From: Liolophura sinensis
Lineage: Eukaryota > Mollusca > Polyplacophora > Chitonida > Chitonidae
Reading direction: 5' to 3'
Length of the DNA: 64,000 nucleotides
Assembly (NCBI RefSeq): GCF_032854445.1
Contig: NC_088296.1
Span: forward strand, 928,001-992,000
Shown here piece by piece: positions 1 through 64,000 of this stretch. Within the stretch, counting starts at the first letter, position 1, and each line of letters begins with the position of its first letter. The position numbers and the translations under genes were made by a program. The notes under the pieces are model-generated. The model searched no databases, was not told the DNA's origin, and saw only the letters and a list, made by a program, of their open reading frames with translations.

Positions 1-573
1 GATTCCTCTGCTCTCACTGCCCATGAGGACTGCGAAGACTAACACTGGTTAAAGACCATTTGTCTTCCAACAATGCGGAGTGCTTATCTGAATGTCACAT
101 CTGGTAAAGATCTTCCATCACTTGGCAAGGTTCAGTAGCCTACCCTGGCCACTACACTTCTTTCAATGAATAAAACCGACTGCCATTATTGTATAAGTGA
201 AAAATTCTTCAGTCTATGGCTTTAAACAGCAATGAAATGAATACATTAATAAACAAATTAAAAAAGACATAGTACATTAGTGTGACTTTTGTTGCCTGAC
301 AAACAATGAGGGTGTGTTTATGGATATGTCCCTATGATGTATATTATGTCTGCGATGTGTCCATGGATGTTAGGTATGTTAGCAATATTGTCCTCGGGTC
401 TGATACTCCAAAACCGGTACTGATGCTCCATTATTGATACTCCGTTGCTCATACGACATTACAATACTTCTTATCCCTAATGTGCAGCTCATTACTGAGA
501 CTTTAGTGTTTAACTTCTTATGGTGTCATACAAACATCCGTCACTATAAAACATATATGGTGAATGCATTTGC
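1..573. other. Left flank, no gene recognised
   Basis: AT-rich sequence with no convincing exon, repeat unit or RNA gene on either strand. Confidence 0.5.
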
Positions 574-795
574 ATTTATTTATTAATTTGATTCATATTT
601 TACAACGTACTCGATTATATTTCATTTATACAACGGCAGCTAGCATTATGGTGAGAGGAATCCAGACAGAGCATGGTGGAAACCTACGGCCATCAGCAGG
701 TTGCTGACTGACCTTCCCAGGTAGGACTTGAGGAGAAGACAGCGTGAGCTATGCTTGAACTCACAGTGACGGCATTAGTGAGAGGCTCCTGAATG
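574..795 (-). mobile_element. tRNA-derived SINE family A, old copy
   Basis: On the minus strand this is a diverged copy of the commonest SINE in the window (family A). It starts on + with a TTTATTTATT tail and a degraded TTTTACAACGTACTC core, then AGCATTATGGTGAGAGGAA and the TTGAACTCACAG box-B-like segment of the tRNA head. Family A in sense reads: tRNA-like head with GGCCTCCGTGGC and GAGTTCAAGTCC, a body containing CCATAATGCTGGCC, then AGTACGGCGTAAAACACC and an ATCAAATAAATAAA tail. It resembles the META-type SINEs described from molluscs, but that name is from memory and unchecked. Confidence 0.8.
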
Positions 796-1590
796 GATAG
801 TGAAAAATTACTGATCAAATACGGACCCACTGCCTGTAATAAGTAGGCCCTATACAGATATGTACTGGCCAGATCGCAGGTACATAATATGTATATATTG
901 AGCTTAATTCCGCCCCTTTTCTACACCTTAGGGTATACTTACACAGCTGTGAATTAAGAAGACTTTCTCTTTGAATAATCCAAACCATACAACGTCGTCG
1001 GCTCAACAGTGGTGCCTAATCACAATCCATTCCACCCCTCCGATAGATGGAAGGCATTAAAGCTGAGAATCGCTGGTGTCATGTTGTTGGGAAATCCACA
1101 GAGCCTCGTTTTCGGCCTAAGGCGGTCGTGCCTTAGGGGGAATCCCCAGCCAGATGGCATGTATTTTTTTTTTAATTATGCGACATACAAAAGATGTCAG
1201 CGCTTCTCCATCGATCACCCGCTGCACATTTATTCTTTTAGAGGACAACCAATTGCCGTTGGTAAAGATTAGCGGTAAAACGCGGTTGGGTCTTCAAAGT
1301 CCGTGGACTGGAACCGTTGCTTGGGCAGTGCTCATTCAGGATTCCGCTACTGGGTGGCGCTGTAGTCTGCGCAGGGATATATCTGAAGTTACCAAATGAA
1401 AGGAATTTTATTTATGTCTTAAAATACGATTCATCTAAATAAAAACTTCATCGTAAAAGATAACTTATTATCGACTATGGTATTTACTAAAACATACCTA
1501 AAGTTGGTTTTATTTCTGAGAACTACTTGTTTTTGCGTAGGCATATTTGGGGTGAGACGGTACTTAATGTTTGCGTAGTAGTGACGCGTG
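796..1590. other. Upstream region of the selenoprotein W gene
   Basis: No exon or repeat recognised. It lies immediately 5' of the likely promoter and may hold regulatory sequence; none can be named from the sequence. Confidence 0.4.
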
Positions 1591-1596
1591 CTGCAT

Positions 1597-1603
1597 TATA
1601 AAA
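1597..1603 (+). promoter_or_regulatory. Candidate TATA box of the selenoprotein W gene
   Basis: TATAAAA lies 106 bases upstream of the proposed start codon at 1709. Transcription starting about 30 bases downstream would give a 5' UTR of about 80 bases. Position and motif only; no other core element was identified. Confidence 0.4.
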
Positions 1604-1708
1604 AGCAGCGTGACAACGCAAATTCTATTGAAAGTGTTCAGCCGTCTAGAGACTACCAGATCGCAAAAGCCTGCTAGGTTAGTGGGATAAGTCACACAAG
1701 AAATCATC

Positions 1709-1737
1709 ATGCCAGCTGAAGTTCATGTCGAATACTG
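1709..1737 (+). CDS. SELENOW: SELENOW exon 1 (coding part)
   Basis: ATG in context ATCATCATGCC, nine codons, then TG, the first two bases of Cys10. The donor is TG|GTAGGT at 1738. The codon is completed by the T at 7711 (TGT). This ATG gives a protein start equal in length to vertebrate SelW, with Sec at residue 13. Confidence 0.9.
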
Positions 1738-4700
1738 GTAGGTGCTGACTACACGGTGTGTACGATTGTATCACTGAACGTTGTTGTAGTAATGGTTGTT
1801 GAGTTACTTACATATTGGTATGATCACACGTCAAGTACTTGATGATCAGTTCGCACCCTGTGGTCCAACTCATCCTTGTTTAACGTGACAGTGACTCGTG
1901 CACATTAATTATTTGGCTGTCGTAAATACAAAGTTGCAGATTCTTTCAGCAAGCAGAGTCTCCACATTACATATCATTACGTTAATTTTTGGTACAATTT
2001 TGTTCGGGCATATATGACCCCTAAACCAGCGTCAGAGCGCAATTCATTTAAAAACTTGATGCAGTTGTTGTGATAGTTTTTCACTGTAAGATATTTGGCA
2101 AGGGTAGGTTTTCAAACCGAGAGAGCTTTGACAATGGTTTGAGGCTAGAGCAATCTGGGACTAGTTGGGTTGTGTGCGACACGGTGGTTACTGGTCTAGT
2201 TAGGTGATTGGCTCTGAGATACTTTGCTCCTAGTGACTCACACCAGCGACATAGAGAAAATCCGACTATGGCAGTGCTTCCGTAGCATTTCTGCTTGATG
2301 CAGATTGCAACTGTAGTGATGCCCAGGCTAAATTGGAACGTGTGGGGATCAACTTCCAGCTTTGAACTTGGTGACATTGGCAGCAGTGGTTGGTATGTTA
2401 GTCCAGTAACCTACATTGAAGCATTTGCAGCCATGCCACTTACTTACAGTAAAATGTGAACTGAAAATGCCAGTTTTGCGTTTGTGCATAGTCATTGTGG
2501 CAGAGCAACAATTTCATATCTTGATGGGACTGGGCCCGATAGCACATTTGGTAGAGTGTTTGCTTCGGGAGCGGTAGGTCCAGGGTCAAGCCTGGGTTGA
2601 GTCACACGTACGACTTTAAAAGAGGAAGCTGTAACTTCCTCGCTTGGCGTACTTGCCTTCGGCAAGGCGTCTCAGTGAAGCAGCACTAGATAAAAGAGCA
2701 ATGGAAATCTGTCCTGCAACAAGGAGGCACATTATATGCACTCTTACTTCCTTCGTCGTCATATGACTGAAAAACTGTAAAGTACGACGTTAAACCCCAA
2801 GTGCTCGCTCACTCACTCTATCTTGATGATGCATTAATTCAAGCATGCCACAAATAGGGAAATACATGTAATAAGAAATTTAAGAAAGCTACACCAAGAT
2901 TAGGTCATGTTTTTTTTTTAGTTTGACGAGTGAAATTAGCCAATTGGAACAAGTAATGTAAATCTTCTACCTTTTCTACTAAAGTGCTTTTTTCAGTGGA
3001 ATATATGCGTACAATTATTATGAAAATGACACCAAAACTGACTTGTTTGTGTCACTAATAATGCGAGATTCATTTGCTAACATTTGCTAAATTATGGGCT
3101 GTTTAGCCATATATTTGTATAGAAATCGATTGGTAAGAGAGTTTCATTTATGTCTTGATATTAAACATACAACACCATTACACTTAGCACAACACTACAC
3201 TTTGCATAACATTACACTTCACACAACGTTACAGTTTGTATGATATTACACTTCACACAACGTTACAGTTTGCATATTACACTTCACAAAACATAACACT
3301 TCACACATTACAGTTTGTATGATATTACACTTCACACAAAATTACACTTTGCATGATATTACACTTCACACAACTTTACACTTCACACAACTTTACACTT
3401 CACACGACATTACACTTGCATGATATTACACTTTACACGATATTACGCTTCACACGACTTTACACTTTACATAATATTACACTGCTTACCAATACACTTC
3501 ACATTTACCCATTCATGAAGTACAATAGTTACAGCACAATTCATTATTTTTTTGAAGTGGCACATTTTGGTTGATTCATTCACGTTATGGGGCTACTTAA
3601 GAGGTGTTTATGTTCACGTTGATTAATGTGTTATCAGAAAACGTTAGAGTGTTGGCATAACATTTAAAAGTATAAATTTCTGTATGTATACGTGTGTATA
3701 TTTTGTATACCGTCTTTATACATACACTTTGTTTTATTTATTAATATTCGTGTGAATAGACCAGCCAGCGTCACCTGTCATGACTGTAGATTACACAAAA
3801 AGTTAGGCGTTGATACCAATCAGCTGCATAGCTTAAGAAAGTCTAATAGTTCTCACTTCAACGGTTAGAATAGTTGAGGTAGATTGTCTGTATACATACG
3901 TAAAAGTCGTAAAATTTTGTCTGGTCGTTTCCTCGAGGCTCTTCTCGGGTTTTCTCCCACCAAAATGCTGGCTGACATCACATTTAAGGCAAATATTGAG
4001 TGCAGCTTAAAACACCAATCAAATAAATAAATAGTTTGTCTTCATAAAGTGCATTTTTAGAGGTAAGTTAATGTGAAGATTATTGGGGGAAAAAACAACC
4101 ATTTTAACTTATTTACAGTACAGTAAATTGCCTAATATTTCACCCTAAAAATACATTTTTTAAGGCAAATAAACATCACATAATGCTTATAAATGGTGTT
4201 GAAACTCACATATTTCCATTTGGATATAATTCTTTGTGTAGTTGTCAAACAAACCTCAAAATGCCTTTCTAAGATCAGTAGATCTCACAGAATCCGGTTA
4301 AACGTGCAACTTAGTGATGGATGAAATTTGAGCTCAGTCACAATATATAGTATCCACACAAAATATTCCTTCAGGTCAAATAATACATCTTTGCTGCCAA
4401 AACATCACACAGCTGTGTAAAACAAAACCATGGGATTCATGCACAAGTGCAAGTAGAAGTAGAGATTTGTAGAAAAAATATTTTTGTATTGTTGGAGCAA
4501 AAATACTAAATTCAGTGGTGCTAAATTCTGTCTGTGCCAGCAGAACAATTGTCCACATATTGATCAAAGCTTTCAAAGCATGCTTTGTTCTGTGATGCAT
4601 GTCTTACATTTGTTACCTACATGTGCTGCCCCATTCATGCATTATTCGTAAAGGACTGCAGTAGAGCGAAGAATTTGAAGGTTGTAACAAAGAGAAGCCA

Positions 4701-7700
4701 AAACTTCTTTAGTCAAGAAAGTCTGACTTTACAGCAGCTTTTATTAGTGTCTCGGGCTTGTTGCATGTCATACCTGTTCACAGATACACAGGTACATGTT
4801 GGTTCTTGCATCGTGTAATTTATGAACATGAAGGACTTTACAGCAGCTTTTATTAGTGTCTCAGACTTGTTGAATGTCATACCTTGTTCACAGGTACATG
4901 TTGGTTCTTGCATCGAGACCAGAAATTAGGGCTTTCTACACCAAATTTTAGAGTCAAAATTACAGATACTAATTTTTGTACAGTAAGCACTAATGAATGT
5001 AAGGAATTTGTTCAAAGGTATGTAAAGTTAAATTTGGCAGGCAATATTTCCTGTAATTTGAGTTTTTGAGGGTATCTTGTAATTTGGGTATGCCAAAAGG
5101 GTATGAAAATACCTTTGTGTTTGGCCCTGTCATGGACTTGTATGATTGGGATGTCCTGTGTTACTCTCGTGTTATATGTGCTGTAGTCAGGAATTAGCTT
5201 AAAACCACCATAAGATTGTCATTTAACAAAACTTGGATGTGTTTGCAAAGCAAGAGTTATCTAGAAATACAGAATATTAGCTAAATTTAGGCTAAATAGT
5301 TATGAAAACTCAAAACCTTATCATCAGCCCATGGAACACGTGGGAAACATTATACAAATTGTTGAACAAGAAAAATTAGGATCACTTACCCTCGTGTTTT
5401 GTAATTGATGGGCGCAAGTCAAGAGATAAATCTGAAATAGCTAAGGGTTTCAACAAATATTTTAGCTCTTTGGCCTCAAATCTTGAGTCTACTATACCTT
5501 CAGTGGAGAAAATCTTTTCAGATCATCTTGGAAATCCTAATGACAGTAATTTCTCATTTCCATACATTTCACCAACAGACATCTTTAATGCTCTAACATC
5601 CTTGAAATCTAATGCTGCTGCTGGACTAGATGGTATCCATATGTCTAATGTGAAACTTGTTTTTGACTGTATATCGGCTCCTCTAGCCCACATTAATTAT
5701 CTGTCGTTCTCATCAGGTTCAGAAGGAACCATTCCACCCAGTACGCCGCCTGCTCATTATTTGACAAACTTATGACCGCTATGGAGAACAAGAATTATAC
5801 TGTGGCTATCTTCCTTGACTTATCAAAGGCTTGTGACACTGTGAATCATAACATTCTTCTTTCAAAACTAGATCACTATGGCTTCCGGGACCTGTCAAAG
5901 GACTGGCTGGGTAGCTACCTGTCAAACCGTACATGATGTACATCCTTCAGCAATGTATTGTCTGAATCCACAGACGTTACATGTGGTGTACCTCAACGGT
6001 CGATTCTGGGACCAATCCTTTTCTTATTATATATCAATGACATATCAAAAGTAACAGACGTCCTAAATATTATATTCTGTGCAGATGATATCAGCACAAC
6101 TTATTCCTGTGAAAATGTTGATGAGGCTCTCAAGACTTAATCTTATGAGCTATGAAAGGTGACCACTTGGTTCTGTGCAAACCGCCTTTCACTAAATGTT
6201 AACAAAACAAAGTATATGTTAATCTCGCCCGCGAGTTGACATAGACCACAAATTACTGTTCCCTTGAATGTTTCTGGGACAGAGGTTAAACGAGTCAGGG
6301 AGTTCAAATTTCTTGGTTTTATGTTTAACGAAAAGCTAAATTGGACGTCACACATAGACTGTATTCGTAAAAAGGTCTTGAGGAATCTAGGTATATTAAA
6401 CAACATTAAGGACTGGGTGAATAATAAAACACTATTTTAAACACGTATAAGTCTCACCTGCAATAACGTGCTGTTCGAATTGTGACTATGTTTAGGTCCC
6501 TAGAACACACAAAGCCACTTTTTTGTACTCATGAAATTCGGCCCATATCTGAATTGAACATTTTTTCTATTAATATGATATAGGATAAATTTTTTATCAC
6601 CCAGAAGTATAAAGACCTAGCTTTAATAATTACATTATTACAAACAATGACGTACGTCACTATGGCACAACACGTCGGCCATTAGATCTGTATCGAACTC
6701 CCTTTAAAAGTAATCTGTCCTATCGTTCACTTAAAGTAGCTGGCCCTCGGGAATGGAACAAACTCCTTTCATACTACGCAATATTCAGTTAATTTCCTTA
6801 TTCAAATCTAAATTGAAATCGTATATGCTGCAGCACTTATTCTCCGTTTAGGCTAACACCTGTATATATTATTTATTTATTTATTTACTTTTTTCACAGG
6901 AACAGATAATAACCATGTTGACAATCACTATAGTTCACATGCCTGTATTATATACAAATTGTATGTTAATGGGTTAGAGCAAGCTCCATGGAGCTATATT
7001 TCCTCCAGTATGTTTCTGTATGTTTATTTGAATTGTTTGTTTTATGTTTTGTATATTATATTGGTGAATAAACAAACAAACAATACATTCTTGATGAAGT
7101 CATTGGTTACATGAGTTTCAATGTTTTATACTCTCTTGAATTTCGGCAGTTACATGTATTTTCATGTTTCTGACTTTCTTGTTTCAATGGTTACACTTCT
7201 TTCTCTATTTCTTACCTTCTGATTTAAGTGGTGTAAGTGAGTTTCTTACTGTCTTTTCAAGGGTTACACTTGCCTCGGTGGTTTTTACTTTTCCATTATC
7301 ATGTTTCCAACTGTTTCACTGTTTCTGACTTTCTCGTTTCAGTGTTTCCAATGTTTCTGACTTTCTTATAAGGGTTACACGTGTTTCACTGTTTCTTACT
7401 TTCTCATTTAAGTGGTTTTACGGGTGTAAGTTACAATTTCTGACTGTCGTTTCAGAGGTTACACTTGCCTTAGTGTTTCTGACATTTCCATTACAGTGTT
7501 CCAGTGTTTCTGACTTCCTCATTTCAGTGTTGCCAACTGTTTCGCTGTTTCGTACTTTCTCATTTCAGTGTTTCCAACTGTTTCACTGTTTCTGACTTTC
7601 TTGTTTCAGTGGTTACACTCATTTCACAGTTTTCTTATAATAAGTTGTTAGACGTGTTTCACTGCTTCTTACTTTCTCATTCTAATGGTTTTACGTTTTT

Positions 7701-10700
7701 CTCGTTGTAGTGGTGCCTGAGGGTACGAGCCCCGGTATCGGGAACTCCGTGATGAGATATTACAGGACGTTCCCGATGCTAAGGTCACCGGGTCAGTGGG
7801 CAGAAGTTGTGAGTATCAGTACAAATAATACCTTTAGTAAAAAGGCTCATTTGGTTAGTGCGCTAGCACAGCGTAATGACCCAGGAGCCTCTCACCAATG
7901 CGGTAGCTGTGAGTTCAAGTCCAGCTCATGCTGGTTTCTTCTCTGGCCCAAAGTGGGAATGTCTTCCAGCAACCTGCGGATGGTTGTGGGTTTCCCCAGG
8001 CTCTGCTCGGTTTCCTCCCATGCACCATAATGCTGGCCCCATCGTATAAGTGAAATATTCTTGAGTACAGCGTCTAGCACCAATCAAATAAATACCTCTG
8101 GAAAACATGATAACAGAAGAGACCACCTTTTTGAATTCCCAGGTGTGCCGTCATACATGTAACACAATTCCAAATGTTCACATTTCTGAAAAAAAAAATT
8201 CTGTGCTTATAAATTTCTCTTTCAGTAACTTACCCAGAATATACATTGTCGAGCAACAATTTTCAAGTCATTTGAAATCTTGACCTATGCCTTTAAGTTC
8301 TCTTCATGATCTCAAGGACAGTACTATATTCATGTATATGTACATGTAGGCCTGTTTTTCTTGTGTACTTTGTAGCAGGAACTTGTACAACTTGCTTATC
8401 ACCAGTTTGACATTTAATTGACTACTTTATCACTAATTTGACATCTTATTGGCTGGTTTGACTACTTTATCATTAATTTGACATCTTATTAGCTGGTTTG
8501 ACTACTTTATCATTAATTTGACATCTTATTGGCTGGTTTGACTACTTTATCACTAGTTTGACATCGTATTGACTGGTTTGACTTGTTTGTCACTAGTTTG
8601 ACATTTTCTTGACTGGTTTGACTGCTTTATCACTAGTTTGACATCTTATTGACTGGTTTGACTTGTTTTTCACTAATTTGACATCTTATTGGCTGGTTTG
8701 ACTACTTTATGACTAGTTTGACATCGTATTGACTGGTTTGACTTGTTTGTCACTAGCTTGACATCTTATTGGCTGGTTTGACTGCTTTATGACTAGTTTG
8801 ACATCATCTTGACTGGTTTGACTTGTTTATCATTAGTTTGACATCTTCTTGACTGCTTTAACTGCTTTATTACTAGTTTGACATTTTCTTAACTGGTTTG
8901 ACTGCTGTATCACTAATTTGACATCTTATTGGCTGGTTTGACTACTTTATCACTAATTTGACATCTTATTGGCTGGTTTGACTACTTTATCATTAATTTG
9001 ACATCTTATTGGCTGGTTTGACTACTTTATCACTAATTTGACATCTTATTGACTGGTTTGACTACTTTATCACTAATTTGACATTTTCTTGACTGCTTTA
9101 ACTGCTTTATCACTAGTTTGACATTTTCTTGACTGGTTTGACTGCTTTGTCACTAGTTTGACATCTTGTTGACTGGTTTGACTGCTTTGTCACTAGTTTG
9201 ACATCTTGTTGACTGGTTTGACTACTTTATCACTAATTTGACATTTTCTTGACTGCTTTGACTGCTTTATCACTAGTTTGACATTTTCTTGACTGCTTTG
9301 ACTGCTTTGTCACTAGTTTGACATCTTGTTGACTGGTTTGACTGCTTTGTCACTAGTTTGACATCTTATTGACTGGTTTGACTGCTTTATCACTAATTTG
9401 ACATTTTCTTGACTGCTTTAACTGCTTTATCACTAGTTTGACATTTTCTTGACTGGTTTGACTGCTTTGTCACTAGTTTGACATCTTGTTGACTGGTTTG
9501 ACTGCTTTGTCACTAGTTTGACATCTTGTTGACTGGTTTGACTACTTTATCACTAATTTGACATTTTCTTGACTGCTTTAACTGCTTTATCACTAGTTTG
9601 ACATTTTCTTGACTGGTTTGACTGCTTTGTCACTAGTTTGACATCTTGTTGACTGGTTTGACTGCTTTGTCACTAGTTTGACATCTTGTTGACTGGTTTG
9701 ACTACTTTATCACTAATTTGACATTTTCTTGACTGGTTTGACTGCTTTATCACTAGTTTGACATTTTCTTGACTGGTTTGACTGCTTTGTCACTAGTTTG
9801 ACATCTTGTTGACTGGTTTGACTACTTTATCACTAATTTGACATTTTCTTGACTGGTTTGACTGCTTTATCACTAGTTTGACATTTTCTTGACTGGTTTG
9901 ACTGCTTTGTCACTAGTTTGACATCTTGTTGACTGGTTTGACTACTTTATCACTAGTTTGACATTTTCTTGACTGGTTTGACTGCTTTGTCACTAGTTTG
10001 ACATCTTGTTGACTGGTTTGACTGCTTTGTCACTAGTTTGACATCTTGTTGACTGGTTTGACTACTTTATCACTAATTTGACATTTTCTTGACTGGTTTG
10101 ACTGCTTTATCACTAGTTTGACATTTTCTTGACTGGTTTGACTGCTTTGTCACTAGTTTGACATCTTGTTGACTGGTTTGACTGCTTTGTCACTAGTTTG
10201 ACATCTTATTGACTGGTTTGACTGCTTTATCACTAATTTGACATTTTCTTGACTGCTTTAACTGCTTTATCACTAGTTTGACATTTTCTTGACTGGTTTG
10301 ACTGCTTTGTCACTAGTTTGACATCTTGTTGACTGGTTTGACTGCTTTGTCACTAGTTTGACATCTTATTGACTGGTTTGACTACTTTATCACTAATTTG
10401 ACATTTTCTTGACTGCTTTGTCACTAGTTTGACATTTTCTTGACTGGTTTGACTGCTTTGTCACTAGTTTGACATCTTGTTGACTGGTTTGACTGCTTTG
10501 TCACTAGTTTGACATCTTATTGGCTGGTTTGACTACTTTATCACTAATTTGACATTTTTTTGACTGCTTTAACTGCTTTATCACTAGTTTGACATTTTCT
10601 TGACTGGTTTGACTGCTTTGTCACTAGTTTGACATCTTGTTGACTGGTTTGACTGCTTTGTCACTAGTTTGACATCTTGTTGACTGGTTTGACTGCTTTG

Positions 10701-13700
10701 TCACTAGTTTGACATCTTATTGACTGGTTTGACTGCTTTATCACTAATTTGACATTTTCTTGACTGCTTTAACTGCTTTATCACTAGTTTGACATTTTCT
10801 TGACTGCTTTGACTGCTTTGTCACTAGTTTGACATCTTGTTGACTGGTTTGACTGCTTTGTCACTAGTTTGACATCTTATTGACTGGTTTGACTGCTTTA
10901 TCACTAATTTGACATTTTCTTGACTGCTTTAACTGCTTTATCACTAGTTTGACATTTTCTTGACTGGTTTGACTGCTTTGTCACTAGTTTGACATCTTGT
11001 TGACTGGTTTGACTGCTTTGTCACTAGTTTGACATCTTGTTGACTGGTTTGACTACTTTATCACTAATTTGACATTTTCTTGACTGCTTTAACTGCTTTA
11101 TCACTAGTTTGACATTTTCTTGACTGGTTTGACTGCTTTGTCACTAGTTTGACATCTTGTTGACTGGTTTGACTGCTTTGTCACTAGTTTGACATCTTGT
11201 TGACTGGTTTGACTACTTTATCACTAATTTGACATTTTCTTGACTGGTTTGACTGCTTTATCACTAGTTTGACATTTTCTTGACTGGTTTGACTGCTTTG
11301 TCACTAGTTTGACATCTTGTTGACTGGTTTGACTACTTTATCACTAATTTGACATTTTCTTGACTGGTTTGACTGCTTTATCACTAGTTTGACATTTTCT
11401 TGACTGGTTTGACTGCTTTGTCACTAGTTTGACATCTTGTTGACTGGTTTGACTACTTTATCACTAGTTTGACATTTTCTTGACTGGTTTGACTGCTTTG
11501 TCACTAGTTTGACATCTTGTTGACTGGTTTGACTGCTTTGTCACTAGTTTGACATCTTGTTGACTGGTTTGACTACTTTATCACTAATTTGACATTTTCT
11601 TGACTGGTTTGACTGCTTTATCACTAGTTTGACATTTTCTTGACTGGTTTGACTGCTTTGTCACTAGTTTGACATCTTGTTGACTGGTTTGACTGCTTTG
11701 TCACTAGTTTGACATCTTATTGACTGGTTTGACTGCTTTATCACTAATTTGACATTTTCTTGACTGCTTTAACTGCTTTATCACTAGTTTGACATTTTCT
11801 TGACTGGTTTGACTGCTTTGTCACTAGTTTGACATCTTGTTGACTGGTTTGACTGCTTTGTCACTAGTTTGACATCTTATTGACTGGTTTGACTACTTTA
11901 TCACTAATTTGACATTTTCTTGACTGCTTTGTCACTAGTTTGACATTTTCTTGACTGGTTTGACTGCTTTGTCACTAGTTTGACATCTTGTTGACTGGTT
12001 TGACTGCTTTGTCACTAGTTTGTCATCTTATTGGCTGGTTTGACTACTTTATCACTAATTTGACATTTTTTTGACTGCTTTAACTGCTTTATCACTAGTT
12101 TGACATTTTCTTGACTGGTTTGACTGCTTTGTCACTAGTTTGACATCTTGTTGACTGGTTTGACTGCTTTGTCACTAGTTTGACATCTTGTTGACTGGTT
12201 TGACTGCTTTGTCACTAGTTTGACATCTTATTGACTGGTTTGACTGCTTTATCACTAATTTGACATTTTCTTGACTGCTTTAACTGCTTTATCACTAGTT
12301 TGACATTTTCTTGACTGGTTTGACTGCTTTGTCACTAGTTTGACATCTTGTTGACTGGTTTGACTGCTTTGTCACTTGTTTGACATCTTGTTGACTGGTT
12401 TGACTGCTTTATCACTAGTTTGACATTTTCTTGACTGGTTTGACTGCTTTGACTGCTTTGTCACTAGTTTGACATCTTGTTGACTGGTTTGACTGCTTTA
12501 TCACTAGTTTGACATCTTGTTGACTGGTTTGACTGCTTTGTCACTAGTTTGACATCTTGTTGACTGGTTTGACTGCTTTATCACTAGTTTGACATTTTCT
12601 TGACTGGTTTGACTGCTTTGACTGCTTTGTCACTAGTTTGACATCTTATTGATTGGTTTGACTGCTTTATCACTAGTTTGACATTTTCTTGACTGCTTTA
12701 ACTGCTTTATCACTAGTTTGACATTTTCTTGCTGGTTTGACTGCTTTGTCACTAGTTTGACATCTTGTTGACTGGTTTGACTGCTTTGTCACTAGTTTGA
12801 CATCTTATTGACTGGTTTGACTGCTTTATCACTAGTCTGACATCTTGTTGACTGCTTTGTCACTAGTTTGACATTTTCTTGACTGCTTTAACTGCTTTGT
12901 CACTAGTTTGACATTTTCTTGACTGGTTTGACTGCTTTGTCACTAGTTTGACATCTTGTTGACTGGTTTGACTGCTTTGTCACTAGTTTGACATCTTGTT
13001 GACTGGTTTGACTGCTTTATCACTAGTTTGACATTTTCTTGACTGGTTTGACTGGTTTGACTGCTTTGTCACTAGTTTGACATCTTATTGACTGGTTTGA
13101 CTGCTTTATCACTAGTTTGACATTTTCTTGACTGCTTTAACTGCTTTATCACTAGTTTGACATTTTCTTGACTGGTTTGACTGCTTTGTCACTAGTTTGA
13201 CATCTTGTTGACTGGTTTGACTGCTTTGTCACTAGTTTGACATCTTATTGACTGGTTTGACTGCTTTATCACTAGTTTGACATCTTGTTGACTGCTTTGT
13301 CACTAGTTTGACATTTTCTTGACTGCTTTAACTGCTTTGTCACTAGTTTGACATTTTCTTGACTGGTTTGACTGCTTTGTCACTAGTTTGACATCTTGTT
13401 GACTGGTTTGACTGCTTTATCACTAATTTGACATCTTGTTGACTGGTTTGACTACTTTATCACTAGTTTGACATCTTGTTGACTGGTTTGATTTGTTTTT
13501 CACTAGTTTGACATCTTATTGGCTGGTTTGACTGCTTTGTCACTAGTTTGACATCTTCTTGACTGGTTTGCCTACTTTATCACTAGTTTGACATCTTGTT
13601 GACTGGTTTGACTGCTTTGTCACTAGTTTGACATCTTGTTGACTGGTTTGACTGCTTTGTCACTAGTTTGACATCTCCTTGACTGGTTTGACTGCTTTAT

Positions 13701-16700
13701 CACTAGTTTGACATCTTGTTGACTGGTTTGACTGCTTTGTCACTAGTTTGACATCTTGTTGACTGGTTTGATTTGTTTTTCACTAGTTTGACATCTTATT
13801 CGCTGGTTTGACTACTTTATCACTAGTTTGACATCTTCTTGACTGGTTTGACTTGTTTATCACTAGTTTGACATCTTATTCGCTGGTTTAACTACTTTAT
13901 CACTAGTTTGACATCTTATTGGCTGGTTTGACTACTTCATCACTAGTTTGACATCTTATTGGCTGGTTTGACTACTTTATCACTAGTTTGACATCTTATT
14001 GGCTGGTTTGACTACTTTATCACTAGTTTGACTTCTTATTGGCTGGTTTGACTACTTTATCATTAATTGTTTGTACTATATGTTAATGACGTATTTTTAT
14101 GTAGCCTAACCAGCACAATTGAATTATATGCTGACGATACGACCATATACCTGAATACCTTAGAAACTGCCTAAAATCAAGATCTAGAAATTATAGAACA
14201 ATGATGTTTTAGGAACAAAATGTTTATCCACACAACCAAATCAACTGCTATACTACTTACTACAGAACCAAAACTAAGAAAACTGAATAACAACATCAAT
14301 ATCCAAATTTGTAATAATACTTTAACACAGATCCCCTCAGATAAAATATTAAGATTGAATATAGATAAATTATTAGGATTAAATATAGATAAAATATTGG
14401 GATTGAATATAGATAAAATATTGAACTGGCAATCTCATATTGACTTCATATGTCGGAAAATCTCTATGAAACTTAATGTACACAGACAGGAATGTTCTTA
14501 GCAAGAATGCAAAATTCTTGTATTATAACTCCTTTATCCTACCCCATACTGACTACTGCTGTACAATTTGGGGTAATGCCAGCAATAACCAACTTGGAAG
14601 AATAACAAATCTACAGAAGCAAGCAGCAGGTATAATAACCAACTGCCATTACCTCACCCCAACTGCCTCTCTCCTTGATGAACTAAACTGGCTGTCTATT
14701 CCTGACCATATCACTCAACAAAAAGCCACTTTCATGTATAGAATAATGCACTTCCTCTCTCCACAGAAACTAATTGTGTCTCTCTTCAAACCCTTAACTG
14801 ATGTAACACCCAGACAACTATGCTCATCGGCAAATGCTAATCATTTCATTCCTAAACCCAAAACGAACTATCTCAGCCAAAGCCTTAGCTATACGGGCCC
14901 CAAAATATGGAATGTTCTTGTAGCTAATCCAAGAAATTTGCCATCTGTTCCCTCTCTCCGTTCAAATCACGTGAAAATGATGCTTAACTCCCAACTGCCA
15001 CAAAACTAAAATGTGTGTAAATCTAATTTTGATGCTGTCAATTTATCTGTTATGGTTTGTTTATATTTGATGATACATGTACCTTCAAACGTATTATGCT
15101 AAATTGATGTCTTCTCCTTTCTTGTAAAAATTGTCATCTTTGTCTGTATTCTTGTGTTATAAACTTGGGCTAAACTGTGATCCTGTCACCAGACTACTGT
15201 AAATTTATTTGTTTTCCTTTCATTTGTATCTAATTAATTGATGATTTCTTTGATATGTCACATGTAAGTCGATGTGTCTCTTTTTCTCCTGTAACTATTG
15301 TAAGATAATGTATTATATAGTGGGCCTCTGGGAAGAACAGTTCTTGAGAACTGACAGAGCTATGCCTACATTTGTATCATAATTACCCTCTGAAAATAAA
15401 GTTATACATACATACACACACACATACATACATACACACATACACACATATATTTATCACTAGTTTGACTTGTTTTTCATTGGCTTGACATGTTATTGAC
15501 TGGATTGATATTTTAATGACTGTCTTGACATTTTAATGACTGTCTTGACATTTTAATGACTGGTTCGACCTTTTATTGACATTTTTGCCTCATTGATGGC
15601 TGGTTTGACATTTTATTGACATTTTTGACTGGTTGATGGCTGGTTTGATTGGTTGATCATTGGTCACAAAGTTCTTCACCTGTTTTCATACTGTTTTCTG
15701 TTTCCAGCCTCGTTTGAGGTAACTATCAATGGCCAGCTGATCTTTTCCAAGCTGAAGACGGGCGGCTTCCCGAAATGGGATGATGTAAGTACTTTGTGTA
15801 GTTTCACCATGACAAATCACCCTGACAAATCACCATGACAAATCACCATGACAGTGGCAGCTGTTTTACTGACCATTAATGCTGAAATTACATGTATTAC
15901 TATATTGTTGTGGATTTCTTATGTATTGGGGACTGTTTGTACCAGTTACTGGGGGCTGTTTGTACCATGTGCTGGGGGCTGTTTGTAACCAGTAGTGGGG
16001 TGTTGTTTGCACCTAGTGCTGGGGGCTGTTTGTAACCAGTAGTGGGAGCTGTTTGCACCAAGTGCTGGGGGCTGTTTGACATTCTACATTTCAAGCAAAC
16101 TTTATAACAGCTTACATCTAAGTATACCTATCTGAGTGATCGGAGTGTATTTATAGCCATGTTTGAGTTATTGTATGGATGTGTGTTTGTCTTTTAACTT
16201 GTCTTTGATAACTTTAGAAGTGATTTGAGGCTTATGAACATGTCATATACATATGCACAATATTTTAGTCCGCGTTTTATTTGCCTCAGATAAACGGCCC
16301 TACCCCCCCCCCCCCCCCCCCACCGCCCCCCCCCCCATCCCCCCCCATCTCTGCCGTCTACGGTAAATGACCCTGAAGCCTGCCGTACACATGAGAAGCT
16401 TGCTGAGCTATCGACCACGAGAGGCAGGCACCTGAGGTCTTTCCCCCACGTGCGGCGAAGTTTTAGTGAGATTTTCAGCACGAAAGGCAGTGAGGAAAGT
16501 ATCCATCGTGTTTGATATTTTGTGCCTCGAGAGGTCAAATTCTCACTGTGTGCGAACACTCTGCGCGGACAGCTGAGCTGGAAGACTCAGCCGGCCAATA
16601 AAAATAGCTTATCGTAGCACGTGACTGTAAGCAGCATGGCCGCCATCAAACACGTTATGAATGAAGTCCTTTTGGATGATAACTGCGTTGAGCTGTGGCA

Positions 16701-19700
16701 GGACTGCCATAGTTTGTATGCCGTGAACACGGCAGAATTTAAAAACAGAGATCCAGTCCAGTTTGTTGCATTTCAACGGCGTCGACGGAGACATAGTAAC
16801 AGCAAAAGTAAAAGCAACCCATCTTCCTGTGTTTCATTGTCCGCCATTTTGAGCACTCACGTGGGATAGTTGAGAGTCACGTGGTATATTAGAGCGAAAA
16901 TATACTGACACGAATGCACCCTTGTGCGGTGAAGCAAGTGGAGAGTAAATTGCTGTGCTGACCACCTCTCGTGATCGATAGCTCAGCAAGTTTCCCTCGT
17001 GTGCGCCTTGCTTAAGTTGTGCCCCCGCTGTACATTTTTACCTGTGCCCCAGCTGTACATTTTACCTGTGCCCCAGCTGTACATGTGCCCCAGCTGTACA
17101 TTTTACCTGTGCCCCAGCTGTACATTTTACCTGATGATTTGTGTTCTTTTCATCTTAGAAAGGTTTTTTTCTTGTTTGGCATGTTCCATTAGAAAGCTGG
17201 TGCCGCTGTCATACTACTGAAAAATTCTTTAGCCCAGTGTAAAACACCAATCACATAAATAAAAAGATGGCGTCAGATAAGGGACAGAGGATATGCTGTT
17301 ATGTATGTGAGAGAGTGAGAGTGAGAGAGAGAGATTGCAACATTTGTAGCTTAAGATGTTACAGTGTTTGTCACACACCATGGTAACATATAGTACCTTT
17401 TGGGTTCCTCCTTCATCATTTATGCTTTCTGTAACTTGATGTCTAGCTTGATTTTGAACAATCTTGTACTTTTAACTTCATTTTCATACACATATTAATC
17501 CCTGTACTTAACCAACAACATCAATGGTAAACTATGATATTTGCGTTAAGTCTACTGGTCAGTAGTACCGCTTGATTAGATTGGGAACCCTTCATTTTGT
17601 GAGAACTCAAATGGTTCGTAGGTGTGGCCTCAGGCAGAATACGTGAAAGCTGGAGCAAAAACATTAAACATAAGAGACTATTTGAGCGGATTTTGTTTTT
17701 TAGGCCAAACATGTTGCATTGATCTTCCCCACAGCAGTTGACAACATTCAGTGTTGAATGTGTGGCCCATTCAGATGTATGTGTCACTATTTCATGTCAC
17801 GTGGATGAGATAACCCTCTGACGAAAGGTCACCTTTGGCAGCATGGTCTCGTCCTGTCACAAGAAGACACAGCACCTGTTCACAGTGACACACCTATTAG
17901 CCTCATAATCATGGGACCGAGAATTTGTTAAGCCTGATGTAAAAACCCAAGCATACATACATACATACATACATACATGCCCTGCCCCTTCTCCCCTCTG
18001 TCCCCCAACCCCACACACCTCCCACATACTAATGTGCTCACCTGGAATTCACAAATCTCACTGTTGATGACGTAACACATTTCCCTTTCCTTGATGTTCC
18101 AGGTGATAGCCGCGGTGAAGAAAGCTTAAGAAATGACGATATCTACATGTAGGTAAACCACAGCATTTATCCCACAGCTACATGACATAATACATCTTTT
18201 ATAAAATTTATTTGGATTAAGTGTTTTTCGTGCCATATTCAAGGATACATAACTTTATCATGTTTGTGCTGGTGACGAGGTTTGTGAGTAGAGGAATTTC
18301 TGGAAGAAAAGCTGTTAAACTTCAAGAAGATTTTCCCCAGAGTCTTCTTAATGTCACCCACCTATAGACCTCCTGTCACCCTCCTGTAGACCTCATGTTA
18401 CCCACCTGTAGACCTCATGTCACCCACCTGTAGACCTCCTGTCACCCTCCTGTAGACCTCATGTTACCCACCTGTAGACCTCATGTCACCCACCTGTAGA
18501 CCTCCTGTCTGCCCTAGACTTTTACAGTAACTGAAACATTCTTGGGCATGGTGTAAAACTTAAAATTGTACATAAAAAACATCTGCTTTTACAGTAAAGG
18601 AGGAGAAAATCAAGTGCCCTACTTCTAATTTTTGGGACACTTGGTCTGCTCTTTTTAGCCAGAGTACATGTAATTGTACAAGGGATATTTAGTTTCTTTC
18701 TTGTCACGTGGTTAAACCATCTAATGAACAACATACTAATGTCTTTACTTTTCCGAAAAACTGGGGAAAAGTGTAATATTCTGCTCTTAGTGCTAGTAAT
18801 ATCTGTCCCAAAAATTAGAAGAATTTGTTGAGGGTTATGGATGCAAAATTCTATCTGAAAACATGCGATTGTGCTCATTTTAAGGTTTGTACCAGGAAAA
18901 GTGCAGTGTTCAGATTGTATGAAGGTGGGCTTTATTGTGTTTATGGAAGGGAAGGTCTGCCAGCAACCTGCGGATGGTAGTGGGTTTCCCCCCGGGCTCT
19001 GCCCGGTTTCCTGCCACCATAATGCTGGCCACCGTCATATAAGTGAAACATTCTTGAGTACGGCGTAAAATGCCAATCAAATAAATAAATAAAGCTGACT
19101 GCATATTTACCACCCCAGAGTACATTTGGTGAAACCTATTCGTGTAGAATTGTATGTAACTAAACTTATAAAACTGTTAATTAAATGATGTGATATTGTA
19201 CACAGTTTACAGTGAAAATAAAATCTTGGTAGAATGCAAAATGAAAGATATGGTCCATGAAACTCACATTCCAGCCTCACAAGTTTGCTGCACATTTCCT
19301 GATAAAAGTAATATCTTCCAAAATTAGTTAACTTACTGTAGGGAAAGTTTTCTGTGGCATTTCATATAACACTTTATAATACTATAATACTTATTTCTTT
19401 TCTCCTCCTCTTGAGTGACTCTCCAGCTGCACATGAAGTGAACTTACTTGTACTAACACCTCCAGCAGTGCTAATACCTCGAGCGGTGTAGCACCTCCAG
19501 CAGTGCAAGCACCTCCAGCTGTACTAGCCCATCCAGCTGTACTAGCCCATCCAGCTGTACTAGCCCCTCCAGCTGTACTAGCCCCTCCAGCTGTACTAAC
19601 ACATGGTTCTATTATTATGGAATAATATAATCTGAACTGTTGTGATGACATTACAGATTTTGCTTTGCCATATTTCTGTGCAGTATTTTGGACGATACGT

Positions 19701-22159
19701 TTCACATCTTTGGTTGTGGTAGTATGAAAACTCCTCCATTATATCATGTAAGTCACCCGTCCCGGTAGCCTCTCTGTAGTATGAAAACTCCTCCATTATA
19801 TCATGTAAGTCACCTGTCCCGGTAGCCTCTCTGTAGTATGAAAACTCCTCCATTATATCATGTAAGTCACCTGTCCCGGTAGCCTTTCTGTAGTATGAAA
19901 ACTCCTCCATTATAACATGTAAGTCACCTGTCCCGGTAGCCTCTCTGTAGTATGAAAACTCTTCCACTATAACATGTAAGTCACCTGTCCCGGTAGCCTC
20001 TCTGTAGTATGAAAACTCTTCCACTATAACATGTAAGTCACCTGTCCCGGTAGCCTTTCTGTAGTATCCATGTCCAGGGTAGTTTTTGTTGCAAAGCCTT
20101 CCTGTTCCTGTAGTGGCCGGGATTTACGTGGATTTTATTAATACAGCAGTAGCGGAATTCTCAGACAGGGATTTACGTGGATTTTATTAATACAGCAGTA
20201 GCGGAATTCTCAGACAGGGATTTACCTGGATTTTATTAATACAGCAGTAGCGGAATTCTCAGACAGGGATTTACCTGGATTTTATTAATACAGCAGTAGC
20301 GGAATTCTCAGACAGGGATTTACCTGGATTTTATTAATACAGCAGTAGCGGAATTCTCAGACAGGGATTTACCTGGATTTTATTAATACAGCAGTAGCGG
20401 AATTCTCAGACAGGGATTTACCTGGATTTTATTAATACAGCAGTAGCGGAATTCTCAGACAGGGATTTACCTGGATTTTATTAATACAGCAGTAGCGGAA
20501 TTCTCAGACAGGAAAACTTCATTTTTACTGATTTTTGCATCAAAAGCAATAAGCCTTGATCCTCTTTATATTCTAGAATCTCAGCTTGCTGTAATTCTTC
20601 TACCTTTTCACATGTTTGCAGGGTGTTTATTCAGACATATTTAGAAGGTATTATTGTATGTTGGCAGATAAAATAACACTTTTTGTGAAGCCCTGAAACT
20701 GGCCAATCCAACCAATGTAGTTTTGTCTCTTATAATGCGAATAAATTGCCCAGAAAGTTGCTCTTTCATACACAGTATGCGAGAAGGTTGAGGGAATTAA
20801 GGTATTAAAGCTTAACTCTACACATCCATTGACTACATATCTTCATGAGTATTTTACAAGGAGAATTCTTGCCTTTGTACATGTAGGCATGTAATATGTT
20901 ATAAAAAGCATTTGGTAATCAGTCTGGTTGATATTTCTGATTTTCCTCCCCACGAGCGTGCATCACGCTCAGCTGGTGACCAGCACTAGATGTCTTTGTC
21001 ACTGCTTGTCAGAAGATTTCGTTGTTTTGAAGTGTGTGTGATTTGTGTTGACGGTGACGTGTTGTGTTGACGGTGGCATTTTGTGTTATCCAAATAAAAC
21101 TTAGGATTATTCTATGCACCTTGTATCTATGGCAACTAAAACGTACAGCTCTTTAAACTTTCCTTTGTGCCTCTTTGGGGAGAGACAGAAATCAATGAAA
21201 AGAACTTTTGCTCTAACTTTTGGCTTACCTGTGCAGCCTAAGCCATCACCACTCTCACCACTGACTCTCACCAGAAACAATGGACTCTTCTTCTTATTGT
21301 TGTTGTTGAGGTGTCTTAACGCTGGATGTCTAATATAATGTAATTGTGCAAACTTGTATGTGTTACACTATACAAAATAGTCAGGGGATATTCTACATAC
21401 AAGTAACTGAGCACAGCTGTACGTGTAGGTATTCAAATCTATCATTAAATCGCCAGTTTATCAGTAACATTTAGACTTGTGCTGAAGGAAATGATCAATA
21501 GAAATGATAAGGTTTAGTTGTGAGTTATGCTGTGAAATGGATGGAAACTGATAAGGTTTAATGTAAATTTGAAATGAACCTCAACCATATTTCACCAGTA
21601 AGCAACAGGTCCTACAGTATGTGTAATTGTAAACATAAACCAATGACGACTTCTAAATATTTATTTTATTATTTAATGTAATATGTTAAATTTTTAATTT
21701 ATTTTATTCAAGTTTAATCGTTGTTTTAATTAATGCCCTACTGGAAAAGTTTTCATTTCTACAAAAGTGGTCAGTATTTTGGGTGGAAAACCAACCCGCA
21801 TTTGACCAATGAGGATGCATGTTTAAACTCATCTCTCATTGATTATAGTCCTTTCAGTCCCCTTACAGTATTTTTTGTTGAATATCACAAGGTTCATGAG
21901 GATGATGGTGGGTTTATCTACCTACAAACTCTTCCCTCCCCTCCCCTCCCTGCCCTGCCCCATCCCGTCCGGTTCCGTCCCGTTCCGTCCATCCTTTCCC
22001 GATGGGAAAGGGAGATAACCTTGGTTTCAGCAGAAAACGTTATGTCAAACTATGGGTGGTGTCTGTTTCCAGGTGACAAGAGCAGTCCAAACTGTCCATA
22101 AGGGGGGAAAGGCAGAGGAGATCACGGACGCCCAGAGCCCAGGCTGTCGCATTTTGTAG
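1709..22159 (+). CDS. SELENOW: Selenoprotein W, split gene with alternative C-terminal exons
   Basis: SelW is a small cytosolic thioredoxin-fold protein of the Rdx family that uses a C-x-x-U redox centre and is linked to glutathione. Joining 1709-1737, 7711-7808 and 15708-15784 gives 68 codons. The first nine residues are M-P-A-E-V-H-V-E-Y, then C10-G-A-U13, where codon 13 is TGA (7718-7720). Sec at 13 within CGAU matches vertebrate SelW. Residues 45-64 carry the family block FEVTINGQLIFSKLKTGGFP. Intron phases are 2, 1 and 0, and donors are GTAGGT, GTGAGT and GTAAGT. After D68 two in-frame exons are available: 18103-18152 (short form, 76 aa) and 22073-22159 (long form, 96 aa, ending C-R-I-L). 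The SECIS at 22215-22292 supports Sec readthrough. Without readthrough the product would be a 12-residue peptide. The gene spans about 20 kb, mostly repeat-filled introns. Identification is firm; isoform usage is inferred. Confidence 0.93.
2527..2815 (+). mobile_element. tRNA-derived SINE family B, near full length
   Basis: The tRNA-like head begins GGGCCCGATAGCACATTTGG, followed by a degraded box B near GGTCAAGCCTGGG. The body includes TCTCAGTGAAGCAGCACTAG and CGTCGTCATATGACTG. The 3' end reads AAGTACGACGTTAAACCCC, then a CTCACTCACTC tail. Related copies lie at 32368, 34813 and 60122. It lies in SELENOW intron 1 in sense. Confidence 0.85.
3166..3510. repeat. Minisatellite, 15-17 bp unit
   Basis: About 20 imperfect copies of a TTACACTTCACACAAC-like unit, with variants carrying TTGCATGATA or ACGATA. 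Open frames crossing it are low-complexity artefacts. Confidence 0.9.
3929..4032 (+). mobile_element. SINE family A, 3' fragment
   Basis: Diverged 3' half: TTTTCTCCCACCAAAATGCTGG, then AAAACACCAATCAAATAAAT. The tRNA head is missing. Sequence from here to 4724 shows no gene or repeat. Confidence 0.75.
4725..4915. repeat. Two-copy direct duplication
   Basis: A segment of 80-90 bases beginning GACTTTACAGCAGCTTTTAT and ending GTTGGTTCTTGCATCG occurs at 4725-4813 and again at 4834-4915. The first copy has a few extra bases (ATACACAG). Confidence 0.85.
5330..7083 (+). mobile_element. Non-LTR retrotransposon (CR1/Jockey-like) reverse transcriptase relic
   Basis: Broken reading frames carry reverse-transcriptase blocks in order: the N-terminal KSNAAAGLDGI block (about 5605-5635), motif A as VAIFLDLSKACDTVNH (5800-5850), VPQRSILGPILFLLYIND (5985-6040), a degraded FADD box as CADD (6080-6090), and the C-terminal FKFLGF/LNWTSHI block (6305-6355). 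Key positions are mutated (F to C in motif A, G to R in VPQG) and several stops and frameshifts are present, so it is dead. The 3' end has GAATAAACAAACAAACAA. Clade assignment is from motif style only. Confidence 0.88.
7084..7705. repeat. Degenerate pyrimidine-rich tandem repeat before SELENOW exon 2
   Basis: Repeated variants of TTTCTGACTTTCTCATTTCAG, GTGTTTCCAACTGTTTCACT and GGTTACACTTG with an irregular period. The array runs up to the exon 2 acceptor and supplies many TTTCAG sites upstream of the used TTGTAG. Confidence 0.7.
7711..7808 (+). CDS. SELENOW: SELENOW exon 2, carries the Sec TGA
   Basis: Codes residues 10 (last base) to 43 (first base). The Sec codon TGA is at 7718-7720, within Cys-Gly-Ala-Sec. 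The helix that follows includes GYEPRYRELRDEILQDVPDA. The acceptor is CTCGTTGTAG|T and the donor GTT|GTGAGT at 7809. In the other frames the exon looks like anonymous sequence, so a gene finder that treats TGA as stop will miss it. Confidence 0.92.
7843..8096 (+). mobile_element. SINE family A, near full length
   Basis: Begins about 35 bases after exon 2. The head contains GGTTAGTGCGCTAGCACAGC and GAGTTCAAGTCCAGC. The body includes CAACCTGCGGATGGTTGTGG and the 3' end CACCAATCAAATAAAT. It has the same orientation as the host gene. Confidence 0.9.
8392..14065. repeat. Large satellite, 40-bp unit, about 140 copies
   Basis: The unit is four decamers: GACTGGTTTG, ACTGCTTTGT, CACTAGTTTG, ACATCTTGTT. 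Variants (ACTACTTTAT, CACTAATTTG, ACATTTTCTT, GACTGCTTTA) recur in fixed order, giving higher-order blocks of several units. Some units lack 10-20 bases (for example near 10411 and 11922), and the same irregular units recur at a distance, which shows block duplication. The array lies within SELENOW intron 2. Confidence 0.97.
14066..15450 (+). mobile_element. LINE 3' fragment inserted into the satellite
   Basis: Starts inside a reverse-transcriptase block readable as LFVLYVNDV, followed by LYADDTTIYL (FADD box) and, after frameshifts, NWQSHIDFICRKIS. The C-terminal part, open from 14476 to 15009, carries LPHTDYCCTIWGNASNNQL. A small internal triplication (LNIDK.LG) lies at 14359-14425. The 3' end is AAAATAAAGTTATACATACA with a CATACA microsatellite. 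Satellite units flank both sides, so it is a 5'-truncated insertion into the array. Confidence 0.9.
15451..15663. repeat. Satellite remnant beyond the LINE
   Basis: Degenerate units such as TTTATCACTAGTTTGACTTG and TTTTAATGACTGTCTTGACA continue the 40-bp satellite after the LINE and end about 45 bases before SELENOW exon 3. TTTATCATTA (14056) and TTTATCACTA (15453) could be the target duplication, but the satellite itself repeats this string. Confidence 0.8.
15708..15784 (+). CDS. SELENOW: SELENOW exon 3, conserved Rdx core
   Basis: Codes the end of residue 43 to D68: S-S-F-E-V-T-I-N-G-Q-L-I-F-S-K-L-K-T-G-G then FPKWDD. The INGQLIFSKL-GGFP block is diagnostic for SelW2/MIEN1-like proteins. 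The acceptor is TTTCCAG|C. The donor GAT|GTAAGT at 15785 falls on a codon boundary, so either downstream exon can follow in frame. Confidence 0.93.
15790..16080. repeat. Two small minisatellites in SELENOW intron 3
   Basis: ACCATGACAAATC-like units lie at 15806-15855. About six GC-rich units of about 22 bases (TGCTGGGGGCTGTTTGTACC with variants) lie at 15935-16075. Confidence 0.85.
16303..16350. repeat. Poly-C / C-rich tract
   Basis: Runs of C broken by single A, G or T bases. The minus strand has several G runs close together, so quadruplex formation is possible. Confidence 0.9.
16387..17003. mobile_element. Foldback element with inverted arms and four CACGTG boxes
   Basis: The arm at 16395-16429 (GAAGCTTGCTGAGCTATCGA onward) recurs inverted at about 16962-17000 with only a few differences. 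The interior is GC-richer than its surroundings, with CACGTG at 16447, 16618, 16858 and 16878 and a CCGCCATTTT (YY1-like) motif at 16841. A 77-codon frame from an ATG at 16636 ends at 16869; its product is not recognised and is basic at the end. It lies in SELENOW intron 3. It may be a MITE/foldback transposon or a promoter-like insertion. Confidence 0.6.
17018..17131. repeat. Minisatellite, about 24-bp unit
   Basis: About five copies of TGTGCCCCAGCTGTACATTT (ACC), one copy shortened. Confidence 0.9.
17212..17336 (+). mobile_element. SINE family A tail fragment, then a GA-rich tract
   Basis: TGTAAAACACCAATCACATA with AAATAAA is the 3' end of family A (17212-17266). A GAGAGTGAGAGTGAGAGAGA tract follows at 17306-17336. 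Confidence 0.7.
17850..17990 (+). mobile_element. Family B-like SINE 3' fragment
   Basis: CACAAGAAGACACAGCACCT, then GAATTTGTTAAGCCTGATGT and a CATACATACATAC tail. A parallel fragment lies at 27432-27548. Confidence 0.6.
18103..18152 (+). CDS. SELENOW: SELENOW alternative exon 4 (short, SelW1-like end)
   Basis: After GATGTTCCAG the frame from exon 3 reads V-I-A-A-V-K-K-A then TAA (18127-18129). This matches the final helix of the family, and the protein stops at 76 aa as in short SelW proteins. A donor-like TAG|GTAAAC at 18153 would make it a 50-bp cassette exon joined to 22073. The stop would then lie 23 bases before the last junction, too close to trigger ordinary nonsense-mediated decay. 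No convincing SECIS was found by eye in the few hundred bases after it, which favours the cassette model over a terminal exon. Confidence 0.7.
18343..18508. repeat. Minisatellite, about 20-bp unit
   Basis: Copies of CACCTGTAGACCTCCTGTCA and CACCTGTAGACCTCATGTTA alternate, giving a higher order of about 63 bases. Confidence 0.9.
18944..19092 (+). mobile_element. SINE family A, head-truncated
   Basis: Starts within the body at GAAGGTCTGCCAGCAACCTG and runs to ATGCCAATCAAATAAATAAA. The tRNA head is absent. Confidence 0.9.
19465..19605. repeat. Minisatellite, 18-bp unit
   Basis: Seven or eight copies of a CCAGCTGTACTAGCCCCT-like unit; the first copies are more diverged (CCAGCAGTGCTAATACCT). Confidence 0.9.
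19720..20061. repeat. Minisatellite, 57 bp x 6
   Basis: Units start at 19720, 19777, 19834, 19891, 19948 and 20005, each beginning TAGTATGAAAACTC and containing CTGTCCCGGTAGCCT. As 57 is a multiple of 3 and the unit lacks a stop in one minus frame, a repetitive open frame exists there, but nothing suggests a gene. Confidence 0.95.
20119..20510. repeat. Minisatellite, 49 bp x 8, nearly identical
   Basis: Eight units with exact 49-base spacing (20119, 20168 ... 20462), each starting GGGATTTAC and containing ATACAGCAGTAGCGGAATTC. The only clear difference is ACGTGG in the first two and ACCTGG in the rest, so expansion is recent. Confidence 0.97.
20511..22072 (+). other. Distal part of SELENOW intron 4
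   Basis: No exon or known repeat recognised except a TTGTGTTGACGGTG duplication near 21050 and a CCTCCCCTCCC pyrimidine-rich stretch at 21936-22000 shortly before the acceptor. An open frame at 21733-22101 overlaps the exon in another frame and is judged spurious. Confidence 0.5.
22073..22159 (+). CDS. SELENOW: SELENOW terminal exon 5 (CaaX, SelW2/MIEN1-like end)
   Basis: After CTGTTTCCAG the frame from exon 3 continues V-T-R-A-V-Q-T-V-H-K-G-G-K-A-E-E-I-T-D-A and ends P-G-C-R-I-L then TAG (22157-22159). The E-x-I-T-x-S/A...C-x-I-L pattern matches the C terminus of SelW2 and MIEN1, where a final C-V-I-L is geranylgeranylated. C93-R-I-L96 here is a plausible CaaX box, so the long form may be membrane attached. 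The exon begins with GTG, like exon 4, and codes the same helix, which suggests an old exon duplication. A SECIS starts 56 bases after the stop. Confidence 0.88.
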   Translation: MTRAVQTVHKGGKAEEITDAQSPGCRIL

Positions 22160-22214
22160 ATAGGGAAGGTCAGGAGAGGACTGTGTTAACTGTTCGCACG
22201 TACAGCGGTTATGA

Positions 22215-22292
22215 GTGACGTCTTTATAATGACAGCAGGCTGGGAAATCTCAGAACTCGGTCAGCTTGATGAATCCTAAGGACCCTCGTCAC
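22215..22292 (+). promoter_or_regulatory. SECIS element of SELENOW
   Basis: Helix I pairs GTGACG (22215-22220) with CGTCAC (22287-22292) and TCTTTA (22221-22226) with TAAGGA (22277-22282). The quartet is ATGA (22229-22232) opposite GA (22268-22269). Helix II is about 12 pairs from CAGCAGGCTGGG, with G-U wobbles and a few mismatches. The apical loop opens with AAA at 22245-22247, 12 bases after ATGA, as expected. It directs Sec insertion at the TGA in exon 2 via SBP2/eEFSec. Folding was done by eye. Confidence 0.9.
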
Positions 22293-22299
22293 CCCTGTT

Positions 22300-22907
22300 C
22301 GTCCAGAGTTTGCACGGCCCCTTATCCTGCATAATGTTAAACATGACACTAAAGACTATTTATTCAGTTTGTTGTATGAAATATTTTTATTACAATTCTC
22401 ATTTTGAACGATGCTCGGTGTCTTGCTTAAATGTCATATTGTGTGTGAAGTGTTTACAGTTTGGTAAAGTTAATGACAAATTTTCCGAAATCTAATTTGA
22501 AAGTTTTAATTCAGCAGAACTTCATCTGGTCAAATATTTTCAACATATTCTACTGTCCACAAAGAATGTTTTTAGTATTTACGGTGAGGAATACAAAATT
22601 TCCCTGACTCTAAATGACGTAAGATCTGTTTTAAAATTTGGACTGGTTGTGATTTTGACTCGCTCTTTTAGGGTGATGTCCACTGTCTCAGTCCATCAAC
22701 ATCCACCATTGTCCAAATTTGTTTTCTCGTGTTAGTTTCTCAGGGAAACACTGTATCGTTAAAATATGCAAATTACATTGTCATTATGTGGGAACTGAAA
22801 TTTACATGTCTTGTCGTCAATTGTTTATTACTATATTTATTACACTGTTACCAGTGTGGATATGTTTGGAAGGAAAAACTGAAGGTGGGTGTTCAAAGAG
22901 GAAGATG
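22300..22907 (+). other. Probable SELENOW 3' UTR and flank
   Basis: AT-rich with no gene. No canonical AATAAA was seen near the SECIS. The nearest AATAAA strings in sense come from the SINE tail at 23110-23128. Confidence 0.4.
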
Positions 22908-23128
22908 GGCCTTCGTGGTCGACGGGGTTAGAACACCAGCAGGGCACAATGGCCTCCCATCAGTTCAGTCGCTGTGAGTTCGTCCAGCTCAGGCTGACGT
23001 CCTCTCCGATAGTCATGGGTTTCCCCTGCGCTCTGCCCGGTTTCCTCCTACCATAATGCAGGCCGCCGTTCTGTAAGTAAAATATTCTTGAGTACCGCTG
23101 AAAACACCAATCAAATAAATAAATAAAA
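22908..23128 (+). mobile_element. SINE family A, nearly complete
   Basis: Head CTTCGTGGTCGACGGGGTTA is diverged. The body has TTTCCTCCTACCATAATGCA and the tail CAATCAAATAAATAAATAAA. The tail may offer poly(A) signals to SELENOW transcripts. Confidence 0.88.
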
Positions 23129-23775
23129 GAGGGAAGTGAGCAGCACGTGGCTTGATGGGTATAGATGTATGCTTCTGTTTTCACAGACATGCTGTTGCAT
23201 TTGGGTTATTTCATACAATAACTTGACGCATTCGTTTCACTGTTTCCACATCCCATGGATTGACAACTTCGATTCTACCACACGATCAATCTATCCTAGC
23301 AATAAATCCTCGTCCGATGGGTTAAAATGGCATATGTTTCATGCTGTCTGTCCACTGCGTTGCCATGTATTAAATAATGGAGTCCATGGGAACACCCCAG
23401 CGTGTTCAGCTAATTTTCATCCTTGGAAGAATTAATGGCTATCGCATATCTTCGGAAACAAAGCATATGACGGCATTTGTTTAAACCCTCGCCCCGTAAA
23501 CAGACAACCTCGCACCAGGTTTTAATTGGGTCATATTCAAGATTTTACAAAAATCTGTCTTGAGAGCGAACTGTGTGGGAGTGATCAGGCGCTATGAGGT
23601 GTACACGAAGTTTCAGACCCGGACACTGATCGTGGCTCGTTTGGCCGTCTTTGCACAGTCTAACGCTCGTTGAAGATAGTTGTTGTCAAACATGGGGTGA
23701 TTATTAAGTACATATCAGGTGTAAAAGTTTGTGAACGAGGTCAGGGTTCTAGCCTCAGTAGACTGATTCCATCCA
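23129..23775. other. Intergenic, no gene recognised
   Basis: No exon-like frame or repeat was identified. Confidence 0.45.
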
Positions 23776-23778
23776 CAG

Positions 23779-23906
23779 GTGAGCGTCATCTCCAGCTGGG
23801 CGTCATCTCCAGCCGAGCGCCATCTCCAGCCGAGCGCCATCTCAACGATCTTGTGAATTCCAAAAGGCGTTCTCCAGCCGAGCGTCTTCTCCAGCTGAGC
23901 ATCATC
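23779..23906. repeat. Minisatellite, about 17-18-bp unit
   Basis: GCGTCATCTCCAGCCGA-like units, interrupted once by a 30-base spacer. Confidence 0.85.
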
Positions 23907-23974
23907 GTACATGTGTAGGAGAAAATGCTTCAGGATGGCGTTAAACGACTGTCAAACTAAATTTTCAGCCTTGG

Positions 23975-24060
23975 TGCTTCCGGTCCCTGGCAGGAAGCAT
24001 GCGACAGTTTTCAGTGATAATGGAAAGGCGCAAGGATGTTCTAAGCGAATGACTGAAACG
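23975..24060 (+). repeat. Unclassified interspersed repeat R3, copy 1
   Basis: GACAGTTTTCAGTGATAATG and GGATGTTCTAAGCGAATGA match 26978-27053 (with GAAGCCGTCAACAG and GAATGTTCTAGGCGAATTAG) and partly 49035-49085. Family unknown. Confidence 0.55.
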
Positions 24061-25814
24061 TTACATTCTGTAATACTTCACAATGTTCAATCTGGCATTC
24101 TGGCAATTGAGGAAGAAAAGCATTTACAATGTTAGAAATTTAACACCTGACAAAATTGAATCATTTTAGTACTTTTTTTAACCTTTTGACATGCTGACGT
24201 GATAAACAACGGCCCAACTTGTGGTGTTCACAGCATTGTGATTGTTCAGAGAATCCCTCCCCTGTCGTCTCCCCAGGGCCCTCATAATATCCAAAGAACA
24301 TTACGATTGCTGCCTTCAAACCTGTCGTCGTGGCATCGCTGGCTGAGATGTGTAACGTGCTGACACGCTGCTCCCTCTTTATATACGGCTTTGTCCCTGA
24401 TTTGAAGATTGGAAGTTTGTCAGGTACATGAATATATCAGAGATCGGAGATTCACAAGTATTTTACAGTCCGGATTCCTCCACTCATAAACGTGACACGA
24501 ATCTTCCGCACGGCTTCTTTCAGAGGCATTTAGGAATTGGAATGGGATAGATTGACAGATGCATTACTTATTGATAACAACTCCTGGATTTATTGTGTTG
24601 GTCAATACGGCGCAAAACACCAATCAAACAGCTAAGTTAGGCTGCGTCGTAGGTAAATCCAAAGTATTGTCAGCATACAAAACTGTCCTGTAAGCGAGTA
24701 GACCCAAATGTGACGTTCATACCTTCTCTTCCCCCTCGGTTGAACTCAAAGCACTGTAACCAACCAATGACATGACAAAGACCTGTGGAATCAACGATAA
24801 CTTGATGGAAATACGGCAATTCTGGCGCACTTCCAGTCACAAGAAGACAGGAGAGGTCATTTCTGACTACGGTCAAATAGCCCGTACGATTTTGGAGCTT
24901 GTTTTTATTTCTAGAAAATAAAAGTTTGACAACCTCATAAATTTTATCATACGAGGAATGTGTCAAAAACCTCGACGTGCACCGCCAAGAGCTAGCAACA
25001 CTATGCACAGGCTTTGTGGAATCGGTGCCAGGCCGTATAGCAAGACGAAGTTGTCACACCCACAAATATGACTTACATCGTAAATTTTAACTTCAAAACA
25101 GTTTACTGCGCTTTGTATGCCAATACTAACAGTTGCCTTATACATGTAGGCCTACTTTCATGCAAACAAATTAGTTAGCACATGAGTTCAAATCTAAAGT
25201 TAGCAATGGCGCAACAGTTCAAGCTATAACACAGCTATAGTTTCTGACATGTGGGCATGGCCACCGTAATGTCAGCACGTGTTTATGGCGCACTGTGTCT
25301 ACGAGGGATCTCCCATACAGCCTTCATGAATAGACACTACTGTGTGAAGTCAGAGCTTAAGGCGCACACGCTGGCCGTTGATGTATTATAGTAACAAAAA
25401 AAAAAACCTACGTCGGCAAAACTCTTAGCCGAAATTTGGTTATTAAACAAAGGGGAGATCACTCTCAATGGCCAGTGACCACCAGAAAACGAACTGTGGA
25501 CCGCCTCTCTAAGCGCACACAGCTTTACTCCAAAGTTAGTAAAGTTGCATTTGGTAGCCATACTCTACATTAACTTGTCCCTTACTGGATATCAGGATCC
25601 CGTCAGATCCCTTAGTGTACGCTAAGTTAGTTGCGACTGCCTCGATAATGTAATTGCCTATAACATATGCAATGCTAGAACAATCATCTTAGCCCTACAA
25701 TATCTTCGTGCAACGGAGCCCTGAACCAACACCAACTCGCTTTAACTGTCATTCCTGTTCAGATTTATTTATTTGGTTGTTGTTTACCGCTCTAATTCTC
25801 CACTTACACGATGG
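24061..25814. other. Intergenic, no supported gene
   Basis: Contains a family A tail fragment at about 24600-24640 (GGCGCAAAACACCAATCAAA). Minus-strand open frames at 24670-25008 (112 codons) and 25337-25561 (74 codons) are not recognisable and lack clear splice partners; they could be exons of an unknown minus-strand gene, with low confidence. Confidence 0.4.
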
Positions 25815-26446
25815 TGGTTCATCCACTGCATCACGTTCCCCGCAAACAGTCACACGAGTATCGTCAACTGCATCACGTTCCCCGCAAACAGTCACGCGTG
25901 TATCGTCCACTGCATCACGTTCCAAGCAAACAGTCACACGAGTATCGTCCTCTGTTCCCCGCAAACAGTCACACGAGTATCGTCAACTGCATCACGTTAC
26001 CCGCAAACAGTCACACTGGCATCGTCCACTGCATCACGTTCCCCGCAAACAGTCACGCGAGTATCGTCCTCTGTTCCCCGCAAACAGTCACACGAGCATC
26101 GTCCACTGCACCAAGTTCCCCGCAAACAGTCAAACGAGTATCGTCAACTGCATCACGTTCCCCGCAAACAGTCACGCGAGTATCGTCCACTGCACCACGT
26201 TCCCCGCAAACAGTCACACGAGTATCGTCCGCTGCATCACGTTCCCCCCAAACAGTCACACGAGTATCGTTAACTGCATCACGTTCCCCGCAAACAGTCA
26301 CGCGAATATCGTCCACTGCATCCCGTTCCCCGCAAACAGTCACACGAGTATCGTCCTCTATTCCCCGCAAACAGTCACACGAGTATCGTCCACTGCATCA
26401 CATTCCCCGCAAAGAGTCAAACGAGTATCGTCCACTGCATCACGTG
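25815..26446. repeat. Minisatellite, 42-bp unit (some 35 bp)
   Basis: About 15 copies of a unit containing CATCACGTTCCCCGCAAACA and GTCACACGAGTATCGTC. Variants lacking the TGCATCACG part are 35 bases. Long open frames on both strands are by-products: 42 is a multiple of 3. Confidence 0.95.
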
Positions 26447-26455
26447 GTCTCGTGT

Positions 26456-26835
26456 GACTATTTGGGGATGAACAAATACGTCGTATGTCTACAGACTCAG
26501 GATGAACCAATACGTTGTATGTCTACAGACTGGGGATGAACCAACACGTCGTATGTCTACAGACTGGGGATGAACAAATACGTCGTATGTCTACAGACTG
26601 AGGATGAACCAATACGTTGTACGTCTACAGACTGGGGATGAACCAACACGTCGTATGTCTACAGACTGGGGATGAACAAATACGTCGTATGTCTACAGAC
26701 TGGGGATGAACCAATACGTCGTATATCTACAGACTGGGGATGAACAAATACGTCGTATGTCTACAGACTGGGGATGAACCAATTCGATGTACGTCTACAG
26801 GCTCAGGATAAACCAATACGTCTTGCGTGAACTTG
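26456..26835. repeat. Minisatellite, 34 bp x about 11
   Basis: Unit TACAGACTGGGGATGAACCA followed by ACACGTCGTATGTC; A/C variants in AACAAATACG versus AACCAACACG alternate. Confidence 0.95.
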
Positions 26836-26977
26836 GATCTATGTATCGAAACAGACATTTCTACAACAGCAGTCAACCAAAATGTACGTTCCCGGTCAAT
26901 AATCGGAAGGTCAATTCCCAAAACGACATTTTACTCAAACCACAAAGGAACTAAGAACATATAAAGTGCGAAGTTTG

Positions 26978-27053
26978 GACGGAATCATGCAAAGAGAAGC
27001 CGTCAACAGTTTTCAGTGATGTTTGAAAGACTCAAGGAATGTTCTAGGCGAAT
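26978..27053 (+). repeat. Interspersed repeat R3, copy 2
   Basis: Matches 23975-24060 and 49035-49085 as described there. Confidence 0.55.
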
Positions 27054-27298
27054 TAGTATTAGTATTCAAATTGCATACCACGCTAGTATTTAAGTTGTCG
27101 ATAATAAAATACGTATCTGAGTTGCGCTTTGATTGCAGCCGTTCATAAATCCAACATGTACATTCAACACCAAGAATGTACGAGCCCCGTTAACATCTGT
27201 TGAGAGTTTTGCAGAACAATGAATCATAATTCGATATGACTGACGGGTTTCATCGGTAGTGACTGGTTGGTATTTCTTTGTACGCATTGCATCCATGG

Positions 27299-27385
27299 TA
27301 GATACTAGTGGTAGGAGATTGTCTTTTCTCCTCTATATCTACACTAGCGGTAGGAGATTGTTTTTCTACTCTGTATTTGAGCAGC
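27299..27385. repeat. Two-copy tandem repeat, about 40 bp
   Basis: ACTAGTGGTAGGAGATTGTC and ACTAGCGGTAGGAGATTGTT in direct repeat. Confidence 0.85.
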
Positions 27386-27431
27386 AGTAACTTCCAATGA
27401 CCCCATCGATAAAAATCGAGTGTTGCTTAGC

Positions 27432-27548
27432 ATTATTGATTCTAGGACTGCCACAAGAAGACACAACATATGTACACACACATAATGGCTATTTGTCGTC
27501 TTATGACTGGAAAATTGTTAAGTACGACCTTAAACCCTAAGCATCCAT
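27432..27548 (+). mobile_element. Family B-like SINE 3' fragment
   Basis: CACAAGAAGACACAACATAT, CGTCTTATGACTGGAAAATT and AAGTACGACCTTAAACCCTA, the same layout as 17850-17990. Confidence 0.65.
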
Positions 27549-28118
27549 ACATATTCTAGAGTAGTGGAAATGTTTCATTTTACAAAGTGTGTAGAAAATG
27601 TTGAAATTTAACGCATTCATAGGTCAAAGTAATGTTGTATTCCGCACTTTTAAGCGTACACGTTACAATCTGAAAACAATCATTACGCGTCGTAACATTT
27701 TAAGATGTCAGCACTCGAATTTTATAACATATTATACGTTGTATCATGCAAAGTCTTAATAATGTTTAAAAAAAATTGTACATTTTAACATTTGCGTTTT
27801 ACAGAGAGGTGCTAATGAGTGTCCTTTACCTAACTCAGTCAACTACCACACTGTTCTACTGTCAGAGAAAACCAAGCAGAGCCTATGGTGGTGGTTTTGG
27901 AAAAGCACCGGTAGAAGCGAAAAGGAGCCAATAGAAAAGCAAACACCAAATAGAGCCATTGGTGGTGGATTTGGGGAAGGAAACACTGTAGAGCCATTAT
28001 GAATGCACAGGCCTTTGGCGGAGGAAACCAAGTTGAGCCAGTGGAAAAGCACTGGCTTTTGGTGAAGGAAACCCAGCAGTTATTAGGAATGGTGGAGAAA
28101 ACCTAGCAGAGTCATTGA

Positions 28119-28352
28119 TTGATTTTTTTTTTTGATTGGTGTTTTACGCCGTACTCAAGAATATTTCACTTATACGACGGCGGCCAGCATTATGGTGGGT
28201 GGAAACCGGGCACAGCCCGGGGGAAACCCACGACCATCCGCAGGTTGCTGCCAGACCTTCCAACTTACGGCCAGAGAGGAAGCCAGCATGAGCTGGACTT
28301 GAACTCACAACGACCGCATTGGTGAGAGGCTACTGGGTCATTACGCTGCGCT
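28119..28352 (-). mobile_element. SINE family A inserted in the 74-bp array
   Basis: Flanked by a 12-base target duplication CAGAGTCATTGA (28107-28118 and 28353-28364). The tRNA head stops at TTACGCTGCGCT, about 30 bases short of full length. Confidence 0.93.
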
Positions 28353-28402
28353 CAGAGTCATTGAAAATGCACAAGCTTTTGGTACAGGAAACCCACGCGC
28401 TA

Positions 28403-28562
28403 TTATTTATTTATTTATTTATTTGATTCGTGTTTTACGTCGTACTCAAGAATATTTCACTTATGCGACGGCGCCCCGCATTATGGTGGGAGGAAACCGG
28501 GCAGAGCTCGGGGACACCCATGACCATCCGCAGGTTGCTGACAGACCTTCCCATGTACGGCC
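28403..28562 (-). mobile_element. SINE family A, 5'-truncated, array copy 1
   Basis: Tail TTATTTATTTATTTATTTGA to a truncation at CCATGTACGGCCGCC, then array sequence CGCTGTTAGGAATGG. CGCTATTA/CGCTGTTA may be a short target duplication. Confidence 0.9.
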
Positions 28563-29244
28563 GCCTATCCGCTGTTAGGAATGGTAGAAAAAAACCTAAC
28601 AGAGTCATTGAAAATGCACAATCTTTTGGTAGAGGAAACCCACCAGTTATTAGGAATGGTAGAGAAAACCTAGCAGTGCCATTGAAAATGCATTAACTTT
28701 TGGTAGAGGAAACCCACCAGCTATTAGGAATGATAGAAAAAACCTAACAGAGTCATTGAAAATGCACAAGCTTTTGGTAGAGGAATCCCACCAGTTATTA
28801 GGAATGGTAGAGAAAACCTAGCAGTGCCATTGAAAATGCACAAATTTTTGGTAGAGGAAACCCACCAGCTATTAGGCATAACAGAGAAAACCTAATAGAG
28901 TCATTGAAAATGCACAATCTTTTGGTAGAGGAAACCCACCAGTTATTAGGAATGGTAGAGAAAACCTAGCAGTGCCATTGAAAATGCATTAACTTTTGGT
29001 AGAGGAAACCCACCAGCTATTAGGAATGATAGAAAAAACCTAACAGAGTCATTGAAAATGCACAAACTTTTGGTAGAGGAATCCCACCAGTTATTAGGAA
29101 TGGTAGAGAAAACCTAGCAGTGCCATTGAAAATGCACAAATTTTTGGTAGAGGAAACCCACCAGCTATTAGGCATAACAGAGAAAACCTAATAGAGTCAT
29201 TGAAAATGCACAAACTTTTGGTAGAGGAAACCCACCAGCTATTA

Positions 29245-29400
29245 TTTTTTTATTTATTTGATTGGTGTTTTACGCCGTACTCAAGAATATTTCACTTATG
29301 CGACGGCGGCCAGCATTATGGTGGGAGGAAACCAGACAGAGCCCGGGGGAAACCCACGACCATATGCAGGTTGCTGCAGACCTTCCCATGTACGGCCGCC
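29245..29400 (-). mobile_element. SINE family A, 5'-truncated, array copy 2
   Basis: Ends at the same CCATGTACGGCCGCC / CGCTGTTAGGAATGG junction as the copy at 28403, so it arose by duplication of the array rather than by a new insertion. Confidence 0.9.
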
Positions 29401-29744
29401 CACCCGCTGTTAGGAATGGTAGAAAAAACCTAGCAGAGTCATTGAAAATGCACAAGCTTTTGGTAGAGGAAACCCACCAGTTATTAGGAATGGCAGAGAA
29501 AACCTAGCAGAGCCATTGAAAATGCACAAGCTTTTGGTAGAGGAAACCCACCAGCTATTAGGAAAAATAGAGAAAACCTAACAGAGTCATTGAAAATGCA
29601 CAAACTTTGGTAGAGGAAACTCACCAGCTATTAGGAATGATAGAATAAACCTAGCAGAGTCATCGGAAAAGCCCCAGTTGTTTAGTTTAATCCTTGTTTT
29701 AACTTTTCTTTATTTTGGATCAAATGCAACAAATAACTAAATAT

Positions 29745-29930
29745 AAATAAAGACGCATAGCACAGAGAGTAAATCCAGATCAGCGACGATAATATGATGT
29801 CAGGCAAATAGTCACAAGTAACCCCTTGAAATACGACCTCTTGTCAATTTACGTATTAAGGGCGTGAGTGCATATGCACGTATAGGTTTTGTCCCAGTAA
29901 ACTTTGAATTTTCAATGCAAATATTTATAT
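29745..29930 (+). repeat. Unclassified interspersed repeat R4, copy 1
   Basis: ATAGCACAGAGAGTAAATCC, GAAATACGACCTCTTGTCAA and AGGTTTTGTCCCAG match 35995-36140 (ATAGCATAGGGAGTAAAACC, GAAATACAGCATCTTGTCAA, AGGGTTTTGTTC) in the same order. Confidence 0.6.
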
Positions 29931-30740
29931 TATCTCTCTGACAGTTTTCAAGTATCCACATGGTTTATTGACAACAACGAATTCAGCAATAAAAGAAAAC
30001 GTATTCTACCGTATCTCCCTGGACAATTAACAAGTTGTGTGTTGCTATTGACAACCGCATGCGGTTAGATCTAATCATGACGTCCGAGACAATCGGGTGT
30101 GATTGGTTGTTAATGGCAACCAAAGGTGATAACACCCAATCAAATCTTTGTGGACAATAGCCAAAGTTCATTCAGGGCGATATCGGCTGCAGTGTGTACG
30201 TGACGTACATACGCTCAAATCCCGAGAGGAACACGCCTAATGTACAAGAGGTATTATCTCCCAGAGCGACAAAAACATGTTGACAAACTGCCCGGATGTT
30301 CTGACTGCTTTTCACAGAGACAGACCAAACAAAGCCGAGTCTCTGTAGACCTGTGTTCTTCTAGACGAGCGATTAAAAATCCATAACGGAGAGGTTTGTT
30401 ACGCTGGTGTTCTGACTCTACAGAAGAATGGACTCAGCAGAATGGCGCTGCGAAATAAAACGCATGTAACACAGGAGGCCACTCCGAATTCACCGTCCAC
30501 AATGTCATGATCGGTATCCCCGGTTAAGATGGGTCAGTGACACTTTTTATATAATTTTGGGTCAGGATGATTGTTCGACTCTTCGTGATTTTGCTGGTAT
30601 TGTAGCATTAAACATACTACTGCTGGTTTTTATAGAAATTCTAAAAAAAATATCGATTTCTGAAGGTAGACGTAACAAACAAAAGCGCCTTCAATTTGTC
30701 GTTTTGGAGATAACAGATTGATTGGTAATTATTAAGTAAT
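29931..30740. other. Intergenic, no gene recognised
   Basis: No repeat or exon seen. Confidence 0.45.
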
Positions 30741-30855
30741 TATATTTATTTATTTGAATGGTGTTTTATGCCTGACTCAAGAATATTTCACTTTATATAT
30801 ACACTTTATAAGAGTATTTCACTGTCAGATATATGGTTGGAGAAAACCGGAGTGT
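30741..30855 (-). mobile_element. SINE family A 3' fragment
   Basis: TATTTATTTATTTGAATGGT, TTTTATGCCTGACTCAAGAA and a degraded body ending GAGAAAACCGGAG. Confidence 0.75.
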
Positions 30856-31329
30856 TCTGCTTAAACCACTTATCTTTGGTGACTTACTGACAAACTTACA
30901 CGCCTGTGACGTACATGTTGGCGGATCACAAGTGATCGTTGACGAACCATAATCATCACAAACGGTCACACGAGCGATGTAGACCGCCTGCTGTCACCAA
31001 GACCTCACAAACCAAATAGTCGAAAAAGTATAGGTTTACTTGCCAATGCCAGGATAGAGCACATGTCTTGCGTGTCCTGGAGCGTACCTTGTCCTGTGAG
31101 TTTGCAGCTGTGTATATGTATTGAGATTTAACCCTGATTACACAGTTTGTGTATCAATATATTAGCATCGCCTTTCGTCACATTCAGGCTTTACAGGATT
31201 TGTCCTTTTTTGTCCAGTGCTTGTCTTTCATGCGCTGGTACAACTAAGTTGTGGCTTCACTCGCTGTCTTTACGCGTTTGACCTATTCAAGTCCAGTCTA
31301 TGAGTCTTCCGCTTCGCCCCTACGTCAGA

Positions 31330-31470
31330 AGGTCTTCCAGCAACCTGCGGATAATCACTAGTTTCTTCAGGGATCTGCCCGGTTTCCTCCCACCATAATG
31401 CTAGCCGTCGTCGTTTAAGCGAAATATTATTGAGAACTGTCAACACCAGTCAAATAAAAAAATACGTGTT
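31330..31470 (+). mobile_element. SINE family A, head-truncated
   Basis: AAGGTCTTCCAGCAACCTGC through CTCCCACCATAATGCTAGCC to CACCAGTCAAATAAAAAAAT. The stretch before it from 30856 shows no gene. Confidence 0.85.
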
Positions 31471-31496
31471 GACCTTAGTGGTAGGCCTAATGAGCG

Positions 31497-31950
31497 GTGG
31501 ACGACATGTCGATGGCATGTCGACGGCATGTCGATGGCCGGTTGCGCTGTCTCACAGAATGTCTGTCGAAACAGACATTCTTATACGGTACCAGCCGTTG
31601 TCCAGAATGGAGGTCAAGGTCAATAACCGCAAGCATTTGCCTGCTACCAATATGGTGCGTGTATGTATCAGTAATATTAAAAGTAATAGTAAATTCTTGG
31701 GTATAGCGTCAAACGACTTTCTTACAAATTATCAATATTTTTAACGCATGTGACGCCCCAAATTCTGAGTAAATGTGCAATGAATTGAATTTCTGAAAAT
31801 CTCTTCTTATTTGTGGTGAATAAATTAAATCAAATCCTCCTACAGTCTGTAGCGCACCAGTGATGTGCGTCACGATATATCCCCACGGTGTAGCCGTAAC
31901 CGTACCAGTGATGTGCGTCACGATATATCCCCACTGTGTAGCCGTAACAA
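31497..31950. repeat. Two short tandem repeats
   Basis: GTCGATGGCAT / GTCGACGGCAT units lie at 31497-31540. A 50-base unit with CCAGTGATGTGCGTCACGAT is duplicated at about 31855-31950. No gene lies between them. Confidence 0.8.
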
Positions 31951-32367
31951 AAACGGACTGCCTTTGATCCAGCTTTTAAACCGTAAACACCAAATTAAAG
32001 GTGACTGATGTATCGTAGGTGTGTTAATTACCATCCGAGCAGAGGTAACGTTTACCCACATGCCGCGTATGTACACATCTCATCTGGCAATTTACCTGAC
32101 GCTCCTAAGTAATCAGACCTGCTGCCCACTGAAGTCATTAACATTGTTTCAATTAAGCGATATTTCCTGGTATGATTTGATGGATCGATATACTGTGTAA
32201 ACACGTTTGGTTTATCGATGTGGATTTACAGCGTCTGATTTGTGTCAGCACCTCGCTTTATGCTCAGGAATGTGGGTTCTGTGGTGAAAGGGATCACCCT
32301 TACCTTGAGCACCTAGCCTATACTCTCTCTAGGCTAGGCCTGGATGGGGTGTCTCCCGTGTCTTCGG

Positions 32368-32698
32368 ACTGAGTGCTTGACAATTTTTCAGTCATATGAC
32401 GACGAAGGAGTATATAATATGCTCCATTGTTGCAGGGCGGATTGCCACCGCTCTTTTATCTAGTGCTACTGCACTTAGACGACTTACCGAAGGTAAGTAA
32501 GCTGCTCACCCGAGCCATTATACTGACACGGGTCAAGCAGTCGTTGCACTATGCCCTTAATGCTGAACGCCAAGAGAGGAAGTTAAAACTTTCACACATA
32601 AGACATAAGGTCTTATGTGTGACCCAACCCAGAATGGACCCTGGATCTGCCGCCCCCGAAGCTGATGCGCTATCAGCTGGGCTATCGGGGCCAGTCTA
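32368..32698 (-). mobile_element. SINE family B, near full length
   Basis: On +, GACTGAGTGCTTGACAATTT, CAGTCATATGACGACGAAGG and GGTCAAGCAGTCGTTGCACT lead to the tRNA-like head rich in GAAGCTGATGCGCTATCAGC and GGGCTATCGGGGCC. It carries an extra 13-base inverted repeat at 32592-32622. Confidence 0.88.
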
Positions 32699-32699
32699 G

Positions 32700-32830
32700 G
32701 TGTCTTCGGCATGGCGTTTCAGTGAGGCAGCACAATGATTATATCGACATTAGAACAGGTCTGGTACAACGAGACACCGTCGTGATATTACCTAAATAAA
32801 GATAAAGGCCACGTTAAACTCCAATTAAAC
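32700..32830 (+). mobile_element. SINE fragment related to family B
   Basis: CGGCATGGCGTTTCAGTGAG, CGTCGTGATATTACC and CACGTTAAACTCCAATTAAA with a CAAACA tail, in opposite orientation to the adjoining copy. Confidence 0.6.
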
Positions 32831-33862
32831 AAACAGAATTGAACAGCAATTGATGACGAGTGTTCAAAATCCTCCACGGATATGCAATTCGTAGATTGTA
32901 AATTTCGCAATTACACTATAAGCGAACGACGACGTTAATATTGCTATTTGCATAGTCTAGCGTTCCTTGATAACCGACTGTTTTATACCGAAATCCTTGA
33001 CTAGGACGTAGGACAGGCAGAAGACACCCCGAAAGCGTAATCATCCACCACACGTAAATATGCAGATTCTACCAGTTGACCACAGCAATATGCAAAAGTA
33101 TGATGAATTCCATATAGACCTAGTTTTCTACTTTGATACATCACATTTTACTCTGTTTTAAACTAGATTGACTTTCTCACCTCAACACTAATTTACCTGG
33201 CCGTTATATTATTAATGTGCTGTGCTAATTACTCATCGACCCAGTTAACACAGGTGAGAAGAGGTCAGGCTTATATGCATCTGAGAAAGGGAGAAAGCGA
33301 GAAAGCGAGGGTGGGCAGTGGAGACAGGGCGAAGTGGTCGGTGAATGTGTTAAATTCACATGAGGGACAAGCCAGTAAGTTGTCAATTAAATTTAAAACA
33401 AAGCCAAGAAGGGCAGTTCACATATGAAGTACATGATTAAAGATTGTCTGCAAGAAATATCTGATAAACTCGTGTTAAAAACAGACGCATGGTGAAAGTA
33501 ATCATCGGAGGGTTGATCAATTAAAGCTCTACATTTAAATATTTTTTGTGTTTTTTTTTCTTGATGAGATTTGTGATACATGTATAGGGTTTCAGTCATC
33601 TAGATTCCTCAGGTTGCCTTCGCAATTATATGATTATTTTGCTCTTGTATGACATAAAATAGTCGCCGCAGTAAGACTTGTCCAGTCCTGTCTTTTTATG
33701 GTATACATCAGACGAACCCGTCTAAAAGTTCCTCAGTAGTGTGCTCAATGTAGTTGGCTTATCCCTGACATTCCGCTTTCCTCTACCAGTAAATAAGTAA
33801 CCACAATAATATTAAGTTAAAAACTCTCGAGTAGCCTTTAGGGAACATCGGGCTACTCACAC
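32831..33862. other. Intergenic, no gene recognised
   Basis: Nothing identified apart from a GAGAAAGCGAGAAAGCGAGG stretch at about 33290. Confidence 0.45.
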
Positions 33863-34664
33863 GGGCAAAGTAGTGTCGTCGAACAAAGTAGTGTCGTCGG
33901 GCAAAGTAGTTTCGTCGAACAAATTAGTGTCGTCGAACAAAGTAGTGTCGTCGGACAAAGTAGTGTCGTCGAGCAAAGTAGTGTCGTCGAACAAAGTAGT
34001 GTCGTCGAGCAAAGTAGTGTCGTCGAGCAAAGTAGTGTCATCGGACAAAGTAGTGTCGTCGGGCAAAGTAGTGTCGTCGAACAAAGTAACAAAGTAGTGT
34101 CGTCGAGCAAAGTAGTGTCGTCGAACAAAGTAGTGTCGTCGAGCAAAGTAGTGTCGTCGAACAAGGTAGTGTCGTCGAACAAAGTAGTGTCGTCGAACAA
34201 AGTAGTGTCGTCGGACAAAGTAGTGTCGTCGAGCAAAGTAGTGTCGTCGAGCAAAGTAGTGTCGTCGAACAAAGTAGTGTCGTCGGACAAAGTAGTGTCG
34301 TCGGACAAAGTAGTGTCGTCGAACAAAGTAGTGTCGTCGGACAAAGTAGTGTCGTCGAACAAAGTAGTGTCGTCGGACAAAGTAGTGTCGTCGAACAAAG
34401 TAGTGTCGTCGGACAAAGTAGTGTCGTCGGGCAAAGTAGTGTCGTCGGACAAAGTAGTGTCGTCGGACAAAGTAGTGTCGTCGAACAAAGTAGTGTCGTC
34501 GGACAAAGTAGTGTCGTCGAACAAAGTAGTGTCGTCGGACAAAGTAGTGTCGTCGAACAAAGTAGTGTCGTCGGACAAAGTAGTGTCGTCGGGCAAAGTA
34601 GTGTCGTCGGACAAAGTAGTGTCGTCGGACAAAGTAGTGTCGTCGAACAAAGTAGTGTCGTCGA
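33863..34664. repeat. Minisatellite, 18 bp x about 44
   Basis: Unit CAAAGTAGTGTCGTCGAA with the last triplet varying among GAA, GGA, GAG and GGG combinations. One irregular unit lies at 34081-34100. Multiple of three and stop-free in several frames, so it reads as VVSSNK repeats on + and DDTTLF or STTLLC repeats on -. It has no start context or other gene evidence. Confidence 0.97.
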
Positions 34665-34812
34665 CCTGGTCCCTTTCAGTATGCGATTGTATATGTTAAA
34701 TGTGATGACAATAAAGCATTTTGAGTAATCTAGAACGGTAACGTCTAATAAATTGCAACTAATATCATCCCGTAACTTACCTACATGTAATTCTGCGTAT
34801 AAGCCATTGTGT

Positions 34813-35048
34813 GTGACTGGTGTGTTCGGCATGAAGGGGATAGTGCAACGACTGGTTGACCCGTATCAGTATAATGTCTCGGGACAGGGCGCCTGACTTG
34901 CCTTCGGTAAGTCGTCTCAGTGAAGTAGTACTAGATGAACGAGCGGTGGAAATCCGTTCTGTAACAAGGAGGCACATTACATGCACTCTAAGGACTCTTT
35001 CGTCGTCATATGACGGAAAAATTGTTAAGTACGACGTTAAACCCCATT
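34813..35048 (+). mobile_element. SINE family B flanked by a long duplication
   Basis: GATAGTGCAACGACTGGTTG, GCCTTCGGTAAGTCGTCTCA and AAGTACGACGTTAAACCCC. The flank CTTACCTACATGTAATTCTG...CCATTGTG (34776-34812) recurs at 35281-35318, split by the next SINE. Confidence 0.88.
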
Positions 35049-35062
35049 TCTTACCTACATGT

Positions 35063-35282
35063 ATTTATTTGTTATTTGTTTGATTGGTGTTTTACTCCGT
35101 ACTCAAGAACATTTCAATTATACGACGGCGGCCGGCATTATGGTGTGCGGTGGGACCACGTCCATGCGCAGGCTGCTGATAGACCTTCCTACGTGCTTGA
35201 ACATAGCGACTGGATTGATGAGAGGCTCCTGGGTCATTATGCGGCCCTAGCGCGCTAACCAACTGGTCCACGGAGGCCCCCT
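35063..35282 (-). mobile_element. SINE family A nested in the duplicated flank
   Basis: Complete to the head (CTAGCGCGCTAACCAACTGG, CACGGAGGCC). Target duplication TTACCTACATGTA (35050-35062) / TTACCTACCTGTA (35283-35295). Confidence 0.92.
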
Positions 35283-35319
35283 TTACCTACCTGTAATTCT
35301 GCGTATAAGCCATTGTGCT

Positions 35320-35994
35320 AGGAGACCTTTACATTACTACCTTTGAAGCGTATAAGTTGACTGAGCCCTAACTGAAGTAAACCGATAAGAGGCCGGTTTT
35401 CACTGGTAATACATGTGATCATATGCCAACTATCACATACCGTCGTCACTGCTCTGGTTTTACTTCTGTGACGTAGGCTTTTACATTTTAAGTAATAGTC
35501 ATTTGTCATTCGATCAATTAACAGTGAAACCAACGACATTACTGATTCGACTAATCAAATAAAGAATTACGTGACTCAGTCCTTAAGCTCAATTTCCTTA
35601 ACACTTAATAATACATCGATCTCTGTCTGTCGATTACCATCTACTCCATTAAAACCCACAGTGCTCTGCAGCGTAACTAGTAACAATTGTTTCTAAGCCT
35701 GATTGCACAATGTAATATTGATTTCTCCCCTGCTAAGTTGATAATTTATCGATGCGCATCTGTTCAATGAAATTCCCGCCTCTTAATTAAACAATGTGAT
35801 TTATTTTGTTTATTCATCCGATGATAAATCCGTTCTTTGCAGTTGAGATCATAGGCCTAAACGGGAACTCGTAAAACTGCTTCTCGTTTAAACCAAAGCT
35901 GTCGAAAGTTATGTACCGTATGATCTTTCCTGCATGTGATAGACCTTACGTAACGCACAGTTTTCAGTGCATGTGTCCTTATAACGCTAATATA
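35320..35994. other. Intergenic, no gene recognised
   Basis: Nothing identified. Confidence 0.45.
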
Positions 35995-36140
35995 AAAAGA
36001 TTATAGCATAGGGAGTAAAACCAGAGCAGCAACAACACTTGTAGACCTCTTGAAAATGATCGTACGTAACCGGTGAAATACAGCATCTTGTCAATTTACC
36101 TCAGTTAGGGTTTTGTTCTATTTCTTCATGTAAATGTATA
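35995..36140 (+). repeat. Interspersed repeat R4, copy 2
   Basis: See 29745-29930. Confidence 0.55.
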
Positions 36141-36257
36141 AATAATAGCGAATTGCAAGCCCCCTAGCACTACGGCTTAAACAGAATTATGTAAAAACAC
36201 ATTAATGCTGTGATGTTAACTGCACTATATTAGAAGTCATTGGTGTAGAATTGATTT

Positions 36258-36423
36258 ATTTATTTATTTGATTGGTGTTTTACGCCGTACTCAAGAATAT
36301 TTCACCTATACGACGGCGGCCAGCATTATGGTGGGAGGAACCGGGCAGGGCCCGGGGGAAACCCACGACCACGGTCGCTGGCAGACCTTCCCACGTACGG
36401 CCTGAGAGAAAGCCAGCATGAGA
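36258..36423 (-). mobile_element. SINE family A, truncated, with 17-bp target duplication
   Basis: TGGTGTAGAATTGATTT occurs exactly at 36241-36257 and 36424-36440. The element stops at GAAAGCCAGCATGAGA, before the box B region, so its 5' end was lost at insertion. Confidence 0.95.
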
Positions 36424-36659
36424 TGGTGTAGAATTGATTTAAATGATTTATTGTCATCACATCGTCATCACATTTAATAGGCATGATATATATATATATA
36501 AACAATGCATTTAGTTTATCTAAAGATCGCTCTGCTGATCTTGCTCAACAAAGTGGAGATACTGAAGAGAATATAAGGCGTGTGCGAAGTGTACCTGTGT
36601 AGCCGCCTGTAAGCTTGCTTATCTGTTTATAGCACCCAGAGATCTATTGAGTTACGGTA

Positions 36660-36810
36660 TTTATTCACGAATTTTTCGTTTATACGTCTGTGGTGAGGTA
36701 CATTCATGTAAGCAACCAGAGAAATGCTCGGTGTAAGCGACAGCCAATAGACAATCTTCCTGCCAAATAAGCGAGAGTTGGATTCGAACCTGCGACCTGA
36801 ATGATGAATG
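36660..36810 (-). mobile_element. Possible diverged tRNA-headed SINE
   Basis: GAGAGTTGGATTCGAACCTG resembles a box B read on the minus strand, and CACGAATTTTTCGTTTATAC resembles the family A tail region. Weak. Confidence 0.3.
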
Positions 36811-37330
36811 TCATATTGGCTGCCATGAGAGGGTCGCTTTAAATGACTTAGCCAGCGATAATGCCTGTTTTGTGATCAAAGAGTATGTATGAACTGATAT
36901 TAAAATGGACTCACAATGAGAAGGGTTTCACAGTTTTTGTCTGTGGATTTCAGGACTGGGCCATGTATTGTGTTAATTGCTGCTGTACGCTGTATATCCT
37001 GTGAGCTTCGATCACACAGGCAAACGTTACCTGTCTTCATTTGCAACCATTATGACGAATTCACTGATCTTTAAGTATAATTAACAGAACAGGCTTAGCA
37101 TTAGTGTGTTCAATCAAGGGATGCTGTTCATGTCTGATTTCCTTCTTTTAATTGCAGTAAGCGGTCATCTTTATAGATAGAGGAAAATGGGGCGCTTGGA
37201 GTTTAAAACCACCTCGTAAACCCATGGACAGTTATTGACAGTTCACTTATTAATTAACTCGAGGAAGTCTGATTGACACACTGAAATCACGGAGGGAGAG
37301 GTGGGGGAGTGGGGTGGGGGGGGGGGGGGG

Positions 37331-37577
37331 GGCGCTCCGAGTGGCCTAGTAGAGAGCATGCTGGTGCAGCTGAGCGGCTCAGCCGCCTTTCACAAATGCG
37401 GTAACTGTAAGTTCAACTCCAGCACTTGCTGAGATCCTCTTCGACCATACGTGAAGAGGATACCTGCGAATGGTCGTGGATTGCCCGGTTTCCTCTCGCC
37501 GCCGTCGTACAGATAAAATATTCTTTAGTTCGGCGTAAAATACCAAATAACGGCGTAAGAGTAAAACAAACAAATAA
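37331..37577 (+). mobile_element. SINE family A, diverged, full length
   Basis: Head GCGCTCCGAGTGGCCTAGTA, box-B-like AAGTTCAACTCCAGC, then TGGTCGTGGATTGCCCGGTT and a CAAACAAATAAAT tail. Preceded by a G-rich tract at 37310-37332. Confidence 0.8.
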
Positions 37578-37665
37578 ATTACTGCAACGGGCTACCCTGC
37601 ACGCGCATGTAGGCCGTATCGCTGTACTTTGATTATACGACACTACTCCATCCAAATCCACAAAA

Positions 37666-38550
37666 TAGCTATTTACTCAGTGATATAACTGTACAAAACA
37701 GCTATTTACTCAGTGATATAACTGTACAAAAAACAGCTATTCACTGAGTGATATAACTGTACAAAAACAGCTATTCACTAAGTGATATAACTGTACAAAA
37801 ACAGCTTTTTACTGAGTGATATAACTGTACAAAAACAGCTATTCATTGAGTGATATAACTGTACAAACACAGCTATTTACTGAGTGATATAACTGTACAA
37901 AAACAGCTATTTACTGAGTGATATAACTGTACAAAAACAGCTATTTACTGAGTGATATAACTGGAAAAAAACAGCTATTTACTCAGTGATATAACTGTAT
38001 AAAAGCAGCTATTCACTGAGTGATACAACTGTACAAAAACAGCTATTTACTCAGTAATATAACTGTACAAAAACAGCTTTTTACTCAGTGATATAACTGT
38101 ACAAAAACAGCTATTCATTGAGTGACAAACTGTACAAAAACAGCTATTCACTGAGTGATATAACTGTACAAAAACAGCTATTTACTCAGTGATATAACTG
38201 TACAAAAACAGCTTTTTACTCAGTGATATAACTGTACAACAACAGCTATTTACTGAGTGATATAACTGTACAAAAACAGCTATTCATTGAGTGATATAAC
38301 TGTACAAAAACAGCTATTCACTGAGTGATATAACTGTACAAAAACAGCTATTTACTCAGTGATATAACTGTACAAAAACAGCTTTTTACTCAGTGATATA
38401 ACTGTACAACAACAGCTATTTACTGAGTGATATAACTGTACAACAACAGCTATTTACTGAGTGATCTAACTGTACAAAAACAGCTATTTACTCAGTGATA
38501 TAACTGAACAAAAACAGCTATTTACTCAGTGATATAACTGTACAAAAATT
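37666..38550. repeat. Minisatellite, 34-35 bp x about 26
   Basis: Unit AAAACAGCTATTTACTGAGT + GATATAACTGTACA. CTCAGT/CTGAGT and TATTC/TATTT/TTTTT variants recur in a pattern suggesting block duplication. Confidence 0.97.
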
Positions 38551-40140
38551 TTTATCCTACCCAACATTCTCTTTAAGAATTGCATGCCCTGTAAACAGAA
38601 TGTTGAGTTACGATAGAATTTTCGCGGCCCATCACCCTGCCGGAAGACGACAAAAGAAAAACAAAACAAATCCCAGACATGTCAGACGATGATCTGAGTT
38701 GTCCGATTCGAACATTTAAACAGCTGGTTTACTGGTGAAGGATGATTTACCAATGCTGGCTTTGCCATATTACATTTCGGGCTTTTCAGGGAAACAGTGG
38801 ATGGCAAAAATAAGGTAGGTTTCGAGCCGTTGTTTTTTTTTGTTTTTTTTTTTTGTTTTTGTTTGTTTGTTTGTTTGTTTGTTTTGAGTGAAATTGTCCG
38901 CTTGGAAGTGTATATGACCGAAGCTGGGCGTTACGGCAGGAACCTCCAGCTTAGCCTTGGGCTAGATACTTGAACAGGTGTATTTCGGACGGCGTATATC
39001 GACATCTTTGATGTCGGGCATACCTGTATACAAGTCATCAGTTACTCGTAAGAAATTCTCATTAGAGCGTGATATAGGCTCGTTATGGGCCAGGCCTTGC
39101 GCATAACGGCACCTATTCACCGAGAACCAATCTACTCTTCACTGCCTGGCCCGACAAAGCCGTGGCTTCCCGCTTTACCTACCGGCGTAGCTTGTTTACA
39201 GCTCTCATCCTTTTACGATGCTGAAGGTATGACCGGGGGATCGATCCGGGAAGTGCACTCACAGACCAGTTATTGGTTCGTGCTGAGACAGAACACCTCC
39301 TCCCACCGCTTTCCCACCCCCAGGGGGCTTGTCAGGTGAGATGCCTGGCCTGTGTACTGAGGATGGGTTATGACCCAGTCGTAGTCGTTTTGTATCGAGG
39401 CCACAGGCTGGATGGTATCTGCCTTCTCTTTGTAGGCCTACCTAACACCTGGAGCCAGATTGGAAATCTATCATACCTCTGCTGGTAGCGCTCAATTAGA
39501 CGCACGGGTCACTTCTCCATCTTCTGTGCAGCGTCGGGTCTGACGGATATCACGGTAAGGCAGTCAACCCTTTACCTGTAAACACACTCTAAAAATGAAT
39601 CGTTAAATTGTCAGAAAAAATACTGTGTTTTGCGAGAGACGGCAGAATACATCATGATATTTCTACAGCTATTACGATATATATGACAGGCTTGTCCCTT
39701 ATTTCAATAGAATACTTTTGTTGGTGTAACACGGCATTATGTTATCCAAAACATAATATTACTTTACGGAAAGTAATCTATTCCACCATCACCCAGAAAA
39801 TATAATTTTACCTTGAATTAAACAGATTAGTTTATGATTAGTTTTTAGACTGAATATATATATATATGTTTTCTGGGTGAGCAAACCTTCTTTTATTGAA
39901 ACTGATTTGTGTGTCTGTCGCGATTTGCATTTAACAATATTTCATCTCAAACGTTTGAAAGATTCCATTTCAACTCTTGAAGACTGTCAGTATGCGAGTT
40001 TAGTGTGCCATTTTAAGTATCGCATCCTGACAACACGCTTCCAGCCTTCAGCACGGGAGCCGAACAAGAACACTTCAAGTCATGCATTCTTGAATCTGCC
40101 AGAAAGCAGGTGGTCGCTACAGTGAGATATACATGTTCTG
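38551..40140. other. Intergenic, T-rich tract, no supported gene
   Basis: A poly-T/(GTTT) tract lies at 38828-38884. GC-richer sequence at 38900-39560 has short open frames with no recognisable product. Confidence 0.4.
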
Positions 40141-40149
40141 CTTTGCCTA

Positions 40150-40425
40150 AGTAGGGTGTGCATCCATTGAACACCATTACATGGTGTCTCTTTTGTCTAC
40201 GCAGGGTCATGCATCCATTGAACACCATTACATGGTGTCTCTTTTGTCTACGCAGGGTCATGCATCCATTAAACACTGCATGTATACATTACATGGTGTC
40301 TCTTTTGTCTGCGCAGGGTCGTGCATCCATTATACACTGCATGTATACATTACATGGTGTCTCTTTTGTCTACGCAGGGTCGTGCATCCATTAAACACTG
40401 CATGTGTACATTACATTATGTCTCT
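40150..40425. repeat. Five-copy tandem repeat, 50-61 bp, with acceptor-like sites
   Basis: Each unit has ACATGGTGTCTCTTTTGTCT + ACGCAGGGTC, a pyrimidine tract ending in CAG. The first two units are shorter; the later ones add CTGCATGTATACATTAC. Confidence 0.9.
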
Positions 40426-40467
40426 TTGTCATCTGTAGTAAGGTAAATGTACTGAACGTATCATCAG

Positions 40468-40712
40468 AGGCCTCCGTGGCCGAGTCTTTAGCGCGCCAGC
40501 GCGGAGCAATGACTCTCAGCAATGTAAAGCCACCCACCAATGTGGCCGCTATAAGCCCACCTCATCCTGGCTTCTTCTCCGGTCGTACGTGAAAAAGCAG
40601 GGTGAGGAACCTGCGGATGGTCGTGGGTTTCTTCCGTACACAGCCCGGTGAAATTAGTGGAATATTCTTGAGGACGACGTAAAACACTAATCAAATAAAT
40701 AAATAAATATCA
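40468..40712 (+). mobile_element. SINE family A, full length
   Basis: Head GAGGCCTCCGTGGCCGAGTC and GCGCGCCAGCGCGG, body GAACCTGCGGATGGTCGTGG, tail AATCAAATAAATAAATAAAT. Confidence 0.9.
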
Positions 40713-40854
40713 TATCAGCTGTTCTATCTCAGGTGAAAGTGAGACCATATACAGGTCTTCCCTGTCACCAATATTCAGCTCCATAGGTGCAATGGTTTCT
40801 GCGGTAGTTAGTATCACTGGTAAAACTGATGTTACGTGACACTGAACATAACAA

Positions 40855-41044
40855 TTTATTTATTTATTTGATTTTTGTTTTACGTCATACCCATGAATAT
40901 TTCACTTGGTGAGGGGAAACCGGGCAGAGCCCGGGGGATACCAACGAAATACGCATGTTGCTGACAGACCTTCCCACGTACGACCGAAGAGGAAGCCAGC
41001 ATAAACTGGATTTGAACTCACAACGAGTACCACTCCGCCACGAA
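40855..41044 (-). mobile_element. SINE family A, internal deletion
   Basis: TTATTTGATTTTTGTTTTAC, GGGGAAACCGGGCAGAGCCC and AGCATAAACTGGATTTGAAC. The ACGACGGCGGCCAGCATTAT part is missing. Confidence 0.88.
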
Positions 41045-41968
41045 ACTTATTTTGTACAACATTGGACCGGTTATCGATGTAAGCCTTGGGAAACAACTAA
41101 ATATTTAATTGGGAGAAATTAAGACCTTTCCGATCTCTTTTTTCATCATTTATCCTATTAAAAATCAAGAGTAGCTCTGGTGTTAAACATCTAAGCGAAT
41201 GCCTCAGATCCAGTCTGATACTGATTCTGGATCCAGTATCATGTAATTGAGCGTGTCAAGCACCGGTGTTCTGTCGTCTATACCAAGCCACCATTGTCTT
41301 ACTTCTGTGAACTTGAAATCACGCATACCAGAGTGAAAAAGTCACATGTGAAAACATATGTTAATGCGACAGAACAGACTGGCTTTCATATAACTTCAAC
41401 ATTTTTAGCTAACTCAGCACTCACCACAAATTCCAAATGGATACAACCGAGTTTTCTTACTATTTCAAAATTACACAAAACATCACCAGCACGTGTACGG
41501 AGGCAATACTCAAAAGGTCTGTTCTTGTTATTATTGTAAAGCCTTACGATAAGCTTTGGATAAGCCATAGCCTGAAACATGAAATGAGAATCACGGACAA
41601 ATATATTGTATAGAAAATTAAAACGAATTGGCTTTTGACCTGAAGAAATAGAGTATACAGAATAAAAAAGTCAAGCACCTCATTGCACCTTCAAGCAATA
41701 AATTGTTCATTTCTGCCGTTTAGCGAAATACTTTCATTGAGGTCAGAGGACCGATGTTATACTTATGATACGAAAGACATATTTATTTATTAACTTATTA
41801 AACGCCTCTTTAGAAAGCCTTGTGTCCTTGAATGACACAAATAATGACACACCAGTCTTCATAGCGTGTTCTTACTGCATATACAAGCTTTAATGCCTCC
41901 ATCAGTGCATGTGTCTCGAGGTAATGTCCAAGAATGCAGTTGGTCCAGACCCATGTTGGTCCCATACT
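41045..41968. other. Intergenic, no gene recognised
   Basis: Nothing identified. Confidence 0.45.
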
Positions 41969-42368
41969 CCTTACAGCGCATGCGTCGCTCTATATCTTTC
42001 CCTTTACATCACTGCCACAAATAGCAAATTGTGTACAGAAATCTTGAACAACGCCGAGGTCACTGGGGTCACTGTGATGAGGCAGGAAGTGATCTCAGAA
42101 AACACAAACAATTCGTCTCAACTTTTGCCTCTGATAATACTTTATGCGCGTGAATGCTCTTTATCTAGAGAAAGTACAACATGATTCCAAACAAAACCTG
42201 AAACAATTTTATTGATGAACGCTGATTAAATAGTTCCGCGGGAGGAGACAAGTGATGAGGCTTGCCTAAACAAACCTACGTGCGTCTCACAGGCTCCAAA
42301 GGTCAAGCTTGTCTATTGGAGGCAGTGATGTAATGGGAAAGGTAGAGAGCGACGCATGCGCTGTAAGG
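41969..42368. mobile_element. MITE-like element, copy 1, 48-bp terminal inverted repeats
   Basis: The left end CCTTACAGCGCATGCGTCGC (41969 on) runs through TACATCACTGCC (42016). The right end (42321-42368) is its inverse with a few differences. The 400-base element has no transposase. A second copy at 63095-63459 shares the interior (CTTGCCTAAACAAACCTACG, GAAACAATTTTATTGATGAA). Target duplication not clear. Confidence 0.88.
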
Positions 42369-42689
42369 AACATGTGTTAATCCGAGATATCTTCATGAAG
42401 CCAGGTTTATATTGGCCTCTCTTTTGGCATCTGGTATCTTCTCTCGGTGGTCAACAGCAAAAGTGAACCAAACTCATAATAATGGTGAAATGAGAGTTCC
42501 TGTTACCATCACATATCTGGATTAAGTAAGTTCCTTTGAGAACACGTGAAGCACAACATCACTTCAACTCAGTCCAGATTTGTTCCTTGGCATTCAGAAG
42601 TCGTCGATCTTCTTAAATTGTATAAATATATATTGTTTTAGCCATTGACCTGAAAATGTTCTTGTTATCTCGATTATTTTGACTGTCTG

Positions 42690-42940
42690 ATTTGTAGCGT
42701 TTGATGCTGAAGTGCCACAAGGCTGTGTTCCTGGGCATTTTCGTATTTCTTTTCAGTTTTGTAAATGATTTGCCCAGTGATGATATTAACAGCGTTCGTT
42801 TGTTCGCAGATCATACTTGTTTGTATATCATTTTTGGTTTAAGCGTAGACAACCTAAGTTAGCCCCACTGCACAAAAAAACTGGCAGATCGATACCACGA
42901 GATAAACACAAGTATATGGAAGCCGATAGCGACCATGCGT
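42690..42940 (+). mobile_element. Reverse transcriptase relic (LINE)
   Basis: Frames give A-E-V-P-Q-G-C-V-P-G, then F-V-N-D-L-P and R-L-F-A-D-H-T, the VPQG and FADD-type blocks of a LINE reverse transcriptase with frameshifts. Confidence 0.75.
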
Positions 42941-43532
42941 GCTTTCGTGCTTTCTACTGATTATTTAGTTCAGAAAAAATGCGAAAGGACGAAACAACGA
43001 AAAGATGAGGTAAAAGTGTGCAGCTAAAGTACAAAAGGACGAAACAAAAGTACGACAGCCTAATGGCTCGGAAACTTTCCCGTAATAATCATTTTTCTAT
43101 GCTTTAACAGAAGCCTCTTTCTTGAGAAGAAGGAAATCTTTCCAGGTTTGACAGAAATGACGGGTATTCAAACATGCCGGCTATGCTTCACAACCATGAT
43201 TACCTAGCCTCACTTTTCACAACAAAAAAAAGATTTTCGGTATCCTGTTGAAAGTGCAGCAATAACATTGTTATCAAAGCATACCCACCTGTTTGAGTTT
43301 ATCAAAGTTCTATGTTCCAATTCTATGATTCTTGCTTTGTTGCTGCACAACAGACTTCGTTTATTTTGAAGGACAAATTAATTTTTGGTCATTGATGGGT
43401 GAATCGATGACAAGGATACTGATATGGCCGGCATGTTAGTAAAGGATTTTCCCATCGGACTGATTCATAAATAACTGACCTGTTTGCGAAAACGAGGCTC
43501 CCCTGATTTAAAGAGAGATTTGCAAATAGCTA

Positions 43533-43805
43533 ATATTTATTTATTTATTTATTTGATTGGTGTTTACTCCGTACTCGAGAATATTTCAATTATACGACAG
43601 GGGCCAGCATTATGGTGGGTGAAAACCGGGCAGAGCCCGGGGGAAACCAACGACCATCCGCAGGTTGCTGGAAAATCTTCCCACGTACGGCCGGAGAGGA
43701 AGCCAACATGAGCTGGGCTTGAACTCACAGAGACCACATTGGTGAGAGACTGCTGGGTCATCACGCTGCGCTAGCGCGCTAACCAACTGAGCCACGGAGG
43801 CCACT
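43533..43805 (-). mobile_element. SINE family A, full length with target duplication
   Basis: AAATAGCTA flanks both ends (43524-43532, 43806-43814). The head is complete: GCGCTAGCGCGCTAACCAAC, TGAGCCACGGAGGCC. Best reference copy in the window. Confidence 0.95.
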
Positions 43806-44260
43806 AAATAGCTAGTAAGAAATTCGGAATCAATGGGGATGAAGTGCAGTTGACTATATATCAATCGAACCAAGCGTCTGTATTAGTTTTATGGCGAAGT
43901 CAGCGAGAGGCCGGTGCTATGGTGAGTCTTTTGTTTTTCTTATTTCTTTTTCGTTTTCGCTCATCACGTTTTTGACTTCTCTCTTGCAGACACCACATAC
44001 ACCAGGTTGTTGCACAGTATGAAACTACTCCCTGATGCAGTCAGGGTGTAAATTCCAGCAGGAGGTATCTTTATAACTCCAACGACACAGAACTATCGAG
44101 CTTACAGAGTTTTGAGAAACTGACTGTAATAAAACAGGTGCTAAACCTAATTCAGTACCTATCGGGATTACAAACTCAATGGTGTCGTTTTCTTCCTACT
44201 CACACGAAACTTTATTGTTCATAATGGTTGAACTGTGGATGTGAGGTCAACAAAGTCAAA

Positions 44261-47200
44261 ATGAATAACAGCCAGGGCGCAGCAGAAGATAACATCCGGG
44301 CACTTTTGAGCTCCGTCCTTCGAGGAGGGCGTCACGTGGACTGGCAAGACGTCGCGCATGCACACCAGACTCTTCTGATGAAGCTGTGTTACTACGATCC
44401 TGGGGATGACTCGATTCTTGAAATACTGGACAACGTCTTCTCGCTGAATCCTGACGTGAATCTGCGAGACCATTACGATAGGACGGCGTTTGCGCATGCG
44501 TGTATTTCACAAAACTACTCCATGGTTGACGCCCTGCTCTTTCTGGATTCGACTCTCATTGACACGGTGGATAAGGAAGAGTGCACTCCCCTTATTTACG
44601 CTATCAAAGCGGACGATGAACATTTGGTGGACAAAATACTCTCCCACCCGAAAGCCAGAACTTCTAGACTCCTGTTCACCCGGACGAAAGGTACACCAGC
44701 TGTTATTCTACACTAATAGTAATATAATGGGCGTTCCATTCTTGTCATATAGATAAATGTATCTTGATAACAGTGATCGCTTTATAGTTTATATCCGTAA
44801 ATCCTACCAGCCTGTATCAAGGTCTGTATCAAGCTGATAAGTCAGAAAACGAATATATTAGGTGGTATTCCCCAGTACCGGGGACGCCGCCACCACTTTG
44901 AGATTTTGCTTATATAACATATACCATACAAATGTCGGTGCCATACAAATGTCGGTGTCATACAAATGTCGGTGCCAAACAAATGTCGGTGCCATACAAA
45001 TGTGGGTGCCATACAAATGTTGGTGTATATGCATGTCCAACAATGGGGAGTTCGTAAAACTGCTTCCTTCCTGTATCTAGACGATCCTATGGTGTGAACT
45101 CGTTTGTTCTTTCCTTATTAAGTCACAATTATCGGTGTATTTTATTTATTTATTTATTTGATTGCTGTTTTACGCCAAGAATATTTTACTTATACGACGG
45201 CGGCCAGCATTACGGTGGGTGGAAACCGGGCAAAGCCCGGGGGAAACCCACGACCATCCGCAGGTTGCCATTATCGGTGTATGTGTGTTCATAAAACATA
45301 GTACACACGCTCTGCAACGTCACAGAAGAAAACCATGCGTTTCATTGTTATTTACCCCCTCTGTGTAGCTGGTCCTCGAGTCTCCTATTTCTGTTACAGT
45401 CACTTACATGTATAACTACAGTTGTATTGAAGTGAACCCGAAAACCGTTCGACAAAAGGTGTGTTGCGCACATCGGTATATAATTGTATTGAAGTGAGGC
45501 TTGAAGCTTGTGAGAAGTGAGGGGATGGAAGGGGCAAATGTCCACAAACGCAGCTAATTATACGGAAGTGTCGCTTTAGTCATTCAGCAATATAGGTCTG
45601 TGGTAACCCTGTCCGGGGGACGTGTATATCACTCAATACCTTAATCTAACGCCATGTTTGTCTGTTGACAAGGTTACCTCCGTTTATTCAGCATTTACGG
45701 CTGTCAAACCAATGGAGGCAGTTTGGGTCTAAATTCTGCACTGAGTTGATGGATCTTTTGGAGGATAAGTTCCTTACACGGTTGTTAAGTGAGAGGATAT
45801 AAAACATACGCGGTTAGTAACCGCCATAACGCTCAATGCTCACACCTCGACCAGGACGAAGGTTACTGACCTCATATATTTCCGTATCCTGTCATTTTTC
45901 GGTATCCTGTCATATTTCCATATCCTGTCATATTTCCCTATCCCCTACTAGATATTAGACCCTATCCCGCCATATTTCCCTATCCCTTCATATTTCCATA
46001 TCCCGTCACATTTCCGTATCCCGTAGCATTTCCGTATCCCGTCACATCTCCCTATTCTGTCATATTTCTGTATCATATCATATTTTTGTATCCTGTCATA
46101 TTTTCGTATCCCGTCACATTTCCATATTCTGTTATATTTCCGTATCCTGTCATATTTTTGTACCCTGTAATATTTCCGTATCCTGTCATATTTCTGTATC
46201 CTGTCAAATTTCCCTATTCTGTCATATTTCCGAATCTTGTCACATTTCCCTATCCTGTCATATTTCACTATCCTGTCATATTCTTGTACTCTGTCATATT
46301 TCCGTATCCCGTCATGTTTTCGTGTCCTGTCATATTTCCGTATTCTGTCAGTCAGTAACTGTGTAATTAATAAACCTATATATAATAGAATATAATTAAA
46401 GACGAGGTCCTGCTTCACACTAGCGCCACCTGATGGGATTAAAAATAAGCCGCCTCCCCATTAATGGTTTGGTGAAACAGGCCTTACTCAGGTACCTGAT
46501 GAAGGGTTATGCATTTCCTCCACTCTTGAACAATTAAGACGTTTTTCAATCAAACAAATATTCTTGTTTACACCCTGAACGAGTTTTACTAGTACTCTGG
46601 TCCATCACATTTTAATCGCTGTACATATGTTTACATCTGTTGTAGGAAAAACCCCGGTAGATCTGGCTGCCTCTCTTGGAAACCCTGCGATCATGGACGT
46701 CTTAAACAGCTTCAGGCGGTACACATCCATGACGGATACTAAGGACTGTGAGAAGGCCTTCAGGCGAAGGTCAGCTTTACCGGAGGTTCGGAGCCCTTGT
46801 AAAGGCCCTCCGCATTGTAGCCCTCCGTCCAGAGCCTTCATCACTGCAAAGTCCCACAGCGATCCTCTTCTGCTGACTAGAGTCCGGCAGAGGAAGTCTT
46901 TAGCGCCTGAGGTAGAAATGTCTCTGGGTTCGCTGAGCAGACGACAGCTGAGTCATCATAGCGGTTCACATGACAGAGTCAACGATCAGGGCGTTATTCA
47001 CTGCACGGACAGGCTGTCCCCGCCGCCAGATTCCGCACTCTCTCAGAGACGCGGCTCCCTCTCTTTACCGGACCTCTCTCTTATCCCTAGAGTGATTCTC
47101 GATCCGGGCTCTGATTCGGAAGAGAGCGAAGCGGAAAGCTGCAGGGACAACTCGCACGAGGAAAGATGTGACACGAGTGACGACAGCGATGCTGAGCAAG

Positions 47201-47625
47201 ATCTGACGGAGGAGGAGGACTTGCTCAGAATGTCAGCAGCAAACGCTAGAAGAAACTCGATATCGCTGCCCGATCTATGCTTACAAACGTTAATACCACA
47301 GAAACACAAAACACCGGAGTCGAAATTTTCGTCTCATGGTAGTAACTCCCACACGGACCTTCCATCGTTAACCAAGCAAAATGAACGCCGTCTCCAACCC
47401 GGAAACAGAATCAGTGACTTGCGACTTCCGGCCATTACTATGTGCAACTCACCCAGTTTACCCACACTGGATAGGAAATCCCTCCAGACTCAAGGATTGC
47501 AGAAACATAACTCCGCCCAGAATCTGAACCTGTCAGTCAGGCGACCAATCGCTGGTGATGCGGACAGCTTACATAGACTGCTAGGCCGACGAAAAGATGA
47601 CGTCGTCTTACAGTCTATCACGTGA
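44261..47625 (+). CDS. Ankyrin-repeat protein, ANKRD34-like, two exons
   Basis: Exon 1 is 44261-44690 and exon 2 46646-47625, joined in phase 1 (AAG|GTACAC ... TTGTAG|G) to give 469 aa. The first ATG in frame is at 44261. Residues 38-130 form ankyrin-type repeats (TLLMKLCYY, DRTAFAHACIS, CTPLIYAIKADDEHLVDKIL). A further repeat, G144-K-T-P-V-D-L-A-A-S-L-G, spans the splice. The rest looks disordered, with an acidic stretch at 294-337 and two copies of R-R-x-S-x-S-L-P-D-L-x-L (278-289, 345-356) that look like basophilic kinase sites. Repeat spacing and YAI-x-x-x-D recall vertebrate ANKRD34, whose function is poorly known. The family name is an inference; that it is a real gene is well supported. 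Confidence 0.8.
44918..45030. repeat. Minisatellite, about 17-bp unit x 6-7
   Basis: Unit CATACAAATGTCGGTGC with C/T variants. Confidence 0.93.
45141..45269 (-). mobile_element. SINE family A, 5'-truncated, 13-bp target duplication
   Basis: ATTATCGGTGTAT at 45128-45140 and 45270-45282. The element ends at CATCCGCAGGTTGCC, well short of the tRNA head. Confidence 0.95.
45868..46350. repeat. Minisatellite, 18-bp unit x about 26
   Basis: Unit CATATTTCCGTATCCTGT with many variants (TTTTTG, TTCCCT, CCCGTC). Degenerate at its left edge. Confidence 0.95.
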
Positions 47626-47845
47626 TACCTGGCCCCGGGCATAAATTTATTTAGTTGTAGTACATTTTTTGGAAGTTATTCAGAACTTTTTTTCTGATAA
47701 TCTAATTCAATGCAAAACTTTTGGAGCATGTGAAATGGTTTCGTTTTACTTATTTGTTTATTTAATGAGTGTTAAAGTTGTACAAAGCAATTTTGACTTG
47801 TACAGGAGCTGCCAAGTATGTAGGTGCAAGAGTACCCATTCGTTA

Positions 47846-47938
47846 CTTATTTATTTCATTTGTGTTTTACGCCGTACTGAAGAATATTTCACTTATACGA
47901 CAGCGGCCAGCATTATGGTGGGAGGAAACCAGGCAGAG
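47846..47938 (-). mobile_element. SINE family A, strongly truncated, 10-bp target duplication
   Basis: CCATTCGTTA at 47836-47845 and 47939-47948. Only about 90 bases of the 3' part are present, ending GGAAACCAGGCAGAG. Confidence 0.93.
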
Positions 47939-48089
47939 CCATTCGTTAGTTAGGTTACGAACTCCTGGCTTGATGTCGTGGTAATACCAATGAGAGTTGG
48001 GTGCGAGTCTAAGACGTCATTGGTGGAGAGAGATTGGGGCGCGAGGCATGGCCTGTTACGTCTGTACGTGTGCCGTATGCCAGGTTTTT

Positions 48090-48253
48090 ATATTATTTAT
48101 TTATTTGGTTTATTACGCCGTACTCGAGAATATTTCACTTGCACGACGGCAGCCGGCATTATGGTGGGTGGAAACCGGCCACAGCCCGTGAGAAACCCAC
48201 GACCATCCGCAGGTTGCTGAGACATTCCCACTTCCGACGAAGCTAGCATGAGT
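48090..48253 (-). mobile_element. SINE family A, truncated
   Basis: TTATTTATTTGGTTTATTAC, GGCATTATGGTGGGTGGAAA to GAAGCTAGCATGAG. Confidence 0.9.
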
Positions 48254-48334
48254 AAGTTTTTACATAGTAAGAAGAACTGCTTCGATAGAACACCTAGTAT
48301 TACAATGCTTGTGTAGTGTAACGTTCGTTACGAT

Positions 48335-48516
48335 GGCAGCCAGTATGATGCTGTGAGAAAACAGGGCAGAGGCTGTGAGAAACCCACGACAATCCGCTGG
48401 CAGACCTTCCCACGAACGCCCGAGAGGAAACCAGCATGAGCTGGACTTGAACTCACAATGGCATTGGTGAGAGGCTGTTGAGCTCTACTCTACTAGCACG
48501 CTAGCCACGGAGGCCA
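48335..48516 (-). mobile_element. SINE family A, tail missing
   Basis: ACGATGGCAGCCAGTATGAT through GAGCTGGACTTGAACTCACA to CTAGCCACGGAGGCCA. It lacks the A/T-rich tail and may be one half of an older copy. Confidence 0.85.
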
Positions 48517-48780
48517 TTTCTTAAATGTGTATATTAAGAAGTGCTCTGACCGAATACCATCAATTGTAGCTTAAACGTTTGCGCAGTCTAACGCTCTTTC
48601 AAGGTGTCTTTTCGTCTACCTGTATGGCGTGTCTGTTCATAACGTCACTGATGTGTTGAGGTTATGTAAGCCGGGTTTTCTTGCAAACTTCTTGAAGCTG
48701 ACCTCCATCGTTAGAAATTCGTATGTGTGGTCACTAAATAAACCCAAGTAAACAAGTGGCGAGATCTGTAAGGTACTTCA

Positions 48781-48890
48781 CGAAGGTCGGTGGTTTTCTC
48801 CGCGCACGGCGAGGTTTCTTCCACTGTCTAATTAAGTGAAAAATTACTTCGTACGGTTGTAAAAACCAATCAAATGAAAAAAAAAAAGCA
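48781..48890 (+). mobile_element. SINE family A 3' fragment
   Basis: GAAGGTCGGTGGTTTTCTCC, GAGGTTTCTTCCACTG and AAAAACCAATCAAATG with poly-A. Confidence 0.7.
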
Positions 48891-49034
48891 AATACAGTCT
48901 GATCTGAACTTTCCAGCCTCCGGTAACATGTATACGTAAGGTTGTATTGTTTTGTTTGTTTGAAGTTTCAGGCCAAAATCAATCATGTTTTACACAAATC
49001 TGTTCGTCAAAGTAAATAGGGGCCTAGAGCAATA

Positions 49035-49085
49035 AATTAGGACGGAGTCGTGTAAAGAGAAGCAGTCAACCGTTTTCAGTGACTG
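49035..49085 (+). repeat. Interspersed repeat R3, copy 3 (partial)
   Basis: AAAGAGAAGCAGTCAACCGT and TTTTCAGTGACTG match the R3 copies at 23975 and 26978. Confidence 0.5.
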
Positions 49086-49754
49086 GGTTCGGGTTAACGG
49101 ATTGTGGTAACAAGATTGCCCAAAGTAAAGCAGTTCCAGTTGGCAGGGACCTTACATGCACCACGACTTGAAGACGCAAGCGAATCCCGCAATACACTGC
49201 TAATTTAGACAGCGACGTCATGGTGTCAGGTGGATTGAAAAGCTGCCCAAAGATCCTCAAAAAGGACTAATGAACAACTGTTCGATATTTGTGACGTCAT
49301 CGTTCGTTCTCGTTGCTATAGGTCACACATTAGCTGTCACGAGAGTTAGATTCCCGAAACGCTTTAAAGACACTCTTTTCTCCTGTTCAAAAGAACAGCG
49401 AGCTTTCCTACTTCTGACAGATAAAGAAAAAACCATTACTTAACACAGCTCATTCCCGTCTTGGTTTAATCTCTTAACAACTTGAGCCTTAATTAGTTAT
49501 TGTTATTCGGCCCCGTAACCATGGATTTAGTTATTAAGGACATCGATTCTGGCGAGAAGAAAAAACGACTAGTGTCAGTGCTGTGGCGAAGTAAGAATAG
49601 CAATCACGAAATCTTAAAACGCCATTTTGACTGAGATTCTGTGTGAGATTTTTTTTTCAGCAAGATCTTCACGGATTCTTTAAGTGCGATATTTGCTTTA
49701 CAGAATTTTACTCCAATCATTTTTGATATACTTCATTTATGTACATGTTTATTC

Positions 49755-50400
49755 TACCAAGGTGTGGAAATCTGTTTTGAGTGGGTCCCAGGCCATTCTA
49801 GTATTGCAAGTAATGAATGGGCGGACAAGCTAGCGAAACAAGCGCTGTCTCATTTTCTCATTTGCAATGTATACATTTAGGCGGAATTTTATTTCAATTT
49901 GGCAGGAAGACTGGGACACCTCCACTAAATGGAGATATTTTAAAAATTTAATGACAGTGTTTCTAATTCTCACCTTGTTAATCTTTCTTCCAGTCGCAAC
50001 AGATTGAGGAGCGGGCACATTCGAGCGAATTCTTATTTAAACAGATTTCATTTACATGATACGAGTGTTTGTGATCATTGCCTGGTTGAGGAAACAATTG
50101 AGAATGTGTACTTCCGATGCCCACAATATACTATCCAGAGACATCGCTATTATGCGGAACTACTCCGTGCTGGCATCACAGACCCCCGCCCACACAATGT
50201 TTTAAGGCATGGCAAGAAGTCTGGGAGAGCCTTCGAAGCTACAGTAAGGTTCCTGCTTCCATGTGCTAGGAGAAAATTACGAAAAAAAAGTATAGTTCAT
50301 TCTCATGTCTATGTTATAATGCATTCATGTGAACACTACTTGGTTTTAGCACTGATCGTGGCGTGCATCATTCATTAGAATGGAAACGCCATTAGACAAA
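49755..50400 (+). mobile_element. LINE 3' fragment with RNase H domain
   Basis: Frame pieces read FEWVPGHSSIASNEWADKLA (49780-49840), the C-terminal part of an RNase H domain with a conserved D (WADKLAK). After frameshifts, LRSGHIRANSYLNRFHLHDT, then C-D-H-C and E-N-V-Y-F-R-C-P-Q-Y, the zinc-knuckle-like end seen in I-group LINEs. Stops interrupt it; dead copy. Confidence 0.8.
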
Positions 50401-50836
50401 CTACCACCACCAGCAGCAGACGCCAGTTTGTTTCAAAGAGATGTCGTAAAGGGCTTGAGCCATTACATTAAACACGTCCACGGTGAGATGGTCAACCGTC
50501 AGATTGGACTATAGTTAGAACTTGCGATATTTTACTCGATTGTATTTGTTTGACAAATCGCATCGTGTGAACCCCTGCCTGTGGAATCAACTTTTCCTAC
50601 TTCCATTCCACTTGTCAAATTCGAAGAGTCAACAAATTGTGTGGTATAAACGTGGCTCTATACCAATATCCTGCGTTTGTTAGTCTTACAATGACAAAGT
50701 TCCCATTTTGCACCTACATAAAGAATATTTATGGGCCGTGGTAAATTAATAATTCACTTTTTCTCGCTGATATGGAAATATTCTGGTTATCCTGAAAACA
50801 AATAGCACGCTTCTAGAGCAAAATATATACATATAT

Positions 50837-50930
50837 ATTTATTTGAAATGGTGTTTTACGCCATACTCAATGATATTTCATTTATACGTCCGCGGGCAGC
50901 GTTATGGTGGGAGGAAACGACTAAACGATA
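50837..50930 (-). mobile_element. SINE family A 3' fragment
   Basis: TTATTTGAAATGGTGTTTTA, CGCCATACTCAATGATATTT and GCGTTATGGTGGGAGGAAAC. The stretch 50401-50836 before it holds nothing recognised. Confidence 0.8.
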
Positions 50931-51119
50931 TGCCATGAAAACCGGGCACCGAAAATTCATAGCTGAGGTCGGTTTGGTAGATGTAATTACATTTGATACC
51001 TACATTTATTAATGTCTTACATGTACGTAGGAAATTCTCCCTATTCCGCCTCTTGAGGTGCTCTGGTGACAATAAACAATCAATGACACGCGTGTGGTCT
51101 TTTGCTTTCGTTGAAGAAA

Positions 51120-51235
51120 AACTTCTCCTCCATTACATGTGGAAAAGTAACTTGCCAAAGTTGGGTGGTTTTCCCCGGGCAGTCCGGTTTCCTTCATACG
51201 TTACTTACCACTACAAACAACAATCAAAATAAATA
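51120..51235 (+). mobile_element. SINE family A-like 3' fragment
   Basis: GGTTTTCCCCGGGCAGTCCG, GTTTCCTTCATACGT and CAACAATCAAAATAAATAAC. Confidence 0.6.
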
Positions 51236-51259
51236 ACAAAAAAAAACAAAACAAAGAAA

Positions 51260-51712
51260 AATAATAAATTAATAAAAAATGTAAGAAAGCACATACTTTG
51301 TAGTTAAAATCCATGCACAAGTTCAGGTACCGACAGTGCACAAGTTCAGCTACCGGCTGTGCACAAGTGCAGCTACCGGCTGTGCACAAAATCAGGTAGC
51401 GGCTGTGCACAAGTTCAGGTACCAGCAAAAAATAAAAACAAAATATAAATCAATAAAAAATGTAAGAAAGCACATACTTTGTGGTTAAAATCCGTGCACA
51501 AATTCAGGAACCGGCTGTGCACAGAGTCAGGTACCGGCTGTGCATAAGTTCAGGTACCAGTTGTGCACAAACTTAGCTGTCGGCTGTGCGCAAGTTTAGA
51601 TGTTCACTGTGCACAAGTTCAGCTACCGGCTGTGCACAAATTCAGCTACCGGCTGTGCACAAGTTCAGCTGTCCACTGTGCACAAGTTCAGGTACCGGAT
51701 GTGGTTGAGTAA
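51260..51712. repeat. Minisatellite, about 23-bp unit, with a duplicated AT-rich spacer
   Basis: GTGCACAAGTTCAGGTACCG + GCT units lie at 51305-51430 and 51490-51712. The spacer ATGTAAGAAAGCACATACTT is present twice (about 51277 and 51461), so spacer and array were duplicated together. Confidence 0.93.
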
Positions 51713-51739
51713 TGGAAATGTGTTCCTCCTTTGTAAGCA

Positions 51740-51938
51740 ATTATTTATTTGAGGTTTTACGTCGTACTCAAGAATATTTCACTTATGTGATGGCAGCCAG
51801 CATTATGGTGGGGGAGGAAACCGAGCACAGCCCGGGGGAAGCCCACGACCCACCGCACGTTGCTGGCAACCCTTCCCACGTACGTTGAAGAGGAAGCCAG
51901 CATGAGCTGGACATCAATTCACAGCGGCCGCTGTAAAG
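51740..51938 (-). mobile_element. SINE family A, nearly complete
   Basis: TTATTTATTTGAGGTTTTAC, CAGCATTATGGTGGGGGAGG to GAGCTGGACATCAATTCACA. Confidence 0.9.
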
Positions 51939-52017
51939 GGTATACGAGAAGTTTACATAATACACAAATTGACTGAAAGGTTTGTGTATAAAATGATGAC
52001 GGGCTGCCTGAACACTT

Positions 52018-52245
52018 CCTTAACAAAGTGGAAGGGTAGACCGAACTGAGCTGTTTTTGGTGGCCAACAAAGTTGAAGGGTAGGCCGAACTGAGCTGTTT
52101 TTGGTGGCCAACAAAAGGGAAGGGTAGGCCCAACCTAGCTATTTTTGGTGGGCAACAAAGTGGAAGAGTAAGCCAAACGGAGCTGTGTTTGGTGGTCAAC
52201 AAAGTGGAAGGTTAGGCCGAACTGATCTGTTTTCGGTGGCCGTTT
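52018..52245. repeat. Minisatellite, about 43-bp unit x 5
   Basis: Unit AACAAAGTGGAAGGGTAGGC + CGAACTGAGCTGTTTTTGGT. Confidence 0.93.
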
Positions 52246-52554
52246 AGGACTAATTTATTGTTACTATTAGTGTATACTGTAAGTGCCGTAAAGTTTACAG
52301 TAAACAGTTATAACAGTTTGTTGTTAAAGCCACAGTTTCAGTAGATAAAGGGCTGTAAGAACAGACAATTACTGACCACACAGATGCCCTATACAGTATT
52401 TCACAGTGCAGTACTAAGAGCGTATGGGGTCTTGTTAAATAAGATATCAGCTAAGCCCTATGAATCACCCCATTCATTTAACGCGTAAAAATCACAAATG
52501 TATTGTGTATCGTCGTGTACTATGGCTTTCTGCGTGTTGACTATATGACTGATC
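52246..52554. other. Intergenic, nothing recognised
   Basis: A TTACTGTTAAAG-like AT-rich stretch; no feature. Confidence 0.4.
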
Positions 52555-53274
52555 TTAACAGCCTTTCATACACTCTTCCCGGGACTGAGGCTTGATCGTC
52601 GTAGATTTCCTGTTTTGACTCCGGAACTTCCCGTTCACCGAAAGTTCTCTCTTTACCAGTCTAGAATAGTCATCTCCAGTCAACGATCTCAGCTGACAGA
52701 TCGATCGAGGTCGCGCCAAGACGCGAGATTCACGCGATGAATCTAGCGGTGAGCGAGAGAAGACGACAGGGGTCGCTAGCTCGGCTAGCCTCCTCTTGGA
52801 CAGCGGCTTTCCACTCGGTTTCACCAGTACTCGTATTGCAGGTTTCGCTCGTTTTCGTCCAGGAAACGCACTCCAGCCTGAGAAACCAGGAGTACTCCAG
52901 TTGTTTGCTGGTTTCGCAAGATCGCGCACAAATAGAGGGGACTGCTTACGCCACCCACCATTAACATTGCTACCTGTTGTGAGGTTTCGCCATTTCCCAC
53001 CCACAACATCCAAAGGCGTCTCTTTATGTCTTTCGCCACTAACGTCACTGGCTGACGTGTGCTTCGCCGTATCGCAATGCCTTTTGATCGATTTCCCCTT
53101 CTCTTCATTCCCATCGTCCGCTTTCAATGATTGAAGGCTCGTTTCTTTCTTTATGCGACACGTTTCAAAGTCGTAATCCTCAAGCCTAAGGGAAGTTGCT
53201 TTTTTCAGCAGTATGATTTTTTGCCGAAGAGCGAAATCATATGTGTTGTGCCGAACTCTGAGTTCCTTCGTCAT
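52555..53274 (-). CDS. Hypothetical basic protein, 239 aa
   Basis: An uninterrupted frame on the minus strand from ATG (53274-53272, read as M-T-K-E-L-R-V-R) to TAA (52557-52555). It is the longest non-repetitive single-exon frame apart from the ankyrin gene and is GC-richer than its flanks. The first 40 residues look structured (YDFALRQKIILLKKATSLRL); the rest is rich in K, R, S and P and probably disordered. No domain, signal peptide or membrane segment is seen. A TTTATAAGG string lies about 30 bases upstream of the ATG. It could be a genuine single-exon gene, one exon of a larger gene, or chance. Confidence 0.4.
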   Translation of the reverse strand: MTKELRVRHNTYDFALRQKIILLKKATSLRLEDYDFETCRIKKETSLQSLKADDGNEEKGKSIKRHCDTAKHTSASDVSGERHKETPLDVVGGKWRNLTTGSNVNGGWRKQSPLFVRDLAKPANNWSTPGFSGWSAFPGRKRAKPAIRVLVKPSGKPLSKRRLAELATPVVFSRSPLDSSRESRVLARPRSICQLRSLTGDDYSRLVKRELSVNGKFRSQNRKSTTIKPQSREECMKGC

Positions 53275-55457
53275 TTTCGGCCACACACCAGATGATGTCC
53301 TTATAAACTACAGAAGACTCATTTGTACCGCAATGTAATCCCGGTTTCTTAGTCCCAATTTAAAACATTTTAGCGTAACTGGTGTGATAAACTTGGAGCT
53401 GAAGCAAACTACATAAGCAAGGGACAAATCAGTATAATTTGTCAATAGGCGAGAAAGCGTTCTTTGTTCAAGTCAAGACAAAGCAGTCCATCAAAATTTC
53501 TATCGGGTCCAAGCTGTGCTGAAAATCGTGTTGATATGTTGGTTCACCACGCTACCAGTTAGCCCTCATGGTTGCAGAAATGAACAATGCAGACTTCACA
53601 GCTTGGATCTGAATTGTATCAGGCTGGAAATGTTCCTCATTCCCATAGGCGAAAGAGAAAGGTTCTTCCTGCTGTGTCATCGTTCCCTCCTGCTGTCTCA
53701 AACACCTCGATTAGCTCCACAGCCCAGTCCATTCCTCTTGTGCTTCACTGTATAAAATGTTGGGGTGCCCGAAACAATGATAATTCCTGGTTCGATTCAA
53801 GTTGCAAATAATATGTAACTTATAACTCAGGATTTGAAGGTACCTAATCCCATGAAAGTGAAGTGTTTCGCTGGGTCACCAATTTCCTCGATTAGCGCCC
53901 GGTTAGTCCATTCTACTTGAAATTCGGCGTGAGAAGTGCTGGGCCGTTCGAAACAATGGTTATTTTCTGTTCGGTAAATGTCAAGTATTTTGAACGCCTA
54001 CCTTCTATAATGGTTTCTTCACAGCAAACGATTTCCCATTTGAAGACCGCAGTGGATCAGTCACTTGTGGAGAAGGTAGCCCCATTGTCCTGGAGCTTGC
54101 AGGACGTTTCTGAGGCTGGAACAGCCTCGAATTGTGCGCTTGAAAGTACGACAGTCTTTAACATGTCCACCCAGGCAACTTTACCGTTTGGTGCAGGGAA
54201 CTTCACGGTTGTAATGTTGAACCACACAGCGCATTTTTTTACCGTCCGAGTGCTTTCCAGGCTACTACACACATTGCGTATCAAAATCCTACCGCTGGGT
54301 TTCACGGTTAATAACATGGTATGACACGCACCAAAACAGTATTGCGTTCACCAAGAATGAGCTGTTCAACAGATAAGTTGGATTCACCAGGGACAACCTC
54401 CTAATAACAGCGTTATACAATGCAGGTGTACCGAATACGGCAATTGACTTTTATACGGTATATCGTTATATGTATTCAGAATCAAAAGGAACCCATTCCT
54501 CTAATGTGCTAACAATTCCTGCTAGACATGTCTAATCTCTCTCATCAGTTCCGCCACCCACTGGATGTTTACCCACGCACCGCAATGTTTGGGTCTGTCT
54601 TCCCTCCCTATTACGGGATACACAACTGGCAAATTGCAGGTCACGATCTCCAGTTAGTCGCAAACACATAACCATCTTTCACGATGCCACGACAAGGAAA
54701 CGCCCCAGTAACACGGCATTCAGAGCGAGAATACACACCCAGAACTCTTCGGACGTTTCCGGTCGTCCTCAAACTCAAAACAGCTTCGACAGCATGTAAT
54801 GTACACTCACGCTAGTCTTACAATACCTACATTTCTGAACTTTATATACGCAGTGTTAATGAATCCTTATACGCCATCTTACATACAGTTACAATAGAGT
54901 TTCCAGTTCGAACTCGTTCATCGCATAGTTAAGTCCTGCAGTACCACGTGACCCATCAGAAATGTTAGCAAATATATGCCTTTGGGAGTAAAATTAAATG
55001 TAAATCTTGTTTAACAAATGAGTTTTCGTTTAATAAAATTGTTGAACCCAGATAGTTTGAAGTTTCGTTTTCTTTTTTTTCACCTATTAATTTTGCTAAT
55101 TTATGTCGGCTGAGGGCGTAGCCAAGAAGTCTGGAAAGAACCAACGAATACCCATTATTCGTTTCCCGTTTATATAAGCAGGCATCCAAAGAAGTTATAA
55201 AAACATACCGGAATTTTTGGGCAAAAAAAATCGACCAGCGCAAAACTAGTAAATCTTTATGCTATTTTGTAACATTACCTTTCACAAAATATCAGCCTCG
55301 TCTTGGCATCTGTTATCGTTCAAAATCTGTAATAAAATTCCTACAGTGAGTAGTCTTATAACTTTTTAAAAATTTTGGAATTGTTTCAACACTATATGTA
55401 TATATGTAATCCCCTGTGGTCTTGGTTTCCACATGAAGGGCCGCATGCCACAATAAA
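53275..55457. other. Intergenic with an internal duplication, no supported gene
   Basis: Related segments around 53700-53790 and 53885-53970 share CCTCGATTAG and TCGAAACAATGGTTATT-like strings. An open frame at 53917-54324 has no recognisable domain. The remainder is AT-rich without features. Confidence 0.4.
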
Positions 55458-55590
55458 TGTACGATATACTCCAGTATATTTCACTCGTACGACTACGGCC
55501 AGCTTCATGGTGGGTGGAAAGCGGACAGACCCCGCGGGTAACACACAACAACCCACGAGGGCTGCTGCAAGACCTTCCCACGTACGACCA
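55458..55590 (-). mobile_element. SINE family A, diverged fragment
   Basis: ATACTCCAGTATATTTCACT, CGGCCAGCTTCATGGTGGGT and GACCTTCCCACGTACGACC. Confidence 0.8.
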
Positions 55591-58035
55591 GTAATCAAAA
55601 CAGAAACCTGTGATCGAAGCCAAAACCCCGTGATCGAAGCAGAAACCTACCCAGGAATGAAGATAAACGCTGTAACCAGACACGCTTCCCAAATAACCAG
55701 ATTCCTTCAATACTCTCTTGTCTTAGCCTCATGTACACCCAGAGATAGACCGAAAAAACAACAAAAAAACAAAAACACCACACAAGACATGCAATTAATA
55801 CATTTTTTTTTCATTGCTAGTGAGAAAAAAACTCGAGGGGCCTCAGAACTGAAAATGTGCAAACGTTTCTATAAATATTAAACAAAGTTAGCATACAGCA
55901 CTTGGCAAACAGTAGCTGGGAAACCACGTGGCCAACTGAACGTTGCCACGTGCAATCCTCCTTCAAAAAAGCTCAAAACTATAAGCATATATTTACAAAC
56001 GCGCACACACTCCCGCCAGAGAAAAATTGTAACGTCTAAGAAACGGTTAAGATAAATGATTAACAACTCTCAACAAGGAATTAAATCAGTTCATATCTAC
56101 GGACAGAACGCCAGCACTTCCGCCAGGTCCAAGCACTATGAGTTAAAAAGTTAACAGGTAACGGGAAAAATTTGGTTTCCAACCAGATAAAATGTTTTCT
56201 GCAGAACAGATTTTCGTGAAGTAGTCAAAAACGTAAAAATTTGAACATTGTATTTTTTTCCTGCTGCCGCCATTGGTCGGCAAGGTTACAGTAAAAAGCG
56301 CCCCCTGGTGGAGGTTTAACAAGGAATAATGGTACAGCAAGCTATCGACAACTTTAATATAAATATAGATAACCATAACAATGTTTTATCTTATCACATG
56401 AAATTAAAATGGCTTTTGCTAGGCACAAAGATGCAGAATAAAACACAGAAATCACAATGAATCAAGCATACTGAATGGTATGAAAATCCTCGAATCTATG
56501 TGATTACCTTCCTTTAGATACCCCCAGAATTGTCTCCCCTTTGATTTGTTCATTTTGATTAGCGAGTAAAAAAGTATGGCGAGTACAGACTTGTGTATAT
56601 TAAGATATAGATGAAATCTTCGAATTTAATTTTTCCAACAGTTACACGATTATAATGGAAATGAGAATTTGTCTAAGAAAAATAACAAATAAGTTAACTC
56701 GTAAGTGAAAGCACAACAATTTAAAAGCACATATACCCGGTGCTGCCAAAGTTTACCGAGGCTAGCTCATGGGCTAAAGAGTTTTCAATTCCAAAATTGC
56801 ATAATTAAATACGATAAGAACTCATCTTAATTTAAAGATTTAACTAACTTCAGTTCTTAATTCCCCGTTACAACCCAGTGCGTATAAAAAAAACTGTGCG
56901 GAGACCCCCGTTAAAACTAAACATAATCGGTTTTTTTCTGTTTCTATTTTTTTGGGTTAAAGACATTCAATGCTTTCTTTACAACATTCTTGCAGGCAAG
57001 TAAAGCCTTTCCACAACAGTTTCGGCTATCACTATCCTTAAAAAAGCACAAGGTTTGCAAAAAATCTCCAAAAAACATTTCATCAATTCACAAATATTCA
57101 AAAACGGCCTGGTATCAGGTGTAAATTGAATGGCACTATAAACTGTCAATGGACTAGCTAGGATTTCCAAAATGTAAAGGTCGGGGTTCGTCAATAAAGG
57201 TCAAGGTTTCGTTGCGAGAATCATCATGGGTACTCCTCCAGAAACCACGGGCGGTCAGATCTCCCAAGGCCGGTTTCTTCAGCACTATTATAGCGTCCTT
57301 CCGTAGTGTAGAACTAACTGACTGACTGACTCGTTATGGCGGGAAAAACACCTGAAATCGCAGCAAAATAGAATACAGGAAGGAACGCTTAGGATAAAAC
57401 GCTACATCGATTAGTAGTATTTCAGCCATAGTATGGAGAGAACATGTTAGAACATGTTTAAAGTTAACATGTCCTGCGTCATGATCACCCAAAATCAGAA
57501 ATAAAAAGGAAACAAGACGTTTTTAAAAGGAAACAAGACGTTTTTAAAAAGAAACAAATCCGTTAAAATTCGAGAATCACAAAATATTGCTTGCGTGCAA
57601 TATCCAAACATTATTTCATAACAATATCCATTAAATATTCAATAACATCCTCGCCAATGAAGCCGTCAAATGAATCAAATAACGAGTCAACTGTGTAGGG
57701 CCTTCACTGGATATCGACAAGATCTACTCAGTCGACCAGGACACGTTTGTTTCCATACCGGTTTTCATCGAGATCATGGGTATCGCCCTCATCGAGAAGA
57801 AATTTAGGTTTTAGACGAACGACCCGTTATGTTCACGTCGACACAAGAATGTTTTAGTTAAGTACCCATAAGCACCCAAACCAACCAGAAATAAGCACAT
57901 AGACTTGGTAGCAAGTACACCAAAGATCAGCGATAGAGCATCATCAGCGATGGAACACCCCCTTGTGTCATTGCGCATTCAAGATTTGGCCGTTCTACAC
58001 CATAACAATTATGTTAAATTGACAGAATATTTTTT
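55591..58035. other. AT-rich region, possibly CPEB 3' UTR or flank
   Basis: No repeat or coding feature is evident except a small duplication of GGAAACAAGACGTTTTTAAA at 57508-57545. As the CPEB exon lies on the minus strand with a donor just past its stop, part of this region may be its 3' UTR exon; not shown by the sequence. Confidence 0.3.
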
Positions 58036-58168
58036 GTATTTATTTATTTGATTGGTGCTTTACGCCGCACTCAAGAATATTTCACTTATACGACGGCGGT
58101 CAACAGTATGGAGGGAGAAAACCGGTGCAGGGCGCGGGAGACACGACCATCCGCATGTTGCTGTCATG
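58036..58168 (-). mobile_element. SINE family A, 5'-truncated
   Basis: TTTATTTATTTGATTGGTGC, TTTACGCCGCACTCAAGAAT to CATCCGCATGTTGCTG. Confidence 0.9.
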
Positions 58169-58419
58169 GTGATTTGACCGGCGCAACATTACGAACCATT
58201 TGAGAAAACCAATCCCAGTTCTTGTTCTGGCTACGAAATACTTGTTCTATTATCCCAATATATAATATCTTGTTTATGTAACAGGTATGTTTTCTATAGC
58301 ATAAATTTATGTTTCTATTTTAGCAAAACACAGGTACTATCACTTAAATTTATCATTAGTTTTGTAAAGGAGTGTGAAGGAGACCGTGTGCTTACCTGCC
58401 CATGTTAGCATCGTGTGGG

Positions 58420-58635
58420 TTAGAGAATGCCAAGGCTGGCACCGGCGGGGTTAGCACACTTCTTGGTATTCCTCATGAGAGGACTGTGCTGTCGAGACAG
58501 ACCCACGGCATGCTGACAGTGCCAACAGGACCGGCAGAAGTACTTGAAACAAGCCAGGTCACGGCAGAAGAATGGCGCTTGTTGAAGTTTGCACATGCTG
58601 CAGAGAGAATCCTCCAGGTAGGGATCGATTTGAAT
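58420..58635 (-). CDS. CPEB1: CPEB1/Orb-type protein, last coding exon (ZZ zinc domain)
   Basis: CPEB proteins bind CPE motifs in mRNA 3' UTRs and control cytoplasmic polyadenylation and translation in oocytes and neurons. This 71-codon exon starts after TTGTTGTTGCAG on the minus strand with [12 protein letters not shown], the segment following RRM2, and contains the whole C-terminal ZZ domain. Zinc ligands C12, C15, C24, C29, C34, C37, H42 and H50 have the CPEB1 spacing, and the SPLMRN block follows. The CRSCWH and RQHSPLMRN wording fits CPEB1 better than CPEB2-4. The tail after MRN is longer and unusual, ending S-L-G-I-L. A donor-like GGGCAG|GTAAGC lies at 58395, 24 bases after the stop, suggesting a spliced 3' UTR. 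The RRM exons were not found upstream and probably lie beyond the right edge. Confidence 0.93.
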
Positions 58636-58639
58636 CTGC

Positions 58640-59138
58640 AACAACAACAACTCTGTAAAACTCCAAGCGATGCATCGACAGCTTTAAATGATCACGTGCG
58701 CTTATGAGATCAGCCTTAAAGTGAAGAAAGCACCTAACTAACGTTTATGTCCACTGAAAGACTACCACTGAAGGTCTCTTAAACGGGCATTAAATATTTT
58801 CTTAGATTTTTTTCAACCCAGTCAAAGTTTAATGAAACTTCGTCCTGACACAGCTTTAGCACGAGTGAGCGCAAGATGACGTCACGTTTATCTTAGCTCT
58901 CTAACGTCAAAGATATGTTTTGTATAATTGTCTAAGCAGTAGCCTATAAAAGTTGTGGACTTAGGCGATGAAGGCCCAAGTGATAAATACAGTTTTTTCG
59001 GAAACTGGACATACTGGAAAAATATTTCTTCCACTGCTTGAACTGCATTCTGTACCTACTGCCTCTGTTGAGATTACATCTTTAATATACTTGGAGCGGC
59101 ATTTTTTTTTTTTTACAACAAAAAAAAAAACAACAAAA
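58640..59138. other. CPEB intron, no other feature
   Basis: Ends with a T14/A12 pair of homopolymers (about 59100-59131) beside the palindrome. Confidence 0.4.
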
Positions 59139-59179
59139 ATGCACGCGCCTCGCTTTCGTCGAAAGCGAGGCGCGTGCAT
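59139..59179. repeat. Perfect 41-bp GC-rich palindrome
   Basis: The arm ATGCACGCGCCTCGCTTTCG (59139-59158), a single T, then its exact reverse complement (59160-59179). One more A-T pair can be added outside. It contains many CpG dinucleotides in AT-rich surroundings. It lies in the presumed CPEB intron. Confidence 0.97.
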
Positions 59180-60001
59180 TACGTCCCCTGATCGGAGATG
59201 ACTACTTTCACCTTACGTAAACAGCAGCACTTGATGGCGAACGTACCGGACTGTTGAGCAGTGCGCTATTTACATCATCCCTGTCCTTGCTCAAGCTGAA
59301 CCATGGCAATTTAAATATATTTACACACATACCACTTGATTTTGCATAACAGAATTCAGAGGGAATACAACAGCAGTTTACCGTGGGTTCTCCACTGTTT
59401 TCTACGCTGGATGACCCAAGGCATAAGCGGATATAAGTCGTCTACCATATCCAGTCGATTAGACTGCAATGACATTTTGTTTCTTCGAAGAATATGTATC
59501 ATGTATGTTCTCTTAATTATCTGGTTTGCACTGCAGTTGCGATTGGGTCACCCAGTGCATCCCCATGTTGTGCTGGTCTTTCTAAAACTAAGCTTTGCTT
59601 TGCGCAAATCTTGTCTTTACTACACGCTAAGCAGGCCATGGTGATTGACATATCTACATACATGTGCCCTGTTATAGTTGTTCGCTTTCTGACAAAGGCC
59701 GAGCTATCACTAGAGCAATCAGTCTGCGTGGCAAGTCGTAGATTGAGACGTGGTAGTATAAACATGCTGTTACAAGGGCCATGCTTTTTGCGTTATTTCT
59801 TACAAATAGGCATCTTACGTCTGAGAAGGGATCGGCATTTCCCATTGGGCATAGCGCAGCATCATCAAGCTCGCCGATCTATTCACGGGAATGCGAACGA
59901 CCTGCCAACTGTCTCTGTGATGCACGGTGTAAGGTCGCATTGAAAGATTTAAAGCCGTGTATCTGGTGATGCATTGCTTTTTGACCAATAACGTATGCCT
60001 T

Positions 60002-60003
<2 letters not shown>
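59180..60003. other. No supported gene
   Basis: Open frames at 59494-59943 (+) and 59517-59765 (-) have no recognisable product. No repeat identified. Confidence 0.35.

Positions 60004-60063
<60 letters not shown>
60004..60063. repeat. (AT)n microsatellite, about 30 repeats
   Basis: Uninterrupted alternating T and A. Confidence 0.97.
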
Positions 60064-60066
<3 letters not shown>

Positions 60067-60121
60067 GTGAATAGCAAGGGAGATGCTTGCCAAATTTTCC
60101 CTGACTTGACCTAATTACCGA

Positions 60122-60460
60122 AGGAGTGAGTGAGTGAGTGCTTGGGGTTTAACGTCGTTCTCAACAATTTTTGAGTCATATGACGACGAAGGAATCATTA
60201 GGGTGCATGTACGTGTAATGTGCCTCCTTGTTGCAGGACGGATTTCCACCGCTATTTTATTTAGTGCTGCCTCACTGAGACGAGTTACCGAAGGCAAGCA
60301 AGCCGCCCCGCCCGAGCCATTATACTGATACGGGTCAACCAGTCGTTGCACTATCCCCTTCATGCTGAACGCCAAGCGAGGAAGTTACAACTTCCTCTTT
60401 TAAAGTCATAGGTGTGACTCGATCAAGGATTGATCCTGGATCTACCGGTCCCGAAGCGGA
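60122..60460 (-). mobile_element. SINE family B, near full length
   Basis: Tail GAGTGAGTGAGTGAGTGCTT and GGGTTTAACGTCGTTCTC, body CATATGACGACGAAGGAATC and TACTGATACGGGTCAACCAG, head end GATCCTGGATCTACCGGTCC. Confidence 0.92.
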
Positions 60461-63094
60461 ATTACCGAAGGATAAACACTAACCGTAACTGGGCAGTGTG
60501 GTATGACGAAGATGTGTCTCGAGCAGTTTAACGACGAAGATGATTGACGTCAACAAATTGACATTAGGAAGATCGCGCCGGGATTGTATCGCTCACGCCA
60601 GTCAGTCGTGTCAGAGTTCGATCCCAGCTTACCGAATTTGTTGTGATTAAAATTTTCTAAATTTAAATATTTTAAGTACGCTGCTTGGCATAGTTTAATG
60701 TTCTGATCACTAATCTGGTCTTACTTTTCTCTGACGCGTAGTCGCGAATTGCCACTTAAAGTCCGAAAAAGTGAAACCACATTTATCTGTCACGTCACGG
60801 AAAACTGTTACAGGTGTAAAGCTGAAAATCACTGAGTGCAAAGCGCTATATATGTACTCTATGTATGCTGGAAGTCGTTGAACTGTGTTAGAAAAAGAGG
60901 GCACATGCACACCTTGAAACACTGCCCTAAGGTCGATTCACCCCACATCTACATACATACGATATGCAGTACTTACAATGCACTAATGACTACAAAGAAT
61001 GTAGGCTTTCTGATTAAACTGGTTATGTATTTATACATGGACATCATTAAGGTAACCCGACGTGACACCGCATAGGCCGGCAATTCCGGCTTTAACCACG
61101 GCATTGCTGTTTTAGCAGCTTTACTTTTAATGACTTTTTGGTTGTAACCTAAAAACTGTACTAAGTACAAAAAATAATTCTTAGAGATCTGTAATCCGGG
61201 CGTCAAGCAGTGCTAGACAGTGTATGTTTATTTAATCATTTTGAGCAGTTTTTAGACCTGACCTACTTTTAAGCTAATTTTATTTGTCAGTTATAGCAAA
61301 ACTTAAATACCAAGCAAGGCTTTTGTACAATAAAACCCAAACTTTCAAGTCAGATTTCATCCCAAGATCATTAGCCGATTTACGTAAAAAGATGATTTAG
61401 CTTACCAATAAAATTAAAAATAGCTGCTTATCATGTAGGTCTAACTTCTCAAACAGCACAAAACGTCAAAAGCTGCTTTATATGTTGGCTATAAAAAATG
61501 CCAAGCTTGTTTTTCTACTCAACGGTTTCGGAAATACTTTTATTCATAGTCAGCTCGTATAATTGCAATAAATTTTTAAACGCATTTTAATGGCAAAACT
61601 GTCAGTCGTAGCTCTGCTGTCATAGTGTCAAAAATGAAGATCTGTGGTTGATCTATCTACTGACAAATTTCCAGCTTCATAACTATTACGGTGTCCGATC
61701 ACGTGACATTTGAAAAAAAATGACCCTGAAATGAGCTATAATTGGTAATTAAAGAAAAACTATACAGTGTAGGAAAAAAAACAAAAACATGGTTGTATTC
61801 AGCAGGCCAAACTACATCTAACTGCTATCTTGTTTTTTCAAAATTCATCCACGTGACTAAAACCACGAATAGCGAGCATCCACATTTCTCGACCGATTTG
61901 TACAAAATTTTCAATTCTGATACCCCGAGTAGTCTAGTACATGCATATCAACTTTCAATGCAATGGAGATTTTTTTTCAGATTTCCACATTGCTCCAATA
62001 TGGCTGAAAAATGGGTGAAGTTTTGTACTCAGCTGTCAGAAGAAAAGTAATTTGAGCAAGAACAATAGCTTGGAAAGACGAAGGAGCAACAATTTTTCAG
62101 TTGTAATAAATTCAGATAAATAAAATTCATCAAGATTTTTCATTAATTCTAAGCGTTGTGGGGTGACCTGCCATCTTTACTCCTATAAACCTTCGGCATC
62201 CCTAATGAATTTTGCACTGACTGATATTTGTTATTTATAAACTGCTGAAGCGCTAAAATGAACGACAAAAATATATTTGGAGAGATGAATGCGGTTTGGG
62301 CCGAGACGGTGTGCTACTGTCTGGCATAATTTGTGATACCATCGTTGAATATTTCACGACTTTGTGATTCAACCGATTTTACATCTGTGGCGGTCCGTAA
62401 ATGATAGACCCATCTCACAGTTCACAATGTGTGAAATGGCCCTTCGGATACTTGTAACTAAATCGTTTGTAAATGATCTCAAAACGATGTCTTATCCAGT
62501 AATGTTGTGTTATATGTCACTTCATGGAGTGAATGAGTAAAGACTACGTCCCAGCTTAGGCCGCACAATCTGACTGCAACGTGTTAGATTGGATAAAAAT
62601 GGCTCCCTCTACTCACACCACTCATTTGTGCAGTATTGTCATTTTGTTTTACAAGTTATTCGGTGAAATCATTAAAATAAGCATAATAAATAACAATCTT
62701 TGAAAGCTTCAGCACCCTGCATTCGATTGAAATGTTTTACACAGGTGTTGTCTTGCCCTTTAATGGATATATTTGGATTTTTATGCATGTAACCTGTCAA
62801 CGGTGATGGGTGTCAAACAACTGGGTGGAGAGTCCAACTGGTTGTTTACGAGGGATGGGAGGGTGAGCGTTAAGGTTGTCTAATGTTTCCAGTAAGTTTA
62901 TCAATAACGTCATCTCCAAAAAATCGCCGACCTTTCATGGAAAACAGGGTTTATTGAGGTAAAAGAAATGTCTCAAAATAATTTTTTGGCGTAACTTGCG
63001 TTGCCTTTAGTTCATGACCTTGCTTCAGGGTCTTTTGATGTATCCTTTAATAACGGCGGTTAAACTGCATCCAGGTGGGAAATTTGTGCAACTA
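60461..63094. other. Intergenic or intronic, no gene recognised
   Basis: AT-rich, with no exon of CPEB (no RRM motif on the minus strand) and no tandem array seen. Confidence 0.4.
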
Positions 63095-63459
63095 TGCGCA
63101 TGCGTCGTTCTCTACCTTTCGCTTTACATTACTGCCACCAATCACAAATTTTGTACAGAAATCTTGAACGGCGAGGTAACTGGGGTCACGGCGAGGTAAC
63201 TGGGGTCACGGCGATGAGGCCGTAACTATTCGTCTCTATTTTGTCTAATAATAATTTACACACATGCATATTCTCTTTATTTACAGTGTGCACAACCAAA
63301 ATATGAAACAATTTTATTGATGAACGCGAATTTTGCGGGAGGAAACAAGTGATAAGGCTTGCCTAAACAAACCTACGTGCGTATCACAGGTTTCAAAATT
63401 CAAGATTGTCTATTGTTGACAGTGATGTAAAGCAAAAGGTAGAGAGCGACGCATGCGCT
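63095..63459. mobile_element. MITE-like element, copy 2
   Basis: Terminal inverted repeats TGCGCATGCGTCGTTCTCTA (63095 on) and the matching right end (63419-63459). The interior aligns with 41969-42368. The outer CCTTACA of copy 1 is degraded here. A 20-base segment GAGGTAACTGGGGTCACGGC is tandemly doubled at 63172-63211. Confidence 0.88.
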
Positions 63460-64000
63460 TCAAGGTGTATGATTTACTCGTAGTGCCAGAGATTTGTGTA
63501 TCAAACGTCAACCATAAATGTCGTTCAAGGCGTCCGTTTTACCACACAGTCTTTGGCGTAACGCCCATGACAACCCATAGGGAAGACCTCCATCACCATT
63601 ACTGTTAATGTAGGCTAGACGCAACAGCTTAGTAAAAAATGAACATCGTGACCATTTTCCTCCAATAAACGTTCAACACAAACGAACTAAGAATATATAG
63701 AAACTATATAAATATAGAAATTGAGTTTTCAATGAAAAACGGCGATGTAATTGCCTTGCAAGACCAACATTTACAGCCAACAGCTAACATGTACGGCTGG
63801 CAAGCAAAGGCATGAAAAACATCCATTGAATGGGCGCTCTGGAATAAAGAAACTATTTTACTTAAGGTGGAAATGTTAGAGACATCAGCGTCAGAAAACA
63901 GGCAGGTGCGTTTGGACTTTTCTTCAAAAAAAAATTTTTGAGGGTAGTAGCAGCAACGATTGGCTTCTTTTTTTAAAGACATCCTACCTTTTTAGTGAAT
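63460..64000. other. Right flank, nothing recognised
   Basis: No gene, repeat or RNA seen. Confidence 0.4.

Follow-up and report, generated by a model that had tools for sequence, protein, structure and literature searches.

The stretch of Liolophura sinensis DNA analysed here (64,000 nt, referred to as the window and corresponding to C2:928001-992000 of the 609-Mb, 632-contig assembly used for genome searches) carries at 1709-22159 a four-exon selenoprotein gene of the SelW2/MIEN1 type, gene A, plus an extra small exon, 4a (Table 1). Spliced translation yields 96 aa through exon 4b and 76 aa through exon 4a, with Sec as codon 13. The 96-residue form (Sec written as U) has the N-terminus MPAEVHVEYCGAUGYEPRY, which includes the CxxU redox motif C-G-A-U, and the C-terminus SPGCRIL. 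Its last four residues, CRIL, form a CaaX box that the 4a form lacks.

The initial annotation had described a single locus that offers two C-terminal exons in frame, with a CaaX box encoded by one of them and not by the other, and the sequence agrees with this description. As had been proposed, the last codon of exon 3 is complete, and the exon can be read in frame into either 4a or 4b across the 6.3-kb intron 3. Both of these exons start with GTG, again as described, and in both the GTG stands behind a CAG acceptor. Exon 4a reads GTG ATA GCC GCG GTG AAG AAA GCT TAA, followed by 23 nt more that end in TAG/GTAAAC.

Table 1. Coordinates of gene A, its candidate extra exon and associated elements, and the exons of paralogue B (window positions unless prefixed C2)
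Feature	Position	Strand	Description
Exon 1, coding part	1709..1737	+	MPAEVHVEY and TG of Cys-10; gene B counterpart is the 29-nt exon C2:1011225-1011253
Exon 2	7711..7808	+	In-frame TGA 7718-7720 = Sec codon (C-G-A-U); gene B exon 2 also 98 nt with in-frame TGA
Exon 3	15708..15784	+	Ends ...GGFPKWDD, codon boundary (phase 0); gene B exon 3 also 77 nt
AG-free zone before 4a	17952..18100	+	TACTAAT 18027-18033, polypyrimidine stretches; (CATA)n run at the upstream end
Candidate cassette exon 4a	18103..18152	+	VIAAVKKA-stop, TAA 18127-18129; donor 18153, alternative donor 18149
Exon 4b	22073..22159	+	VTRAVQTVHKGGKAEEITDAQSPGCRIL-stop, CaaX box CRIL; gene B exon 4 also 87 nt, end CTIL; gene C end CILL
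SECIS candidate, 3' UTR of exon 4b	22221..22282	+	SECIS_1 21.8 bits, full length, E 2.8
Gene B exons	C2:1011225-1011253, 1015628-1015725, 1016376-1016452, 1019435-1019521	same as gene A	

Family and paralogues of gene A

The 4b form matches Pfam Rdx (PF10262) with 74.4 bits (cut-off 22.6) and TIGR02174 with 71.0 bits (cut-off 34.2). The best PDB match of the gene A protein is MIEN1 (2ljk, 70.8 bits), and because this score lies well above that of SelW (2npb, 38.1 bits), the body of the protein is, on these sequence matches, of the SelW2/MIEN1 type and closer to MIEN1 than to SelW. The short end had been called SelW1-like, and this is not supported, as VIAAVKKA fits SelW1 and MIEN1 equally well (BLOSUM62 sum 19 against each) and the body to which it is attached is not of the SelW1 type by the same PDB scores. 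SelW1 (SELENOW) belongs to the same superfamily and has the helix LVTAIKAA near its end (2npb), yet its body is much more distant from gene A. SelW1 is not known to have a CaaX box.

SelW2 and MIEN1 (Rdx12, C17orf37) share with gene A the Rdx domain, the CxxU/C motif, an NGQLIFSKL-type core and a CaaX box with a terminal Leu; MIEN1 differs in having Cys where gene A has Sec. In the available text of Mariotti et al. (PMC3316567), SelW2 is distinguished from SelW1, the two being separate genes in vertebrates, and Rdx12 (MIEN1) is given as the Cys form of SelW2 in tetrapods. The same text reports tandem SelW2 copies in zebrafish, a situation similar to that in this chiton. When the SelW stretch (2npb) was used as a query for a SelW1 gene, 0 candidates were obtained, and genes known to be present were missed too, so that this negative carries no weight. 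A collection of bacterial Rdx loci (at least 80, nearly all from Pseudomonas) was too narrow and was left out.

Gene B lies 61 kb downstream of gene A on the same strand (C2:1011225-1019521). Its exons have exactly the lengths found in gene A (29, 98, 77 and 87 nt), the Sec codon is again a TGA in frame, and the gene has a CTIL end followed by a SECIS-like element. Gene C is located at C1:30534380-30537711 and has a TGA at the matching place of exon 2, just before C1:30534390; exon 3 was found, exon 4 ends in CILL (read by eye), and no exon 1 was found for this gene. Both paralogues carry a CaaX box at the C terminus and a SECIS-like element downstream of it, so that 4b would be the more ancient end and 4a something that gene A has gained. 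No counterpart of 4a was found in intron 3 of either paralogue, the best other site scoring 5.25 in gene B and 0.0 in gene C. Duplication of 4b as the origin of 4a was rejected for want of support at the DNA level: beyond the acceptor the two exons are identical at 12 of 24 bases, with a local score that was reached by 56 of 500 shuffles.

Open stretches at 44225-47625 of the window (+ strand), the first with ankyrin repeats and the second without a Pfam match, probably represent a separate gene between the SelW2 genes A and B. An Rdx-like exon at C12:2213388-2213462 (20.5 bits) was also noted, which we take to be part of SelT. Weak Pfam matches on C9 were read as noise.

The SECIS candidate behind exon 4b

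The SECIS candidate of gene A starts 62 nt past the stop of 4b. Behind the CaaX exon, the SECIS_1 model gave 21.8 bits for gene A (E 2.8 in 14.3 kb), 23.1 bits for gene B (E 0.14) and 30.4 bits for gene C (E 0.001), all of them below its gathering score of 35; at that threshold no match was reported in the window. The predicted fold of the gene A candidate is not more stable than that of shuffled sequences (z -0.09). Taken alone, the element is probable rather than proven, and it is backed by its position and by the equivalents in genes B and C. A genome-wide Rfam SECIS search, run without a positive control, scored 150 of 13032 candidates, of which 0 passed.

Within 15700-30000 the candidate behind 4b is the only SECIS match at E<=10, and a separate search of 18103-20500 returned no match at that level. 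Since the sole candidate lies behind 4b, 4a would have to be a cassette for the short form to hold Sec. Unless a SECIS was missed elsewhere, a short selenoprotein would thus be possible only if 4a is joined to 4b.

Splice signals and helix match of exon 4a

Acceptors and donors were scored with a matrix of vertebrate-type frequencies, not of chiton ones. With this vertebrate-type matrix the 4a acceptor scores 7.50 and ranks first among the 365 AG sites of intron 3 (next 6.4), while the remaining eight acceptors in the three genes range from -0.32 to 5.72. Across 114 kb, both strands included, 34 of 13159 AG sites reach 7.50, with 4a among them. The boundaries proposed for exon 4a were sustained at the acceptor and in the reading frame but not fully at the donor, which is not unique: under the same vertebrate-type matrix GT 18149 scores 6.53 against 5.92 for GT 18153, so that 4a has two rival donors, neither of them strong. 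The value of 5.92 equals that of the gene C exon 3 donor and is slightly above that of the exon 2 donor (5.84), placing the 4a donor at the low end of the range of the six gene donors scored (5.84-9.97). GT sites scoring at least 5.92 number 15 of 446 in the intron, counting the 4a donor and exon 3's own. The splice sites of 4a are therefore at least ordinary in strength on this matrix, the acceptor being the strongest of the intron and the donor falling within the range of the genes.

The AG-free zone before 4a measures 151 nt from AG to AG and is the longest of the 368 AG intervals in intron 3. Intervals of at least 150 nt number 12 of 13192 in the 114 kb (both strands), the 4a zone included. 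The putative branch A of the TACTAAT motif is situated 71 nt upstream of 4a, and a weaker TTGAT is found at 36 nt. According to the available text of Gooding et al. (PMC1431707), human exons with an AG-free zone of at least 100 nt show more alternative splicing. Exon 4a resembles the human distant-branch-point exons of that report in its long AG-free zone before the acceptor, which is there tied to alternative splicing; however, the human branch points were mapped at 100-400 nt, whereas the putative branch point of 4a at TACTAAT is nearer. The same source points out that repeats can create spuriously long AG-free zones (PMC1431707), and a (CATA)n run is part of the 4a zone. An origin of 4a as a repeat-derived pseudo-exon was rejected because the segment 18040-18240 matches only itself in the genome, in a search that passes over simple repeats and words of very high frequency.

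The match to the last helix of the family was assessed by scoring octapeptides in a fixed register against MIEN1, SelW and genes B and C. VIAAVKKA scores 14.75, ranking first among the 365 AG sites of intron 3, and the next site scores 6.5. With the two real gene A exon starts left out, this value is reached by 2 of 13160 AG sites in the 114 kb, both strands: the start of gene B's genuine exon 4, and an IIQSIKKA behind a purine-rich stretch. In the same 114 kb (both strands) it is reached by 0 of the 1204 YAG sites whose upstream sequence is at least 59% pyrimidine. Dinucleotide shuffles of intron 3 never attained 14.75 (0 of 1000), and 63 of the 1000 held some AG site scoring 10 or more. The true exon 4b itself fits the helix references poorly, at 5 to 8 each, and a good match is therefore no requirement for a real last exon.

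If acceptor strength and helix match are independent, the chance that the best of each would fall on one site is about 1/365. The true chance level is somewhat larger than such in-intron figures, because 4a was picked by a reader seeking oddities. Even so, with acceptor, helix match and AG-free zone each first in the intron, these sequence features make it unlikely that 4a arose by chance.

Profile scores were of less use. Against Pfam Rdx the short form scores 75.6 bits (model positions 1-73 of 74), compared with 74.4 for the long form and 72.0 for the body by itself. Intron 3 has 52 other YAG sites with a pyrimidine fraction of at least 0.59; 27 of them supplied decoy tails, once 17 with tails shorter than 8 aa and 8 with near-duplicate tails from repeat arrays had been dropped. 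The Pfam E-values were 3.6e-21 for 4a, 4.1e-21 for the best of the 27 decoys and 8.6e-21 for the true 4b; the corresponding TIGR02174 values (2.4e-20 for 4a, 4.4e-20 for the best decoy and 7.7e-20 for 4b) likewise do not separate 4a from decoys. Because decoys score almost as high, these scores were dropped as proof of 4a, and the two profiles say no more than that the Rdx domain can be filled by the short form.

A possible CaaX switch and its alternatives

From the letters of the locus, we judge the case evenly balanced that 4a is a real, gene A-specific cassette exon giving a tail-less form beside the default CaaX form. More tentatively, we propose that this cassette, probably with a distant branch point, would switch a CxxU protein between a prenylated membrane state and a soluble one, with a single SECIS serving both. 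The default transcript 1-2-3-4b would encode the Rdx-domain CxxU protein of 96 residues; its CRIL end is predicted to be geranylgeranylated and membrane-bound. If 4a is spliced in vivo, possibly from a distant branch point, the transcript 1-2-3-4a-4b would meet a stop after VIAAVKKA and encode a 76-residue protein that would still fill the Rdx model and keep the Sec site but have no CaaX box, and should thus stay soluble in the cytosol. The 4a stop would lie 23 nt before the last junction, which is too near for ordinary decay, and nonsense-mediated decay would not be expected. The transcript would also retain the SECIS candidate of 4b, so that Sec insertion would still be possible if this element is functional.

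Two analogies suggest a membrane location for the 4b form and a cytosolic one for the 4a form. In MIEN1 the CVIL end is reported to be geranylgeranylated and to keep the protein at the membrane, and the biological activity reported for MIEN1 depends on prenylation (PMC6738349, available text). In OAS1 the p46 and p42 isoforms likewise differ in a CaaX box (CTIL), the gain or loss of which moves the protein between membrane and cytosol; however, OAS1 is an unrelated protein and its isoform is set by a SNP, not by a cassette exon (PMC6950736, available text). An isoform switch involving a CaaX box is already known in other proteins. Among the literature matches listed, none describes an alternative C terminus of SelW2, SELENOW or MIEN1 comparable to the candidate CaaX-less end of gene A, which does not imply absence from print; the available part of PMC12822975 contains nothing on an alternative C terminus. 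The SelW2 gene of Schistosoma japonicum resembles gene A as an invertebrate SelW2 gene with splice variants, isoforms A and B, but its variants differ in the first exon, a difference that could, as the authors say in the accessible text, be an error (PMC3828610), whereas the candidate variation of gene A is at the C terminus. If the proposed switch is true, one Sec redox domain made both in a lipid-anchored and in an unanchored version would allow location to be told apart from redox chemistry in a natural system, and the gene would show how a last-exon SECIS constrains the alternative ends open to a selenoprotein gene.

Exon 4a could instead be a chance pseudo-exon of a long intron, combining a good acceptor with a short helix-like open stretch, in which case only the prenylated form is made. 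We lean against this explanation while regarding it as a real possibility. It is consistent with the missing counterpart in intron 3 of both paralogues, with the almost equal Pfam and TIGR02174 scores of a random intron tail, with the helix scores of 10 or more that arise in a small share of shuffled introns, and with the other intron GTs that match the 4a donor or better. It is opposed by the fact that a single site ranks first for its acceptor, for its AG-free zone and for its helix match, and by the failure of every shuffle to attain the observed helix score.

It is improbable, in our view, that 4a is spliced in mainly as a regulatory or low-level event that reduces the output of the prenylated form instead of yielding a soluble protein with a function. 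The short tail of 8 residues, which leaves out the rest of the family C terminus, would suit such a role. Selenoprotein mRNAs with a UGA before a junction can be decay-prone when selenium is low, and the UGA in exon 2 stands 88 nt before its junction, so that transcripts of gene A could be prone to decay under that condition. However, the 4a stop itself is too close to the last junction for ordinary decay, and the short form covers the Rdx model as far as position 73 of 74. Still more improbable, to the point of being hardly credible, is that 4a forms a terminal exon in its own right, polyadenylated at a separate site. Eight AATAAA/ATTAAA motifs do occur in 18130-22072, the first at 19080, 19088, 19180 and 19217, but those at 19080 and 19088 sit in what appears by eye to be a SINE-like tail. 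Moreover, the UGA would stay undecoded in such a transcript given the lack of a SECIS match at E<=10 in 18103-20500, and a terminal-exon 4a was for that reason rejected as a selenoprotein.

Intron 2 of gene A consists mostly of a 40-bp minisatellite of about 141 copies (8418-14062 of the window), and the stretches of this intron at 5400-6850 and 14060-14990 look by eye like decayed remnants of reverse-transcriptase-type retroelements. Intron 3 contains two tandem arrays, one of 57-bp units at 19719-20067 (97% match) and one of 49-bp units at 20119-20512 (99%).
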